Shown: piece after piece, positions 1-64,000 of the stretch
How positions within the stretch are numbered: the stretch's first letter is position 1
How the letters are laid out: each line of letters opens with the position of its first letter
NCBI RefSeq assembly: GCF_023734095.1
Contig: NZ_AP024620.1
Location: 554,501 to 618,500 of the forward strand
Reading direction: 5' to 3'
DNA from: Moorella sp. Hama-1
GTDB taxonomy: Bacteria; Bacillota; DSM-521; Neomoorellales; Neomoorellaceae
Length of the DNA: 64,000 bases
The notes under the pieces: generated by a model
Databases searched by the model: none
Told to the model about the DNA's origin: nothing
The model's input: the letters and a program-made list of their open reading frames with translations, nothing else
Position numbers and translations under genes: made by a program

Positions 1-26
1 CCGCCCTGCGCCGGGCCCTGGAATAA
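1..26 (+). CDS. C-terminal end of an upstream gene, possibly minD
   Basis: The first bases read as the end of an open frame (Ala-Leu-Arg-Arg-Ala-Leu-Glu, then TAA at 24-26). Too little is present to identify a protein. The suggestion of MinD rests only on context: in Bacillus the order is minC-minD-spoIVFA-spoIVFB, and the next two genes here are spoIVFA-like and spoIVFB. Confidence 0.35.
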
Positions 27-95
27 AATGAGTCATATGTCCCCCACTAAAGCATATACATATACCAAGAAAATGCTTGTCCGGGGGGACGTCTG

Positions 96-833
96 GTGCG
101 TGATAACTGGGATTGGGAAGATATCAAGGGAGAACCCCTGGGCGGCTGGTCCGGGCCGGGCCGGAGCCTGCCACCGTCGCGGTTGCCCCGTCGCTGGCTC
201 CGGCAGGCGGTCATCGCCGGCCTACTGTGGCTGGGTATCACCATGCTTTTCCGCCTGGATGCTCCCGGTGCCCGGCAGTTACAGGTGGGCTTGCGTCACT
301 ACCTGGCCGACCCGGCGGCCGATTACACCGCCGTGGTGGCCGGGGTGGTACGCTCCGGCATGTGGATGGATGCCTATGACCGCTGGGTTTTTCACGCCCT
401 GAAGCCGGGGGATAGCGCCCTGCCGGTTACAGCCAATCCCGCGCGGCCGGTCATGGCCCTGCCCCTATCCGGGAAGATTAGTCGTCCCTACGGTCAAGTC
501 GGCACCGGAAGCGAGCAGCAATACTTCCATAATGGTATTGATATCCAGGCCCCCGGGGGGACGGCCGTCAGGGCCGCCCTGGACGGGCGCGTCGTCCGGG
601 TAGGGCAGGACCCTCTCCTGGGGCAGGTCGTGGAGATTGACCACGGCCGGGGTTTGACGACGGTCTACGGCACCCTGGGTAAGGTTCAGGTTACCAGGGA
701 CCAGGAGGTATCCCGGGGGTCGGTAATCGCCACCCTGGCCGGCGGTAAGACGGCGCAACTCCATTTCGAAGTGCGCCAGGATGGGCGGGCAGTAGATCCG
801 GGCCCCTACCTGGAGAACCCGGCTCAAATTTAA
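96..833 (+). CDS. spoIVFA: SpoIVFA-like membrane protein with degenerate M23 (LytM) domain
   Basis: A 245-residue protein with one membrane segment near residues 37-54 and a C-terminal LytM/M23 peptidase fold. The H-x3-D metal motif is visible (YFHNGIDIQ), but the usual HxH motif reads QLH, so the catalytic histidine is missing. SpoIVFA-type proteins are known to carry inactive LytM domains and to hold the SpoIVFB protease at the forespore membrane until pro-sigma-K processing; that role is inferred here from sequence type and from spoIVFB starting 3 bases after the stop. The GTG start at 96 is preceded by a GGGGGA ribosome site. It could also be annotated simply as an M23 peptidase. Confidence 0.8.
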   Translation: MRDNWDWEDIKGEPLGGWSGPGRSLPPSRLPRRWLRQAVIAGLLWLGITMLFRLDAPGARQLQVGLRHYLADPAADYTAVVAGVVRSGMWMDAYDRWVFHALKPGDSALPVTANPARPVMALPLSGKISRPYGQVGTGSEQQYFHNGIDIQAPGGTAVRAALDGRVVRVGQDPLLGQVVEIDHGRGLTTVYGTLGKVQVTRDQEVSRGSVIATLAGGKTAQLHFEVRQDGRAVDPGPYLENPAQI

Positions 834-836
834 GCC

Positions 837-1733
837 ATGCGTGCCGGCCGCTGGGGCTCGACAACCTTTATCCTTAACGACTATTTTCTGCTCCTCCTGG
901 GCCTTTATTTCCTCGTGGGGGTTCTCCCCCAGGCCTTGATGCTCTTTACGGCCGTGGCCTGTCATGAAGGCTGTCACGCCCTGGTGGCCGCCCGCCTGGG
1001 CTGGCAGGTCAAGAGTGTGGAGCTCTTTCCCTTTGGCGGTGTGGCCCGCCTGTACAGGCCCTCGGGGTGGCGCCAGCAGGAGGAAGCCCTCATTGCCCTG
1101 GCCGGGCCGGCGGCCAGCATCTTCCTGGCAGTTATAGCGAGCCTGGCCGTTAACCTTGCTGGAAACCCGCCAGCCTGGCTCCTTTTTTTCAGCCAGGTCA
1201 ACCTGATCCTGGCCCTCTTTAATCTCTGGCCGGGGTTGCCCCTGGACGGGGGGCGTATCTACCGGGCCTGGCGGGCCCGGCGGGCTGGCCTGGCCCGGGC
1301 TACGGTAGAGGGCGCTTACGGGGGGCAGGCGCTGGCCATTCTCCTGGGTGCAGGCAGCATCATCGGCTTTTACCTGCATCTGATGGATCTGCAGGGCCTG
1401 GTCCTGGCCCTCTTTATCTTTTATATCGCGCGGCAGGAAGGGGAGATGGCACCCTATATGTTCTGGCAGGATTTCTGGCGGCGGCGGGGTGTAAGGAGGC
1501 AAATTAGCCCCTTAAAGGCGAGCAAAGTCTTCTGGCTGGTTGCCGACCCGGGGCTACCTTTAAGCCGGGTGATGCGTTCCTTTGCCCCGGGTTCCTTTAA
1601 CCTGGTGGCCATAGTGGGCCGGCAGGGCGGGCTGGAGGGGATCGTTACCGAAACGGAAGTCCTGGAGGAACTCCTCTCCGGCGGGAGTGCCACCACCCTC
1701 ACCAGCCTGCTGAAAGGCCAAAAAAAGAATTGA
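837..1733 (+). CDS. spoIVFB: SpoIVFB-type M50 site-2 metalloprotease
   Basis: A 298-residue intramembrane zinc protease. The HEGCH (HExxH) motif lies near residue 43 and the second metal-binding motif LPLDGGR near residue 138, both in hydrophobic segments. The C-terminal third resembles a CBS domain, as in SpoIVFB, where it senses nucleotide or partner. In the family this enzyme cleaves pro-sigma-K in the mother cell during sporulation. It is directly coupled to the spoIVFA-like gene. Its stop codon overlaps the -35 box of the nif promoter. Confidence 0.88.
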   Translation: MRAGRWGSTTFILNDYFLLLLGLYFLVGVLPQALMLFTAVACHEGCHALVAARLGWQVKSVELFPFGGVARLYRPSGWRQQEEALIALAGPAASIFLAVIASLAVNLAGNPPAWLLFFSQVNLILALFNLWPGLPLDGGRIYRAWRARRAGLARATVEGAYGGQALAILLGAGSIIGFYLHLMDLQGLVLALFIFYIARQEGEMAPYMFWQDFWRRRGVRRQISPLKASKVFWLVADPGLPLSRVMRSFAPGSFNLVAIVGRQGGLEGIVTETEVLEELLSGGSATTLTSLLKGQKKN

Positions 1734-1758
1734 CATCCGGTGGCGGTGCCGCTATAAT
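1730..1758 (+). promoter_or_regulatory. Consensus sigma-A promoter for the nif cluster
   Basis: TTGACA at 1730-1735 and TATAAT at 1753-1758 are separated by exactly 17 bases, a perfect consensus vegetative promoter. It overlaps the spoIVFB stop codon. The transcript would start near 1765 and carry a leader of about 255 bases before nifH. So strong a promoter on a costly system implies that control lies downstream in the leader or after translation. Confidence 0.85.
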
Positions 1759-1800
1759 AAAATTAAATTTAGATACAGGGTTGTATCTATTCCGGCGAAG

Positions 1801-2848
<1,048 letters not shown>

Positions 2849-2874
2849 GATAGCCCATAGGGGAACCAGGAACA

Positions 2875-3253
2875 TTTCCGGAGGAGCCCCTCATGGCTGC
2901 ACACCGTCACCAGCGAACCATGAAAATGCGGGTAGAGGAAGGGGCTGGCGTCTACAGGCGGAAGGCGACTTGGTTCGAGGCGTAAGCAAACTAAGCGAAG
3001 CCGAACCGAGGCGGCGGTGAACGGGATGGGGATCGTAACGTGACTTAAGAAATAAAGAGTAGCACGCCCCGTTATGATTGATCAAAGGAATAGAGCCTAG
3101 CCACCCCCGCCACCGAGGAAGGCTGAGCGCCAAGTTTGCTCGCCGAGAACCACCGGAGCCTGAAGCCTGTACCCGCCAGCCCCGCAGCAGTTGCTGTAAG
3201 TTGTAACCATTAAGTTGTAACCATTTTGGGGAGAAGTCTATTTTCGGAGGAGG
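2875..3253 (+). repeat. Family B structured repeat, copy 1 (nifH-nifI1 gap); HEARO/omega-RNA-like
   Basis: This 379-base noncoding element fills the nifH-nifI1 gap and shares most of its sequence with 17495-17859. It starts and ends on TTT(C)CGGAGGAG; the right copy is the ribosome site of nifI1. A long-range stem closes it: GGCTGGCG (2943-2950) with CGCCAGCC (3174-3181), and TACAGGC (2953-2959) with GCCTGTA (3165-3171). An inner stem pairs CTTGGTTCG (2969-2977) with CGAACCGAG (3002-3010), and a hairpin GGCTGAGCG...CTCGCC starts at 3121. The architecture recalls the HEARO RNA (omega RNA of IsrB elements); that match is from memory and not tested. No protein is encoded. Confidence 0.75.
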
Positions 3254-3261
3254 TTTAGCTT

Positions 3262-3579
3262 ATGAAAATGATCCGGGCCATTATTCGCCCCGAAAAAAGC
3301 GAGGAAGTAGTAGAGGCCCTGGCCGGGGCCGGTTATGTGGCCCTGACCAGGATGGATGTAGCCGGGCGGGGTAAGCAGAAAGGCATTCACATGGGTAACG
3401 TCTATTACGACGAACTGCCCAAGGTGATGCTCATGCTGGTAGTCGAGGATAACGAAGTGGAAGAAGTCCTGGAGATAGTTCTGAAAACGGCTGCCACCGG
3501 TAGCTTCGGTGACGGGAAGATCTTCATCAGCCCGGTGGAAGAGGCCTATACCGTGCGCACCGGTGCCCCGGGGTTATAA
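3262..3579 (+). CDS. nifI1: Nitrogenase PII-like regulator NifI1
   Basis: A 105-residue GlnB/PII family protein with the family C-terminal signature GDGKIFISPVEEAYTVRTG and a T-loop region near residues 36-55. NifI1 and NifI2 work as a pair that binds dinitrogenase and switches it off when 2-oxoglutarate is low (known from methanogens). Position between nifH and nifD is diagnostic. Its ribosome site GGAGGAGG belongs to the right end of the inserted repeat. Confidence 0.93.
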   Translation: MKMIRAIIRPEKSEEVVEALAGAGYVALTRMDVAGRGKQKGIHMGNVYYDELPKVMLMLVVEDNEVEEVLEIVLKTAATGSFGDGKIFISPVEEAYTVRTGAPGL

Positions 3580-3621
3580 GTAAGGGCAGGATCAAGGGGA
3601 CTGCATAAGGGGGCAATCAGC

Positions 3622-3984
3622 TTGAAGGAGATTATAGCCATCGTCAGGCCCAATAAAATCACTCCCACTAAGGAAGCCCTGGCTGTCCTGGGTTTTCCCG
3701 CCCTGACCGCCTGTAAAGTACTGGGACGGGGGAAACAAAAGGGCATCCTGGGGGAAGTAACCTTCAATGTCAGCCCGGAACTGCAAAGGCAGGAAGGGTC
3801 CATGAAATATGTGCCCAAGAGAATGATCTCCCTGGTAGTGGCTGACGAAGACGTACCTCTGGTGGTGGCCGTATTAATAAAAATCAACCGTACCGGCAAA
3901 GTCGGAGACGGGCGCATCTTTGTCTGCCCGGTAGCAGAGGCGGTGCGGATACGTACGGGCGAAAGGGGCCAGGCAGCCCTGTGA
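3622..3984 (+). CDS. nifI2: Nitrogenase PII-like regulator NifI2
   Basis: A 120-residue PII homolog with the longer T-loop typical of NifI2 and the C-terminal GDGRIFVCPVAEAVRIRTG signature. It partners NifI1 in ATP/2-oxoglutarate-dependent control of NifDK. It begins with TTG at 3622, preceded by GGGGGC; the reading frame and homology start support this codon. It lies 42 bases after nifI1 and 28 before nifD. Confidence 0.92.
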   Translation: MKEIIAIVRPNKITPTKEALAVLGFPALTACKVLGRGKQKGILGEVTFNVSPELQRQEGSMKYVPKRMISLVVADEDVPLVVAVLIKINRTGKVGDGRIFVCPVAEAVRIRTGERGQAAL

Positions 3985-4012
3985 TTGCAAGCAGTAAAGG
4001 GGGAAGGAAAAC

Positions 4013-5473
4013 ATGCCTATGGTAAAAATGAAGTGCGACGAGCTCATTCCCGAGCGGTATAAGCATATTTACTACACGGAAAAAGAGCGGTCCGTCATTC
4101 CAGCCTGCAATATCGCCACCATACCCGGAGATATGACGGAACGCGGGTGCGCCTTTGCCGGTGCCCGGGGGGTAATAGGCGGGCCCATTGCCGATGTTAT
4201 TGCTATGGTTCATGCACCCGTAGGGTGCGCCTGGTATACCTGGGGTACCCGCCGCCACCTGTCCGACCTCTATACCTGGGCCACTCCCACCCGCCTCACC
4301 AATGTGGCCTTTAACCGGCGCTATTGCCTCTGTACCGACATGCAGGAAAAGGACGTAGTTTTCGGCGGCATAAAAAAGCTGGAGCAGTCCTGCCTGGAGG
4401 CCATCAGACTCTTCCCTGAGGCGAAGGGGTTGATTATTTTCACCACCTGTACCACCGGCCTCATCGGTGACGACGTCCAGGCGGTGGCCCGGAGCGTGGA
4501 AAAGAAGACCGGCCGGTTGGTCTTCACCGCCGAATCCCCCGGATGCTCCGGGGTGAGCCAGTCCAAAGGGCACCACGACTTCAACATCCAGTTTTACCGG
4601 CAGGTACGCAGTTTAAAGGAACGGCGGCCGGAATTAAAAATGCCCGAAACGGAAAAAACCCCGTACGATATTTGCCTCATCGGCGACTATAACATGGACT
4701 GGGACTTAAAGGCGGTACGTCCCCTGTTTGAAAAGATGGGTTTGCGTATCGTGGCCGTCTTCTCGGGGAATGAACGCATCGAAAATCTGGTCAAGATGCC
4801 GGACGTCAAATTGAACGTGGTCCACTGCCAGCGCTCCGCCGAATATATCGCCCAGATGGAGAAGGACGGCTATAACATCCCCTTTATACGGGTCTCCCTC
4901 TACGGTATCGAGCAGACCTGCAAGGCCCTGCGGGAAACGGCTGCTTTCTTCGGCCTGGAGGAGCGGGCCGAAGCAGTGATTGCCGAAGAGATGGCCCGGG
5001 TGGAAAAGAGCCTGGCCTTTTACCGGGAGAAGCTCCGGGGCAAGCGGGTGGCCATCTATGTGGGCGGGCCGCGGGTCTGGCACTGGATCAAGTTGATGGA
5101 GGAACTGAGCATGCAGGTGGTGGCAGTAGCCTGCACCTTTGCCCACGAAGACGACTACGAAAAGATCAATGCCCGGGCGCCGGAGGGGATGCTGGTCGTC
5201 GACGCCCCCAATGAGTTTGAGATTGAAGAGATGCTCACGTCAACTAAACCCGATCTCTTCTTAACCGGCTTGAAGGAGAAATATCTGGGGCGCAAAATGG
5301 GTATTCCCACGGTGAATTCCCACTCCTACGAGAAGGGCCCCTATGAAGGGTTTGCAGGCATGGTTAATTTCGCCCGGGATATCTACCAGGGCATTTACGC
5401 CCCGGTATGGAAGTTCCAGTGGGGCCTCGACAGCACGCCTGGTATGAAGGAGAGGGATGGGCTATGCAGTTAA
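4013..5473 (+). CDS. nifD: Dinitrogenase alpha chain NifD (Anf/Vnf-flavoured)
   Basis: A 486-residue nitrogenase component 1 alpha subunit, carrying the active-site cofactor. Likely P-cluster cysteines are C46, C72 and C146. Cofactor ligands are C272 (LNVVHC) and H437 (NSHS). The catalytic-pocket Q183 and H187 (SQSKGHH) are also present, so it should be a functional nitrogenase rather than a maturase. Phrases such as IPGDMTERGCAFAG, VWHW and FARDIYQGIYAP resemble AnfD/VnfD more than classic NifD. No delta subunit gene exists, and the stop overlaps nifK by ten bases. The metal used (Mo, V or Fe) cannot be read from sequence alone. Confidence 0.93.
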   Translation: MPMVKMKCDELIPERYKHIYYTEKERSVIPACNIATIPGDMTERGCAFAGARGVIGGPIADVIAMVHAPVGCAWYTWGTRRHLSDLYTWATPTRLTNVAFNRRYCLCTDMQEKDVVFGGIKKLEQSCLEAIRLFPEAKGLIIFTTCTTGLIGDDVQAVARSVEKKTGRLVFTAESPGCSGVSQSKGHHDFNIQFYRQVRSLKERRPELKMPETEKTPYDICLIGDYNMDWDLKAVRPLFEKMGLRIVAVFSGNERIENLVKMPDVKLNVVHCQRSAEYIAQMEKDGYNIPFIRVSLYGIEQTCKALRETAAFFGLEERAEAVIAEEMARVEKSLAFYREKLRGKRVAIYVGGPRVWHWIKLMEELSMQVVAVACTFAHEDDYEKINARAPEGMLVVDAPNEFEIEEMLTSTKPDLFLTGLKEKYLGRKMGIPTVNSHSYEKGPYEGFAGMVNFARDIYQGIYAPVWKFQWGLDSTPGMKERDGLCS

Positions 5474-6942
5474 AGGAAATTCCTATCACCGGCATTCCTT
5501 ATGACCAGCTGTATATCGAGAAGATTCCTGCCGCGCCGGAGTATTGCCGGCGGCCGGCGGAACTCCTCCCAGCCGGCAACCGGAGCGTGGTTGTCAATCC
5601 CAACCGCACCTGTATGCCCCTGGGAGCCATGTGGGCCGTCCTGGGGGTCCATGGGGCCATTCCCTTCGTCCAGGGCGCCCAGGGTTGTACCACCTACGTC
5701 CGCTACACCTTCTGCCGGGTCTTCAAGGAACCGGCCACCATAGCCACCGCTTCCTTCCATGAAGATGCGGCCGTTTTCGGCGGCCGGCGCAACCTGATCG
5801 AAGGCATTCGCAACCTGGTGGTCCGTTACTGGCCGGAGCTCATCGGGGTGGTAACTACCTGTTCCAGCGAGATTATCGGTGATGATATGGTCAGCTTCCT
5901 CAAAATGGCCCGGGCTAACCTGCGGAAAGAAATCGGGCCCGAGAGGGCCGACGGGATCCCCATCGTCCTGGTTAATACCCCCAGCTTCGCTGGTTCCCAC
6001 GTCGACGGCTACGACCGGGCCTCCCGGGCCTTCGTGGAAACCCTGGCTACTACCAGAAATAAGCCCAACGATAAGGTGAACATCATCCCCGGCCTGCTCT
6101 ACCCCGGCGACATCCGGGAAATTAAACACCTGCTCCGGCATATGGGCATTGAAGGCATCGTTCTTTTTGACATCTCCGACCCCCTGGACGCCCCTCTGCA
6201 GCCGCCGGTATCCCTTCCCTATAAACCCCCCGGAGGCACCCCGGTGGAGGCCATCAGAGATATGGCCAACTCCCTGGCTACTTTTGCGCTCCAGCCCCAT
6301 GCCGGCCAGGCCGGCGCCCGGTACCTCGAGCGGAAATTCGGGGTGCGGGCGGTAGTTGGGCCGCCGCCTATCGGCATCCAGGGTACCGATGCCTTTTTAA
6401 AGGCCCTCAGGGAACTGACCGGCAAACCCATTCCCGAGAACCTCCGGCAGGAAAGGGGCCGGCTGGTTGACTCCCTGGCCGACACCTTCCACCACACTAT
6501 GATGAAGAAGGTGGCCATTATGGGGGATCCCGACGTAGTCCTGGGGGTTACCCGCTTTGTCCTGGAAATGGGCATGGAACCGGTAGCCCTCGCCGGAGGT
6601 ACGGCCAGCAAGACCTTCGACCACGACGTGGAGGCCATCCTGGCCGAAGGAGGCTACGCGGGTGACCCGCCCCTGGTGGTCAACGGCGGCGACCTCCTGG
6701 AGTTTGAGGAACACCTGAAACAATTGCCCCGGGTGGACCTGGTCATCGGCAACTCCCGGGCCGTCGATATTGCCAAGGAACTCCAGGTGCCCCTGGTGCG
6801 GGTGGGCTTCCCTATTTACGACCGCTTTGGTTACCAGAAACGGGCCGTCGTCGGTTATCGCGGCGGCGAGGTGCTCCTGGCGGAGATTGTCAACAGCATT
6901 TTAGGCTACCAGTATCCTGACGACCGCACCCACCAGCTCTAG
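5464..6942 (+). CDS. nifK: Dinitrogenase beta chain NifK
   Basis: A 492-residue component 1 beta subunit. P-cluster cysteines C50, C75 and C133 are in the expected contexts (NRTCMPLG, GAQGCTTY, VTTCSSEIIGDD), and the serine motif NTPSFAGSHVDGYD is present. Its length and the segment FHEDAAVFGG match NifK of the molybdenum type. The ATG at 5464 overlaps the end of nifD and follows GAGAGGGATGG; an earlier in-frame start at 5407 would lie inside nifD. Confidence 0.94.
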   Translation: MQLKEIPITGIPYDQLYIEKIPAAPEYCRRPAELLPAGNRSVVVNPNRTCMPLGAMWAVLGVHGAIPFVQGAQGCTTYVRYTFCRVFKEPATIATASFHEDAAVFGGRRNLIEGIRNLVVRYWPELIGVVTTCSSEIIGDDMVSFLKMARANLRKEIGPERADGIPIVLVNTPSFAGSHVDGYDRASRAFVETLATTRNKPNDKVNIIPGLLYPGDIREIKHLLRHMGIEGIVLFDISDPLDAPLQPPVSLPYKPPGGTPVEAIRDMANSLATFALQPHAGQAGARYLERKFGVRAVVGPPPIGIQGTDAFLKALRELTGKPIPENLRQERGRLVDSLADTFHHTMMKKVAIMGDPDVVLGVTRFVLEMGMEPVALAGGTASKTFDHDVEAILAEGGYAGDPPLVVNGGDLLEFEEHLKQLPRVDLVIGNSRAVDIAKELQVPLVRVGFPIYDRFGYQKRAVVGYRGGEVLLAEIVNSILGYQYPDDRTHQL

Positions 6943-6955
6943 AGGGGAGATCATC

Positions 6956-8269
6956 ATGGAGTTATCCGTTGATATGCTTCCGGAGCGGCGCCAGCACCTG
7001 CAGCGGGAGGGACTGCCGGCCTGCAACCGGCCGACCCTTCCCGGCGTGGTCTCCCAGCGGGCCTGCGCTCTTTACGGCGCCCGCTGGATGCTGGCGGCAA
7101 TCAAGGACGCCATTCACCTGCTCCACGGCCCGGTAGGCTGCGCTTATTATAGCGAAACAGTCCGCAAAAAGCGTTATGAGGTCTTTTCCACCGCCCTGGA
7201 GGAGAAAGATATTATCTTCGGGGCAGGAGCCAAACTCGCGACTGCCATCAGGGAAGGGGTACGCCTGCGCCCCGCTGCAGCGGCAGTAATCGTCTATACT
7301 ACCTGTGCCGCCGGGCTCATCGGCGAGGATGTAACAGCCATTTGCAGGCAGGCTGAAGCTAATCTGGGGGTGCCGGTAGTACCGGTTAACTGCCCCGGCT
7401 TCTGTGGGGTGAGCCAGGGCGACGGCCACGAAGCCGCCGTCACGGCCCTGCTGGAACACTTTATCGGCCGCGGGGCCGATGGCCCTCCCCTGGCAAAGAG
7501 CGTTAACATCCTGGGCGAGTTCGATATCCAGGGCGATTTAAAGGAAATTGAAAGGTTGCTGCAGCGCCTGGGAGTAGAAGTACTCTGTGCCGTATCGGGG
7601 CGAGCTACGGTGGCCGGTCTGGCCCGGGCCCGCCGGGCCGGATTGAACCTCGTCCACTGCGGGCGCACCGGCCGCCGCCTGGCCCTGGAGATGGCAGAGC
7701 GGTTCGGTATCCCCTGGCGGAAGGTTTCCTTCTTCGGCCTGGCAGAGACGGCCGCGGCCCTGCGGACCATAGCAGCCTTCTTTCAATGCCCCGAAAAGGC
7801 AACCTGGGTGGAGGAAGAAATAGAGTCTGCCAGGGAGAAGGCATCTCCCTACCTGGAGCGCCTGGCTGGCAAGAGGGTGGGCCTGTTCTTTGGCGCTTCC
7901 CGGATGGGTTCCATGGCCCGGGCCTTCCGTGAACTGGGCCTGGAGGTTGTTTTCTGTGGTTCCCAGTTCGGCTGCCGGGAGGACTACGCCGAATCCCGCA
8001 GCCGCCTGGGCCGGGAGACGTTAATGGTCGACGACGCCCACGAACGGGAACTGGAGGAGTTTCTCCATCGTTACCGGCCCCACCTGCTGGTGGGGGGTAG
8101 CCGGGAGCAGTTTATGGCCCACAAGCTGGGGGTTCCTTTCCTGGTCTTCCCCCAGGAGACCGCACCCTACGCCGGTTTTAACGGTTTTGTCAACCTGGCG
8201 CGAGAGGTAGCGACCTTCATAGGAGCCCCCGTGTGGCGCCTGGCTGCCGGTTCACCTGCGCCGGGGTAG
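6956..8269 (+). CDS. nifE: FeMo-cofactor scaffold subunit NifE
   Basis: A 437-residue NifD/NifE family protein. C37, C62 and C117 match the cluster cysteines of NifE, and the LNLVHC cysteine is retained. The position equivalent to the NifD catalytic histidine reads SQGDGHEA, so the double-histidine pattern is lost. Normally NifE pairs with NifN to convert NifB-co into FeMo-co, but no nifN is present in the cluster. NifE may act alone, as a homodimer, or with a NifN encoded elsewhere. Confidence 0.87.
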   Translation: MELSVDMLPERRQHLQREGLPACNRPTLPGVVSQRACALYGARWMLAAIKDAIHLLHGPVGCAYYSETVRKKRYEVFSTALEEKDIIFGAGAKLATAIREGVRLRPAAAAVIVYTTCAAGLIGEDVTAICRQAEANLGVPVVPVNCPGFCGVSQGDGHEAAVTALLEHFIGRGADGPPLAKSVNILGEFDIQGDLKEIERLLQRLGVEVLCAVSGRATVAGLARARRAGLNLVHCGRTGRRLALEMAERFGIPWRKVSFFGLAETAAALRTIAAFFQCPEKATWVEEEIESAREKASPYLERLAGKRVGLFFGASRMGSMARAFRELGLEVVFCGSQFGCREDYAESRSRLGRETLMVDDAHERELEEFLHRYRPHLLVGGSREQFMAHKLGVPFLVFPQETAPYAGFNGFVNLAREVATFIGAPVWRLAAGSPAPG

Positions 8270-8404
8270 TTGCTCCCTGCACGGGGCGAAAGGCCACTCG
8301 AGGATCGTCCCGGGGCGCGCAGCTTCCGAAAGGCGTCGGGTCATATTCACTTTATTTAGAAGTTGCATTTTTATTAAGAGCCATTTCGAAGGGGGGAACC
8401 AACC

Positions 8405-9217
8405 ATGCCACAACAGTCCTTTGACCAGCTCAGGGAGCACCCCTGTTTCAACCGGGCCGCCGCCAGGTGGTTCGGCCGCATACACCTGCCGGTGGCGCCT
8501 GATTGTAACATAAAGTGTCACTATTGTAACCGTCTCTACGACTGCGCGAATGAAAACCGCCCCGGGGTTACCAGCCGCCTCATGGGCCCCGCAGAGGCCC
8601 TGGAACATGTCCGGCGGATGGTGACGGCAGACAACCGCCTCCGGGTGGTGGGCGTTGCCGGTCCAGGGGAACCCCTGGCCAGCAAGGCCACCCTGGACAC
8701 CCTGCTCAACGTGCACCGCCAGTTTCCGGAATTGATTACCTGCGTCAGTACCAACGGCCTCCTGCTGGCAGAAAAGCTGCCGGTCCTGCACGCGGCCGGG
8801 GTAAGGGCGGTGACAGTGACGGTAAACGCCGTCTCGCCTGCTGTAGGCAGCCTGATTTACAGTTATGTTTCCTATGGTGGTAGGATTTACAGGGGGACGG
8901 AAGGTGCTGAGTTACTCTGGCGGGCCCAGAGGAGGGGCCTTCGCCTGGCCGGGGAGATGGGGATGGTCGTTAAGGTGAATAGCGTTCTAATTCCCGGCAT
9001 CAACGACGAACACCTGGCAGGAGTAGCCCGGGCAGTAAAGGAGGCCGGAGCCCGGGTCATGAACGTTATCCCCCTGATTCCCCAGGGGAAATTTGCCGGC
9101 TTGCTTCCACCGCCGCCGGAGCGGGTCAACTTCCTGCGCCGGGAGCTATGCCCCATTATTGACCAGGTGACCCACTGCCGGCGCTGCCGGGCCGACGCGG
9201 TGGGGATGCTGGTATGA
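8405..9217 (+). CDS. nifB: Radical SAM NifB-co synthase NifB
   Basis: A 270-residue radical SAM enzyme that fuses two 4Fe-4S clusters into NifB-co, the core of all nitrogenase cofactors. Visible: the N-terminal HPCF, the CNIKCHYC (CxxxCxxC) cluster motif near residue 38, and the C-terminal CRRCRADAVG signature. It lacks the NifX-like extension, as in archaeal and many clostridial NifB. ATG follows GGGGGGAACC. The 135-base gap before it holds no clear gene. Confidence 0.93.
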   Translation: MPQQSFDQLREHPCFNRAAARWFGRIHLPVAPDCNIKCHYCNRLYDCANENRPGVTSRLMGPAEALEHVRRMVTADNRLRVVGVAGPGEPLASKATLDTLLNVHRQFPELITCVSTNGLLLAEKLPVLHAAGVRAVTVTVNAVSPAVGSLIYSYVSYGGRIYRGTEGAELLWRAQRRGLRLAGEMGMVVKVNSVLIPGINDEHLAGVARAVKEAGARVMNVIPLIPQGKFAGLLPPPPERVNFLRRELCPIIDQVTHCRRCRADAVGMLV

Positions 9218-9308
9218 GATTTTAGTTTAGATTGTACAGGCGGCCGGGAAGATTTGCCCTGCCGTTTCTCTGCCCGGTACACCAGTCATAATCCTGGAGG
9301 CGAGGCTA

Positions 9309-10208
9309 ATGCAGGTGCTGATTGTGGATACGACCTTGAGGGACGGGGAACAGGCACCCGGGGTAGCCTTCAACCACCGGGAAAAGGTGGCCATCGCCAG
9401 GATGCTGGACCGGCTGGGGGTAGCCCTGATTGAGGCCGGGACACCGGCCATGGGAGAGATAGAGCAGGCAGCCATCAGGGCTATTGCCCGGGAGGGCTTG
9501 AGGAGCCGGGTCAGCACCTGGAACAGGTTGCTCCTTAAAGATATCCGCTCTTCCCTGGAGTGCGGAATACGGCAGGTGCATATTTCCGCCCCTGTTTCTG
9601 GTATTCAAATTAAGGCCAAGCTCCGCCAGGACTACCGGTGGGTTCTCAACCGGTTGCGCCAGGCCTGCCTTTATGCCCGGGATTATGGATTGCGGGTAAC
9701 GGTGGGGGCTGAGGACGCCTCCCGCGCCGACCCCGGTTTCCTGCTGGAGTTCGCCTACCTGGCCCGGGAAAGCGGCGCGGAACGCTTGCGTTACTGCGAC
9801 ACCGTCGGCGTCCTGGATCCCTTTGCTACCTACACGCATCTCTCCCGGTTGAAGGAAAAGGTGGACCTGGAGCTGGAGTTCCACGGGCATAACGATTTCG
9901 GCCTGGCCACGGCCAACGCCCTGGCGGCCGTCAGGGCCGGCGTTCGCTGGATTGACACCACCGTCGGCGGCCTGGGGGAAAGGGCAGGTAATACCTCCCT
10001 GGTGGAACTCTACCGGGCCCTGACACGGCTTTTTGACCTGGACCCCGGCCTGAACCCCCGTTATCTCCCCGGCCTGGAACGCTACGTGGCCCGGGCGGCA
10101 GGTCGCCTTACACCGGCACCAGTTGCTCACATCCCCGCAGGTTCTTTCCCCGCCTCTTTTTCCTGCCCGCCGGCACCCCACCTTGCGCTCAGCAACCGAT
10201 TTTGCTAA
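9309..10208 (+). CDS. nifV: Truncated homocitrate synthase NifV
   Basis: A 299-residue TIM-barrel acyltransferase with DTTLRDGEQAPG near the start, the metal-binding HGHNDFG motif and the GLGERAGN motif, as in homocitrate synthase, which makes the organic part of FeMo-co. Family members are about 380 residues; here the C-terminal subdomain is absent and the last 40 residues are low-complexity. Clostridium pasteurianum splits NifV into two polypeptides, so a partner elsewhere is possible. Homocitrate synthesis would point to a Mo-type or similar cofactor. Confidence 0.85.
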   Translation: MQVLIVDTTLRDGEQAPGVAFNHREKVAIARMLDRLGVALIEAGTPAMGEIEQAAIRAIAREGLRSRVSTWNRLLLKDIRSSLECGIRQVHISAPVSGIQIKAKLRQDYRWVLNRLRQACLYARDYGLRVTVGAEDASRADPGFLLEFAYLARESGAERLRYCDTVGVLDPFATYTHLSRLKEKVDLELEFHGHNDFGLATANALAAVRAGVRWIDTTVGGLGERAGNTSLVELYRALTRLFDLDPGLNPRYLPGLERYVARAAGRLTPAPVAHIPAGSFPASFSCPPAPHLALSNRFC

Positions 10209-10237
10209 AATAATACTGGGAAAATATTAGAGGCAAT

Positions 10238-10277
10238 ATACCCCGGCCCCGCCCCTAAGCGGGAATGGGGGTTTTTT
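10238..10277 (+). terminator. Probable terminator after nifV
   Basis: A C-rich arm (CCCCGCCCC) followed by GCGGGAATGGGGG and six T residues can fold imperfectly. It falls at the natural end of the nif cluster, 30 bases after nifV. Confidence 0.5.
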
Positions 10278-10331
10278 ATGGCGGCATTCGTACCCTTTTA
10301 TTTGTTTGTACTTATGAAAGAAGGGAAGCCT

Positions 10332-12131
10332 GTGCGCATCGCCCTGGCTCAACTTGATCCCACCATTGGCGATATCGGGGGTAACCTGGATAAAATCCGG
10401 CAGGCGGTGGCTGCCGCCCGGCAGCAGGGGGCCGGGCTGGTAGTCTTTCCCGAGCTGGCCATTACTGGGTACCCACCCCGGGACCTCCTCTGCCGGCATG
10501 ACTTCCTTGAACGGGTGGAGAGGGTCCTGGCGGAAGATATAGCATCGTTGAGCCGGGAAGCGGCCCTGCTTATCGGCGCCCCGGTCCGGGGGCGGGGGGA
10601 TTCCGGCCTTTATAACGCCGCCCTGCTCTATGCCGGGGGTGAACTCTGCGGCCGCCAGGATAAAAGCCTGCTGCCGAACTACGACGTTTTTGATGAAAGC
10701 CGTTATTTCAAGCCGGCTGCCACCCGGGTGCCGGTATCCCTGGGGGACCTGCGCCTGGGCCTGACCATTTGCGAGGATATCTGGAACGACAAGGATTACT
10801 GGAACCGGCAGTTCTATGATATTGATCCGGTAGCTGAGATGCTGGACCGGGGGGCGGGACTCCTGATCAACATCTCCGCCTCGCCCTACAACTACGGCAA
10901 AATCGAATTACGGGCGGATATGCTCCGAAGCCTGGCCCGCAAGTACGGCCGCCCCATTCTCTATATTAACCAGGTAGGGGGCAATGATGAACTCATCTTT
11001 GACGGCACCAGCCTGGCTATCGACGCCACCGGCAGGATAGTTGCCCGGGCCGCCAGCTTTAGCGAGGACCTCATGCTCCTGGAGGTAGAGGGGCCGGCAG
11101 CCGGGGGTCCCGGCGTAACGAGGGTCTCGAACAGGGGGGGTTCAAGCCCCACCGCCGGCAGGGTACCGGGCAGCCTGGCCGACCAGGGATCTACCGTCCC
11201 GGAGCCCACCGATGCCAGTGGTCCTGCTATTGCGGTGCCGGCCTCCGGGACCTCAGGAATAGAACCCCCGATTATTAATGCCGCCGTAATCCAGGAAGAT
11301 ACTAGTTACGTCTATCGGGCCCTGGTCCTGGGCATTGCCGATTACCTGCATAAAACCGGTTTTCAGAAAGCCCTGATCGGTTTGAGCGGGGGCATTGATT
11401 CCTCGGTGACCGCCGCCCTGGCCGCCGCCGCCCTGGGGCCGGAGAATGTCCTGGGGGTGGCCATGCCCTCCCGTTACTCCTCCCCCGGCAGCCGCTCCGA
11501 CGCCCGGGAGCTGGCAACCAACCTTGGTATCGCCTACCGGGAGATCCCCATTGAAGGTATGTTCCGCGCCTATCTGGAAGTCATGAATGATGGCGGCCCA
11601 CCCCGGGGCGACCTGGCGGAGGAGAATGTCCAGGCCCGCATCCGGGGAAATATCTTGATGTTTATTTCCAACCGGGAGGGTTACCTGACCCTGACCACCG
11701 GCAATAAATCGGAGATGGCGGTAGGCTACTGTACTCTCTACGGCGATATGTCGGGGGGGCTGGCGGTCCTGGCCGACGTACCCAAGGTCATGGTCTATGA
11801 CCTGGCCCGTTATATCAACCGGGACCGGGAAGTGATCCCGGCCGGCGTCCTGGTCAAACCCCCTTCGGCAGAGCTGCGACCCGACCAGACCGACCAGGAC
11901 TCCCTGCCGCCCTATGAGGTTCTGGACGCCATTCTCCAGGGCTACATTGAGGAAGAGAAGTCGGCTGATGAGATTGCCGCCCGGGGCTTTGATCCCGACC
12001 TGGTCTGGGAGGTCATCCGCAAAGTCGACCGGTCCGAGTACAAGCGCCGCCAGGCGGCACCGGGGCTGCGGGTGACCTCCAAGGCCTTCGGCATGGGCCG
12101 CCGCATGCCTATTGCTTGGCGGGCTGGTTAA
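10332..12131 (+). CDS. nadE: Glutamine-dependent NAD+ synthetase
   Basis: A 599-residue two-domain enzyme making NAD from deamido-NAD with glutamine as ammonia source. The N-terminal nitrilase-type glutaminase shows the catalytic Glu (FPELAITGYPP), Lys (DKSLLPNYDVFDE) and Cys (LTICEDIWN). The C-terminal synthetase has the PP-loop GLSGGIDSS. Between them is an unusual Gly/Pro/Ser-rich insert of about 60 residues (encoded near 11090-11270). The GTG at 10332 after GAAGGGAAG gives the family's usual start; upstream in-frame ATGs lie in the terminator region. Confidence 0.93.
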   Translation: MRIALAQLDPTIGDIGGNLDKIRQAVAAARQQGAGLVVFPELAITGYPPRDLLCRHDFLERVERVLAEDIASLSREAALLIGAPVRGRGDSGLYNAALLYAGGELCGRQDKSLLPNYDVFDESRYFKPAATRVPVSLGDLRLGLTICEDIWNDKDYWNRQFYDIDPVAEMLDRGAGLLINISASPYNYGKIELRADMLRSLARKYGRPILYINQVGGNDELIFDGTSLAIDATGRIVARAASFSEDLMLLEVEGPAAGGPGVTRVSNRGGSSPTAGRVPGSLADQGSTVPEPTDASGPAIAVPASGTSGIEPPIINAAVIQEDTSYVYRALVLGIADYLHKTGFQKALIGLSGGIDSSVTAALAAAALGPENVLGVAMPSRYSSPGSRSDARELATNLGIAYREIPIEGMFRAYLEVMNDGGPPRGDLAEENVQARIRGNILMFISNREGYLTLTTGNKSEMAVGYCTLYGDMSGGLAVLADVPKVMVYDLARYINRDREVIPAGVLVKPPSAELRPDQTDQDSLPPYEVLDAILQGYIEEEKSADEIAARGFDPDLVWEVIRKVDRSEYKRRQAAPGLRVTSKAFGMGRRMPIAWRAG

Positions 12132-12222
12132 CCGGGTAAACGTCCCTGCCCCGGGGGTATATTTTTCTTCCTTTTTCTGTTATAATAATGACCAGGAAAT
12201 CAAAGAGCGCGAGGCGAAACAA

Positions 12223-14103
12223 TTGTCGCATCTGGTTACCGATGAGTTATTAAAGCAAGTCAGCAAACCCGCCCGTTACCTGGGCACGGAATGGAATGCC
12301 GTCCACAAGGACTGGGACGAAAACCCTGCCCACATGGTTTTTATTTACCCCGATCTTTACGAAGTCGGCATGTCACACCTGGGCCTGGCCATCCTCTACG
12401 GGGCCGTCAATGAGCAGCCGGGGATGCTCCTGGAACGGGCCTTTGCCCCGGCCCCGGACATGGAGGACCTCCTCCGGGAGAAAGGCATCCCCCTCTTCAG
12501 CCTGGAGTCCCACCGCCCCCTGACGGATTTCGATGTCGTGGGTTTCACCCTCCAGTATGAAATGAGTTATACTACAATTCTAAATATCCTCGACCTGGCC
12601 GGGCTCCCCCTTCTGGCGGCAGAACGCGGGCCCGGCCATCCCCTGGTAGTCGGCGGGGGACCGGGGGTGGCCAACCCGGAGCCGGTGGCCCCCTTTTTTG
12701 ATTGTTTTCTCCTGGGGGACGGGGAAGAGGCCCTGCCGGAACTCCTGGCTTTAATGGGCCGGCTCAAAAAGGAGGGGTGGGCTCACGACCGCCGGGAGGT
12801 ACTGGCCCGGATCGCCGCTTTGCCGGGCTTTTATGTGCCCTCCTTTTATGATGTGACTTATAATACTGACGGCACAGTAGCCGCTGTGGTGCCCAACCGG
12901 GACGGCATCCCGGCAAGGGTGACCAAGCGGGTCCTTCCGGATCTCGACGCGGCCTATTTTCCCACCCGGCCCATTGTCCCCTTCCTGGAGGTCATCCACG
13001 ACCGGATCATGCTGGAGGTCATGCGGGGTTGTACCCACGGCTGCCGCTTCTGCCAGGCCGGGGCCATCTACCGCCCGGTGCGGGAGCGGGATCTGGCCGT
13101 CCTCTTGGGCCAGGCGGAAGAATTGGTGCGCCATACCGGCCACGAAGAGATCTCCCTGACCTCCCTGAGTACCGCCGATTACTCCCGGGTGGAGGAACTC
13201 GCCCGCACCCTGGCCGCCGCCTACGAGGACAGGGGGGTCAGCGTTTCCCTGCCGTCCTTAAGGGTCGACGCCTTCAGCGTCCGCCTGGCGGAGGCCGTCC
13301 AGCGGGTGCGGAAGAGTTCCCTTACCTTTGCCCCCGAGGCCGGCAGCCAGCGCCTGCGGGACGTGATTAACAAGGGGGTCACGGAGGACGATATCCTGAC
13401 GGCCACGGCCGAGGCCTTCCAGGCCGGCTGGCAGGCCATCAAGCTCTACTTCATGCTGGGACTGCCTACGGAAGGGGAGGAAGACCTCCTGGGCATCGCC
13501 GGTTTGGCCCGGCGGATTCTCCATCAGGGTCGCGAGCTCGCCCCGGGCAAGAAACCAACGGTGACGGTCAGCGTCTCTTCCTTTGTTCCCAAGGCCTGGA
13601 CGGCCTTCCAGTGGGAGCCCCAGGATGTGGTAAAGGTACTACAGGAAAAACAGCAATTACTACGTTCCCATCTCAAGGGCCCGGGTTTACGTTTTAGCTG
13701 GCATGATGCCAGGGTAAGCTTTATTGAGGCCGTTCTGGCCCGGGGGGACCGCCGCCTGGCTGCGGCTATTATGGCCGCCTGGCGTCGTGGGGCCAGGCTA
13801 GAGGGCTGGTCAGAATACTTTCGCTATGACTGCTGGGAAGAGGCTTTTGAAGAAACAGGCCTGGACCCTGCCTTTTACGCCCACAGGCAACGCCAGGAGG
13901 GGGAAGTCTTTCCCTGGGATCACCTGGACTTCGGCGTAGTCAAAGGTTTTTTGTTGCGGGAGCGCCACCGGGCCCGGGCCGGGGAACTGACGGCCGATTG
14001 TCGTTCGGGCCGCTGCACCGGGTGTGGCGTCTGCCCGGATCTGGGGGTTGATCTCCGCCTGAAGGGAGGTCCGGTGGATCGTGCGCCTGCGGGTGAAGTA
14101 TAG
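12223..14103 (+). CDS. B12-binding/radical SAM protein of the TIGR03960 type
   Basis: About 626 residues: an N-terminal region with a cobalamin-binding-like fold, then a radical SAM core with CTHGCRFCQ (CxxxCxxC) in the middle, and a Cys-rich C-terminus (CRSGRCTGCGVC). This family always sits before the DUF2344 gene and rng, as here. Its substrate is not known to me; an RNA or ribosomal modification is a guess from context. Homologs begin just before the ARYLGTEWN motif, so I choose the TTG at 12223, preceded by GCGAGG, over the ATG at 12112 that overlaps nadE. Confidence 0.82.
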   Translation: MSHLVTDELLKQVSKPARYLGTEWNAVHKDWDENPAHMVFIYPDLYEVGMSHLGLAILYGAVNEQPGMLLERAFAPAPDMEDLLREKGIPLFSLESHRPLTDFDVVGFTLQYEMSYTTILNILDLAGLPLLAAERGPGHPLVVGGGPGVANPEPVAPFFDCFLLGDGEEALPELLALMGRLKKEGWAHDRREVLARIAALPGFYVPSFYDVTYNTDGTVAAVVPNRDGIPARVTKRVLPDLDAAYFPTRPIVPFLEVIHDRIMLEVMRGCTHGCRFCQAGAIYRPVRERDLAVLLGQAEELVRHTGHEEISLTSLSTADYSRVEELARTLAAAYEDRGVSVSLPSLRVDAFSVRLAEAVQRVRKSSLTFAPEAGSQRLRDVINKGVTEDDILTATAEAFQAGWQAIKLYFMLGLPTEGEEDLLGIAGLARRILHQGRELAPGKKPTVTVSVSSFVPKAWTAFQWEPQDVVKVLQEKQQLLRSHLKGPGLRFSWHDARVSFIEAVLARGDRRLAAAIMAAWRRGARLEGWSEYFRYDCWEEAFEETGLDPAFYAHRQRQEGEVFPWDHLDFGVVKGFLLRERHRARAGELTADCRSGRCTGCGVCPDLGVDLRLKGGPVDRAPAGEV

Positions 14104-14746
14104 TAAAACCGGCCGGATGGCCTTCCTGGGCCACCTGGAGATGCTGCGCTTCTGGCAGCGGGCCCTGCGCCGGGCCGGGTTACCCGTGGCCATGAGCCAC
14201 GGCTTTAATCCCCATCCGCGCCTGGCCTTTGGTCCAGCCCTGGCCCTGGGCATCGAAAGCCTGGCGGAGTACCTGGATGTAGAACTGGCGGCAGACTGGG
14301 AGCCGGACCGGGTCCGGGAGGAACTCCAGGCCCAACTGCCCCCCGGCCTGGCAATCCTGCTGGTCCAGGTTATACCGGCCGGGGCCCCGGCCCTGACGGC
14401 TGTTATCGATACGGCCGCCTACCGGGTTAGCTGGCTGGCAGCGGTGGATTCCGGGTTGTTGCAGCAGCGGGTAGGGTCTTTACTGGCCAGGACGGAGGTC
14501 CCGGTAAGCCGGCCGGGTAAAGACGGCCGCCCCCGGGTGAAGGATATTCGCCCGGGTGTCCTGGAGCTGGCCCTGGATCCCCCGCCGGACCTGGCCATGC
14601 TCCTCCAATGCAGCCCGGCCGGGAGTATCCGGCCGGAGGAGGTTTTGCAAGCCCTTGACTGGGAGGTCCCGGGACGGATTACCCGCACCGGCCTCTTCGC
14701 CCGCCGGGGCGATGAATTCCTGGCCCCTGAGGAGCTAAATAGTTAA
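14081..14746 (+). CDS. DUF2344 / TIGR03936 family protein
   Basis: A 221-residue protein of the family found next to, or fused with, the preceding radical SAM protein. It begins MRLRVKYSKTGRMAFLGHLE and contains the conserved SHGFNPHPRLAFGPAL block. Function unknown. It overlaps the upstream gene by 23 bases and starts with GTG after GGGAGGT, so the two are translationally coupled and probably act together. Confidence 0.85.
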   Translation: MRLRVKYSKTGRMAFLGHLEMLRFWQRALRRAGLPVAMSHGFNPHPRLAFGPALALGIESLAEYLDVELAADWEPDRVREELQAQLPPGLAILLVQVIPAGAPALTAVIDTAAYRVSWLAAVDSGLLQQRVGSLLARTEVPVSRPGKDGRPRVKDIRPGVLELALDPPPDLAMLLQCSPAGSIRPEEVLQALDWEVPGRITRTGLFARRGDEFLAPEELNS

Positions 14747-14779
14747 TACCAGGAGATAAATATGAGAAGGTAGAGATGG

Positions 14780-16468
14780 GTGCTCAAAGAGATACTAATT
14801 CAGGTTGATGCCGAGGAGACGGCCGTGGCCCTTCTGGAAGACGGCCGGTTGATGGAAATCTATCTGGAAAGGGATAGCAACCAGCGCCTCGTCGGCAATA
14901 TTTATAAAGGCCGGGTGGCCAACGTTCTGCCCGGTATGCAGGCGGCTTTCGTGGACATTGGCCTGGAGAAAAACGCCTTTCTCTTTGTCGACGATACCAG
15001 CGGCATCGAGGCCCTGGAAGGAGAATTTGTTTCCCGTTCCCGGCGGCGCATCAGTGACGTCGTCCGGGAGGGCCAGGAGATCCTGGTCCAGGTAGCCAAG
15101 GAACCCCAGGGCACCAAAGGGGCCCGGGTTACAACCCAGATTACCCTGCCGGGCCGCTACCTGGTCCTCATGCCTACGGTTAATTATATCGGTGTCTCTC
15201 GCCGCATTAACAATGAAGAAGAGCGGGAAAGGCTGAAGAAACTGGCCCGGACGGTAAAACCCCGGCGCATGGGCCTGATTGTCCGGACGGTGGCTGCCGG
15301 CGCCAGCCAGGAAGAACTCCAGGAAGACTGCCAAAACCTTACCCGGACCTGGAAGCGTATCCGGCAGGCGGCCCGGCGGAGTAAAGCTCCCCGCCTGATT
15401 CACCACGACGTCGAGCTTTCCCTGCGTATCCTGCGGGATCTGTATGCCGACGACGTTAACCACCTGCTGGTCAACTCTCCGGCCACCTACAACAAGGTCA
15501 TTGAAGTCCTGGCCGACCGGACCCCCGACCTGCGGAAGCGGGTGGTTTTAAGGGAACACGCCGACCTTTTTGCCATCTACGGGGTCCATAACCAGGTGGA
15601 ACAGGCCTTGAAGCGTAAAGTTTGGCTCAAGTGCGGCGGCTACCTGATTATCGACCAGATGGAAGCCCTGACGGCCATTGATGTCAATACGGGTAAGTAT
15701 GTCGGCCGCCATAACCTGGCCGAGACGGTTTTGACTACCAATTTAGAAGCCGCCGTTGAGGTGGCCCGCCAGTTACGGCTGCGCAATATCGGCGGTATTA
15801 TTGTTGTCGACTTTATTGATATGGATAACCCCCTTCACCGGGAACAGGTCATTAAAGTCCTGGAGGGTGAGTTGACCAGGGATAAGACCAAGACCCAGAT
15901 CCTGGGTTTTACCCGCCTGGGGCTCCTGGAAATGACCAGAAAAAAGGCGCAACAGCGTTTGGAGAGTATGCTGCAGCAGGATTGCCCTTACTGCCACGGG
16001 ACCGGTAAGATCCTGTCCGCTGAAACGGTAACCCTGAAGGCCCGCAAGGAGCTCCTGCAGCTGGCGGCCAACAGCCGGGCCCTGGCCATTCTGGTGGAGG
16101 CTAACCCGGCCGTGGCGGCCCCCCTCATCGGTATAGGCGGGGCCAACCTTCGCACCCTGGAACGGCGGGTCGGCAAGAAATTGATCATCAAGGGTAAAGA
16201 GGGCTTTCACCTGGAAGAGGTGCGGCTGCGGGAGTTAAACGACCAGGAAGAAATCGCCAAACTCTCTACACCCGTGAAGGTCGGCCAGGTCCTGCAGGTT
16301 ACCGTGGAAGGGGTGCATACAGGTAACGGTGGCGACGGTATTGCCCGGGTAGCGGGTTTTGTGCTGAATATCCCCGGTGGCGCCGCCTTCCTGGGCCGGG
16401 AGGTGCCGGTAGAGATTACCCGGGTCTCCCGCACCTGCGCCCGGGCCCGGTTGCTGGCCGATGCTTGA
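14780..16468 (+). CDS. rng: Ribonuclease E/G
   Basis: A 562-residue endoribonuclease for rRNA and mRNA processing. The N-terminal S1 domain (about residues 38-120), the DNase I-like catalytic region with IDVNTGKYVG and VVDFIDM, and the zinc-link CPYCHGTG near residue 408 are visible. The C-terminal 80 residues look like a TRAM-type RNA-binding domain, an addition seen in some clostridial members. It lies before rplU, the usual neighbourhood in this clade. GTG start at 14780 after GAGATGGG. Confidence 0.92.
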   Translation: MLKEILIQVDAEETAVALLEDGRLMEIYLERDSNQRLVGNIYKGRVANVLPGMQAAFVDIGLEKNAFLFVDDTSGIEALEGEFVSRSRRRISDVVREGQEILVQVAKEPQGTKGARVTTQITLPGRYLVLMPTVNYIGVSRRINNEEERERLKKLARTVKPRRMGLIVRTVAAGASQEELQEDCQNLTRTWKRIRQAARRSKAPRLIHHDVELSLRILRDLYADDVNHLLVNSPATYNKVIEVLADRTPDLRKRVVLREHADLFAIYGVHNQVEQALKRKVWLKCGGYLIIDQMEALTAIDVNTGKYVGRHNLAETVLTTNLEAAVEVARQLRLRNIGGIIVVDFIDMDNPLHREQVIKVLEGELTRDKTKTQILGFTRLGLLEMTRKKAQQRLESMLQQDCPYCHGTGKILSAETVTLKARKELLQLAANSRALAILVEANPAVAAPLIGIGGANLRTLERRVGKKLIIKGKEGFHLEEVRLRELNDQEEIAKLSTPVKVGQVLQVTVEGVHTGNGGDGIARVAGFVLNIPGGAAFLGREVPVEITRVSRTCARARLLADA

Positions 16469-16494
16469 CACTTAATGGGAAGATATGTTACACT
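16465..16494 (+). promoter_or_regulatory. Promoter for rplU-prp-rpmA
   Basis: TTGACA at 16465-16470 overlaps the end of rng. It is followed after 18 bases by TACACT at 16489-16494, with TGT directly before it forming an extended -10. Confidence 0.65.
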
Positions 16495-16591
16495 GCAGAA
16501 AGTATGGTACCAGAGTTTAAACCGCACACTCCGGGTGGTAAAACCCAGCGGGTACCTGGTAGCGGCGAGTCTTAGCTTGGGAGGAATTGCT
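16495..16591 (+). promoter_or_regulatory. Probable L21 leader (ribosomal protein autoregulation)
   Basis: The roughly 97-base transcribed leader ahead of rplU can form short hairpins (for example GGGTGG/CCACTC-type pairings and CAGCGGGTACCTGGTAGCG). Firmicutes commonly carry an L21 leader RNA at this position. I assign it by position and not by a verified structural match. Confidence 0.35.
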
Positions 16592-16906
16592 GTGTACGCC
16601 ATTATTATGACCGGCGGCAAACAATACCGCGTCAGCGAGGGCGATACCCTGCGGGTGGAGAAGCTGCCGGCGGCTGCAGGGGAAAAGGTCGTCCTGGATA
16701 AAGTCCTGGCCGTGGGTGAGGGTGCCGACCTGAAGGTAGGTAACCCCTATGTGGCAGGAGCTATGGTAACCGCCACCGTAAAGGCCCAGGACAAAGCCAA
16801 GAAAATCATCGTCTTCAAGTACAAACCTAAGAAAAACTACCGGCGCAAACAGGGTCATCGCCAGCCCTATACCCAGTTGCAGATTGAAAAAATCGAGGTC
16901 CAATGA
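16592..16906 (+). CDS. rplU: 50S ribosomal protein L21
   Basis: 104 residues beginning (V/M)[17 protein letters not shown], the universal L21 start, and ending with the [16 protein letters not shown] segment. The GTG at 16592 follows GGGAGGAA; the longer frame upstream is the leader. It overlaps prp by four bases. Confidence 0.96.
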
Positions 16907-17322
16907 TCCGGGTTACCTTCTGGCAGGGGAAGGATGGTAACCTCCGGGGCTTTGTTATTACCGGTCACGCCGGTTATGGTCCCAAAGGAGAGGATATCAT
17001 CTGCGCCGCCGTTTCGGCCCTAGCCCAGACGGCTGTTTTGAGTCTGCAAGAACACCTGGAACCGGAAGACAAGGAGCCCGTAGTCTCCATAAGGGAGGGC
17101 AACCTGCAGTGCCTTATCCCGGACGGCCTGAGCCCCGCCGGGGCCAGCACCGCGGGGGTCATTCTCAAAACCCTGGAAATCGGCTTGCAAGCCATAGCCA
17201 GCGACTACGATAAATATATGCGGATGGAGTATAAAGAAATAGATTGCAGCGAGCTCCCTCAAGGGGCTAACGCCCCAGCCACGAACAAGGAAAATGCTGG
17301 TTGGGGCAAGAAGCTGGAATAA
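16903..17322 (+). CDS. prp: Ribosomal-processing cysteine protease Prp
   Basis: 139 residues, YsxB family. The catalytic pair is visible as His in ITGHAGYG and Cys in [10 protein letters not shown]. In Firmicutes Prp removes the N-terminal extension of L27, and the L27 encoded downstream has exactly such an extension. It overlaps rplU by four bases. The last 35 residues are longer than in Bacillus. Confidence 0.92.
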
Positions 17323-17357
17323 CTAAACCAGTAATCACCATTTTAGCTGAACCCTAT

Positions 17358-17505
17358 TTACGAAGGAGCCGCTCATGGCGGTATGTCTCCATTAGCAAAC
17401 GGGAGAAATGAGAGTTCGGTAAGCTTTAATCTGAAACTGGCGCAGCCAGTTTCGACGAGCCTCCCACATCTCACCTCCCACCTCACACATCTTATTTCGG
17501 AGGAG
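17358..17505 (+). repeat. Family A repeat, copy 1 (prp-rpmA gap)
   Basis: An element of about 148 bases shared with 18896-19038 and 32785-32930. It starts TTTACGAAGGAGCC and ends TTATTTCGGAGGAGCC, where a family B copy begins. The core holds the perfect hairpin GAAACTGGC-GCA-GCCAGTTTC and an outer pairing between GGGAGAAATGAGAG and the CTCCCACATCTCACCTCC region. It is the most diverged of the three copies. Confidence 0.75.
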
Positions 17506-17859
17506 CCCCTCATGGGGGCTGACGCCCCCGCCACAAAGATATGAAAATACTGGTTGAGTAGAGGGCTGGCGAGTACAGGCGGAAGGCGACTTGGTTCGAG
17601 GCGCTAGATACTTACGCGAAGCCGAACCGAGGCGGCGGTGAACGGGATGGGGATCGAAACGTAAATTGAGGAACGAAGAGTTCCGCTCCCCGCTGCGCTT
17701 ATTCAAAGGGATAAAGTGGAGCCACCCCCGCCGCCGAGGAAGGCTGAGCGCCAAGTTTGCTCGCCGAGAACCACGGAGCCTGGAGACCTGTACCGCCAGC
17801 CCCGCAGCGGTTACTGTAAGTTGCAACCATTCTTGGTAGAAGTCTATTTTCGGAGGAGG
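17495..17859 (+). repeat. Family B structured repeat, copy 2 (before rpmA)
   Basis: A second full copy of the element at 2875-3253. The closing stem is kept: GGCTGGCG (17564-17571) pairs with CGCCAGCC (17794-17801) and GTACAGG (17573-17579) with CCTGTAC (17787-17793), with a single bulged A where copy 1 has a 2x2 internal loop. The block from GGCGGAAGGCGACTTGG onward is nearly identical. The right end supplies the GGAGGAGGT ribosome site of rpmA. Confidence 0.75.
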
Positions 17860-17868
17860 TAGGCCCCA

Positions 17869-18141
17869 GTGTTAATAGATCTACAACTCTTTGCCCATAA
17901 AAAAGGTGTCGGTAGCTCCCGTAATGGTCGCGACAGCGAAGCCAAACGCCTGGGCGTGAAAAGGCAGGACGGCCAGCTGGTCAAGGCCGGCAACATCATC
18001 GTCCGGCAGCGGGGAACGCGGATTCACCCGGGCCTGAATGTAGGTATTGGTAAAGACGACACCATATTTGCCCTCATTGATGGCAAAGTGCATTTCGAAC
18101 GTAAAGGACGCGAAAAGAAACAGGTCAGCGTTTACGCTTGA
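17869..18141 (+). CDS. rpmA: 50S ribosomal protein L27 with Prp-cleaved extension
   Basis: 90 residues. The N-terminus [15 protein letters not shown] carries the extension and the cleavage context (after Phe-Ala, before HKKG) known for Firmicute L27 processed by Prp. The remainder is a standard L27 ([22 protein letters not shown]). GTG start at 17869, eight bases after a GGAGGAGGT site contributed by the inserted repeat. Confidence 0.96.
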
Positions 18142-18175
18142 AGCCCGGCTTATAAGAGCGGTTTAACGGCGTTCT

Positions 18176-18209
18176 CCAGAAACCCCTGGTTAGATCCAGG
18201 GGTTTCTGG
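18176..18209 (+). terminator. Perfect 14-bp hairpin after rpmA
   Basis: CCAGAAACCCCTGG pairs perfectly with CCAGGGGTTTCTGG around the loop TTAGAT. No T run follows (TATCGGC), so it may be a weak terminator, an mRNA stabiliser or part of the inserted material in this gap. Confidence 0.5.
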
Positions 18210-18270
18210 TATCGGCTCGTGTCCACCTTAAGGGAAGAGTCCCTCACGGGGGGAACGCCTTCACCATCGA

Positions 18271-18356
18271 ACCAGGGAGCCTGCATCCTGTACCGCCAGC
18301 CCATAGCTGGGTGTTTACCTATTATCCATTTTACTAGAAGCCTATTTCCGGAGGGG
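18271..18356 (+). repeat. 3' remnant of a family B repeat (before spo0B)
   Basis: This segment aligns with the last 85-90 bases of the family B copies: GGAGCCTG...CCTGTACCGCCAGCCC, then CCATT...TAGAAG.CTATTT.CGGAGGGG. The 5' two thirds, including the partner strand of the closing stem, are missing. It again ends on the Shine-Dalgarno of the next gene. Confidence 0.6.
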
Positions 18357-18361
18357 TGACC

Positions 18362-18895
18362 ATGGCCTGGGAGGCCGCAGAGATTATTCCACTGCTGCGC
18401 TGGCAGCGGCATGACTTTCTCAACCACCTGCAGGTTATTTCCGGCTATATCCAGCTCCAGAAAAGTGACCGGGCCCTGGTCTACCTGCGGCAGGTTATCG
18501 ACCAGATGGAACAAGTAGGCCGGGTTATGCGCCTCCTCCAGCCGGAACTGGCCCTCATCGCCCTGACCAAAATCGAGATGGCTGCGGCCAGGGGTATTAA
18601 CCTGGAAATTAAAATTGAAACGCGCATGGAAAACCCGGTCCTGGAACTGGGAGAAGCCGCGGACCTCTGGGCAAGGGCCTGGGATCTCGCCCTGGCCCTG
18701 TGTAGCGGGGATACCCTCGGATTCACCCTGACAGAAGCAGGGGACGGCTACCGCCTGCATTTTCATATCCCAGTACCGGCTGCACTACCCCCACCGGAGG
18801 CGGCAGCCACCCTGGCGGGCAGTCAACAATCACCCTTCACCTGGCATCCCGAAACAGGTGATTTAAGCATCCTTTTGCGGAAAAACTCCATCTAA
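18362..18895 (+). CDS. spo0B: Spo0B-like sporulation phosphotransferase
   Basis: 178 residues. The N-terminus has the Spo0B alpha-hairpin phosphotransfer motif RHDFLNHLQVISGYIQL, whose histidine passes phosphate from Spo0F to Spo0A in the phosphorelay. The C-terminal part is a degenerate kinase-like domain. Position between rpmA and obg is the same as in Bacillus subtilis. ATG at 18362 is five to six bases after GGAGGGG; a GTG at 18356 overlaps that site. Confidence 0.85.
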   Translation: MAWEAAEIIPLLRWQRHDFLNHLQVISGYIQLQKSDRALVYLRQVIDQMEQVGRVMRLLQPELALIALTKIEMAAARGINLEIKIETRMENPVLELGEAADLWARAWDLALALCSGDTLGFTLTEAGDGYRLHFHIPVPAALPPPEAAATLAGSQQSPFTWHPETGDLSILLRKNSI

Positions 18896-20323
<1,428 letters not shown>

Positions 20324-20329
20324 GGGTGT

Positions 20330-21466
20330 TTGACGGAGGAGGAGTGCCGGCAGACTTTGAGCCAGGCCCGGCGGCTGGTGGTGAAGGTCGGTACCAGCAC
20401 CCTGACCCATAAAACAGGCAAATTAAACCTGGAACGAATGGAGCGCCTGGTGCGCGAACTGGTCGACCAGGTCAACGCCGGTCGTCAGGTGGTCCTGGTG
20501 ACCTCTGGAGCCGTGGGAGCTGGTATGGGCCGGCTGGGATTAAAAGAGAAACCCCGGACCCTGCCGGAAAAACAGGCCGCCGCCGCCGTGGGCCAGGGAT
20601 TGCTCATGCACATGTATGAAAAATTCTTCAGTGATTACGGCCTGCTGGTGGCCCAGGTACTCCTCACCCGGGATGACCTGGCCGACCGGACTCGTTACCT
20701 CAATTCCCGCCATACCCTGGCCGCCCTGCTGCGCCATAATGTCATACCGGTTGTCAACGAGAACGATACGGTAGCGGTAGAGGAGATCCGCGTCGGCGAT
20801 AACGACACCCTTTCCGCCCTGGTGGCCGGGTTGATTGACGCTGATATCCTGTTTTTATTGACTGACACCGGCGGTCTTTTTACGGCCAACCCCGCCACCG
20901 ACGCTGGGGCCTGCCTGCTACCTTGTATTACGGAGATTACTCCGGAGGTGGAAGCCCTGGCCGGGGGGGCCGGTTCCACCTGGTCGACGGGCGGTATGGC
21001 TACCAAGATCCAGGCCGCCCGGCTGGCCACCAGCTTCGGCATTCCGGTAGTCATCGCCAGCGGTATCCACGCCGGCCAGATCAGTTCCATCCTCCGGGGT
21101 GAAGAAGTAGGGACCATCTTCCTGCCCCGGGAACACCGCGCCCATACCAGGAAACGCTGGCTGGCCTACGCCCCGGCCGCCCAGGGCCAGATCCAGGTCG
21201 ACGCCGGGGCGGCCCGGGCCATCTGCAAAAATGGCAAGAGCCTCCTCCCCGGCGGCGTAACAGCAGTGGTAGGAGATTTTGAACAGGGGGCCGTTGTTAG
21301 TATCGTTGATCCCGCTGGTAAAGAAATAGCCCGGGGGATGACCAATTACCCGGCGGCGGCTATTTCCCGGATTAAAGGCAGGAAAACGGGAGAGATTGGC
21401 GAAATCTTAGGTTACAAGGATTACGACGAAATCGTCCACCGGGATAACTTAATTGTCCTGGGATAA
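20330..21466 (+). CDS. proB: Glutamate 5-kinase
   Basis: A 378-residue amino-acid kinase with VVKVGTSTLT, VTSGAVGAG and NENDTVAVEEIRVGDND motifs, followed by a C-terminal PUA domain (from about residue 280). It catalyses the first step of proline synthesis. TTG start at 20330, seven bases after obg, with GGAGGAGTGAGGG upstream; it is followed 17 bases later by proA. Confidence 0.95.
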   Translation: MTEEECRQTLSQARRLVVKVGTSTLTHKTGKLNLERMERLVRELVDQVNAGRQVVLVTSGAVGAGMGRLGLKEKPRTLPEKQAAAAVGQGLLMHMYEKFFSDYGLLVAQVLLTRDDLADRTRYLNSRHTLAALLRHNVIPVVNENDTVAVEEIRVGDNDTLSALVAGLIDADILFLLTDTGGLFTANPATDAGACLLPCITEITPEVEALAGGAGSTWSTGGMATKIQAARLATSFGIPVVIASGIHAGQISSILRGEEVGTIFLPREHRAHTRKRWLAYAPAAQGQIQVDAGAARAICKNGKSLLPGGVTAVVGDFEQGAVVSIVDPAGKEIARGMTNYPAAAISRIKGRKTGEIGEILGYKDYDEIVHRDNLIVLG

Positions 21467-21483
21467 AGGAGAAAGGAGCGGTT

Positions 21484-22743
21484 ATGATGGATATAGCCCG
21501 GGAAGTGCAGGATAAAGGTCGCCGGGCCAGGGAGGCAGCCAGGCTCCTGGCCGGCCTGGGGACAAGCCAGAAAAACGCAGCCCTGCTGGCCATGGCCCGG
21601 GCCCTGGAGGAGGAGCAGGCGGAGATCCTGGCGGCCAACGCTCGGGATATGGCCGCCGGGGAAGAAAAGGGGCTTTCCCGGGCCCTCCTGGACCGCCTGC
21701 TCCTGAACGAAAAGCGCATCCGGGATATGGCTACCGGCCTGCGGGAGCTGGCAGCTTTACCCGACCCCGTCGGCGAGGTGACCTCCATGTGGACCCGGCC
21801 CAACGACCTGCAGATCGGCCGGGTACGGGTGCCCCTGGGGGTGATCGGCATTATCTATGAGGCCCGGCCCAACGTCACGGTGGACGCCGCGGGCCTGTGC
21901 TTAAAAACCGGCAATGCCGTCATCCTTCGCGGCGGCTCCGAGGCCTTTTATTCCAACCAGGCCCTGACTCGGGTTATCAGCCGGGCGGCGACGGCAGCGG
22001 GGGCGCCGGAGGGAGCTATCCAGTTAATTGAAACTACCGATCGGGAGGCCGTCAACCTGCTCCTCCGGGCCAATGATTACCTGGACGTCCTGATTCCCCG
22101 GGGCGGCGCCGGCCTCATCCGGGCTGTGGTGGAAAACGCCACGGTACCCGTCATTGAGACCGGTGTCGGCAACTGCCACGTCTATGTCGACGCCCAGGCC
22201 GACCTGGAAATGGCCCGGCGGATCGTCGTTAATGCTAAAACCCAGCGCCCCGGCGTCTGCAATGCTATGGAAACCCTGCTGGTTCACAGGGAAGTGGCGG
22301 ACGAGTTTTTACCACCCCTGGCAGCGGCCTTAAAAGAAAAGGGTGTCACCCTGCGGGGGTGTGAACGCACCCGGGCCCTCATACCTTGGGCGGAAGCCGC
22401 CACTGAAGCCGATTGGGCCACAGAATACCTGGATCTCATCCTGGCCATTCGCGTTGTCGACAGCTTTGAGGAGGCCCTGGAGCATATCCACCGTTACGGC
22501 ACCAAACACTCGGAAGCCATTGTCACCACCAATTATCAGACGGCCCGGGAATTCCTGGCCCGGGTAGACGCGGCAGCCGTCTACGTCAACGCCTCCACCC
22601 GTTTTACCGATGGTTACGAATTTGGCTTTGGCGCCGAGATCGGTATCAGCACCCAGAAACTCCACGCCCGGGGCCCCATGGGACCGGAGCAGCTAACATC
22701 TTTTAAGTATATTATCTTTGGTAGTGGACAGATCCGTCAGTAA
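21484..22743 (+). CDS. proA: Gamma-glutamyl phosphate reductase
   Basis: A 419-residue aldehyde-dehydrogenase family enzyme, second step of proline synthesis. The catalytic Cys lies in QRPGVCNAMETLLVH, and RPNVTVDAAGLCLKTGNAVILRGG is typical. The start MMDIAREV follows GGAGCG; either of the two adjacent ATGs may serve. Confidence 0.95.
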   Translation: MMDIAREVQDKGRRAREAARLLAGLGTSQKNAALLAMARALEEEQAEILAANARDMAAGEEKGLSRALLDRLLLNEKRIRDMATGLRELAALPDPVGEVTSMWTRPNDLQIGRVRVPLGVIGIIYEARPNVTVDAAGLCLKTGNAVILRGGSEAFYSNQALTRVISRAATAAGAPEGAIQLIETTDREAVNLLLRANDYLDVLIPRGGAGLIRAVVENATVPVIETGVGNCHVYVDAQADLEMARRIVVNAKTQRPGVCNAMETLLVHREVADEFLPPLAAALKEKGVTLRGCERTRALIPWAEAATEADWATEYLDLILAIRVVDSFEEALEHIHRYGTKHSEAIVTTNYQTAREFLARVDAAAVYVNASTRFTDGYEFGFGAEIGISTQKLHARGPMGPEQLTSFKYIIFGSGQIRQ

Positions 22744-22780
22744 TTGTTAAAATAACAGCATAGGGAATCTGGAGGTAATG

Positions 22781-23434
22781 ATGAATTCAGTTACCCGTCC
22801 CGGACGGGTAGGGATTATGGGCGGGACCTTTGATCCCATCCACTACGGCCACCTGGTAACGGCCGAAGCGGCCCGCTGGGAGTTCGTCCTGGATAAGGTG
22901 ATCTTTGTGCCCTCCGGGCACCCTCCCCATAAAAAGGGCTACCAGGTCACCAGGGCGGAATACCGCTACCAGATGACCGTGCTGGCTACAGCCAGCAACC
23001 CTTATTTTGAAGTCTCCCGGACCGAGATTAACCGGGAGGGTTACTCCTACACCGTCGACACAGTCAGTGCCTTTCGACGGGAGTATGGCCCCCAGACCCA
23101 GCTTTACTTTATTACCGGTGCCGACGCTATCCTGGAAATCTTGACGTGGAAGGATGTCGACAGGCTCCTGCGTGAATGCCAGTTTATTGCTGCCACGCGA
23201 CCTGGTTTTCAGTTGAACCGGCTCGAAGAATCCCGGCCCCAGTTACCGGTTGAGGGTAGGCACCGTATTCATCTCATTGAAGTCCCGGCTCTGGCCATAT
23301 CATCTACTGATATCCGCTGGCGGGTAAAGAATAATAAACCCATAAAATACCTGTTGCCGGAAGCAGTGGAAGAGTATATCTGTTCCCGGGGGTTATACCG
23401 GCCCCGGCCGGACGGCGTATACGATAAGGGCTAG
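22781..23434 (+). CDS. nadD: Nicotinate-nucleotide adenylyltransferase
   Basis: A 217-residue nucleotidyltransferase making deamido-NAD, the substrate of the NadE encoded upstream in this window. The motifs [15 protein letters not shown] and SSTDIRWRV are present. The second ATG (22781) is better spaced from GGAGG than the one at 22778. Linkage nadD-yqeK-rsfS is common in Firmicutes; an RRM gene is inserted here. Confidence 0.94.
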
Positions 23435-23470
23435 GACTGTATACTACTAATAACATTTAAGAAGAGGTGA

Positions 23471-23725
23471 ATGGCTTTGGTGCGTACCCTGTATGTGGGT
23501 AACCTTCCCTGGTCTACCAGTGAAGAAGAACTGGCGCAGGCCTTCGGGTCCCACGGCGAAGTCTTGAGCGCGCGGATTATTACCGATCGGCAGACCGGCA
23601 GGTCGCGGGGCTTTGGCTTCGTAGAAGTAAACGACGCGGACGCCGATCAGATGATCGCCGCTATGAATGGGTCTGAACTGGGCGGTCGCATTCTGACCGT
23701 CAACGAAGCCCGGGCCCGTTCCTAG
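23471..23725 (+). CDS. Small RRM-type RNA-binding protein
   Basis: 84 residues forming one RNA recognition motif: RNP2 as LYVGNL and RNP1 as RGFGFVEV. Such proteins are typical of cyanobacteria and eukaryotes and occur in scattered anaerobic bacteria. No added domain. It sits between nadD and yqeK and is followed by an intrinsic terminator, so it ends a transcription unit. Role in RNA metabolism or cold response is inferred from the family only. Confidence 0.9.
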   Translation: MALVRTLYVGNLPWSTSEEELAQAFGSHGEVLSARIITDRQTGRSRGFGFVEVNDADADQMIAAMNGSELGGRILTVNEARARS

Positions 23726-23751
23726 GTCTTAAGGCCGCGGGCATCCTTGAC

Positions 23752-23778
23752 CTCCTATTGCCATAATAGGGGGTTTTT
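23752..23778 (+). terminator. Intrinsic terminator after the RRM gene
   Basis: CTCCTATT (23752-23759) pairs with AATAGGGG (23765-23772), loop GCCAT, then TTTTT at 23774-23778. Confidence 0.8.
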
Positions 23779-23819
23779 GTTAACATCGGCTCGCTCAAAA
23801 GGAAAGCGGAGCAGGAACA

Positions 23820-24389
23820 ATGATTGAATATCAAAAAATCCTGGCCGCCAGGCTACCGGAAAAACGCTACCGGCACAGCCTGGGAGTAGCCGCGACGGCT
23901 GCCCAACTGGCAAGCAAAAACAAGGTCGATCCAGAACAGGCCCGCCTGGCGGGCCTGTTACACGATTATGCCCGGGATTTACCGGGGCCGGAACTGCTGG
24001 CCCTGGCCACCGGGGCCGGCCTGGTAACCTGCGAACTGGAACGGCGGCTCCCCGTTTTACTTCACGGCCCGGTAGGCGCCCTGCTGATTAAACAGGGTCT
24101 GGGCCTGGCCGACCGGGCCATCCTTCAGGCCATCGCCCGGCACACGGTGGGGTCTGTGGCCATGACCACCCTGGATAAGATTATTTACCTGGCCGATGCC
24201 ATTGAGCCGGAACGCCGTTTCCCCGGGGTGGAAGAACTGCGTCGCCTGGCCGGGACGGATCTGCAGGCCGCCCTCCTGAAAGCCTTTGAATCCAGTATTT
24301 TTTATCTCCTGGGAAAGGGGCAACCCCTGCACCCGGCGACGATAGAAGCCCGGAACTATATCCTTTTATCGGGGGAGGCCGAAATTTGA
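23820..24389 (+). CDS. yqeK: HD-domain Ap4A hydrolase YqeK
   Basis: A 189-residue HD-superfamily protein with the metal motif LLHDYARD near residue 47 and conserved RHTVGSVAMTTLDKIIYLADAIEP. YqeK proteins cleave diadenosine tetraphosphate to ADP. It overlaps rsfS by one base, the usual pairing. Confidence 0.9.
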   Translation: MIEYQKILAARLPEKRYRHSLGVAATAAQLASKNKVDPEQARLAGLLHDYARDLPGPELLALATGAGLVTCELERRLPVLLHGPVGALLIKQGLGLADRAILQAIARHTVGSVAMTTLDKIIYLADAIEPERRFPGVEELRRLAGTDLQAALLKAFESSIFYLLGKGQPLHPATIEARNYILLSGEAEI

Positions 24390-24736
24390 TGGACGCAGGT
24401 CGGGTAGCCCAGCTGGCGGCCCGGGCGGTGCAGGCGAAAAAGGGACGCGACCCAATTATCCTCGATCTCCGCGGCATCACCCTCATTGCCGACTACTTCG
24501 TCATCGCCAGCGGTACCTCCACCGTCCAGGTACAGGCCATAACCAATCAGGTAGAAGAGAGCCTGGAATCGGCCGGCGTAGAACTCTTGCACCGCGAAGG
24601 CCTGGACGCGGCCCGCTGGGTATTGCTGGACTTCGGCGATGTGGTGGTGCATATCTTCCTCGAAGAAGAGCGCCGTTTCTACGACCTGGAACGCCTCTGG
24701 GGCGATGCCCGGAAGGTGGCTATCGAAAACGAATGA
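24389..24736 (+). CDS. rsfS: Ribosomal silencing factor RsfS
   Basis: 115 residues. The family core is present: ILDLRGITLIADYFVIASG, then WVLLDFGDVVVHIFLEEERRFYDLERLW. RsfS binds L14 and blocks subunit joining when nutrients are low. The ATG at 24389 follows GGGGGAGG by ten bases; a TTG one codon earlier is possible. Confidence 0.92.
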   Translation: MDAGRVAQLAARAVQAKKGRDPIILDLRGITLIADYFVIASGTSTVQVQAITNQVEESLESAGVELLHREGLDAARWVLLDFGDVVVHIFLEEERRFYDLERLWGDARKVAIENE

Positions 24737-24760
24737 GTTTGGTAATCTGGAGTGACACTT

Positions 24761-27250
24761 ATGGACGCACGCTATAATTTCAAAGAAATCGAACCCAAGT
24801 GGCAGCGTCGTTGGGAAGCCGGCGACCTGTATCGGGTGACGGAGGATCCCGATAAGCCCAAGTTTTACTGCCTGGAGATGTTCCCCTATCCCTCCGGCAA
24901 CCTGCACATGGGACACGTCCGCAACTACTCCATCGGCGATGTCGTCGCCAGGGTCAAGCGGATGCGGGGTTATAATGTCCTCCATCCCATGGGCTGGGAC
25001 GCCTTCGGCCTGCCGGCGGAAAACGCCGCCATCCACCGGGGTATCCCGCCGGCGCAATGGACCTGGAGCAATATTGCCAACATGCGCCGGCAGCTCCACG
25101 CCATGGGCATCAGCTACGATTGGGACCGGGAGGTAGCTACCTGCCACCCCAATTATTATCGCTGGACCCAGTGGCTTTTCCTGCAGATGTATAAACACGG
25201 CCTGGCCTATCGTAAGAAGGCCGCCGTCAACTGGTGCCCCTCCTGTGCCACCGTCCTGGCCAATGAGCAGGTCGTGGATGGTGCCTGCGAGCGTTGCCAT
25301 ACACCGGTAATGCGTAAAGACCTGGAGCAGTGGTTTTTCCGCATTACCGACTATGCCGACCGCCTGCAGGAGGATTTGAAGAAACTACCCGGCTGGCCGG
25401 ACAAGGTTAAAATCATGCAGGAAAACTGGATCGGCAAGAGTACCGGTGCTGAGGTAGTCTTCACGGTCGAGGGCAGCGGCCGGGAGATCCCGGTCTATAC
25501 CACCCGCCCGGATACCCTCTACGGGGTGACCTATATGGTCCTGGCACCCGAGCACCCCCTGGTGGAGGAATTGACAGCCGGGACGCCTTACGCCGGGCCG
25601 GTGGCGGCATTCGCCCGGGCGGCGCGGTACTTGAGTGCCCTGGACCGTACAGCCACAGACAAGGAAAAGGAAGGCCTCTTTACCGGCGCCTATGCCATCA
25701 ACCCGGTTAATGGTGAACGGGTGCCCATCTGGATTGCCAACTACGTTCTCATGGAATACGGTACCGGGGCTGTTATGGGGGTGCCGGCCCACGACCAGCG
25801 GGACTATGAGTTTGCCCGCAAGTATGGCCTGCCCGTTAAGGCGGTAATCCGGCCGGTGGACCGGGAACTGGACGGTGCCACCATGACGGCCGCCTATGTG
25901 GAAGATGGCGTCATGTTCAACTCCGGCCCCTTTGACGGCGTCCCCAACAGGGCGGGTATCAAGAAGGTCACCGAATACCTGGAGAGTATGGGTAAGGGTA
26001 AAGCCAGGATCAACTACCGCCTGCGGGACTGGCTTATTTCCCGCCAGCGGTACTGGGGCGCGCCCATACCCATGATCTACTGCGACCACTGCGGCATCGT
26101 ACCGGTACCGGAGGAAGACCTGCCGGTACTCCTGCCGGAAGGGGTAGAATTCCGGCCTACCGGGGAGTCGCCCCTGACCTATTGCCCGGAGTTCGTCCAG
26201 ACCACCTGTCCCCGATGCGGCGGCCCGGCCCGCCGGGAGACGGACACCATGGACACCTTCGTCTGCTCCTCCTGGTACTTCCTGCGCTACACCAGCCCCC
26301 ACAGCCAGGACCAGGCCTTCGAGAGGGATAAAGTCGACTACTGGATGAATGTAGATCAGTACATCGGCGGGGTGGAGCACGCTATCCTGCACCTGATGTA
26401 CGCCCGCTTCTTTACCAAAGCCCTCCACGACTTCGGCCTGGTAGGGGTCGAGGAGCCCTTCCAGAACCTCTTGACCCAGGGCATGGTTCTCAAGGAAGGC
26501 AGCAAGATGTCCAAATCCAAGGGGAATATCGTCAGCCCCGAAGAGATAATTGACCGCTACGGGGCCGATACGGCGCGCCTGTTTATCCTCTTTGCCGCCC
26601 CGCCGGAGCGGGACCTGGAGTGGAGCGACCAGGGGGTAGAGGGCTGCTATCGCTTCTTGAACCGGGTCTGGCGCCTGGTGGCCTCTTACGCCGACGCAGT
26701 ACGCCAGGCTGGTGGCCCGCCGGAAATTAAAAGACATGACGACCGGGAACTCTGGCGTCTCCTCCATGCCACCATCAAGAAAGTTACCGAGGATGTTGAG
26801 GAACGCTTTAACTTTAACACCGCCATCAGTGCTATCATGGAATTAGTTAACGGCTGCTATCGTTACCAGGATACCGTGCCGGCTGGGGAGGAAAATCTGG
26901 CCCTCGTGGGTGAGGTCTTACGGAAGCTGGTCACCATCCTGGCCCCCTTTGCCCCCCATATTGCCGAGGAACTCTGGCAGGGCCTGGGCGGCCGGGAGAG
27001 CGTTCATTTGGAATCCTGGCCCCAGTACGACCCGGCAGCCCTGGTAGAAGAGGAAGTAACCCTGGTGGTGCAGATTAACGGCAGGGTGAGGGACCGCCTC
27101 CAGGTGCCGGCAGGTCTGGAGCGGGAGAAAATAGAGGAACTGGTCCTGAAGCGGGATAAGATGGCCGCCATGCTGGCCGGGCAGCAGGTGGTCAAAGTCA
27201 TCATTGTCCCGGATAAACTGGTCAACGTCGTCGCCCGGCGGGCGAGTTAG
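24761..27250 (+). CDS. leuS: Leucyl-tRNA synthetase
   Basis: An 829-residue class I synthetase. HMGH (HIGH) occurs in [14 protein letters not shown] and KMSKS in [11 protein letters not shown] zinc site CPSC...CERC and the CP1 editing domain ([28 protein letters not shown]) are intact. ATG at 24761 is nine bases after GGAG; a GTG at 24752 abuts that site. It follows rsfS, as in many clostridia. Confidence 0.96.
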
Positions 27251-27257
27251 CTTTTCG

Positions 27258-28286
27258 TCAAGCTCGCATGACCTGCAGCCGGGTTGTGCGGGGCAGTTTC
27301 TGCAGGATAACGGCTGTGCCGCGGACAACGGCTGCCAGGGGATCATCAGCGATGGTCACGGGTAGTTGCAGGCCGTCCGCCAGGAAGGAATCCAGGTGGT
27401 GCAGTAAGGCCCCGCCGCCGGTCAGGGTAATACCCTGTTGGATCAGGTCGGCCGCCAGCTGGGGCGGCGTTTTATCTAGGACGTGGCGGCAATTATGGAG
27501 CAGGGTTTGCAGGGGTTCTGCCAGGGCCGTTGTCAGGTCGGCCGGGGTTATTTTTATCCGGGCCGGGAGGCGGGTCAGGGTATGAACCCCTTTAATTTCT
27601 ATCTTTCCCCCGGGGGGATGGCAGGCGTAAGTACTGGTGATTTTCAGCCTTTCAGCGCTGGTAAAACCGATCTGCAGATGGTGGTGACGCCGCAAATAAG
27701 CCTGGATGGCTTCGTTAAAACTATCGCCGGCCACTGGCAGGGAGCGACCGCTGACCACGCCCCCTAGGGAGACGACGGCGATCTCGGTAGTCCCGCCGCC
27801 GATATTGATCACCAGGTTGCCCAGGGGCTCTTCCACCGGCAGCCCCGCTCCCAGGGCGGCGGCCACCGGTTCTTCCACCAGGAAGACGTCCCGGGCGCCG
27901 GCCTGGCGGGTAGCCTCGATGAGGGCGCGTCTCTCCACCGGGGTACTGCCGTAGGGGGTTGACAATACTACCCGCGGCGACGGCAGGGCTACCCTGCCGG
28001 CAGCCCTGGTAAGGAAGTAACGGAGCATGAGCCGGGTGGTGTCGAAATCGGCAATTACACCCCGCCTCAGGGGTCGGTAGACTACCAGCCGTCGCGGCGC
28101 CCGGCCCAGCATGGAGCGGGCCTCCTCGCCGGCGGCCACCACCTTTTTGGTCACCCTGTCAAAGGCGATAACTGAGGGTTCCCGTAAGACAATGCCCTTT
28201 CCCCGCAGGTAGACCAGGGTATTGGCCGTCCCCAGGTCCACACCTAGGTCGCGGCTGTAGCGCGCCAGGAGTCTCACTCCGGGCAT
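27258..28286 (-). CDS. MreB-family actin-like protein
   Basis: A 342-residue MreB/Mbl/MreBH family ATPase: phosphate-1 motif GVDLGTANTLVY, phosphate-2 NIGGGTTEIAVVSLGG, adenosine motif LTGGGALLHHLDSFL. MreB filaments organise wall synthesis. It stands alone rather than with mreCD and diverges from MreB in several places, so it is a paralog; an Mbl-like or sporulation role is possible. It is the only minus-strand gene in the window and converges with leuS. ATG at 28286 follows GGGGGTGG; the longer TTG start at 28319 lacks a site. Confidence 0.88.
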   Translation of the reverse strand: MPGVRLLARYSRDLGVDLGTANTLVYLRGKGIVLREPSVIAFDRVTKKVVAAGEEARSMLGRAPRRLVVYRPLRRGVIADFDTTRLMLRYFLTRAAGRVALPSPRVVLSTPYGSTPVERRALIEATRQAGARDVFLVEEPVAAALGAGLPVEEPLGNLVINIGGGTTEIAVVSLGGVVSGRSLPVAGDSFNEAIQAYLRRHHHLQIGFTSAERLKITSTYACHPPGGKIEIKGVHTLTRLPARIKITPADLTTALAEPLQTLLHNCRHVLDKTPPQLAADLIQQGITLTGGGALLHHLDSFLADGLQLPVTIADDPLAAVVRGTAVILQKLPRTTRLQVMRA

Positions 28287-28532
28287 TTTACCACCCCCAA
28301 AAATACAGCTGTCGTCCAACCTGGCAACTTTAACCTGAGCCAGTCCCTCACGTATGCGATAATCATCCTCCTTTATTATGGTTTTAGATAAAGGGTGGTA
28401 TGCTCCCTTGAGGCGGGCGGATGCCCCTCTTTTACGAGAAATAGCTGGAAATCAAGATGAAGATAAGGTAGAATACTCTACGTATTAATCAAGGTTGAGC
28501 AAGGTTGATAAAAGTAGAAAGGATGGGTGGGG

Positions 28533-29981
28533 ATGGGATTGAAGCGCCTGGTCCCAACGGTATTGCTGCTTCCGGTCCTGATGATAGCTTTTAATGGGGT
28601 AGCCTGGGCAGCAGGAGGTAATGATCTGGGACATGCTTTACCCCTCTGGAGCGTGTTACCCTTTGTGGGTATGTTGCTGTCGATTGCCATCTGGCCCCTG
28701 GTCAATGGCCACTGGTGGGAAAACAATATGTGGAAGGTAAGCGCCTTCTGGGCTCTGGTCTTTTTTATTCCCTTTTTGATCGCCTTCGGCAGTAGGACGG
28801 CCTTTTTTCAAGCCCTGGAAGTTATTCTCCTTGATTACGTGCCCTTTATTATTCTCCTCTTCGGATTATTTGTGGTCTCGGGAGGGATTATCCTGCGGGG
28901 GACCCTGCGGGGTACTCCCGCCGTCAACACCTTGCTACTACTGGTAGGAACGGTCCTGGCTAGCTGGATTGGGACCACAGGTGCCAGTATGCTCCTGATC
29001 CGGCCGGTGCTCCGGGCCAATGAGTGGCGGCGTTATAAGGCCCACATCGTTATCTTCTTTATCTTCCTGGTATCCAATATCGGCGGCGCCCTGACGCCGG
29101 TAGGGGATCCGCCCCTGTTCCTGGGTTATTTAAGGGGTGTACCCTTTTTCTGGACAATGCGGTTGATTTTTCCTATGGCCTTTAATGTGATAATCCTGCT
29201 GCTTTTACTTTATTTCCTGGACAGCTTCTTCTACCGTAAAGAAAGTGTGCCCAGGTCGACCAGGGAGCGTGATACCCTGCGGGTCGACGGACTGCAGAAC
29301 CTGATTTACCTGGGTATTATCGTTGGGGCGGTAATTGTCAGCGGCATCCTGGCCAAGAACCCAGCCTTCGCCGATCAGCAAACAGGTACCCTCTACGGTA
29401 TTCCCCTGTACCGGCATGGTGCGGAGACCATTGTAATACCCTACACCAATATTATTCGTGACCTGGCCATTCTCCTGGCCGCCTTCCTGTCCTGGAAAAC
29501 CACCTCCATGGCTATTCGTCAGGATAACCATTTTACCTGGGGTCCCATCCGGGAGGTGGCCACCCTCTTTGCCGGTATCTTTATGACCATGATCCCGGCC
29601 CTGGCTATCCTCCACGCCCGCGGGGCAGAACTGGGCCTCTCCCACCCGGCTCAATTTTTCTGGGCTACCGGGGCGCTGTCCAGCTTCCTGGATAACGCCC
29701 CCACGTACCTGGTATTCCTAACAACGGCCACCAGCCTGGGGGCGGCGGGTGGGGTACAGACCACCCTGGGGGTGATCGGCACCGAAATGCTGGCTGCTGT
29801 ATCCTGCGGTGCCGTCTTCATGGGAGCCAACACCTACATTGGCAATGCCCCCAACTTTATGGTACGGTCTATAGCCGAGGAGAACAACATTCGCATGCCC
29901 AGTTTCTTCGGCTACATGGCTTGGTCGGTGGGCATCCTCATCCCACTGTTTATCCTGGACACGCTGATTTTTTTCCGTTAG
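28533..29981 (+). CDS. CitMHS_2/NhaD-type ion antiporter
   Basis: About 482 residues and a dozen hydrophobic segments. An N-terminal signal-like segment ends in AWAAG. Re-entrant motifs GTTGASMLLIRPVLRAN and SNIGGALTPVGDPPLFLGYL, and the matching SSFLDNAPTYLVF and GAVFMGANTYIGNAPNFMV in the second half, are characteristic of the ion transporter superfamily members annotated as sodium:proton antiporters or citrate transporters. The substrate cannot be decided. It is monocistronic, ending at a strong terminator. Start may be GTG 28527. Confidence 0.85.
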   Translation: MGLKRLVPTVLLLPVLMIAFNGVAWAAGGNDLGHALPLWSVLPFVGMLLSIAIWPLVNGHWWENNMWKVSAFWALVFFIPFLIAFGSRTAFFQALEVILLDYVPFIILLFGLFVVSGGIILRGTLRGTPAVNTLLLLVGTVLASWIGTTGASMLLIRPVLRANEWRRYKAHIVIFFIFLVSNIGGALTPVGDPPLFLGYLRGVPFFWTMRLIFPMAFNVIILLLLLYFLDSFFYRKESVPRSTRERDTLRVDGLQNLIYLGIIVGAVIVSGILAKNPAFADQQTGTLYGIPLYRHGAETIVIPYTNIIRDLAILLAAFLSWKTTSMAIRQDNHFTWGPIREVATLFAGIFMTMIPALAILHARGAELGLSHPAQFFWATGALSSFLDNAPTYLVFLTTATSLGAAGGVQTTLGVIGTEMLAAVSCGAVFMGANTYIGNAPNFMVRSIAEENNIRMPSFFGYMAWSVGILIPLFILDTLIFFR

Positions 29982-30066
29982 TTAGCTGGCCAAAGAGAAA
30001 CATGATCCAAGGGCCGCCAGCACCCCCTGGGCACCAGAGTTAGCACCCCGGCTTTTTTTCTAGCCG

Positions 30067-30090
30067 ACCGCCCTTATGGGCGGTTTTTTT
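30067..30090 (+). terminator. Strong terminator after the antiporter gene
   Basis: ACCGCCC (30067-30073) pairs with GGGCGGT (30078-30084) around TTAT, followed by six more T residues. It rules out the longer comEA frame that would begin inside it. Confidence 0.88.
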
Positions 30091-30183
30091 ATCTTTTGGT
30101 GGCGAAATTTGCCACACCTGGCAGGAATAAAGCTGCGGGAGTCGTATTTTATGGCAGGAGGAAAAGTATGGTGGGGTGGTACT

Positions 30184-30861
30184 ATGTGGGAATGGGACGG
30201 TCGGGTACGCTGGCTGGCCGCCGCCCTGGCGGTGGCCCTTATTTTTGGGGCCGGGATGCAGTATAGCCGCTGGCAGGATCACCGGGCGGTAACTTCTGTA
30301 CCCCAGGTGGTGCCGGGGGACAAAGCCCCGGGGGCAGGGGAGGGTGCTGCCCCCGACCAGAAGGCCCCCGGGGAAAAGAAGGGTACCATCCAGGTCCACG
30401 TAGCCGGCGCCGTCAAGCTGCCCGGGGTTTACGAGCTCCCTGCCGGCGCCCGGGTCAACGAGGCTGTCAACCTGGCGGGTTTGCTCCCGGAGGCCAATGC
30501 CAACGCCCTGAACCTGGCGGCACCTCTAAATGACGGCCAGCAGGTCGTGGTACCCCGGCAGGGGGAAGCAGTAGCAGCAGCGGTGAACACCGGCAGCTTG
30601 CCGGCTCCTGGTTCCGGCCCGGCAGCCGCCCCTGGAGTTACGGCCGGAACCACTCCGGCTAACGGCGGCAAGGTTAACCTCAATACCGCCACCCTGCAGG
30701 AACTGGACAGCCTGCCGGGGATTGGCCCTACCCTGGCCCAGCGTATCCTGGATTACCGTACCCAGAAGGGACCCTTCCGCAGCATCGAAGACCTGCAGAA
30801 TGTCTCCGGTATCGGCGCTAAGAAATTCGCCGACCTCAAGGACAGGATTACCGTAAACTAA
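30184..30861 (+). CDS. comEA: ComEA-type DNA receptor
   Basis: About 225 residues: a membrane anchor near residues 10-28 (WLAAALAVALIFGAG), a SLBB domain (IQVHVAGAVKLPGVYEL...), a linker rich in Ala/Pro/Gly, and a C-terminal double helix-hairpin-helix (LNTATLQELDSLPGIGPTLAQRI, NVSGIGAKKFADL). It captures DNA during transformation. No comEC follows here, so it is isolated. The ATG at 30184 follows GGGGTGGT; ATG 30151 is an alternative. Confidence 0.9.
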   Translation: MWEWDGRVRWLAAALAVALIFGAGMQYSRWQDHRAVTSVPQVVPGDKAPGAGEGAAPDQKAPGEKKGTIQVHVAGAVKLPGVYELPAGARVNEAVNLAGLLPEANANALNLAAPLNDGQQVVVPRQGEAVAAAVNTGSLPAPGSGPAAAPGVTAGTTPANGGKVNLNTATLQELDSLPGIGPTLAQRILDYRTQKGPFRSIEDLQNVSGIGAKKFADLKDRITVN

Positions 30862-30978
30862 ATAAATTATTGGGGAATAAATTTAAGCCATGAGCCTTTG
30901 GGAGGCGGAGCTTGTACGCACTAACCCGGGGTTGGATTTTCATGGGAAAAAATAGCCATCTACCAAAGGAGGCGATTA

Positions 30979-31074
30979 TTGATTAATATTTTGGTGGGCC
31001 TAAGATTAATCTCCGCTGCCACCTTTTCCCGGTGGGACGCAAAGGATCTTGACATCGGCAGGGATGGAAGATAA
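30979..31074 (+). CDS. Possible 31-residue small protein
   Basis: A TTG six bases after the excellent ribosome site AAAGGAGG (30965-30972) opens a 31-codon frame that starts with a hydrophobic stretch (INILVGLRLISAATF) and ends charged. It lies in the comEA-uppP gap. The ribosome site is the only strong evidence; I do not recognise the peptide. Confidence 0.3.
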   Translation: MINILVGLRLISAATFSRWDAKDLDIGRDGR

Positions 31075-31114
31075 ACTTGGTCTGTAGTTTGCATCATTAA
31101 AGGAGCGTATGATC

Positions 31115-31900
31115 ATGAGCGTTCTGCAGGCCATTGTCCTGGGCCTAGTCCAGGGTTTGGGTGAGTTTTTACCCATCTCCAGTTCCGCCCACCTGGTTTT
31201 AGCGCCCTGGCTCTTCCGCTGGCCCGACCCCGGGTTAACCTTCGACGTCGCCCTCCACCTGGGTACTTTGATTGCTGTAGTGGCCTTCTTTTGGCGCGAT
31301 ATTATTGAACTGGTCCTTAGTGGGTTGGGCCAGCCTCGTAGCCAGGACGGGCGCCTGTTCTGGTATTTAATTGTCGCTTCTATCCCTGGGGCTCTCTTTG
31401 GGGTGCTCTTCGAAAAGCAAGCGGAGACTATTTTTCGTTCACCCTTACTCATTGCCCTGACATTGACCTTGATGGGTATCGGTCTCTGGTGGGCCGACCG
31501 GGTGGGACGTAAACGTAGGCAGATGGAAGACCTCAGCCTGATGGACGGCATTATAGTCGGTATCTCCCAGGCCCTGGCTATTATCCCCGGCGTTTCCCGT
31601 TCGGGGATCACCATGTCGGCCGGGCTCCTTACCGGTATGGACCGGGAGACCGCGGCTCGCTTTTCTTTCTTAATGTCCGTACCCATCATCGCCGGGGCGG
31701 CCCTCTTGAAATTAAAGGATTTGCCCCTTCATGAAGTCAACCTGGCCTTCATCGCCGGGGTGCTGACAGCCGCCGTGGTTGGTTTTCTGGCCATTAAATT
31801 CTTACTCCAGTATCTCCGTCGCGGGAGTTACCTGTTGTTTACCTGGTACAGGGTTTTACTTGCGGTCCTGGTAGTGGCCGTTTTCTGGTTGCGGCGATAG
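31115..31900 (+). CDS. uppP: Undecaprenyl-diphosphatase
   Basis: A 261-residue multi-pass BacA/UppP phosphatase that recycles the lipid carrier of wall synthesis. The motifs [14 protein letters not shown] and [15 protein letters not shown] contain the catalytic Glu, Ser and Arg. ATG at 31115 is nine bases from AGGAG; ATG at 31109 is too close. Confidence 0.95.
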
Positions 31901-31974
31901 ATTCTGTTAATAAATCTGGTTTAACCTACCGTTTTAAAAACAAGGGCCAGTTTGGTAAAGATGCTGGACTTTCA

Positions 31975-32009
31975 GCAGGAAAATGGCCGCCCGGGGCGAA
32001 ATATGTTCC
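31975..32009 (+). promoter_or_regulatory. GCAGGA...GGCGAA motif, copy 1
   Basis: The segment GCAGGAAAATGGCCGCC..GGGGCGAAATATGTTCC resembles 37524-37559. Both lie 30-130 bases upstream of signalling-type genes. I recall similar motifs upstream of genes in related clostridia but cannot name a function. Confidence 0.3.
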
Positions 32010-32037
32010 ATCCAGACGAAAAAGGAGCGAGCCAACA

Positions 32038-32769
32038 ATGGTTGATAATGCCGCCCATACAGAACAATTACGCTTCCTTAACCTCAGCGCGGACGATCTG
32101 GCCCTCATGGAGGCCGAAAAGGAGATCTTCGTCAAAGAAGCCGACGGGGTGGTCAAGACCTTTTATGATCACCTGATGCAGTACCCCTACCTGGAGCAGA
32201 TGATTAAAAAGCATAGTACCGTCGAACGGTTGTCCCAGACCCAGAAGGTCTACTTTATCAGCCTGACCGACCCTATCAACGGCGAATACATAAACGGCCG
32301 CCTGCGCATCGGCAAAAAGCACCAGGAAATCGGCCTCTACCCCAAATGGTACCTGGGGGCTTATCGCCTCTACTTAAGTGAAATTCACCGTATTATCTGG
32401 CACTACCATGGCGATGATCCCGATTTGTGCCTGCGCCTACTGGAGGCCTTTACCAAGCGCGTGATTTTCGATATGCAGTTGGCCATAGATAACTATATTG
32501 TGGACCAGTTGCAGCAGCTCGGCCACTTCCAGGACGAGATCGCCGCTGTGGCGAAAATAATTGGCGATATTGCCGAGCAGACCAAGATTTTATCCCTGAA
32601 TGCCTCCATTGAGGCGGCCCGGGCCGGGGAACACGGCCGCACCTTCTCGGTGGTGGCCCAGGCCGTCCGGGACCTGGCTGCCCGCACCTCCCAGTCGGCC
32701 AAGGATATCACCCTCAAGGTCCAGGAGAACCATCGCGTCCTGGCCCGGATGCAGCAGATAGGCAAGTAA
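32038..32769 (+). CDS. Truncated globin-coupled sensor (HemAT-like)
   Basis: 243 residues. Residues 1-165 form a protoglobin domain like HemAT; the proximal heme histidine is H95 in [20 protein letters not shown]. After a short linker comes only the tip of a methyl-accepting chemotaxis signalling hairpin ([30 protein letters not shown]). Methylation helices and most of the coiled coil are absent. It probably senses oxygen or another gas and contacts CheA/CheW or another partner; no chemotaxis genes are nearby. Confidence 0.87.
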
Positions 32770-32784
32770 ATGGCTAAACTCTAT

Positions 32785-32930
32785 TTTCGGAGGAGCCCCT
32801 CATGGGGGCAAACTCCACCAGCGAACGGGAGAAATGAGAGGCAAGGCTTTAACCTGAAACTGGCGTAGCCAGTTTCGACGAGCCTCCCACCTCTCACCTC
32901 CAACCTCACACATCTCATTTCGGAGGAGCC
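32785..32930 (+). repeat. Family A repeat, copy 3 (before the S-layer gene)
   Basis: 146 bases flanked by perfect 13-base direct repeats TTTCGGAGGAGCC at 32785-32797 and 32918-32930. The interior is nearly identical to 18896-19038 for its first 80 bases, including the hairpin GAAACTGGC-GTA-GCCAGTTTC. The loop differs (GTA against GCA) while the stem is intact. The right direct repeat directly precedes the ATG. Confidence 0.82.
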
Positions 32931-35900
32931 ATGGTGTATGTTATGCCTTCTACCCATAGTCACCGGAAATCATCCTTGCTTTTTCTCATTATATTCGGCA
33001 TAATTGCCTATCTTTCCTCGCCGGCGCACCTGTACGCAGGGGACAACCATGCCCCTGTGGCTGGCTATGGTTGGGCCCTGGAGTTTTCGGGAAATAACCA
33101 GTATCTATACGCCGATTATGCTTCGCCGGCACCTGACCTGAGGCAGGCTCTGACGGTGGCCTTCTGGGTGCGGGTTAATAAATTTGAGACCGGCCAGATG
33201 TACTTTGTCAATAACTATGACGAAGCCCAGCACTTGGGTTTCAAGGGATATATAGGGCCGGACGCCAGCATCCATTTTCAATTCGGCAATAATCCGGAAA
33301 TATCCACGCCCCCCAACGTCCTGGCTCCGGGAGAATGGCAACACGTCGCCATTACGGGGACAACCTCTTCCCAGAAGATATATGTCAATGGTGAAGTAAA
33401 AGCCACCCTATCCGGTGGTTCTGGCTGGGGCAGTGCCACCGGTCATTATTACCTGGTCAATAATTATTTTTATCGAGGCGCCCTGGACGGCGCCATCGAC
33501 GAGATCAGCCTGTGGAATAAAGCCCTGGACGGGGCGGCCATCCGGGACCTGGTCTACGGGGGGATAACCCCGGATCACCCGGAATATGCCCAACTGGTGG
33601 GCTACTGGCGGCTGGATGAGGGTTCCGGTACGTTGGCCCTGGATGCTAGGGGCATGGGTAACGCCACCTTGGGCAGCCACAAACCCGGTACGCCCCTCCC
33701 GTCCTGGACCCCTTCCGGGGTACCTCTAACCTTCGTCACCGCTGATACCACCCCCCTTGAAGGCTTCCTGCCCGCCCGGGACGCCGATGGTGACAGCCTG
33801 ACCTATAGTTTGACAGGCGGGGGGAGCAAAGGGACGGTTACCTTTACAGATCCCCAGAGGGGCGCCTTTACCTATACTCCCACCCTTTATAGCAGCGGCC
33901 CGGATTCCTTTGCCTTCAAGGTAAATGACGGCCGGCTGGACTCCAATACAGCCACAGTGACGGTCGTCGTTTACCGCGCCGCTCCCGACCCCGGCGGGGA
34001 CACGACGGTGGTCGATCCCGGCGACCCGGCTCGCCCGGCAGCCATCGTCGCCGGCTCACTTTACCCGGCTGCCGGACCTAACATCCGCCTGGTAGTACCG
34101 GTTTTACAGGACCCCCAGGGTACGCCCCCGACCAGCATCCGCATTCTTACCGTTACCGGAGGCCGTTTGGCCCTGGATGCAGAAACTGAAACCCCGGTAC
34201 CCGTGGGGGCGGAGGCGCCGCCCCTGCCCTTATCCGGGAATTACCTTGACTTCAAGTTTACCCCCGACCCCAGCCGGGAGACAGATGCCTATTTTACCTA
34301 TGCCGTCGTCGACCCCCAGGATGCGGCCCATTACTCAGCCCCCTCGCAGGCGACGATTCCCATTATACCTGCTACCGCCTCCGGGCCGCCCATCCTGCAG
34401 TTATCCGGGGACCTGATCGCGAACGGTCGTGAGTATCGCGCGGGTAGCGCGCCGGTCGTTATTGATCCCAACCTAACCGTCACCGCCGGCGCCAGGGGTA
34501 GCCTGGCGGGAGCTATAGTGGCGATTACTGCCAATTTCTCCTCATGCCAGGATAGCCTGGGCCTTAACGTTGAGGGAAGAAATGGGCAGGAACCAGGCAT
34601 TCGGAGCCATTACGATGCTACTACGGGAGTTTTAACCCTTACCGGCCTGGCACCCCCGGAAGCCTACCAGAGGGTCTTACGTTCCGTTACTTATTCCAAC
34701 AACAGCCAGGACCAGGTTCCGGGCGAGCGGACGGTGACTTTCACTGTCTATGATGGCTATACTTATAGCAGCCCCGTCTCCTGCCAGATCCTGGTCACGG
34801 CGATGAATGATCACCCGGGTGATACCCCCGGCGATCCGGGAGACAATAGGCGGGGAGCCAATGGGGGCTCCGGGGGAACGGATCCGGGAACTGACGAATC
34901 TGGCGGAGAGCCGAAGGGCGGGCCGGTAGCGGTGAAACCGGACCCGGGCGCCGTCCAGATAGCCCCGGGTAACTTTCTGTTAAAGACAAGGGAGACCGCC
35001 CGGCAGGATGTCGTGACCTTAACCGTTGACGCCGGGGAACTGGCAGCTCTGATTAGCAAGAAGGGCCGGGATATCAGCACCTATACCCTGGCAAGCCGTG
35101 AGATGGCCGATGGTTTCGTGGCCAGGATCCCCGCTATCGTCCTGGAACAGATGGCCCGCGAGAATCCCGCTGCCAGCCTGGAACTGCAGGCTGCCCCTGC
35201 TACCTGGCGCTTGCCGGTCCGGAGCCTGGATGTTTCTACCATTGCCGGTAGCTTGGGCACCAATCGGGATGATCTATTCCTGGACTTCAGTATTCAAAGG
35301 CTATCGCTGGAGAGAGTCCTTCCTGCCGGGGCGGGGGAGCAGGGGAGGGCAGAGCCTGGTCGCCCAACCAGCGGTGACGGTCGCGGAGAACTGCTGGCCG
35401 GCCCGGTATTTTTCGCCGTCCAGGGCGTGGATGGTAGCGGGCAGAGTATAGCGTTACCCGGGTTTAATACCTACACCAGCCGGAGCCTCAACCTGGCAGG
35501 CACCCTGGACCCGGATGCAGCAGCGGCGGTTCTTTACGATCCGGTCCGCCGCGATCTCCGGCCGGTGCCGGTGGTATTTACCTTTACCGGGGGCCGGGCT
35601 GTAGCTGTATTGAAGCACTGGGGTAATGGTATTTACTTTATTTTTGAACATCATCAGGCCTTCCCCGACCTGGCCGGCCACTGGGCGAGAAGGGATGTCG
35701 CCAAACTGGCCTCCCGGCTGATTGTCGCTGGCCGGGAAAAACAGGACTTTAATCCGGAGGAACCGGTGACCCGGGCCGAGTTCACCGCTTTACTGGTGCG
35801 GGCCCTGGGCTTGTCCGGCGGGGAAACCGGGGCTGAAAAGGCAAGCTTCCCCGATGTTACCGGCCACTGGGCAGCAGCCGCCATTAATACCGGCGCCGCT

Positions 35901-36380
35901 ATCGGCCTGGTGCAAGGGTATGATGACGGTTCCTTTCGACCGGACGCCGCCATTTCGCGCCAGGAGATCGCCGCCCTGCTGGTGCGGGCGATCCGGTATG
36001 CCAGCAGCAGCCTGGTTACTCCGGGCGGCGCCGTGGCCATCGCTCCCGACGGTAGTAGCCCGACCGTCGCCGGCGACTCCGGGGTTATCAATCCAACCAG
36101 GAGCAACCCGGAGTATTTGAACAGTGCGTCGCCCATCCGTTATGCAGGTGCTGATATAGGTGATGGAATAGATATCACCAAACCGGGTGGCCTCCTACCG
36201 CGTTTTAGCGATAGCCAGGAGATTGCCCCCTGGGCACGGGAGGCCGTGGCTACATCTATTGCTGCCGGTATTATCCACGGCGACACCCAGGGCAGGCTCA
36301 AACCCGGCAGCAGAGCTACCCGGGCGGAGGCTGTGGTTATGCTGGCGCGCACCCTGAAGTTGTTGCAATTCATCAATTAG
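32931..36380 (+). CDS. Large secreted S-layer-homology protein with LamG domain
   Basis: 1149 residues. A signal peptide (LLFLIIFGIIAYLSSPAHLYAG) is followed by a LamG/concanavalin-like domain (about 45-215: YGWALEFSGNNQYLYAD, ALTVAFWVRVN), a cadherin-like repeat (about 255-345, DADGDSLTYSLTGGG), a Gly/Asp-rich linker, and three C-terminal SLH motifs (FPDLAGHWARRDV, FPDVTGHWAAAAI, and a degenerate FSDSQEIAPWAREAV). SLH domains anchor it to the cell wall polymer; an adhesive or glycan-binding role is inferred. Start may be ATG 32931, GTG 32934 or ATG 32943; the repeat sits immediately upstream. Confidence 0.85.
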   Translation: MVYVMPSTHSHRKSSLLFLIIFGIIAYLSSPAHLYAGDNHAPVAGYGWALEFSGNNQYLYADYASPAPDLRQALTVAFWVRVNKFETGQMYFVNNYDEAQHLGFKGYIGPDASIHFQFGNNPEISTPPNVLAPGEWQHVAITGTTSSQKIYVNGEVKATLSGGSGWGSATGHYYLVNNYFYRGALDGAIDEISLWNKALDGAAIRDLVYGGITPDHPEYAQLVGYWRLDEGSGTLALDARGMGNATLGSHKPGTPLPSWTPSGVPLTFVTADTTPLEGFLPARDADGDSLTYSLTGGGSKGTVTFTDPQRGAFTYTPTLYSSGPDSFAFKVNDGRLDSNTATVTVVVYRAAPDPGGDTTVVDPGDPARPAAIVAGSLYPAAGPNIRLVVPVLQDPQGTPPTSIRILTVTGGRLALDAETETPVPVGAEAPPLPLSGNYLDFKFTPDPSRETDAYFTYAVVDPQDAAHYSAPSQATIPIIPATASGPPILQLSGDLIANGREYRAGSAPVVIDPNLTVTAGARGSLAGAIVAITANFSSCQDSLGLNVEGRNGQEPGIRSHYDATTGVLTLTGLAPPEAYQRVLRSVTYSNNSQDQVPGERTVTFTVYDGYTYSSPVSCQILVTAMNDHPGDTPGDPGDNRRGANGGSGGTDPGTDESGGEPKGGPVAVKPDPGAVQIAPGNFLLKTRETARQDVVTLTVDAGELAALISKKGRDISTYTLASREMADGFVARIPAIVLEQMARENPAASLELQAAPATWRLPVRSLDVSTIAGSLGTNRDDLFLDFSIQRLSLERVLPAGAGEQGRAEPGRPTSGDGRGELLAGPVFFAVQGVDGSGQSIALPGFNTYTSRSLNLAGTLDPDAAAAVLYDPVRRDLRPVPVVFTFTGGRAVAVLKHWGNGIYFIFEHHQAFPDLAGHWARRDVAKLASRLIVAGREKQDFNPEEPVTRAEFTALLVRALGLSGGETGAEKASFPDVTGHWAAAAINTGAAIGLVQGYDDGSFRPDAAISRQEIAALLVRAIRYASSSLVTPGGAVAIAPDGSSPTVAGDSGVINPTRSNPEYLNSASPIRYAGADIGDGIDITKPGGLLPRFSDSQEIAPWAREAVATSIAAGIIHGDTQGRLKPGSRATRAEAVVMLARTLKLLQFIN

Positions 36381-36504
36381 TCGCCCCTGATGCCGGGGCG
36401 GTATGTTGGTGCCCGGAAAACGCCCAGGACGCCATGCGGCACCAGCAAGGGATAAATATGGTATGGTGCTCATTTTGAATAGCCGGGCAGGGGGAGCGGA
36501 CTTA

Positions 36505-37449
36505 ATGAAATGGATCGATTTACAGGTTCTGACTACATCTGAGGCCACGGAAGCTGTAGCCGCGATTTTAGAAGGTTATGGCGCCAACGGGGTAATCATT
36601 GAGGATAGCGCCGACCTGACCAGGGAATGGGCAAAGCCCTATGGCGAGATTTACGACCTGGATCCGGCCAATTACCCGGAAACCGGGGTACGGGTCAAGG
36701 CCTATCTACCCGCCATCTCCTGGCGGGAAGAGATGGCGGCGGCAATCACAGCCAGAGTAAAAGACTTGACAGCCGTGGGCCTCGACCCGGGACCGGCGAC
36801 CCTGGCCTACCGCCTGGCTGATGACGCTGAGTGGGCGCATAAGTGGAAGCAATACTATCACCCGGTGCAGGTGACGGAGAAGTTGACAATTAAGCCCTCC
36901 TGGGAGGCTTATTCCCCTGCTGATGGGGAAGTGGTCCTGGCAATTGACCCGGGTATGGCCTTTGGCACCGGCACCCACCCGACGACTATCCTCAGCCTCC
37001 GGGCCCTGGAGAAGGTTTTACAGCCCGGAGATAGGGTAGTCGACGTCGGCTGCGGTACCGGCGTCCTGGCCTTGGCCGCTGCCAAACTGGGGGCTGGGGC
37101 GGTGCTGGCCCTGGATCTGGATCCGGTGGCCGTGCAGGTGGCCCGGCAAAATGTCACCCTCAACGGCGTTGCCAACCGGGTGGATGTAAGGGTTAATGAC
37201 CTGCTCAAGGGTATTACAGGCCCCTTTGATCTGGTAATCGCCAATATCCTGGCGGAGATTATTTTGCCCCTGATCCCTGACGCCCGCCGGGTTTTATCAC
37301 CCGGCGGCAGGCTGATCGCCTCCGGTATCTCCAGGGGTAAAGCCGAGGGAGTTAAAGGCGGATTAATGGCTGCCGGGTTTACTATTAGCGATACGTTGGT
37401 AATGGGCGAATGGTTTACCCTGCTAGCCACCCCTGGCGGAGATTCATAG
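36505..37449 (+). CDS. prmA: Ribosomal protein L11 methyltransferase
   Basis: A 314-residue SAM-dependent methyltransferase. The N-terminal L11-binding domain starts at KWIDLQVLTTSEATEAV. The SAM motif is VVDVGCGTGVLALAAAKLGA and the catalytic loop NILAEIILPL. The ATG at 36505 after GGGGAGCGG matches family starts; the open frame extending up to 36403 is not needed. Confidence 0.94.
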   Translation: MKWIDLQVLTTSEATEAVAAILEGYGANGVIIEDSADLTREWAKPYGEIYDLDPANYPETGVRVKAYLPAISWREEMAAAITARVKDLTAVGLDPGPATLAYRLADDAEWAHKWKQYYHPVQVTEKLTIKPSWEAYSPADGEVVLAIDPGMAFGTGTHPTTILSLRALEKVLQPGDRVVDVGCGTGVLALAAAKLGAGAVLALDLDPVAVQVARQNVTLNGVANRVDVRVNDLLKGITGPFDLVIANILAEIILPLIPDARRVLSPGGRLIASGISRGKAEGVKGGLMAAGFTISDTLVMGEWFTLLATPGGDS

Positions 37450-37523
37450 GGAATATTACAACCCTGTATTCCTGGCCGTAATCCTCCTTAACGGCCTGGC
37501 CTATTCCGTAGCCAGGTACCTTT

Positions 37524-37559
37524 GTAGGAGGAAATTTTCCCCTGGTGGCGAATTACTTC
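37524..37559 (+). promoter_or_regulatory. GCAGGA...GGCGAA motif, copy 2
   Basis: GTAGGAGGAAATTTTCCCC followed by TGGTGGCGAATTACTTC resembles the segment at 31975-32009. It lies in the 200-base leader region of the CRISPR regulator gene. Confidence 0.3.
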
Positions 37560-37624
37560 TTTACCACAATGATGCAACTGTGATTTTTAGTATCGGGCTA
37601 CTATAAAAAATGGTAGCTGGGCGA

Positions 37625-37648
37625 CCTGGCTATCCCACAGCCAGGAGG
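37625..37648 (+). promoter_or_regulatory. Hairpin masking the ribosome site of the CARF regulator
   Basis: CCTGGCT (37625-37631) pairs with AGCCAGG (37639-37645), and the second arm runs into the AGGAGG ribosome site at 37643-37648. Folding would hide part of the site. A similar CCTGGC/GCCAGG pair occurs 120 bases upstream (near 37495-37516). Confidence 0.45.
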
Positions 37649-37658
37649 TATGATAAAG

Positions 37659-38564
37659 ATGAACGCGGCAGGAAGAGACAGGCAGAACCCGGAAATCTTG
37701 ATCGCCACCCTGGGGGTGGAACCCCAGGTGGTAACTATCACCCTGGATCGCTTGCTTGCCGGCGGCCGGGCCGTTAGTGAGGTTGCCGTTGTTTATACGG
37801 AGAATCCCGTCGTCCAGAAGGCCATGGACATGGTGGCTGGTGAATTTAGAAGCCGGTTCTACCCCGGCATCCAGCTGCGGCCGGTGCCGGTGACCGCCGG
37901 GCAGGAGAAGATACGGGATTTTTGCAATAATGCCGACCTGCAGGCCCTGTTGCGTACCCTGTACGGCGAGGTGCGCCGTGCCAGGCAACAGGGTTTCATT
38001 GTCCACCTGTGTGTCTCCGGGGGCCGTAAAGTCATGGGCATCATGGCCATGGTCGTGGCTCAACTCCTTTTTGGACCTGAAGATTGCGCCTGGCACCTGG
38101 TCACCGAGGGATGGCAGCCCGGCGACCGGCGCCGCCTGCACCTTCCCGCCGGGGAGAAAGTCTGGCTGGTGCCGGTACCGGTGTTACGCTGGCAGGAAGC
38201 AGGCACGCTGGTGCGGGCTGTGACCGAACTGGATGACCCCGCCGAGGTGGTGGCCTGGTACGAGAAGTTAACTCGCGACGAACGCGCCAAACGCAAGGGC
38301 GAGTTCATCCGCCACTGGCTGACGCCGGCGGAGCGGCAAGTAGTCGAACTCGCCTGTCGCGGGCTGGATAATAAAGCCATCGCCGCCCGGCTTTATAAAA
38401 AGGAGCAAACCGTGGCCAACCAGCTGCGCAGTGTTTATGAAAAACTGCGGGAATGGCTGGGTTACCCGGCAGGCACAATCGAGCGCAGTGTCTTGATTGC
38501 GGAATTCTCTTCTTATTTCCTTAGCGAAACATTTTCGTCGTCAGTTGGTACAAGCAGGGTATGA
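37659..38564 (+). CDS. CARF-domain protein with LuxR-type HTH (Csx14/NE0113-like N-terminus)
   Basis: About 301 residues. The N-terminal half matches the CRISPR-associated NE0113/Csx14 CARF type: ILIATLGVEPQVVTITLDRLL at the start and a HLCVSGGRKVMGIMAM loop, where cyclic oligoadenylate would bind. The C-terminal region (about 216-280) is a LuxR/GerE helix-turn-helix (LTPAERQVVELACRGLDNKAIAARLYKKEQTVANQL). This suggests a cOA-responsive transcription regulator for the locus, parallel to Csa3 but with another HTH class. ATG at 37659 fits the AGGAGG spacing better than ATG 37650. Ring-nuclease activity of the CARF part is possible. Confidence 0.8.
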   Translation: MNAAGRDRQNPEILIATLGVEPQVVTITLDRLLAGGRAVSEVAVVYTENPVVQKAMDMVAGEFRSRFYPGIQLRPVPVTAGQEKIRDFCNNADLQALLRTLYGEVRRARQQGFIVHLCVSGGRKVMGIMAMVVAQLLFGPEDCAWHLVTEGWQPGDRRRLHLPAGEKVWLVPVPVLRWQEAGTLVRAVTELDDPAEVVAWYEKLTRDERAKRKGEFIRHWLTPAERQVVELACRGLDNKAIAARLYKKEQTVANQLRSVYEKLREWLGYPAGTIERSVLIAEFSSYFLSETFSSSVGTSRV

Positions 38565-38570
38565 AGGGAA

Positions 38571-38960
38571 GTGGCAACAAGGGTGAAGATTATTAATTTC
38601 GCCCATCCCCTGACACCGGCCAACTTTGAGGAAATAGCCGGCCGGGTAGGCGACCAGGTAGAAGTAATCAGCGTGCACTTCCAGATCGAACACCAGTATC
38701 CCCTGGAGCCCCAGGTAGAAGACCTGGTGGATGGTCTGGGGTTGACGCCACGGGAGTGGCAGACGGGATCCTTTCTGTTTAATCTGCCGTCTCTTAATTA
38801 CGGCGCCGCGGTGCTGCTGGCCCATCTCCACGGGCGTACCGGTTATTTCCCCGCCATTTTACGCTTGCGCCCGGTGGAGGGTAGCCTGCCGGTACGCTTT
38901 GAAGTGGCGGAAATAATCAACCTGCAGGCCGTGCGCGAGCGGGCACGCAGGATGCGCTAA
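38571..38960 (+). CDS. csx15: CRISPR-associated protein Csx15
   Basis: About 129 residues with the Csx15 hallmark IINFAHPLTPANFEEI at the start and LPSLNYGAAVLLAHLHGRTGYFP in the middle. Csx15 is an accessory of type III systems and belongs to a group proposed to bind or degrade cyclic oligoadenylates; that role is inferred. It lies between the CARF regulator and cmr1. GTG 38571 or GTG 38583 may be the start; the latter gives the shorter family-like N-terminus. Confidence 0.78.
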   Translation: MATRVKIINFAHPLTPANFEEIAGRVGDQVEVISVHFQIEHQYPLEPQVEDLVDGLGLTPREWQTGSFLFNLPSLNYGAAVLLAHLHGRTGYFPAILRLRPVEGSLPVRFEVAEIINLQAVRERARRMR

Positions 38961-38975
38961 GGAGGGAGCGTACAA

Positions 38976-40007
38976 ATGCCAGATGCAGTCCTTACTTTCG
39001 AAGTTTTAACACCGATGTTCCTGGCCGGTGCCGACATCAGGCAGCCGGAATTAAGGGGGCCGGCAGTGAAAGGTGCCCTGCGCTTCTGGTGGCGGGCAAT
39101 CCACGGATTTGATCCCCAGCTGCAAAAAAATGAGGGGGCGATCTTTGGTTTTACCGGCGAAGGTAGCCGTAAGAGCAGCCTGATCTTAAAAATAGAAGGG
39201 GAGGACGCGGCACCATATATTACCAGGGAACCGTTTCCCAGGCATAATTACCTTCTCTACCCGGTAAAGGGACGCGACTTGAACATCCTAGAATACATAG
39301 CCTACGGTACTTACACCTATGACAAAATAACAAAAAAGAACGTATTTGATCGCAGCTATATCAAACCCGGCTACAGTTTCCGCCTGGTCATCCAGATGCG
39401 GAATAATGATTGTCTCCAGGAAGTAATTATGGCCTTGCAATACTTCTGCTGGTTCGTGGCCCTGGGAGCAAAGTCCCGCAATGGCTTTGGCAGCCTGAAA
39501 GTTAAAGCAATAGAGGGTCACCTGTCCACTGAGGTAAGGCAAAGTTTAACGTCCCTCCCGGGGAAAAACAGCCTGGTTCCCTTCAATAATTGTAAAGAAC
39601 TTCCGGAATTCAGCGCCCTGTCCGGAGGGGCCAGGCTTTTTAAAACCCGCCAGGATTACGGGAACTGGGATGCCTGCCTGGGGGAACTGGGTCACGCCTA
39701 CCGTAAATCCCGCCTCTCCCTGGAACCATCCCATTCCTACCACAAACGCCGGTATATCGGGGCTCCGCTTACTGTTAATAAAATGCCAAAGTCCCGGCTG
39801 GACAGGCACGCCAAGCCCTATTTCCTGCGCGTGCACGAGCGGCAGGGAAGATACACGGGCTACCTGCTGTATCTGCCGTCCCATTATTGTACCGGGCTTG
39901 TCGGAAAGAAGTCGGATATTGATCCGGCCAGGGAAGACGCGGCTTTTACCAGGGCCTGCCAGGAAATGAATCAAGCCCTAGGGCAGAATCTGGAGGTGGT
40001 ATATTGA
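38976..40007 (+). CDS. cmr1: Type III-B Cmr1 (Cas7-like end subunit)
   Basis: A 343-residue RAMP protein. The N-terminus LTFEVLTPMFLAGADIRQPELRGPAVKGALRFWWRA is the Cmr1 signature. Cmr1 sits at the 3' end of the crRNA in the Cmr complex. ATG follows GGAGGGAG. Its stop overlaps the cmr2 start. Confidence 0.93.
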   Translation: MPDAVLTFEVLTPMFLAGADIRQPELRGPAVKGALRFWWRAIHGFDPQLQKNEGAIFGFTGEGSRKSSLILKIEGEDAAPYITREPFPRHNYLLYPVKGRDLNILEYIAYGTYTYDKITKKNVFDRSYIKPGYSFRLVIQMRNNDCLQEVIMALQYFCWFVALGAKSRNGFGSLKVKAIEGHLSTEVRQSLTSLPGKNSLVPFNNCKELPEFSALSGGARLFKTRQDYGNWDACLGELGHAYRKSRLSLEPSHSYHKRRYIGAPLTVNKMPKSRLDRHAKPYFLRVHERQGRYTGYLLYLPSHYCTGLVGKKSDIDPAREDAAFTRACQEMNQALGQNLEVVY

Positions 40008-41785
40008 ACGCGCTGCTTATTTTTACCATGGGGCCGGTCCAGTCCTTTATCGCCCAGGCGCGTAAAACCCAGGACCTGTATGCCGGTAGCTATATCTTAT
40101 CCCACCTTTGCCGTACGGCAGCCCGGCAGGCTCGGGATGCTTACGGTGCCGAGATAATTTACCCCGATATAAATAATCCCTCTCTACCCAATCGCCTGGT
40201 GGCTCTTTTTACTGTAAAAAGCAAGGAAGAACTCCAGGAGATTGGTGCCAACCTGGAAAAAGAGGTAAGGGATGAGTTTATCCAGATGGGGTTGGAGGTG
40301 GTTCAAGCCTTTGCTTTGCCGGTTACCACCGCCCTTGAGGAGCAGTTACGTGATTTCCTGGAGATATACTGGGTGGGGGGCGAATACGAAGCCGACCGGT
40401 ATGCCGACTGCTACCGCCGCCTGGAGTCTTTCCTGGGGGCAATAAAAAATACCCGCCTTTTTACTCCCGGTGGCGAGCAGGGTCGCAAGTGCAGCATTAC
40501 CGGCGAGCATAATGCCCTTTTCTATCGGGGTCAACAGAAGGCATTTCTGCAGCAGGCATTTAAAGTACCTGAAACTGTGGGGAAGAAGTATCTGGCTCCG
40601 GGGGAAGCCTTGAGCGGGATAGGCTTCATGAAACGGGCTGCCGCCAGGTACTTCAACTGCAGGCATAGGGATTTTAACGACGATTTCCCATCCACCGCCG
40701 CAATAGCCCTGGCCGCAAGCCTGCCCTTATTGCCCACCGACAAGGTAGCCCGGTACAAAGAACTTTTTGGTAATGATTTTGCATTCCAATTTTTCTACCC
40801 GGAGAACTTGACCCCGAAGCGTTTTATAGCTGACGGTATTCCCCTGGAAAAATTAGCGCCAGCGGAGGCTTTACTAAAAGAGCTGTACGCTGCGGCCCGG
40901 GAACGCGGGGCCGTATTAAGCAGGTATTACGGTTTAGTAATTATGGATGGCGACAGCATGGGAGAATGGGTGTCCGGGAAGAATTTGGCCACTGCGGGAC
41001 AATTACCGGATTTCCAGCGCTACCTCACCCGGCAACTCGGGGCTTATGCCAGGGAGGTCCAGGCTATCCTGGCTTTACCCCAGCGGGGACGGCTGGTTTA
41101 CTGTGGTGGTGACGACCTCCTGGGCTTTATTAATTTAAACTACCTGCCGGTGGCTTTAAGGGAATTGCGGCAACAATTCCCGCCGTTGGAGCGGTTTACC
41201 GGCGGGGCGGGGGGAAGAGTCTCTTCGACCTCTGCCGGGGTGTGTATTGCCCACTATAAAACTCCCCTCACCGAAGTAATTAATATGGCCCGCAGAATGG
41301 AGGAAAAAGCCAAAGAAATCGACGGCAAGGATGCTCTGGCTATCAGCGTCTTAAAGCACTCGGGTGAAATCTGCCAGAGCGTTTTTAAATGGCAGTATAA
41401 GGGCCTGGATCCCCTGGCGTTACTGAGCCGTTTAATCATTAACCTGGCCAGCGGCGAGTTTTCCGATACCTTTATCCGCAATCTCGCCCGGGAATTCGGG
41501 GTCTTAACAGCCCGGGAAGAAGAGAAAAAGGTAAAGAAAAGCGGGGAGATAGAGAGCAGGGCAACTGAGGAAGAGATGGTGGACGCCGAAATCAGCCGCC
41601 TGTTGCAGCGCTCCTGCCAGCTACTGGACCGGCAGGAGGCAGATGAGAAGATAAAGGGATTGGGAAAGCAGTTATTTACCCTGTATATAGAGATAGAAGC
41701 CGGCCTGGCTAATTTCCTTTCGTTTTTAGATATTGCAGCTTTCCTTTCCCGGGAGGTGCAGGTAAGCAATGAAGCTAAGGATTGA
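40004..41785 (+). CDS. cmr2: Type III-B Cas10/Cmr2, HD-less, with GGDD cyclase motif
   Basis: 593 residues. It opens directly with the Palm-like GPVQSFIAQARKTQDLYAGSYILS motif and has no N-terminal HD nuclease, unlike typical 800-900-residue Cmr2. The zinc-type region is reduced. DGDSMGEW and the cyclase motif VYCGGDDLLGF (about residue 367) are intact, so it should make cyclic oligoadenylate on target RNA binding but not cut DNA. TTG start at 40004 after GGAGGTGG. Overlaps cmr1 and cmr3. Confidence 0.93.
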   Translation: MNALLIFTMGPVQSFIAQARKTQDLYAGSYILSHLCRTAARQARDAYGAEIIYPDINNPSLPNRLVALFTVKSKEELQEIGANLEKEVRDEFIQMGLEVVQAFALPVTTALEEQLRDFLEIYWVGGEYEADRYADCYRRLESFLGAIKNTRLFTPGGEQGRKCSITGEHNALFYRGQQKAFLQQAFKVPETVGKKYLAPGEALSGIGFMKRAAARYFNCRHRDFNDDFPSTAAIALAASLPLLPTDKVARYKELFGNDFAFQFFYPENLTPKRFIADGIPLEKLAPAEALLKELYAAARERGAVLSRYYGLVIMDGDSMGEWVSGKNLATAGQLPDFQRYLTRQLGAYAREVQAILALPQRGRLVYCGGDDLLGFINLNYLPVALRELRQQFPPLERFTGGAGGRVSSTSAGVCIAHYKTPLTEVINMARRMEEKAKEIDGKDALAISVLKHSGEICQSVFKWQYKGLDPLALLSRLIINLASGEFSDTFIRNLAREFGVLTAREEEKKVKKSGEIESRATEEEMVDAEISRLLQRSCQLLDRQEADEKIKGLGKQLFTLYIEIEAGLANFLSFLDIAAFLSREVQVSNEAKD

Positions 41786-42863
41786 TCCTCTGGATACCCT
41801 CTTTTTCCGTGACGGCCGGCCCTTTACCAGGGGTGAGGATGACTGGGCCGCCAGTATCTTCCCGCCTTCCCCCGGGGTTATTTACGGTGCTTTACGCAGC
41901 CTCTATTTCGCCAACCTCCTGGAGGAACTGGAACTAGCCCTGACAGACGCTGACCCCACAGCGGCTCTGCGCATAAAAGCCCTCTACTGGCAGATAGGAG
42001 CAGAAGATGAAGGCGAACCTTGTTTTCCCCTGCCCCTGGACTGTGTGCGGTTGAAAAACAACAGGCGGGAACCCGGAGGTTTTCACCTGTTAACGATAAG
42101 TACTTTAGCCGGGCTGGCTACCAATTACCCTTTGGACTTTGTATTAAAGAGTGAAGAAGAAGTAGCAGGCCCGGGGAACCACCTCCTGGACCGGGAGAGC
42201 CTGGTAGATTACCTGGAGGGTAAAAAGGAGATCTTTTTTGCCCATGATCTGGCTGACCATTTGTACTGGGAGCCAAAGGTGGGTATTGGCCGGGACGCTA
42301 TTACCCATGCCGCCGCCGAGCATCTCCTGTACCGGGTGCAGATGTTGCGGCTTAAAGATATGAGCCTGATTGTCGAATATGAGGGCCTGCAGCTACCGGA
42401 ACAGGGTTTCCTGCGCCTGGGGGGTGAAGGCCGGGCGGCTAGTTTTACCCATGTTGCCGGAGAGATGGAGGGGTTGCCCGCTCCTGCCACGGGCAGGTAT
42501 TTCAAGCTTTACCTGGCTACACCGGCTTTCTTTAATGGTGGGTGGCGGCCGGGGTGGCTGGATCATCGCGGCGAAGGAACTTACGGTCCTCTAAAATTGA
42601 AACTGCTAACCGCAGCCGTAGGCAAACCTGTTCCTTCAGGCGGTTTTGATATAAAAATAAGGCAACCTAAACCCATGCGCCGGGCCGTGCCGGGGGGTAG
42701 CGTTTACTATTTTGCCATCCTGCAGGGTACGATAGCTGACGCTGTCGCGGCCTTCCACGGCCGCTGCATCAGCGAGTACCGGCAGCAGGAGGGCTTTGGC
42801 CTGGCCTTTACCGGTTGCCTTGATCCAGAAAACCTGAGCATTATCACCGGGGAGGGGAACTGA
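41769..42863 (+). CDS. cmr3: Type III-B Cmr3 (Cas5-like)
   Basis: A 364-residue RAMP protein with the Cmr3 N-terminus IDPLDTLFFRDGRPFTRGEDDWAASIFPPSPGVIYGALRS. It holds the 5' handle of crRNA beside Cmr2. The C-terminal QEGFGLAFTG matches the family. It overlaps cmr2 by 17 bases. Confidence 0.93.
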   Translation: MKLRIDPLDTLFFRDGRPFTRGEDDWAASIFPPSPGVIYGALRSLYFANLLEELELALTDADPTAALRIKALYWQIGAEDEGEPCFPLPLDCVRLKNNRREPGGFHLLTISTLAGLATNYPLDFVLKSEEEVAGPGNHLLDRESLVDYLEGKKEIFFAHDLADHLYWEPKVGIGRDAITHAAAEHLLYRVQMLRLKDMSLIVEYEGLQLPEQGFLRLGGEGRAASFTHVAGEMEGLPAPATGRYFKLYLATPAFFNGGWRPGWLDHRGEGTYGPLKLKLLTAAVGKPVPSGGFDIKIRQPKPMRRAVPGGSVYYFAILQGTIADAVAAFHGRCISEYRQQEGFGLAFTGCLDPENLSIITGEGN

Positions 42864-42864
42864 A

Positions 42865-44055
42865 GTGCTGGTTATTACTACTGTGGGGACTTCCCTGCTG
42901 GAGAATTACCGGCAAGAACACCATGGCCTTGATGCCGATTACTTCAAACTGAAGGAGGAACCGGCATCAAACTGGGATAATAACGAGCGCCGTATAAACA
43001 AAGTTAAAAAGGCCCTGCTGAACTGGGCACAGCCTCAAGGGGAAACCAGCGCCGAGATTAAAAGCCTCTTTAACCTCCGCCGGCAGGCCGGCCAGGCGAT
43101 AGAGGCCCGGCTGCTGGCCACGGATACGGTCCTCTCTCGCCTTACGGCCGAAGTCCTGGAAGAGGTCCTGGCCGGAACAATAAAGACCGTTTTTGAGCCG
43201 GACAGAGATGTTATCAAAGGCCTGCAGGTATGGGATCGAAAACGTTTTGAAAAGGAGGGCCTGATAAACCTCATAGCCCGGATTGAAGAACTGAACGGCA
43301 CCTGTGAAGAAGTAGCCATCAATTTTACCGGCGGTTATAAAGCGCTGATACCCTATCTTACCATCATGGGCCAGCTCTACAATATCTCCCTGTATTACAT
43401 CTTCGAGGATACCGACGAGCTGATCCGGCTACCACAGGCGCCCCTGGCGATTAACTGTGGTATTTTTGAAAAGTACAGCCATATCATTGCGGACCTGGCT
43501 GCCGGTATCGATGATTGGAGCCGGCATCGTTGGAGATATACCATCGAAGATGAATTTCGCGCCTGCATCTGGGAGGACGGCGACTTTGCGGAACTGAACG
43601 CCATCGGTCGCCTCTACTGGTATAGATATCAAAACTACTTCCTGGTAGAAGTATTAAAAGAAGCCGATTATTTCCGGGAGAATAGCGGCAATAAACAGGA
43701 AGTCAATTCCGCTTTACAGGAGTTATACGGCCGGCTTAATAGCAGGATTATCGGTAACGGGTTGAAGAATACGGAGGATCTGCAGGCCTATCTCAACTCC
43801 CTGCCCGATAAGGATGACCTGCGCCATGGGGAAAAACCGGACCGGGATAAATATATCTTTAAGTCAACCAATAAAAGCCAGATAAGGCTGGTTTACACAC
43901 CGATTATTAAACCTTATGGCCTGAGCCTGCGCCTTTTTGATCATGTGCGTGGTAATTTCGATCATACGGTGTACATTAAGGAATTTAAAGAGAAGATGAA
44001 AATGCATGCCAACCAGGAATATACAGCCATTACACTAAAGAAACCGCAGTCATAA
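42865..44055 (+). CDS. CARF-domain protein inside the cmr operon, candidate cOA-activated effector
   Basis: 396 residues. The N-terminal half is a CARF domain of the APE2256/TIGR02619 type (VITTVGTSLLENYRQEH; EVAINFTGGYKALIPYLTIMGQLY). The middle is helical and may include a winged helix. The last 70 residues are strand-rich (KYIFKST, IRLVYTPII, LSLRLFDHVRGNFDHTVYIKEF), compatible with a RelE-like mRNA interferase as in Cami1. An R-x4-H pattern (RGNFDH) is also present, which in an alpha-helical HEPN would be catalytic. I cannot decide between these. Placement between cmr3 and cmr4 ties it to Cmr2 signalling. Confidence 0.7.
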   Translation: MLVITTVGTSLLENYRQEHHGLDADYFKLKEEPASNWDNNERRINKVKKALLNWAQPQGETSAEIKSLFNLRRQAGQAIEARLLATDTVLSRLTAEVLEEVLAGTIKTVFEPDRDVIKGLQVWDRKRFEKEGLINLIARIEELNGTCEEVAINFTGGYKALIPYLTIMGQLYNISLYYIFEDTDELIRLPQAPLAINCGIFEKYSHIIADLAAGIDDWSRHRWRYTIEDEFRACIWEDGDFAELNAIGRLYWYRYQNYFLVEVLKEADYFRENSGNKQEVNSALQELYGRLNSRIIGNGLKNTEDLQAYLNSLPDKDDLRHGEKPDRDKYIFKSTNKSQIRLVYTPIIKPYGLSLRLFDHVRGNFDHTVYIKEFKEKMKMHANQEYTAITLKKPQS

Positions 44056-44076
44056 TAGGACAGGAGGTTAGCAAGA

Positions 44077-45030
44077 ATGTTTAAGCAGGCACGTCCCTTT
44101 TTTCTTATGGTTGAGACGCCCCTTCACGCCGGTTGCGGCAGTGACCTGGGGGTGGTCGACCTGCCCATCCAGCGGGAAAAACACACCGGCATACCGAAGG
44201 TGGAAGCCTCGGGCCTGAAGGGTTGTATCAGGGAAGCCTTCGAGGATTATGATGTAGTGCCGGGCAACCGCCTCCCGGAACCCCTGGTGCAGGAATTCCC
44301 CGGACTGCGGGAAAAGGGGAAGCTACGGGAGGCTATTAATCTGGCCTTTGGGCCTGAAGACGGGGATCTGCACGCCGGCGCCCTGGGCTTTACCGACGCC
44401 AGGCTCCTCCTTTTCCCGGTACGTTCCATGCGCGGCGTATTCGGCTGGGTGACCTGTCCGGCAATTATCTCCAAGTTTATTCGGGAATTAAAGATGGCCG
44501 GTCTGGAGCCCCCACTGCAGGTCCCACCGGCCGGTGCGATACCCAGGGGTTGCGGCTTATTGGTAAATAACGGGCATGTGATTCTCGAAGAATACACCTT
44601 TGCCCTCCAGGAGGACGCCGCCTGTACCAACTTAGCCGCCTGGCTGGCCCGTAAACTCTTTCCCGCCTCGGGCTACGAATACTGGCGGGAGAAAATGCAA
44701 AAGGACCTGGTGGTCCTGGCCGATGACGATTGCCGCGATTTTGTCAACCTAGCCACCGAGGTCATCACCAGGACCAGAATCGACGCGCAAACAGGTACGG
44801 TAGCCAGGGGCGCCCTGTTTACCGAAGAGTACTTACCCCAGGAGAGCGTCCTTTATGCCCTGGCCCTGGCCGCACCGGTGTTTCATAGCAGCAAAGGTAT
44901 TTTCGCTGCTGGGGAAGAAAGGGCCGTCCTCACCTTCTGGCAGAAGGGTCTACCCGAATTCCTGCAGCTGGGTGGTAACGCCACCATTGGTAAAGGCATT
45001 GTCAGGTTAAAGGTCCTGGAGGAGGGTTAA
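44077..45030 (+). CDS. cmr4: Type III-B Cmr4 (Cas7 backbone RNase)
   Basis: 317 residues. The family N-terminus is HAGCGSDLGVVDLPIQREKHTGIPKV; D28 corresponds to the catalytic Asp (D26 of Pyrococcus furiosus Cmr4) that cuts target RNA every six bases. Multiple copies form the Cmr filament. It follows the CARF gene by 21 bases with an AGGAGG site. Confidence 0.94.
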   Translation: MFKQARPFFLMVETPLHAGCGSDLGVVDLPIQREKHTGIPKVEASGLKGCIREAFEDYDVVPGNRLPEPLVQEFPGLREKGKLREAINLAFGPEDGDLHAGALGFTDARLLLFPVRSMRGVFGWVTCPAIISKFIRELKMAGLEPPLQVPPAGAIPRGCGLLVNNGHVILEEYTFALQEDAACTNLAAWLARKLFPASGYEYWREKMQKDLVVLADDDCRDFVNLATEVITRTRIDAQTGTVARGALFTEEYLPQESVLYALALAAPVFHSSKGIFAAGEERAVLTFWQKGLPEFLQLGGNATIGKGIVRLKVLEEG

Positions 45031-45031
45031 A

Positions 45032-45427
45032 ATGGCACTCAACGGTTTAGAACAGGGCCGCGCCCGCTACGCCTATGACTGTGCCCGGCAGGGGAAAGAT
45101 CTGCCGGCCAGCAAAGAATACAAATCCTATGTCAAAAAGATACCCGCCCTGATCAAGATGAACGGCCTCGGGGCGACCCTGGCCTTTATTGCCGCCAAAA
45201 AGAAAGATGACCCCCGCAAAAAGGAGTATGCCTATAAAGTCATTTATGACCAGTTAAAGCCATGGCTGGTAGAGAAGGGTCTGGTGGAACGCCACCAGGA
45301 TTTGGTCGCAGCTGTGGTCGCCCTCGATTCCCTGTCTTACCGGATGGTGACCGGGGAAGTGCTGGCCCTCTTTAAGTGGATCAGCCGCTTCGCCGAGGGC
45401 CTGATTGAAGGTGAGGCCGATGAGTGA
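45032..45427 (+). CDS. cmr5: Type III-B small subunit Cmr5
   Basis: 131 residues, mostly helical and basic (QGRARYAYDCARQ, KKIPALIKMNGLGATLAFIAAKK), the Cmr5/Cas11 fold that lines the target path. Starts one base after the cmr4 stop and overlaps cmr6. Confidence 0.93.
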   Translation: MALNGLEQGRARYAYDCARQGKDLPASKEYKSYVKKIPALIKMNGLGATLAFIAAKKKDDPRKKEYAYKVIYDQLKPWLVEKGLVERHQDLVAAVVALDSLSYRMVTGEVLALFKWISRFAEGLIEGEADE

Positions 45428-46589
45428 AAGGGGCAAACTTGTTGTCCAGCAGACCAAAGGCGGCGGGTATGCGGGTACAATCAGGCTAAGTAATAACAAA
45501 AGCATGCCCCTGCCATCGTATTACGATTTACGCGATGCCAGCCTCAATGGAGTTGAGTGTGAGGTGGAAAGGGAAAAAGGGTTAATAAAGCGGGTCCTGG
45601 TAGCCGGGCAAGATTTACAGCGCCGGCCAGGGAAGGGGTCGCAGGAGGGTTATAAGGACCGCCAGCCCCAGCACCGGCAGCAGGAAACCGCCGGTCGTCC
45701 CCCGGTAAAGGATAACGGTCCTCATCAAGATAAGGCACGGGAGGAAAACAGGTTAAAGACTTTTTTACCCCGCGATACGCATCAGTATCTCCCCGCTAAG
45801 GTTGATAACTTTGGTCTTCTCCTGAATAAAGTCGCCTGGTTTGATGAAGGGGAAGATAATAAAGGCCAGGGCAAGGGATTTAAGTTTTATCTCGCCGGCA
45901 GAAACCCCAGGACCCTGGTGAAAGGCGATTTTGCCGGGATCGATTTTACCGTTCTGGACAGGCGGCGGGAGCGAGCCCTCCAGGGTACGGGCCTTCTCCT
46001 GGAAAAATTGCCCATGACCCCACAGTGGCGCTTTGTCGTTGGCCTGGGCCAGGAATCAGTATATGAAACCTCCCTGACCCTGCACCCTGTCTATGGTTTT
46101 CCCTTTATACCAGGGAACGCCATCAAAGGCCTGGTGCGTAATACCATCATCAGCGAGGTCTTCGCCGGTGATGAAAAGGAGGCCCTGGCCGATACCGGCT
46201 TCCGAGCGATATTTGGCTGGACCAATTATGGTACACCGTCCAGCCAAAGAGGTCTGGTCCACTTTTTTGATGCCTACCCGGCCACAGCACCCCATATAGT
46301 ACCGGATATTATCAACCCCCACTATGCCCCCTATTACCAGGACGCTAGCGGTCGCACGCCGCCGGGTGATTATTATAACCCGGTGCCGGTTTTTTTCCTG
46401 ACGGTGGAAAGGACGGAGATGCTCTTTTACCTGGGTATCAACCCGGCGGCCAATCAGGTTATCACGGCCGGGGAGCTGGCCGGACAAGATTATTTGAGCA
46501 CAACCGGCAAGTGGCTGCGTTTGGCCCTGGGTGAATACGGTATCGGTGCCAAAACGGCAGTGGGGTACGGATGCTTTGCCAGTTTATGA
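45420..46589 (+). CDS. cmr6: Type III-B Cmr6 with N-terminal OB-like extension
   Basis: 389 residues, longer than usual. Residues 120-389 are Cmr6 (TGLLLEKLPMTP...HPVYGFPFIPGNAIKGLVRN, GIGAKTAVGYG). Residues 1-65 form an extra small beta-rich module (GKLVVQQTKGGGYAGTIRL, VECEVEREKGLIKRVLVAGQ) that looks like an OB or cold-shock-like fold, joined by a Gln/Arg/Pro-rich linker. The ATG at 45420 overlaps the cmr5 stop and follows AGGTGAGG. The extension may give extra RNA contact. Confidence 0.9.
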   Translation: MSERGKLVVQQTKGGGYAGTIRLSNNKSMPLPSYYDLRDASLNGVECEVEREKGLIKRVLVAGQDLQRRPGKGSQEGYKDRQPQHRQQETAGRPPVKDNGPHQDKAREENRLKTFLPRDTHQYLPAKVDNFGLLLNKVAWFDEGEDNKGQGKGFKFYLAGRNPRTLVKGDFAGIDFTVLDRRRERALQGTGLLLEKLPMTPQWRFVVGLGQESVYETSLTLHPVYGFPFIPGNAIKGLVRNTIISEVFAGDEKEALADTGFRAIFGWTNYGTPSSQRGLVHFFDAYPATAPHIVPDIINPHYAPYYQDASGRTPPGDYYNPVPVFFLTVERTEMLFYLGINPAANQVITAGELAGQDYLSTTGKWLRLALGEYGIGAKTAVGYGCFASL

Positions 46590-46776
46590 GGGAATCAGAG
46601 TATCCTCGTATTCATATGCCGGGCAGCCCGCCCCATTACCACTTGGATTTTACTAAAAATATACCCAAACATACGTACCCGACAGTATTTGGCGGTGGGG
46701 GGGATTAAAATGGGGACAGGGCTCGGCGCTATTCGGAAATAGGAAGGCTAATTTAAGACGGAAAGGGGGCTGACGT

Positions 46777-49515
46777 ATGAATGTTGCTTGGTTAAAAAGC
46801 AAGTTGGCCGACCGCGAACTGGAGGATTATAACCGCTATATCCTGCCGTCCCTGGCACCCTGGCAGGACAGGGAACAGTCTGGCAGCCGCGCCGGCAGTA
46901 CCGTAGCGGAACACCTGGCCGGCGGGGCGTTACTACTGTTTACCTTAAGGAAAATACTGGGATTAAATGAGGTGGAGGTAAGGCTGGTGGTTGCGGCTTT
47001 TACCCTCCATGACCTCAACAAGCTGGCCACGAAACCAGCGCCCCTGGGGCAACTGGCCAATGACCGCCCCTGGGTGGAAGAAATGATTGTCACCCTGGGC
47101 ATAGACAGCTTTTTCCCGGCCTGGCGGGACTACTACGGCGACCTGATTTCTTTAATTCGCAGCCATTCAGGGCACCAGAATCTATACGGCTATGACCTGA
47201 TCCCGGCCGCTGGAAAAACGCGCCTGGATTCTCAACGTATCCGCGAACTCACCTATCTCATCAGGGCGGTGGACCTCATCGATCTGTCGCACCATTTCGA
47301 TGAAAGGAAGAAAAAGCAGCAATTCCTCAGCCTGCTCAATAGCTTTGCTACGACCCAGTTGCGCTGGATCAGCCATAAACTCGCTGAACACCGGGGCGTA
47401 TTATCCAACATCATCCATAACCAGGTTATCCAGATGCTGCAAGAACAGGGCGCCCGGCCTCTATTGGTGTACCCGGAAGGCGTCTGGTATCTGCTGCCCG
47501 TTAGTACTACTTTACCGCCCCTGCCGGAGATTATGACCGGGGTGGCAGTCCGGGTGCAGCAGCGCCTGGAGGGTTTCAAGATCGAGGACCTGGACAAGGT
47601 AATCCAGACAACTAAAGACGGTATCAAAGTTAACGGCAGCGTAGTTGGCCAGATACCGGCAGCTTTAGCCCTGACCAAAGTGGAGGAACTCGCTTATAAA
47701 CGTAAACCCAAATTTGCCGATCATTACAATAAATTACGCGATCGCCTGATCAGGGAAGGAGTTAATCTCGACAATTATTTGTCTGAGAAAGGTCTGCGCA
47801 TGTTTCAAACCCAGGAGGATCTTGTTACGGGAGAACTGATCCGGGCTACTTATAACTTCCTGAATACTCACTGTCAGGATGTTAAAGACCCGTGGCAGGT
47901 CCTTTATGCCCGGTTAAACATCGACGCGGAGACTTATGCGCCCTTTAATGCCCTGTATGATCGGCCGTTTATAATTGCCGCCAACCTGCCCTGTGACAGC
48001 CAGACCCTCAAAGGTGAGCTAAACCGGATCTGGGAGGAGCAGTGGCCCACCCGGGGCAACGATAATACTACTGACCCGGTCCCTGCCTTTGTCCAGCATT
48101 ACCTTCAGGATACTCTGGTGGTAGACATCGGCAGAGAAGATTCCTTTAGCCCGGCACGAATGCAGGATTATTTAACCGCCTATATCAAAGGCCGCCACCA
48201 GCAGGACTGTTCCGGCGCATTCGCCGGTACTACCGAGAAGATGTTATCACCCCAGGTGCCCGAAGGTATGCAGGTACAGCAGTTTTCCAACCGCCTGCCG
48301 GGAGGAGCATCCATAGAACCTAAACGTTATATATCCGCAATCGCCAGGGAGCAATTCTTTATCGAGCGGATAGTTTTCCGCTCCGGCGGGGAAAAGGCTG
48401 TGTACCTGCATTTCATGCCACGCCAGTTCATCCCCTGGGTGCAGCTTGGCTTATTAAAACAGGAGTTGGAAGAACTCCTCGGGGATCAAGATGCCCTGCT
48501 GGGTATTGATGACGCCGCCTTCAAGGAAAGCCAGAGGAAGCTGTTCCGGGAAAGCTTCCGGGCCAATAAGGGCAAGGGCCTTTCCCTGCCCCGGTTTGCC
48601 GAAACGGTGGCCGGTATTATTACCATGCCGGTATACCTGGATGCGGAAACGGCAGGGGAACGCTCCCTGCAGGCTCTGGAGTACGGCGCTCGCCTGGCCC
48701 TGGCGTTTAACCTGAAGGTCTTGATCAGCGAGGCCGTAATACCCCCCTTAACGGCGGCTGATTTTGATTTCCTCTATATCGACAGTATTCCCTGGCAGCT
48801 GGCAGCTTTCTTCCGCACCAGGACCCTTTCCCGGGATGAGGCGCAGGAGTTTTTAACCCTGATCGACGCCCTGCGCCGTGTCGATATGGCTTTGCGCAAA
48901 GATATTCGCGATAGCCTGCTGCTGGAGCTGGTCCTGGAAAGCCTCAGCGGGCCCCTGGGCCTGTTCACGGCCGTCGACCGGGCCCTGGAGCGGAAAGCGC
49001 GGGTGGCGAAACCGAGTGCCCCGGACAGCATCTGGGTGCTGGGTAGCGTTGTCCGGGAGATTGAAACAGTCCTGGCTATTTTAGAAAGGAGGTTACCTAT
49101 GGCTGCAGTATCAAACTACCTTAAGGAAATGGCTGTCCTGGCCTGGCAGGGCGGGCTACGAGGTAAAAGCCTGGAGAGAAACTCCCTGCTTTTCCCTTTG
49201 AACACGATCTTCGATTACCTGCGCCGCGATGTCGCTGCCTTTGACCGGGAAGCCCAGCAGGCCGTGCTGGCGGAGTACATCTTCGACTACCTGGAACGGA
49301 TCAGGGAGCACGTCGGGCAACGCCAGGCAGACAACGCCACCGCCTTTGTGGCCCTTTTTTACCGCCTGCTGGACGATATTTTTCAGGGTAAGGTCAACCG
49401 CGCACTGGATATGGAGAAAGACCTCAAGGCCGCCTTTCTCTATTACGTGCGCAGCCAAATCAAGCAGGCCGTGGATAAAAAACAGAATCAAGGACAGGAG
49501 GTTGCAGCCCAGTGA
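46777..49515 (+). CDS. cas10d: Type I-D Cas10d (Csc3) with HD nuclease domain
   Basis: 912 residues, the large subunit of the type I-D effector. The N-terminal HD domain is visible (AEHLAGGALLLFTLRK..., FTLHDLNKLATKP, then RSHSGHQN). No GGDD motif is present, as expected for Cas10d, so it is a nuclease subunit rather than a cyclase. A 187-base gap separates it from cmr6, marking the border of the two modules. ATG follows GAAAGGGGG. It overlaps csc2 by four bases. Confidence 0.92.
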   Translation: MNVAWLKSKLADRELEDYNRYILPSLAPWQDREQSGSRAGSTVAEHLAGGALLLFTLRKILGLNEVEVRLVVAAFTLHDLNKLATKPAPLGQLANDRPWVEEMIVTLGIDSFFPAWRDYYGDLISLIRSHSGHQNLYGYDLIPAAGKTRLDSQRIRELTYLIRAVDLIDLSHHFDERKKKQQFLSLLNSFATTQLRWISHKLAEHRGVLSNIIHNQVIQMLQEQGARPLLVYPEGVWYLLPVSTTLPPLPEIMTGVAVRVQQRLEGFKIEDLDKVIQTTKDGIKVNGSVVGQIPAALALTKVEELAYKRKPKFADHYNKLRDRLIREGVNLDNYLSEKGLRMFQTQEDLVTGELIRATYNFLNTHCQDVKDPWQVLYARLNIDAETYAPFNALYDRPFIIAANLPCDSQTLKGELNRIWEEQWPTRGNDNTTDPVPAFVQHYLQDTLVVDIGREDSFSPARMQDYLTAYIKGRHQQDCSGAFAGTTEKMLSPQVPEGMQVQQFSNRLPGGASIEPKRYISAIAREQFFIERIVFRSGGEKAVYLHFMPRQFIPWVQLGLLKQELEELLGDQDALLGIDDAAFKESQRKLFRESFRANKGKGLSLPRFAETVAGIITMPVYLDAETAGERSLQALEYGARLALAFNLKVLISEAVIPPLTAADFDFLYIDSIPWQLAAFFRTRTLSRDEAQEFLTLIDALRRVDMALRKDIRDSLLLELVLESLSGPLGLFTAVDRALERKARVAKPSAPDSIWVLGSVVREIETVLAILERRLPMAAVSNYLKEMAVLAWQGGLRGKSLERNSLLFPLNTIFDYLRRDVAAFDREAQQAVLAEYIFDYLERIREHVGQRQADNATAFVALFYRLLDDIFQGKVNRALDMEKDLKAAFLYYVRSQIKQAVDKKQNQGQEVAAQ

Positions 49516-50501
49516 AAAGCCTGGCAGCTTATCAAGATTTCTTACTAAAGGAGTACAGCAATTTACCCACCGGTCGCTACGTCAACCTGGTTATTATCCG
49601 CGAAACCGAGTCAGAGTGTATCTTTCGTACCGAGGGTAGCGGCGAGCCATTGAACCGGGAACTGGTCCAGGCCGGCGTTAAAAGCACCGCTGCCATCCAG
49701 CGGGTGGTTATTTCCAAACGCAAGCAGACGGCGGTGGAAAGGCGAACTGGCCGGGAAATGCTACGCAGTTACGGCCTGCTCAATGTCGCGGGGAGCGAAT
49801 GTATGCTCAATACCAACGCCCCCTGCGAGCGTTGCGTGGACTGCTGGCTCTATGGCTATGCCGTCGGCGGCGGTGGTGCCCAGAAATCGCGGGTAATTAC
49901 TGAAGATGCCTTTTCGCTGCTTCCGGCGGGACAGATTGTTGCTACTAAAACCTTTAACGCCCTGTTTGACAACAATACCATGCGCCACCCGGTGACGAGA
50001 GAAGCCTCGACCAGCATCAATTCCAGTGAGTATGTTAAACCCCAGGTGCATTTTGTTGATATTGAAACCCTGAAGGATGTCACTGCCGCGGAAATGGTTT
50101 ATGTCACCGCCAATATCCTGAACTCACGGCGTTATGGCGCCATTTCCTCGAAAATAGGGCGGGTCAAAAATTACCTAGTGGCCATAGTTTTTAGCCGTTC
50201 CGAGATCTTCAGCACCCTGGAAATGGTCCAGCAGCTTTATGATTTATTATGCGATGATAACGCCGAACTGGAGCATCCCCTGCCAACCGCCCGCGTACTG
50301 GACCGGGCCCTCAAAGCCGTGGATGCCCTGCTGCCGCAGGTTTACGGCGCTAAAAAAGTAATGGCCGGGAAAGAACTGGCTGCCTACCTTGAGGAAGTGG
50401 CCACCCTCCTGGAAGAACCCCAATCCTTCCTGGAGTCTTTAACCCGGTCTTACCCGCAACCGGTCAAAGATAAAGGCAAGCAGAAAAATGATAACAAGTA
50501 G
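49512..50501 (+). CDS. csc2: Type I-D Csc2 (Cas7d backbone)
   Basis: 329 residues with Csc2 features: MLRSYGLLNVAGSECMLNTNAPCERCVDCWLYGYAVG (zinc-type cysteines) and RYGAISSKIGRVKNYLVAIVFS. It forms the crRNA-binding filament of the I-D Cascade. GTG start overlapping cas10d. The C-terminus is lysine-rich. Confidence 0.93.
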   Translation: MKSLAAYQDFLLKEYSNLPTGRYVNLVIIRETESECIFRTEGSGEPLNRELVQAGVKSTAAIQRVVISKRKQTAVERRTGREMLRSYGLLNVAGSECMLNTNAPCERCVDCWLYGYAVGGGGAQKSRVITEDAFSLLPAGQIVATKTFNALFDNNTMRHPVTREASTSINSSEYVKPQVHFVDIETLKDVTAAEMVYVTANILNSRRYGAISSKIGRVKNYLVAIVFSRSEIFSTLEMVQQLYDLLCDDNAELEHPLPTARVLDRALKAVDALLPQVYGAKKVMAGKELAAYLEEVATLLEEPQSFLESLTRSYPQPVKDKGKQKNDNK

Positions 50502-51251
50502 GTGATAGGGTTGCTGGTCTATGAGCTGGAAATAATCCTGCAGGAACGAGTCTTTTTCGCCAGCCGCGAGATTGACAAGTTTTTTTTAACCGAACCGGTA
50601 ATCGGCAATTACGCCCTGGCCTATGCCTTTAACCTGGTGACGGCTCCTTACCGGGTTGAAGATGTCAAAAACGAGAAGCCAGCTTATCCAGCCGATCTGA
50701 CCAGTCTAAACCGGCGGGGGATTTACCTTACCCCCGCCACCCCCCGGCAGAAACCCGTTCTGGTGGTGGAAAGGTTCAATGCCTTGACCGACAGCTACTG
50801 GTACCAGATGAGTAATAACGTGGTGGTCGGCGATCTTGCCTACAAGCTGGATAAAGAGCGGAAGCGCCGGCCCGCCAATTTCCCCCAGGAGGGGCACTTG
50901 CGCCTCCTGGCCCGGGGAACCCGCCTGGGCCTGTTCCTCTGTTGCCGGGAAGAAATAATCATACCGTCTTATATTCGCCTGGGCAAGTTTAACAGCAAGG
51001 CCAGAGTTAAAGTAGTCCAGCATTGGGAGGACCCGCCCCGGATGTATCGCGAGGATGCATCTATTGACTACTATCTCAACCCCCTGGATCTGCCGGCCGG
51101 TTCCCGAGTAAAGCTTTTCGATTTAATGAGTGTACCACCGGTACCGTTGATAAAAAATGTTATCCTCAGCGGTGCATTCTATCAACTGGCTAAAGAAAAA
51201 TATCTGCCCGTGGATATGGCCTTCGGGGGGCTGGCAGCATGCGCGCCTTAA
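50502..51251 (+). CDS. csc1: Type I-D Csc1 (Cas5d-like)
   Basis: About 249 residues; the N-terminus VYELEIILQERVFFASREIDKFFLTEPVIGNYALAYA and the RGIYLTPATPRQKPVL strand match Csc1. It caps the 5' end of the crRNA. GTG 50502 directly abuts the csc2 stop; TTG 50511 has better spacing from AGGTGATAGG. Overlaps cas3 by 13 bases. Confidence 0.9.
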   Translation: MIGLLVYELEIILQERVFFASREIDKFFLTEPVIGNYALAYAFNLVTAPYRVEDVKNEKPAYPADLTSLNRRGIYLTPATPRQKPVLVVERFNALTDSYWYQMSNNVVVGDLAYKLDKERKRRPANFPQEGHLRLLARGTRLGLFLCCREEIIIPSYIRLGKFNSKARVKVVQHWEDPPRMYREDASIDYYLNPLDLPAGSRVKLFDLMSVPPVPLIKNVILSGAFYQLAKEKYLPVDMAFGGLAACAP

Positions 51252-53572
51252 CCGTAGAGCTACAGCCCCATTATGAAAGGGTTGCCGCGGATAACCCTTT
51301 TCCGGAAAAACTGCCCCTTTTGCTACAACACCAGTGGGAAACCTGGGACGCTGTCCGGGATAACCATCTGGTATTCAATACGTATCCGACTGGTACCGGC
51401 AAAACCATAGCTGCCTTGCTGGGGATCCTTCATTTTCGCGCTCACAACGTCCTTATTATTGCGCCCACCAATGCCCTGGTGGGGCAACACGAGCGCGACG
51501 TCTGCGATTTTGTCAGGCGCTTCCAGTTGCCCCACCTGGTAAAGGAAATTAATGCCGACATCCTGAGGAATTTGGAGGTGCCTGGCACCCGGCGCAAAGG
51601 GGAAAAGCTGCACCAGTTAATCCGCAACCCGGCGGTAATTGACGATCAGGTAAACGAACGCAGCCCCCTGATGCTGGTGACCAATCCCGACCTTTTTTAT
51701 TACGCCCTGTTTTATTTATTTAATAAGCAGGACCAGCGCAACCTGGCCCGGGGCATCCTGCAGGAATTCGATTATATCATCGTTGACGAGCTCCATTACT
51801 ATAACGCCAAACAGCTGGCCAACTTCCTCTATTTTATCGTCATCTCCCATCACTTTGGCTATTTTACCAGCCAGAACCGCCGCATGGTTATCCTGACGGC
51901 CACCCCGGACTCCTTCCTCCAGACTTATATTGAGAGGCTGGAATACTTGGGACTTAAGTGCCGGATGATCAGACCAGAGGCCAAACCGGGTGGCTCTCTG
52001 GCCGCAGACAATGGGAAGGAAATCCAGAGTACGGCCCGGTTAACCCTGCATTTATTACCCCTGGAAAAGAAGGCGGACTATCATGGTCACGTTGAGGAGC
52101 ATCTGCCCTACCTGGAAAGTGCCCTGGGGCAAGGGCAAGATGGCGTTATTATTACCAGTAGCTTAAGGCAAATAAACCAGCTAGCTATGTTTTTACAGCG
52201 CACCCCATTGGCCGGGCATTTTGCCCGGATTACCGGCCCCGTGCCGGCGATGGAGCGGGCAAAGGCCGCCTTTTACCCGCTGGTGCTGGCCACCGCTACC
52301 GTCGATATCGGTTACAATTTTCAGGGTCACCCCAAAGAACGACAGAATATCGATTTCGGCATCCTGGAGTGCAGTACCCTGGATGCCTTCTGGCAACGCC
52401 TGGGTCGCATCGGGCGCGTGCTGGGGAAACCGGTCCGGAATTATCCCTCCGAGGCCTTCGTTTATATTCCCGCCGAGGCCTGGAACCTGCTGTCCGGGAC
52501 GCTGGTAGAGACGACTTATACCCGCCCGGAGTTGCAAAACTTGATGCAGGAAACCCTAGCACCGCAAAGATTGATGGCCCGCCTTTTCCATGGGGAGTAT
52601 ATATCCTATTTCTCCCTTATGGAAGTAATGCTGCCCTTGCAGCATATCCACCGGCTGCTGCCTGACGATATGAAAGAATGGGCGCAAAAAGGCTTTGAAT
52701 TGCTTAAAGAAATATATAGCCCGCGCAGCCGGCGCAATTTCTGGCATTTGTTTAATGAACTAAAGCAGTATGATGAAATCCGTGGTTTACTCAACCTCAT
52801 GCAAAAGAATCCAACCCGCATGGAACGCCGGTCTCTATTTAAGGTTTTGAAGGAACGTTATGGTAGCGACGACATTAATCTGGATGGGGTCTATCAACTC
52901 TGGCAGGACGGCGACGCCGACCTGCGGCAGGACCTGGAGTTTTATTTGCATAATAAAATCAGCCCTTATGCCGGGATGTTTAGTTTTCGCGGCCATACCG
53001 GGGATAAAAAGGTGGCAGCTTATGATCCTGAAGGGTTATTGAGTGAAAGCCGGGGCTGGGTGATAGTCGATCCCTGGCACCTGATAAAGAACTTTACTTT
53101 TGAAGTATATACCCGGCAGGAAATTAAGCTGTTCAAGGATCTGACACCCCCGGAGGCAGATATTTACGTGCTTATAAAAAACATGTATGAGCAACCATTA
53201 CGATTAAAGTTAACCTATCAGCTCCCTTCTCACCTCGAAATTGAAGAACTCGACAGCCGCAGCGGGTGGTTTGTGTCTTTGCGGGGGTTAAAAGTGGAAG
53301 CAGCCTATCAGGGGGCCGTTGTACCCCTGCGGCGACAGCTGCAGGATATACTGCAGGACAGTTTCGTCAGCGGTGTTCTGCTGCAACGGGATTTCAACCC
53401 GGCCATAATCAACCGCTGTTTTCGTGAGGAGATTTATCCCCTGGAGTTAACAGCCAGCAAAGATGGCAGCAGCAAACAGTATTTTTTCTTTCCCGGCCAG
53501 GCCGGTTATGACTTCTGGGCGCGTTACGGTTGGAGCTTACGCAAAGAAGAGCATACGTGGATTATTGTCTAA
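51239..53572 (+). CDS. cas3: Type I-D Cas3 helicase (Cas3')
   Basis: A 777-residue superfamily 2 helicase. Walker A TYPTGTGKT (about residue 47), DExH box VDELHYY, motif III LTATP, motif VI WQRLGRIGR. There is no HD domain, which is on Cas10d in type I-D. It unwinds target DNA after Cascade binding. Starts inside csc1 with ATG at 51239. Confidence 0.93.
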   Translation: MRALTVELQPHYERVAADNPFPEKLPLLLQHQWETWDAVRDNHLVFNTYPTGTGKTIAALLGILHFRAHNVLIIAPTNALVGQHERDVCDFVRRFQLPHLVKEINADILRNLEVPGTRRKGEKLHQLIRNPAVIDDQVNERSPLMLVTNPDLFYYALFYLFNKQDQRNLARGILQEFDYIIVDELHYYNAKQLANFLYFIVISHHFGYFTSQNRRMVILTATPDSFLQTYIERLEYLGLKCRMIRPEAKPGGSLAADNGKEIQSTARLTLHLLPLEKKADYHGHVEEHLPYLESALGQGQDGVIITSSLRQINQLAMFLQRTPLAGHFARITGPVPAMERAKAAFYPLVLATATVDIGYNFQGHPKERQNIDFGILECSTLDAFWQRLGRIGRVLGKPVRNYPSEAFVYIPAEAWNLLSGTLVETTYTRPELQNLMQETLAPQRLMARLFHGEYISYFSLMEVMLPLQHIHRLLPDDMKEWAQKGFELLKEIYSPRSRRNFWHLFNELKQYDEIRGLLNLMQKNPTRMERRSLFKVLKERYGSDDINLDGVYQLWQDGDADLRQDLEFYLHNKISPYAGMFSFRGHTGDKKVAAYDPEGLLSESRGWVIVDPWHLIKNFTFEVYTRQEIKLFKDLTPPEADIYVLIKNMYEQPLRLKLTYQLPSHLEIEELDSRSGWFVSLRGLKVEAAYQGAVVPLRRQLQDILQDSFVSGVLLQRDFNPAIINRCFREEIYPLELTASKDGSSKQYFFFPGQAGYDFWARYGWSLRKEEHTWIIV

Positions 53573-53585
53573 AGGGGTAGCAACG

Positions 53586-54437
53586 ATGCTCTATAGCCTG
53601 GTTATCTATTTTTCGCCCCGGGAAGACCTGCAACCGCGCCACGACCTGGGCGCCAGCCTGCATGCCTTTTTATATAACCTTATTCGATCCGGGGACGGGA
53701 CATACGCTGCTGAATTGCATCAACAAGGGGGCATTAAACCCTTTACTGTTTCCCCGGTGGAGGTAGTTCAAAGGGAATATATGAGCGCGCTTGTTCCTGG
53801 TGGGAAGGCAGCGACATTCCCGCGCGGCAGCCTCTGCCGGGTTCGTTTCACTTTGCTGCAAGCCAGGCCTTTTTTTCCCCTGGCCGAGTATTTTTTGCAT
53901 CACAGCCGGCCCCTTTCCGAACCCCATCTCAACGGCATACCCCTGGAGATACTGGAAGTCAAGGTGGCCCGGACACCGGAAGAGCCGGGTGCCGGTTATA
54001 GTGAATACCGCCAGTTGTGGGAACAGGCTGCCGCAGCCAGGAGGATAACCCTGGAATTTTCTTCTCCTACCACCTTCCGTCAGGGGGACGTTAATCTACC
54101 CCTTCCCGTACCCAGGCTGATATTTGCCGGCCTGGCTGCCAAATGGCGCCATTTCGCTCCTGATTACCCCATCCACCAGGGCCTGGACGAGTATGTGGAT
54201 AAATACGTCGCCCCGGCCGAATTTAATATTAAATCCGCGCTCCTGGATTACGGGCGCAACCGTAAATATGTCGGCTTTAAAGGCCGATGTAGCTTTATTG
54301 TTTCCGGGAGCGACGAACATAAGGAACTGGCCAAACAGGTTAGCATGCTTGCTGATTATGCCTTTTATGCCGGCATCGGCCAGAAGACGACCATGGGTAT
54401 GGGCCAGGCCCGGCGCCTGCAAATTAGCGGGAGTTGA
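53586..54437 (+). CDS. cas6: CRISPR repeat endoribonuclease Cas6
   Basis: A 283-residue RAMP with the C-terminal glycine-rich loop YAGIGQKTTMGMGQARRL. It cleaves the repeat hairpin to give crRNAs with an 8-base AUUGAAAC handle. As the only cas6 in the window it probably serves both modules. ATG at 53586 after AAAGGGGTAG. Confidence 0.9.
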   Translation: MLYSLVIYFSPREDLQPRHDLGASLHAFLYNLIRSGDGTYAAELHQQGGIKPFTVSPVEVVQREYMSALVPGGKAATFPRGSLCRVRFTLLQARPFFPLAEYFLHHSRPLSEPHLNGIPLEILEVKVARTPEEPGAGYSEYRQLWEQAAAARRITLEFSSPTTFRQGDVNLPLPVPRLIFAGLAAKWRHFAPDYPIHQGLDEYVDKYVAPAEFNIKSALLDYGRNRKYVGFKGRCSFIVSGSDEHKELAKQVSMLADYAFYAGIGQKTTMGMGQARRLQISGS

Positions 54438-54500
54438 TTGCGGTGGTAGGGGCAACGCGGTGAACCTTATCCACCCTTAGAATATCCAGGAGTGATTGCC

Positions 54501-55124
54501 GTGACAGGTACTGCACCGGTACGGGAATGGCAGGAAGACGAACTGGTACCTATCGCTGCTTTAAACCAGTACGCCTACTGCCCCCGGCGCTGCTATTACA
54601 TCTATGTGGCCGAAGAGTATGAAGATAATATTCATACCCTGGAGGGTTCATACCTGCATGAGAATGTTCATCAGGCTTCTGAACATCTCCGCGGGGAAAA
54701 GCTACAGGTACGCAGTGTCACCCTCTATTCGGCCCGTTATGGTTTAGCGGGCAAAGCGGACCTGGTGGAAATCGAAGACGGCCAGGTTTATCCTGTAGAA
54801 TACAAAAAGGGGCGGCGCGGTGACTGGCAAAATGATCAAATCCAGCTTTGCGCCCAGGCCATGGTTTTAGAAGAGGTTACCGGCCGGGTGATAAACCACG
54901 GTTATATTTTTTACGCCTCGGAAAGGCGGCGCCAGCTAATAGAATTTACGCCGGAACTCCGGGCCGAAACCCTGCAAGTAATCCAGGCCGTCCGGGAGTT
55001 ATTGACCACTCGTCGCCGTCCCCCGCAGAAAGAAGGCCCCCGTTGTCAGGGATGCAGTTTAAAGGCCATCTGTTTACCTTCCGAAACCAGAAAGATTCTC
55101 AGTTGCGGGGAAGAGGAGCAGTGA
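54501..55124 (+). CDS. cas4: Cas4 exonuclease
   Basis: A 207-residue PD-(D/E)XK protein. Iron-sulfur cysteines are CPRRC near residue 28 and CQGCSLKAIC near residue 185; nuclease residues lie in GKADLVEI and PVEYKKG. Cas4 trims prespacers and selects PAMs with Cas1-Cas2. GTG at 54501 is eight bases after AGGAG; GTG 54492 overlaps that site. Confidence 0.93.
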   Translation: MTGTAPVREWQEDELVPIAALNQYAYCPRRCYYIYVAEEYEDNIHTLEGSYLHENVHQASEHLRGEKLQVRSVTLYSARYGLAGKADLVEIEDGQVYPVEYKKGRRGDWQNDQIQLCAQAMVLEEVTGRVINHGYIFYASERRRQLIEFTPELRAETLQVIQAVRELLTTRRRPPQKEGPRCQGCSLKAICLPSETRKILSCGEEEQ

Positions 55125-55130
55125 TTCAGC

Positions 55131-56126
55131 GTGGCCACCCTCTATATTACGGAACAGGGCGCCATAGTCCGCCGTGTCGACGAGCGCATAATTGTGGAAC
55201 ACGAAAAAGAAGTGCTGGCCGATATACCCATCATCAAAGTGGATCAGGTAGTTCTTTTCGGTCGGGTAGGATTGACTACTCCCGTTATAGAAACATTGCT
55301 AGAACAGGGAATTGAAGTCTGTTTTCTAAACCAGTGGGGCCGTTTCCTGGGGCGCCTGCAGCCGGTCCAGGGTAAAAATTGCCTTGTCCGGGCCGATCAG
55401 TTTCGGGCCGCTTTCGATGCCGGTCAAGCTACTTATTTAGCCCGGCAGTTTGTTCTGGGTAAACTCAAAAACATGCTGAATATGTTGATGCGCGCCCGGC
55501 GGGAAGGCGTCAGTTTGCCCGAAGAACCTTTTCTGGAGATTAATCAGGCGATAAAAGCGTTGCCGCGGGCGGAAAACGTCGATGGCGTCCGTGGCCTGGA
55601 GGGGGCCGGGTCGGCGGCCTATTTTCGTGTCTTCGGCAATTTATTGAAAAAGGAATTTCAATTTTACGGAAGGGTGAGGCGGCCACCTACAGACCCGGTA
55701 AACAGCCTCTTAAGTTTCGCCTATACTTTGTTGGCCAAGGATATAGCCAGCGCCGTCAATACAGTCGGCCTTGATCCATATACTGGATTTTTACATAAAG
55801 ACCGCTATGGCCGGGTGTCGCTGGCCCTGGATATCGCCGAAGAGTTTCGCCCCTTGGTGGCCGATGCTGTGGTGTTAAGCGTGATCAACCGGGGCATGGT
55901 TGTTCAGGATGATTTTGAACAGGAGCTGGGTGGGGCGGTCAAGCTGAAGGATGACGCCCGTAAACGCTTTCTGGCGGCATATGAACAAAAGAAGCAGTCG
56001 GAGATTCGGCATCCGTATTTTAAATACCGGGCTACTTACAGGCGGTGTATGGAACTGCAGGCACGGTTACTAGCAAAATATTTACAGGGAGAAGTAGATA
56101 AGTATTTGCCTCTGGTTACCAAATAA
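55131..56126 (+). CDS. cas1: Cas1 integrase
   Basis: 331 residues. The catalytic set is visible: Glu in GLEGAGSAAYF, His in GFLHKDRYGRVSLALDIAEEFRP and the following acidic residues. The N-terminal beta domain begins LYITEQGAIVRRVDERI. GTG start seven bases after cas4. Confidence 0.95.
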   Translation: MATLYITEQGAIVRRVDERIIVEHEKEVLADIPIIKVDQVVLFGRVGLTTPVIETLLEQGIEVCFLNQWGRFLGRLQPVQGKNCLVRADQFRAAFDAGQATYLARQFVLGKLKNMLNMLMRARREGVSLPEEPFLEINQAIKALPRAENVDGVRGLEGAGSAAYFRVFGNLLKKEFQFYGRVRRPPTDPVNSLLSFAYTLLAKDIASAVNTVGLDPYTGFLHKDRYGRVSLALDIAEEFRPLVADAVVLSVINRGMVVQDDFEQELGGAVKLKDDARKRFLAAYEQKKQSEIRHPYFKYRATYRRCMELQARLLAKYLQGEVDKYLPLVTK

Positions 56127-56149
56127 CTGATAATATGGATGGGTGCATA

Positions 56150-56422
56150 ATGTTTGTAGTTATTGCTTATGACATCGAAGATGATAAACGCCGGAATAAG
56201 GTTTTCAAGACGCTCAAGAATTTTGGTCAATGGATGCAGTTTAGTGTGTTTGAGTGTAATATCACTAAAGAACAGTTTTTTCGCCTCTCACGATCCCTGG
56301 AAAAATTAATAGAACCTGAACATGATAGTATAAGATATTATTTTTTATGCGAGACCTGTGTTAAAAAGGTGATCAGGGTGGGAGGGGTAAGGGTTAGGGA
56401 TGAAAGTATGTTTATTGTTTAG
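56150..56422 (+). CDS. cas2: Cas2
   Basis: 90 residues with the ferredoxin-like Cas2 core FVVIAYDIEDDKRRNKVFKTLKNFGQWMQFSVFEC. The Asp of AYDI is the conserved acidic residue. It bridges the Cas1 dimers during integration. ATG 56150; an earlier ATG at 56135 lacks spacing. It is the last gene before the array. Confidence 0.94.
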   Translation: MFVVIAYDIEDDKRRNKVFKTLKNFGQWMQFSVFECNITKEQFFRLSRSLEKLIEPEHDSIRYYFLCETCVKKVIRVGGVRVRDESMFIV

Positions 56423-56661
56423 GACAAAAGCAGGATAAATTCATGAAGATGTAGAATTTATGAGTTTAAAAGGTGCCGCGAAATAAAGCTGTAACGAAAT
56501 ACTTAACTCATCCGCGGTACTTAGAAGGCCTTATAAAACAAGGGATGGGAGATTGCTAATGAAAATATGTAAAATAATTTTTTTTGAACCCGATGGATAT
56601 TGCCTGTATCCGCGGAAAAAGACTATGTAAGCCGCATAGAACCTAGCTTGTAATGCGGGCG
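56423..56661 (+). promoter_or_regulatory. CRISPR leader
   Basis: A 239-base AT-rich noncoding stretch between cas2 and the first repeat, on the side expected for a leader given the orientation of the ATTGAAAC repeat end. It should hold the array promoter and integration signals; TTGCCT (56600) with TATGTA (56624) is a weak promoter candidate. Confidence 0.75.
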
Positions 56662-59600
56662 GTGCCAGACCCCATAAATCCCTGGAAGGGATTGAAACAC
56701 TTATCCCTTAAAACGCGAACTGAGAGACGAGCCTGGTGCCAGACCCCATAAATCCCTGGAAGGGATTGAAACTTAAATGGGCACCCTCTATAGGAGCATG
56801 GCAACGGATGTGCCAGACCCCATAAATCCCTGGAAGGGATTGAAACTGTATTGATACCGGCTCCTTTGTGTGGGGGCCAGTCACGTGCCAGACCCCATAA
56901 ATCCCTGGAAGGGATTGAAACGGGAGGGGCAGAAAGGAGAAATATGATTACCGAAGAAGTGCCAGACCCCATAAATCCCTGGAAGGGATTGAAACTGTAA
57001 GCGTGGAGCCGATGCTAGGACCAGTAGATTGTGCCAGACCCCATAAATCCCTGGAAGGGATTGAAACTTGATTTGGCCTTCAACTGGCCTGTGCAGGACA
57101 ACCTTGTGCCAGACCCCATAAATCCCTGGAAGGGATTGAAACGGGCATTTGGTGTTTATAGCCGCGAAGAGTTTCGGTATGTGCCAGACCCCATAAATCC
57201 CTGGAAGGGATTGAAACTAGGCGGGATTTACGGCCACAAACTGACGACCGGCCGTGCCAGACCCCATAAATCCCTGGAAGGGATTGAAACAGGATAAAGG
57301 GAACGATTATTGAGGAGTGTTATTTGTGCCAGACCCCATAAATCCCTGGAAGGGATTGAAACAGCTTCGCCTTGCATCAGCAGGATTTTGTCGGTTAGTG
57401 CCAGACCCCATAAATCCCTGGAAGGGATTGAAACGCTCAATGGGGTGTACATTTTGTGATGTGCCCAAGGGTGCCAGACCCCATAAATCCCTGGAAGGGA
57501 TTGAAACGTGGAAAAGACGCTGGAAAGAGGTGTTAGGAATATAGTGCCAGACCCCATAAATCCCTGGAAGGGATTGAAACGCCAAGTACGAAGACGGCAA
57601 ACTAAAAATCGTCTACGTGCCAGACCCCATAAATCCCTGGAAGGGATTGAAACTTACATTGCATCATTCCATCAGCTCAAAAAAACAGGGGTGCCAGACC
57701 CCATAAATCCCTGGAAGGGATTGAAACAAGTCTGCAACCTCACCCTGGACGATGTGTCCCTTGTGCCAGACCCCATAAATCCCTGGAAGGGATTGAAACG
57801 AATTGTCGCCGCCAACGAAGTCCGCACATGGAATAGTGCCAGACCCCATAAATCCCTGGAAGGGATTGAAACCAGTAGTGATGCCAGTGCGCCCGGCGGT
57901 AGTGGGGCGTGCCAGACCCCATAAATCCCTGGAAGGGATTGAAACATAGCATACATACCGCCGCTATGCCAGCGAGGATAATGTGCCAGACCCCATAAAT
58001 CCCTGGAAGGGATTGAAACGCAAACTGGCTGGGCCGACGTGAGGGGTATCCCGATGTGCCAGACCCCATAAATCCCTGGAAGGGATTGAAACACTCCTGC
58101 GACCCGCCGGATACACACCCTTTTTAACGTGCCAGACCCCATAAATCCCTGGAAGGGATTGAAACGGGCCAAAAAATACTTACAGTATGAAGCCCCCTAT
58201 AAGCGTGCCAGACCCCATAAATCCCTGGAAGGGATTGAAACGAGTGGCTGATCCTGCTTTACCACTCTTTGGTAGGTGCCAGACCCCATAAATCCCTGGA
58301 AGGGATTGAAACTTGACCCCAACGCTCTCCAGGCGGCGGCCCTGGCTGTGCCAGACCCCATAAATCCCTGGAAGGGATTGAAACCATAGTTGGTGATAAT
58401 GCCGCGCTCGTGGCCTTCTGTGCCAGACCCCATAAATCCCTGGAAGGGATTGAAACGGAGTAGCATAGGAGGAAGTAGCTGGTCCGTGTCCAGTGCCAGA
58501 CCCCATAAATCCCTGGAAGGGATTGAAACACCGGGGCCATAAATCAGGCATTAGCGACCTTCAGGGCGGTGCCAGACCCCATAAATCCCTGGAAGGGATT
58601 GAAACAGGCAAATTGGCAATTAGCACTGTTATCGCGAAGCTTGTGCCAGACCCCATAAATCCCTGGAAGGGATTGAAACAACTCTCAGCTTGCGGAAGAC
58701 GAGATACTTGCCTAGGTGCCAGACCCCATAAATCCCTGGAAGGGATTGAAACGCCTAATCTGCCGGACATCCTGGCGGGTTAATTTTTTGTGCCAGACCC
58801 CATAAATCCCTGGAAGGGATTGAAACAACCCAGGGATGCGGCAGGCCGACGGACTCGGAAGCGTGCCAGACCCCATAAATCCCTGGAAGGGATTGAAACA
58901 CACAATAAAATAGCTATCTATCTTCCCGATCCTCGTGCCAGACCCCATAAATCCCTGGAAGGGATTGAAACACCCAGGGATGCGGCAGGCCGACGGACTC
59001 GGAAGCTGTGCCAGACCCCATAAATCCCTGGAAGGGATTGAAACTTAGGCTAGCATCCAGCAGCAGGGCCACGTTGCCCAGCGTGCCAGACCCCATAAAT
59101 CCCTGGAAGGGATTGAAACTGCCCAGTCGACCCGGCAGCATTGGCAGGACCTGGGTGCCAGACCCCATAAATCCCTGGAAGGGATTGAAACTTGGCAGAA
59201 ACATACTCATTAAAAGCACTACCAGCATGTGCCAGACCCCATAAATCCCTGGAAGGGATTGAAACAATTTTAGTGTGCAAGACCAAAATTGCGTCAGACA
59301 GGTGCCAGACCCCATAAATCCCTGGAAGGGATTGAAACGATTATTTTTATACCCGGCGACTTGAAGCAAAGGCGTGCCAGACCCCATAAATCCCTGGAAG
59401 GGATTGAAACATGGAGATAAATATTAACAGGGGCACCTTTCTAAAGGGTGCCAGACCCCATAAATCCCTGGAAGGGATTGAAACGGCATTAGAAGTAGCA
59501 GGGGTAGGGGATGCGAAAGTCGTGCCAGACCCCATAAATCCCTGGAAGGGATTGAAACTGAAATAGAAGGTAATACACTTTTTCTGCGCTTGCGCGTGCC

Positions 59601-62600
59601 AGACCCCATAAATCCCTGGAAGGGATTGAAACTGGTCTACAGCGGGTGGCCTAAACTAGAGGCCCTGATGGTGCCAGACCCCATAAATCCCTGGAAGGGA
59701 TTGAAACAATCTCATGAGCATCATCATGGACTGGTTCAAACGCGTGCCAGACCCCATAAATCCCTGGAAGGGATTGAAACGCGGAAAGCCTGCTACAGCA
59801 GGCGCCCGGCATGGTGGTGCCAGACCCCATAAATCCCTGGAAGGGATTGAAACTCCAGTCGCGGTACGGGTCCAGAAGACAGGGAAACGTGCCAGACCCC
59901 ATAAATCCCTGGAAGGGATTGAAACAAGGCGTTGCTGGCTTTGGAAATGAACACGTCTCCGTGCCAGACCCCATAAATCCCTGGAAGGGATTGAAACAAC
60001 GACAGCGCGGCAACAATACAGCTAAAAGACGGAGGTGCCAGACCCCATAAATCCCTGGAAGGGATTGAAACTGTCCTAACCCGATGCGTATCCCGGACTA
60101 CTATAAGGTGCCAGACCCCATAAATCCCTGGAAGGGATTGAAACCAGCTTCCGCTCATAATAGGCCGCCGTGACGCCGGTGGTGCCAGACCCCATAAATC
60201 CCTGGAAGGGATTGAAACGCCACGAAGGGCTTCTTCCCATGCCAGTAGGGGTTCTGTGCCAGACCCCATAAATCCCTGGAAGGGATTGAAACTTGCCTCC
60301 CCTCCCCGGCGGCCCCACGTTGCCCTGTGCCAGACCCCATAAATCCCTGGAAGGGATTGAAACAAGATCATGGACCCGGCCACTGGCCTGGAAAAGATGG
60401 TGCCAGACCCCATAAATCCCTGGAAGGGATTGAAACCAGGAGGCGGCCTCGGAAATCGGGAAACGCCTCTAGTGCCAGACCCCATAAATCCCTGGAAGGG
60501 ATTGAAACTTGACCAATTCTTCCCAATCCATTTTTCTCCCCTCCGTGCCAGACCCCATAAATCCCTGGAAGGGATTGAAACAAATACCTGGGGCAAGACG
60601 TGGGGGGACTTAAATGTGCCAGACCCCATAAATCCCTGGAAGGGATTGAAACTTGTCGGCGTACCCCACTGGAGTCCAGGGGCGGATCTGTGCCAGACCC
60701 CATAAATCCCTGGAAGGGATTGAAACTATGACGATACGCATCCGGAGGACGTAGATACCGACGGTGCCAGACCCCATAAATCCCTGGAAGGGATTGAAAC
60801 AAAATTTATAAAGGTGAGCGAAAACCGCCTCTGGCTAGTGCCAGACCCCATAAATCCCTGGAAGGGATTGAAACAAAGGCCAGCGTGTGCCGGTAGTCCA
60901 GGGCATAGCTTGTGCCAGACCCCATAAATCCCTGGAAGGGATAGAAACTAACTTTTTTCGTAAGTCCACTTCTTCCAGGACGGCGTGCCAGACCCCATAA
61001 ATCCCTGGAAGGGATTGAAACTAATACCGGCTGGCGGGCAACGTTAGCCGTGACGGTAGGTGCCAGACCCCATAAATCCCTGGAAGGGATTGAAACGAAT
61101 TTATCCGGGTGCTGGCGGCGGATAACTTCCGGTGCCAGACCCCATAAATCCCTGGAAGGGATTGAAACTTTGCAGCCTGGCGGCGGGGGATTGTAGAATT
61201 TATGTGCCAGACCCCATAAATCCCTGGAAGGGATTGAAACGAGTATCGTGACAGTCAAATGTCACCTGTGTTCCGGGTGCCAGACCCCATAAATCCCTGG
61301 AAGGGATTGAAACTGGGCAATCGGTCTCTACGCAACTACAGCATTTTAGGTGCCAGACCCCATAAATCCCTGGAAGGGATTGAAACTAGATGTACTACAA
61401 CTTTGACACCAGCGACCCGAACGGTGCCAGACCCCATAAATCCCTGGAAGGGATTGAAACTATGACGATACGCATCCGGAGGACGTAGATACCGACGGTG
61501 CCAGACCCCATAAATCCCTGGAAGGGATTGAAACGGGTAGAGCCCGAATTGATCGGGCTCGCATGTAGACGTGCCAGACCCCATAAATCCCTGGAAGGGA
61601 TTGAAACATCCACCCAAACGACGCCATGCGGCCGACTGATCAGGTGCCAGACCCCATAAATCCCTGGAAGGGATTGAAACTTGCAAAGGGCGCCATCTCT
61701 TACAACAGCGCACATCCGTGCCAGACCCCATAAATCCCTGGAAGGGATTGAAACTTTGAACTTTGCAATCATGTAGCAACCCTTAAAGGCGTGCCAGACC
61801 CCATAAATCCCTGGAAGGGATTGAAACCCAGAAGAGTGCGGAACGGACCAATCAGCGCCTGCGGGTGCCAGACCCCATAAATCCCTGGAAGGGATTGAAA
61901 CATACCGTCGAGCTCCTGGCCGCCGGCGCCGTGATGGTGCCAGACCCCATAAATCCCTGGAAGGGATTGAAACGATTATGCTGATGCTTACTGTACCGGG
62001 GCCATCAGTGCCAGACCCCATAAATCCCTGGAAGGGATTGAAACTAAAATTCGCATTACCCATGGGGCTGCCGCTATGCGTGCCAGACCCCATAAATCCC
62101 TGGAAGGGATTGAAACTGTAAGGGATAATCTATTCAACCTCAGTGTTTTCAGTGCCAGACCCCATAAATCCCTGGAAGGGATTGAAACCAATGCCAATGC
62201 CACGGTAGACCTGACAAATGTGACTGGTGCCAGACCCCATAAATCCCTGGAAGGGATTGAAACGAGATTGAGGAACACCCTTTGCTGGACCTCCTGGACG
62301 TGCCAGACCCCATAAATCCCTGGAAGGGATTGAAACTAAAAACCCACCTGATGATTTTATTCGATACTTGATGTGCCAGACCCCATAAATCCCTGGAAGG
62401 GATTGAAACTGAAGGATGGAAGGTTGCTGCAGAAGATTATTGGCGGTGCCAGACCCCATAAATCCCTGGAAGGGATTGAAACAGGATCTGGCTTTCATTC
62501 GTGACGACGGCACCAACAAGTGCCAGACCCCATAAATCCCTGGAAGGGATTGAAACAGACCGGCCATGTCAGCAGCCAGCTTTACCATGCGCGTGCCAGA

Positions 62601-64000
62601 CCCCATAAATCCCTGGAAGGGATTGAAACGATAAGGTCCTGCGCCGGGGCGAAAAAGAGGATGTGTGCCAGACCCCATAAATCCCTGGAAGGGATTGAAA
62701 CATGGCGATGATGTTAAGCTCTATCTGCTCCCTGGTCCGGTGCCAGACCCCATAAATCCCTGGAAGGGATTGAAACCAATCCCTGGATGACCATATCCAG
62801 GAGGGAGTTCGGTGTGCCAGACCCCATAAATCCCTGGAAGGGATTGAAACATATAGACTTTAAGGGCAAGCGTGGCAAGGTAGCCGGTGCCAGACCCCAT
62901 AAATCCCTGGAAGGGATTGAAACTATCCCTTTTGTAATCCGCCAGGCGGCCAGTCCGGGTGCCAGACCCCATAAATCCCTGGAAGGGATTGAAACCGCTT
63001 TTTGGCGGACGGAACGGTCATCGCCAATATTGTGCCAGACCCCATAAATCCCTGGAAGGGATTGAAACCTGAAGCGAATAATGCAATAAGCGCAGTACTT
63101 CCAAGTGCCAGACCCCATAAATCCCTGGAAGGGATTGAAACTGACTTGTATAAGGAAAAGCAAAACTAAAAGTTTCAGTGCCAGACCCCATAAATCCCTG
63201 GAAGGGATTGAAACATACCCAAGAATATATAGCAAGGAAACTTAATATAAGTGCCAGACCCCATAAATCCCTGGAAGGGATTGAAACCTTCAACATATAT
63301 CCAATTCTCTTTTTCTCTATTAGTGCCAGACCCCATAAATCCCTGGAAGGGATTGAAACAAAACATCATATCCCGAATAATTTATTGAACCAAGTGCCAG
63401 ACCCCATAAATCCCTGGAAGGGATTGAAACTGATTATCTTTTCAAAGCCAAACTTAAGGAGGGTAAAGTGCCAGACCCCATAAATCCCTGGAAGGGATTG
63501 AAACGAAAAACCTTCTACTTCTTCTGGCGCCGGGACTGCTGGTGCCAGACCCCATAAATCCCTGGAAGGGATTGAAACAACAAATTAGGCAAGCCAGCAG
63601 CAGAAGAAACCTCAAGTGCCAGACCCCATAAATCCCTGGAAGGGATTGAAACATAAGAATGAACTTAATCTCGTATTCCCCGATGAAAAGTGCCAGACCC
63701 CATAAATCCCTGGAAGGGATTGAAACTAAGTTGCCGATGCCGTCCTGAAAGCCAGTCAGATCGTGCCAGACCCCATAAATCCCTGGAAGGGATTGAAACA
63801 TATATTTCTCGCTGCCATAAACGCGCAGGGCGATCAGTGCCAGACCCCATAAATCCCTGGAAGGGATTGAAACCTTCCACACTTTTTGCTGCCAGCGCAC
63901 CAATAATAGGTGCCAGACCCCATAAATCCCTGGAAGGGATTGAAACGGTCACTATCCCCAGGGTGGTGGCTACATCTTTGACGTGCCAGACCCCATAAAT
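56662..64000 (+). CRISPR. CRISPR array, 100 complete repeats plus a partial one
   Basis: A 37-base repeat beginning GTGCCAGACCCCATAAATC and ending GGAAGGGATTGAAAC occurs first at 56662 and last in full at 63910; a cut copy at 63983 shows the array continues. I count 100 full repeats and 100 spacers of 34-39 bases. The repeat contains AATCCCT-GGA-AGGGATT, a seven-pair hairpin, and ends with the ATTGAAAC handle, so transcription is on the plus strand from the leader. By reading, all repeats are identical except the 59th (60912-60948), which has ATAGAAAC. Two spacers occur twice (58827/58972 shifted by one base; 60727/61461 identical). Confidence 0.99.

Follow-up and report, generated by a model that had tools for sequence, protein, structure and literature searches.

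Two repeat families in Moorella sp. Hama-1 are probably small mobile elements that insert beside Shine–Dalgarno cores

Two families of short repeats in Moorella sp. Hama-1, here called A and B, are probably small non-autonomous mobile elements that insert one way 3′ of a Shine–Dalgarno (SD) core and leave the gene an SD. The features seen directly are their copy number, their strand and spacing relative to genes, occupied and empty alleles, arrays, and recent identical copies. The original prediction was made from a stretch of 64,000 nucleotides (NZ_AP024620.1, positions 554,501–618,500; the window) and proposed that A is small, mobile and non-autonomous and that it targets ribosome-binding sites. 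This proposal is upheld by the number of copies, their spacing to start codons, the empty orthologous sites and the identical copies.

The window contains three copies of A, two full copies of B and one B remnant, all on the plus strand. The repeat predicted first (145 bp, 32785–32930, between direct repeats that contain an SD) is present as described: the core GGAGGAG lies at 32789–32795 on the target side and again at 32922–32928, both within TTTCGGAGGAGCC, and encloses a body (32796–32921) composed of a 5′ hairpin, a nine-pair hairpin and a pyrimidine-rich tail. The right core adjoins an ATG at 32931 that begins a 1149-aa protein with S-layer homology domains, and the left flanks differ among copies. 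The second predicted locus (18896–19038) carries TGAGGAG at both ends, within TTTTGAGGAGC: the left core (18899–18905) follows directly 3′ of the stop codon of a Spo0B-type gene, the body spans 18906–19030, and the right core (19031–19037) serves obg, which starts with TTG at 19049. A third copy, absent from the original prediction, has GAAGGAG on its left (17362–17368) and a body at 17369–17498, and with its right core extends over 17369–17505. That right core, GGAGGAG at 17499–17505, is common to the A copy and to a copy of B in a tandem array.

B is a second SD-bounded family. In this array its body, an imperfect palindrome, occupies 17506–17851 and ends in GGAGGAG at 17852–17858, ahead of a gene at 17872–18141 that we take, from gene order, to encode ribosomal protein L27. 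The other full copy lies 3′ of a nifH-type gene, with GGAGGAG at 2880–2886, a body at 2887–3245 and GGAGGAG again at 3246–3252, and precedes a P-II gene (ATG at 3262). The remnant of B (18240–18356) has an internal deletion and precedes the Spo0B-type gene. The genes behind the copies in the window are of many kinds, and copies of A and B stand in a single orientation with respect to their gene.

Common to A and B are an AATG(A) motif and, following CCNCNCATGG, a region with a 5′ hairpin; their bodies and tails differ, and B has at least two types of tail. Within the A body, the nine-pair hairpin GAAACTGGC/GCCAGTTTC that had been predicted, with a changing loop, is found with a loop of GTA or GCA; it is almost invariant, with 99.2% of its cells paired over 43 aligned copies. 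Both families fold more stably than expected (folding z of −4.16 for A and −5.91 for B). In the shared 5′ hairpin, 82% of cells are paired and one pair covaries: 42 copies have letters there, 15 of them UA and 7 CG. Compensatory changes are few, affecting two of 15 named pairs in A and two of 61 pairs in B within the Hama-1 genome. Among 19 aligned sequences of B (eight from Hama-1 and 11 from other genomes), 824 of 852 cells are paired, and across species 8 of 45 pairs are changed on both sides, both counts being given without a shuffle control. Over its ~355 bp, B is an imperfect palindrome in which long stretches are invariant, and it could itself be a structured RNA. No terminal inverted repeats were seen by eye, the ends CCCCTCATGG... 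and ...TTTCGGAGGAG not being inverted copies of each other. Within the window, nothing reached the gathering score in Rfam, including its riboswitch and leader families; at a lax threshold, 17300–19100 gave weak chance matches only, with no group II domain V or D1-D4-6. Two functions were considered and rejected. The left SD followed by CCCCTC and ATG opens a short frame that could have specified a leader peptide; the distance from this ATG to ATGA is 36 or 37 among A copies compared by eye, and thus no frame is conserved. As for an anti-SD switch, SD accessibility is not clearly different from that of shuffled bodies: in A at 37 °C the SD is unpaired with a value of 0.258, against 0.232 for shuffled bodies, and is higher in 25 of 45.

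The collection of genomic copies by BLAST, proposed along with the original prediction, yielded a large repeat set. The Hama-1 genome, a single contig of 3.32 Mb, contains at least 43 BLAST matches to A (the best 40 of 153 candidates being scored) and at least 48 to the ~355-bp B (the best 40 of 184). With up to three mismatches, the hairpin pattern of A occurs at 93 places in the genome, versus one for the reversed pattern. The common left end GGAGCCCCTCATGGNGGC, with two mismatches, occurs 54 + 51 times versus 1 + 1 for the control, and the right end of B, with one mismatch, 30 + 26 times versus none. A non-redundant census counted at least 77 copies of A (50 full length) and at least 74 of B (38 full length) in 92 stretches totalling 222 kb that were picked for matching A or B and are thus a sample of the genome. 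A further 17 stretches around left-end motifs not visited before proved to be nearly all A, B or deleted forms. Some copies are nearly or wholly identical at a distance: two copies of A that lie ~2.7 Mb apart by coordinates are identical over 140 nt, and B has a pair of copies, at 557380 and 676357, with 98% identity. Beyond Hama-1, A was found at E ≤ 0.001 in 10 of 11 genomes of the genus and in 2 of the 20 other genomes searched, and B in all 11 genomes of the genus and, among 11 others from the class, in one. A scan of GTDB genomes for the exact hairpin returned 30 stretches, many of which are probably chance. In Desulfofundulus thermobenzoicus (L068:5150–5500, minus strand), a short A-like hairpin with a pyrimidine tail lies between two copies of AAGGAGGTTT and precedes a gene read as clpC from its sequence; this module hints at SD-targeted elements outside Moorella.

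The position of the copies relative to genes is constrained. The right end is intact in 131 of 151 copies, and the next copy follows directly in 34 of these 131. Among the 97 terminal copies, 76 sit 3–16 nt before the start of a same-strand ORF, with a mode of 7–10 nt, and the remaining 21 lack an ORF start in that range. Under the same ORF rule, which was our own (at least 60 codons, or at least 40 where the frame runs off the stretch), the controls gave 12 of 131 on the reverse strand, going outward from the left end, and 542 of 4000 for random window positions. The right-hand GGAGGAG thus falls at the place expected for the SD of the downstream gene. Of 119 units, 31 are arrays, made of two or three copies each.

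Relatives of Hama-1 provide both states of such sites. In syntenic stretches of ten relatives, intergenic spaces jump by ~50–500 bp at ribosome-binding-site junctions, and there are 52 clusters of occupied and empty junctions, some of which were read closely. Several of the 52 are of other kinds, such as a 1,314-bp insert in G006, or G001 10631–10772. The junction between obg and the amino-acid-kinase/PUA gene is empty in Hama-1, where an unoccupied SD (GTGGAGGAGTGAGGGTGTTTG, 20310–20330) lies in a space of 6 bp between the genes; it is filled by inserted modules in nine of the ten relatives, the space measuring 76–389 bp, and the tenth (G008) is unreadable there. The ribosome-binding site of obg itself holds a single GGAGG and no A in G007 and G010, and A was seen at this site in none of the nine relatives read there. 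At the spo0B ribosome-binding site, G005 is empty (TTGAGGGAGGTTTTAGTTATG), and Hama-1 has its B remnant between AAGGGAAGAG and CGGAGGGG. By eye, the junction that carries B and A in Hama-1 has no full copy of either in the ten relatives. In the closest pair, G005 and G006, with flanks 95/96% identical, one site reads AATTCAAAGAG in G006 and in G005 carries an element flanked by AATTAAGGAG and TTTTCGGATGAG; the left core at this site is AAGGAG and the right core GGATGAG. In the comparison of G001 with G004, AAAGGAG is found both in the empty allele and on the right side. Empty sites without the SD duplication had been named in advance as an objection to the original prediction, and it fell away: the empty sites that were read hold a single SD-like motif and the occupied ones two. 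The identical distant copies and the empty and occupied alleles are the traces that recent movement would leave. A different kind of site was observed at the gene equivalent to window position 22778, where an A-like insertion (L092:6189–6350 in G002 and L094:5923–6133 in G007) lies inside the first codons, at purine-rich GGCGGGTAGG and not at an SD; this insertion may have given the gene a new start.

The original prediction further held that the flanks are target-site duplications, which differ between loci and match within each. Left and right flanks were compared position by position over 88 full copies. To the left of position −7, the left flank varies, whereas the right flank is constant (from −8 to −13, 97–100% in B). 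In no case did the right end of B take the left base at −8 (0 of 17) or at −9 (0 of 16). TTTC is therefore sequence of the element, and the duplication does not extend over the whole flank of 11–13 bp. That flanks differ between loci applies to the left side, the right being nearly constant over all copies; constancy across copies had itself been named as counter-evidence, which thus holds for the right flank and not for the left. Duplication of the SD core fared better, with evidence in both directions. By core, the 88 loci include 28 with two consensus cores, 24 in which only the left core is a variant, 14 in which only the right one is, and 14 with two different non-consensus cores, which fit neither a clean duplication nor a clean core borne by the element. 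An identical non-consensus 7-mer occurs on both sides in 8 of the 88 versus 0.90 expected, a number reached in none of 100,000 shuffles, whereas the 24 loci with variant left and consensus right count against duplication. When arrays are treated as units and both outer ends compared, a variant is shared in 7 of 58 versus 0.61 expected; all six right-hand variants at −6 are shared, versus none of 14 at −2 and −1. Single loci also point both ways: G001/G004 keep the AAAGGAG of the target on the right, whereas G005/G006 do not, nor does a 98%-identical copy at G000:1635972, which has TAAGGAG on its left and CGGAGGAG on its right, the cores differing at two positions. A fair reading of these sequences is that the exchange point would lie inside the SD core of 5–7 nt, or that a short duplication would have been followed by drift of the unused left copy. 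In one B copy (L148, G000:2476456), GGAGGAG on the right is followed by TCTATTTTCCAAGGAG, and the left side reads TCTATTTCCAAGGAG; here the target motif seems to be repeated beyond the element's own SD.

The second of these readings corresponds to a classical MITE, moved by a DDE-type transposase with a 5–7 bp duplication of the SD and later drift of the left copy. The excess of shared 7-mers, among single loci and among units alike, the sharing of every right-hand variant at −6, and the AAAGGAG of G001 and G004 all favor such an element. However, we consider it somewhat unlikely, given ends that read without terminal inverted repeats, the single orientation relative to the gene, the unshared variants at −2 and −1, and the mismatched cores both of the 98%-identical copy and of the closely related G005/G006 pair. 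Single-strand transposition of the IS200/IS605 or REP/RAYT type, in which the element would enter 3′ of a fixed short target and bring its own right cleavage site without any duplication, would fit a left core (AGGAG) that is strongly fixed beside a variable sequence further left, the constant right end, the hairpins in the element and strand-specific insertion. Conversely, matched rare variants are not expected from it, and the Y1 transposase (PF01797) has no match in the Hama-1 genome and occurs in 4 of 11 genomes of the genus, although B is present in all 11; this account is unlikely.

Other sources of a mobilizing enzyme gave no candidate. The single IS110 of Hama-1 has no similarity to A or B. 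One group II intron with an open reverse-transcriptase frame lies ~6 kb downstream of the window (L192:2424–4306, minus strand); the edges of the only intact group II intron in the genome are not an SD and it lacks the ends of A and B. Thus, no autonomous relative was found in the genome among three enzyme families (Y1, reverse transcriptase, IS110), nor was any coding element found in the 17 further stretches around left-end motifs. The mobilizer may no longer be present, or may be an enzyme of another family or of a new kind. That it was not found, together with the many diverged copies and remnants, would also fit old relics, now immobile and multiplied by homologous recombination between SD-bounded repeats; yet identical copies at a distance, and insertions confined to one lineage among close relatives, call for a copying step, and relics of this kind are improbable. 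Least of all is it likely that A and B are cis-regulatory leader RNAs (riboswitch, attenuator or RNA thermometer) that multiplied by duplication and were retained to control translation. Their placement before genes, their stable folds and a pyrimidine-rich tail able to pair with the SD would suit that role, but the genes downstream in the window are diverse, the SD is neither closed nor opened in excess relative to shuffled bodies, no Rfam family was recovered, and orthologous sites are often empty.

The explanation preferred here is that A and B are mobile elements entering 3′ of an SD core. The elements would always enter the same way round, immediately 3′ of an SD-like core (AGGAG or GGAGGAG), usually ~10 nt or less from the start codon. 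The 3′ end of the element would itself finish in an SD core, so that an inserted copy would be framed by two SDs, the second still at the normal distance from the gene. With a new SD left behind by every insertion, more copies could follow and build up the arrays of A and B. The movement is presumably transposition, with an exchange inside the core of 5–7 nt in which the right core would come either from the target, giving the matched rare variants, or from the element, giving the consensus. A putative trans-acting factor would recognize the folded body together with the 5′ hairpin that A and B share, either in RNA or in single-stranded DNA form. The pattern points to machinery that inserts strand-specifically and takes an SD-like core as its target. 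More tentatively, A and B might represent a new class of SD-specific mobile element: a structured RNA or single-stranded DNA module that would enter 3′ of an SD in the translation sense only, carry or rebuild its own 3′ SD, colonize operons without silencing them and stack into arrays, with unrecognized machinery and with variants beyond Moorella.

Several known systems share some of these properties. The BOX and RUP elements of pneumococcus are MITE-like, with terminal inverted repeats and target-site duplications (PMC3049150). A and B resemble them in being short, non-coding, highly folded, multicopy, intergenic and modular and in having no transposase of their own; they are set apart from BOX and RUP by terminal inverted repeats not being seen, by one orientation and by the SD as target. 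With MITEs in general, A and B have in common that they are short, non-coding, dispersed and high in copy number. REPs are sequences of 20–40 bp, and REP/REPIN elements are associated with RAYT (Y1) transposases (PMC3116915, PMC2817692, PMC3733652). The similarity lies in palindromic structure, high copy number and a fixed short tag at one end; A and B differ in their length of 140–355 bp, in being SD-bounded and in that no Y1 enzyme was found in the genome.

Elements of the IS200/IS605 family insert directionally beside a short target, have hairpin ends and have no inverted repeats. A and B are like them in all three respects, whereas the enzyme was not found in the Hama-1 genome and some copies of A and B share variants of the target core. 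Group II introns are structured RNAs with site- and strand-specific insertion, a mode of entry that A and B resemble. Unlike these introns, A and B have no group II domains in Rfam, and the edges of the resident intron are not an SD. Since the testable features of MITEs, REPs and IS605 were not all found, A and B are treated here as a variant of the small non-autonomous bacterial elements. In open PMC text, neither SD-targeted repeats nor repeats of such kind in Moorella were found.

Small elements usually settle where harm is least. The ribosome-binding site, where A and B sit, is the most sensitive part of a bacterial gene; they seem to be tolerated there by leaving an SD behind. If confirmed, they would constitute a natural mobile and self-repairing translation-initiation site and would explain why SDs and 5′ leaders differ among orthologous Moorella genes; they also pose the question of which enzyme takes an SD as its target. 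Moorella is a heat-loving acetogen of industrial use, and unannotated operon inserts of 150–500 bp therefore matter for strain engineering. A further SD-bounded hairpin module, neither A nor B (GGGCTGGCATTTGT...AATGCCAGCC...TTATTTTCGGAGGAG), occurs in syntenic stretches of G001–G004 and G009 (L088–L092). Elsewhere in the window, a CRISPR-like array occupies 56662–64000 and reaches the window end; its 37-nt repeat (GTGCCAGACCCCATAAATCCCTGGAAGGGATTGAAAC) is present at least 100 times.

Follow-up and report, generated by a model that had tools for sequence, protein, structure and literature searches.

The CARF-LuxR gene that heads a type III-B CRISPR operon in Moorella sp. Hama-1 encodes a CARF domain fused to a LuxR/NarL-type helix-turn-helix (HTH). 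We find that this fusion is conserved among relatives and is accompanied by an operator-like element, TRGTA-N6-TACYA-N8-RGTA, which is associated both with the gene and with CRISPR promoters, a −35/−10 pair following it in fixed geometry. We are fairly confident that the protein is a dimeric transcription factor of the NarL/LuxR type, responsive to cyclic oligoadenylate (cOA; most likely cA4), that would raise transcription of CRISPR operons through this element. Within the window, the whole stretch of 64,000 nucleotides that we analyzed, the gene and its domains are placed as follows.

37659–38564, plus strand: CARF-LuxR gene (open reading frame 37650–38564; first in-frame ATG at 37650, start at 37659 preferred)
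37689–38183, plus strand: CARF domain, residues 14–178 of the open reading frame from 37650; closest to Sso2081
38313–38459, plus strand: LuxR/GerE/NarL-type HTH, residues 222–270; recognition helix QTVANQLRSVYEKL

The gene is present in one copy in the genome (a single contig of 3.32 Mb). Its start is most likely at 37659 rather than 37650, because an SD sequence, AGGAGG, sits ahead of this codon at 37643–37648 and the differences from a Moorella relative (L020) from 37659 on fall mostly at third codon positions (six third, two first and one second). The encoded protein matches Pfam Cas_NE0113 (PF09623) over residues 24–208 with E=2e-53 (181.6 bits against a cut-off of 23) and Pfam GerE/LuxR over residues 224–267 (30.2 bits, cut-off 23.5), as well as NCBIfam Csx14 (TIGR03642; 94.9 bits, cut-off 90.35), and the PADLOC profile CARF3--CARF spans nearly all of it (E=3e-123). 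The first-pass annotation had described a CARF and LuxR-type fusion at the head of a type III-B operon, and this description holds, with both domains above curated cut-offs and both present in 26 of 26 aligned relatives.

In the structure that AlphaFold predicts from 26 relatives (mean pLDDT 84), the strands end by residue 176 and the C terminus is entirely helical (residues 226–236, 241–248, 252–269 and 279–291), with wing strands absent. A family profile search matches the output domains of VpsT, GerE, NarL, ComA, VraR, DevR and RcsB, and also the cA4 ring nuclease Sso2081. The helical model lacking wing strands and the LuxR-type profile matches together rule out a winged HTH like that of Csa3, and the Csa3 profile TIGR01884 finds no match in the CARF-LuxR protein.

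Downstream of the gene, profile matches define a type III-B operon in the order CARF-LuxR-csx15-cmr1-cmr2/cas10-cmr3-CARF-RelE-cmr4-cmr5-cmr6, followed after 187 bp by a type I-D module that includes a long array.

38571–38960, plus strand: csx15 (NF040560, 149 bits), of a cA4 sponge/slow ring nuclease family (function: PMC13148439)
38976–40007, plus strand: cmr1 (TIGR01894)
40004–41785, plus strand: cmr2/cas10, with a GGDD cyclase motif and without an HD domain
41769–42863, plus strand: cmr3 (profile matches)
42865–44055, plus strand: CARF-RelE effector, Cami1-like (PADLOC CARF7--CARF_RelE, E=9e-114)
44077–46589, plus strand: cmr4, cmr5 and cmr6 (profile matches)
46777–56422, plus strand: type I-D module (csc3, csc2, csc1, cas3, cas6) with cas4-cas1-cas2; operator absent in front

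Because the Cas10 protein retains GGDD and lacks the HD domain, DNA cleavage by it appears unlikely, and signaling would be its expected output. We detected no terminator in the 187-bp gap between the III-B operon and the I-D module, and the latter could be reached by the regulation only through read-through across this gap.

The CARF half superposes on Sso2081 structures with cA4-related ligands (VIA Z 19.4, rmsd 1.9 over 148 residues). From the CARF fold, the active-looking Cas10 and the cA4-type neighbors, we infer that the CARF-LuxR protein binds cOA. The most likely signal is cA4, since the operon holds both a Cami1-like gene and csx15; Cami1 is activated by cA4 (PMC11229360) and Csx15 binds cA4 as a sponge or slow ring nuclease (PMC13148439). 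By its CARF domain the protein belongs to NE0113/Csx14 (CARF3; PF09623, TIGR03642), and like Crn1/Sso2081 it combines a CARF fold with the motif II GRK (PMC10018336). It differs from Crn1/Sso2081 in length (~300 versus 180 residues), in its added C-terminal HTH and in motif I, where phmmer and family alignments show GTS changed to GVE. The Crn1 motif pair is Gly-Thr-Ser with Gly-Arg-Lys; here the motif I serine is replaced by Glu24, which is invariant at the Ser11 position in 26 of 26 relatives, and the Thr10 position is usually Val. In Crn1, Ser11 contacts the scissile phosphate, and in Sso2081 the Ser11Ala change severely reduces activity, Ser11 being needed for full activity (PMC10018336). 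The sequence therefore reads more like that of a sensor lacking efficient ring-nuclease activity; the protein is probably a sensor and not a ring nuclease. The invariant Glu could also weaken or alter cOA binding.

That the protein is instead mainly a ring nuclease of the Csx14/Crn1 kind, with an HTH serving structure or dimerization, we regard as highly improbable. Such a role would fit the Csx14 and Crn1 profile matches and the best structural match, Sso2081; however, the score against the Crn1 ring nuclease equivalog NF040581 is below the cut-off (24.8 versus 125 bits), and the loss of the motif I serine and threonine speaks against it. So does the recognition helix, which is the best-conserved part of the C-terminal half in the family alignment, as does the way the family tracks a DNA element. 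Moreover, almost every type III-linked locus of the family already has Csx15 to scavenge cA4. Later work grouped Csx14 with Crn1 ring nucleases under a 250-aa length limit (PMC12409355), which excludes the 300-aa CARF-LuxR proteins with their lost motif I serine. Our results suggest a regulatory role for the long Csx14 proteins that have been labeled ring nucleases.

The DNA element lies upstream of the gene.

37588–37615, plus strand: operator-like element TAGTATCGGGCTACTATAAAAAATGGTA, TRGTA-N6-TACYA-N8-RGTA, from a spacing test and genome survey

Upstream regions of relatives that no longer align have RGTA-N6-TACY-N9-RGTA in common. Among the 39 loci whose upstream sequence reaches 60 bp or more, the exact spacing (6,9) precedes the gene in 24, against an average of 0.09 loci for 109 other spacings. 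The first 27 non-redundant sites sharpen the motif to TRGTA-N6-TACYA-N8-RGTA, and the 27-nt core has a chance expectation of 0.04 in the window. In a sample of 398 genomes, 24 carry the gene and 19 of these have the element; of the 374 that lack the gene, 41 have it (Fisher 4e-13). Those 41 amount to background, as a reversed control pattern occurs in 77 genomes (counted from the survey table). The element is absent from the most divergent family members (L049 and L050), which counts against the activator model. The transcription-factor role proposed in the first-pass annotation gains support here, in that the family appears to have its own conserved operator-like sequence that tracks the gene.

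In its layout the TACY-N9-RGTA dyad is similar to TACC-N8-GGTA, the arrangement of the engineered NarL site TACCCCTAAAGGGGTA (PMC4549865), an independent fit with a NarL-type output domain. From the phylogenetic footprint and the regulon association we infer that the CARF-LuxR protein binds the element. The element could instead be bound by another regulator, or act as RNA structure in the 5′ leader, with CARF-LuxR merely co-occurring. TACY-N9-RGTA could indeed pair as a short hairpin, and in the window the element would be transcribed from a sigma-H-like promoter. Against this, the element precedes many different genes at 70–254 nt with the promoter downstream, so that it would be mostly untranscribed; it tracks presence of the gene, and it carries a NarL-type half-site and dyad. 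We consider this alternative very unlikely, and the hairpin version in particular is disfavored by a promoter that mostly lies downstream of the element.

Two further matches, one inside csc3 in the window (49094, minus strand) and one elsewhere in the genome, are at chance level, and both are without the conserved A after TACY. In a matrix scan of 46400–46800 and the array leader no site was found, and the only strong site is 37588–37615. We therefore predict from the sequence that a gel shift would be positive for 37450–37650 and negative for 46590–46776. A near-identical element, TAGTACTTTCGTACTAAAAAAATTAGTA, occurs at L122 (G100), where it is found twice near a VanZ-like gene, and also in G239 and G371, in a genus without the fusion; it is possibly the site of another LuxR-type regulator.

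Three promoter features surround the element in the window.

37529–37553, plus strand: sigma-H-like promoter AGGAAAT...GCGAAT (AGGAAATTTTCCCCTGGTGGCGAAT), kept in 5 of 27 loci, all Moorella-type (shuffles 0.05)
37626–37631, plus strand: −35-like box CTGGCT, at a conserved distance from the operator
37649–37654, plus strand: −10-like box TATGAT, 17 bp after the −35-like box and overlapping the region before the start codon

Across the family, TANNNT occurs 60/61 nt after the site start at 16 of 27 sites, with two at most at any other offset (p ~1e-17 under a simple model), and at 12 of 14 sites far from a start codon. A weak, TTG-like −35 sits 17 bp before the TANNNT box, and the element ends ~10 bp upstream of this −35. 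The fixed −35/−10 pair downstream of the element suggests activation, and control is accordingly more plausibly activation than repression. The opposite arrangement, in which the apo-protein sits on the element and represses its own operon and other CRISPR units until cOA releases it, seems to us unlikely. NarL activates or represses according to site position (PMC4549865). Autoregulation at an operon head is common for repressors, and the element in the window has the sigma-H-like promoter on its 5′ side and the SD on its 3′ side, a position at which binding would block read-through. In the far-type sites, however, the element lies ~45–75 bp upstream of the predicted transcription start, as expected of an activator, and the −35 is weak.

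For this genome the sign of control is less certain than for the far-type loci. In the window, as at similar loci, only 4 nt separate the −10-like box from the ATG and a good SD precedes the box, so the operator-linked promoter would yield a near-leaderless mRNA; an mRNA from the sigma-H-like promoter can be predicted to include the SD. Transcription may begin at either start, ~37560 for the sigma-H-like promoter or ~37660 for the operator-linked one; from the former it would cross the element, where binding could then repress. Through the sigma-H-like promoter, CRISPR expression would come under stationary-phase or sporulation control.

In genomes with the gene, CRISPR units lie downstream of 23 of the 25 element copies, and the other two copies precede murE and yqeH. 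Besides the gene's own operon, these units are cas4-cas1-cas2 (G144 and G173), I-B cas8b-cas7 (G060, G173, G256 and G285), csx15 (G047 and G124) and a III-B operon elsewhere, as in G124, where a full III-B operon on a contig other than the gene's is led by the element. Element-led operons far from the gene comprise III-B on another contig (L118 and L143) and I-B (L111–L113, L116, L144 and L145); further genomes have I-B on one contig and csx15-cas6-cmr on another (G404) or I-B (G413 and G414). Sampled copies in gene-less genomes precede unrelated genes (VanZ-like, creatininase, fumarase and MATE). The first-pass idea that the regulator links CRISPR modules is borne out in relatives, where the element joins type III, I-B and adaptation genes, and not in this genome, whose only convincing site is before the III-B operon, with none before I-D or the adaptation genes.

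The activator model would operate as follows. On detecting foreign RNA, the III-B Cas10 would make cA4, which would be bound by the CARF half of a CARF-LuxR dimer. The LuxR-type half would then engage TRGTA-N6-TACYA-N8-RGTA just upstream of the weak −35 and raise transcription. In this genome its own csx15-III-B-CARF-RelE operon would be amplified, and in relatives the protein would also control I-B effector operons, cas4-cas1-cas2 and csx15. Csx15, encoded in the same operon as a cA4 sponge or slow ring nuclease, would supply negative feedback. Whether CARF-LuxR is more broadly a bacterial master regulator, one cA4-activated protein with a single operator coupling type III RNA sensing to type III, separate I-B operons, acquisition genes and Csx15, we judge to be evenly balanced.

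cOA signaling is known mostly for turning on nucleases and other toxic effectors, and archaeal Csa3 is the main characterized cOA-responsive transcription factor. In the literature that we searched, the scope of which excluded the 2020 CARF classification of Makarova (reportedly the paper defining CARF3), we found no report of the LuxR/NarL output, the operator, the promoter geometry or the multi-module regulon. A 2014 prediction by Makarova et al., that effector-less NE0113 proteins are direct transcription regulators (PMC4012209), comes close to both the fusion and the regulator role. Csa3 of the Sulfolobales likewise joins a CARF sensor to a DNA-binding domain beside CRISPR genes; it regulates adaptation, type I and Cmr genes and binds cA4, with ring-nuclease activity not reported (PMC8844856, PMC8699464, PMC7480081). 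Whereas Csa3 has a winged HTH and a Csa3-type CARF, CARF-LuxR is bacterial, with a LuxR/NarL-type HTH and an NE0113/Crn1-like CARF; unlike Csa3, it heads csx15-bearing type III operons and has a different predicted operator and a sigma-dependent promoter. With NarL/FixJ response regulators it shares the output domain and the TACY half-site inverted repeat, spaced N9 rather than the N8 of NarL (PMC4549865), but a CARF sensor replaces the phosphorylated receiver and a third half-site is present at fixed spacing. RtcR is also a transcription activator with a CARF-type sensor, but it is a sigma-54 AAA+ activator of RNA repair, not CRISPR, and the LuxR domain is absent (PMC7790460). That CARF-LuxR is a variant of the CARF-HTH regulator is well supported. 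The family, from thermophilic Clostridia-like bacteria and from MAGs that are assigned elsewhere among the phyla, comes with a predicted regulon and with a predicted operator that is defined and can be mutated. This makes it directly testable how type I, type III and adaptation are coordinated during infection, and whether DNA-targeting CRISPR is primed by type III sensing.

One scan of 84,980 species genomes returned 31 loci, mostly from Moorella, Desulfofundulus, Pelotomaculum and other Bacillota, with single MAGs labeled Armatimonadetes and Acetothermia/Bipolaricaulota. In a phylum sample of 398 evenly drawn genomes, PF09623 occurs in 26, of which 24 carry the CARF-LuxR family. csx15 is close by in 23 of the 31 loci, usually as the next gene, and most loci continue into operons that are III-B or otherwise contain Cas10, with Csx7/Csm3-like RAMPs, representing more than one type III subtype. 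In the exceptions the gene heads I-B or I-G genes, with L043, L044, L048 and L049 beside type I-B genes and L047 beside Cas3g. Some fusion-headed type III operons (L022, L036 and similar) have many Csx7/Csm3-like RAMPs and a divergent Cas10, and the profiles used gave no clear III-A, III-B or III-D assignment for them.

Where family members sit in type I contexts and no Cas10 is detectable, the gene is often broken, a link that is suggestive (Fisher p ~0.025, from a hand count of related genomes) and in line with the activator model; intact genes without a clear Cas10, which speak against it, occur in G047, G014 and G410. In a close Moorella relative (L007 1495–1920, G008), the gene is truncated after GGRKV and a Cas6-like gene comes next, with the operator kept in front; this is a remnant from when the type III operon was lost.

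The fusion was found away from CRISPR loci in a mild form only, as a unit in one genus that is itself preceded by the operator. This unit (L041 4916–9497, G047 contig 29 and G124 contig 17) comprises csx15, a PAS-GGDEF diguanylate cyclase and CARF-LuxR, and in L041 a further GGDEF gene follows; a link from cOA to c-di-GMP signaling is possible. Elsewhere in the window, long intergenic direct repeats that are 82–92% identical (2920–3173 and 17541–17794; 18900–19030 and 32790–32920) precede several genes.
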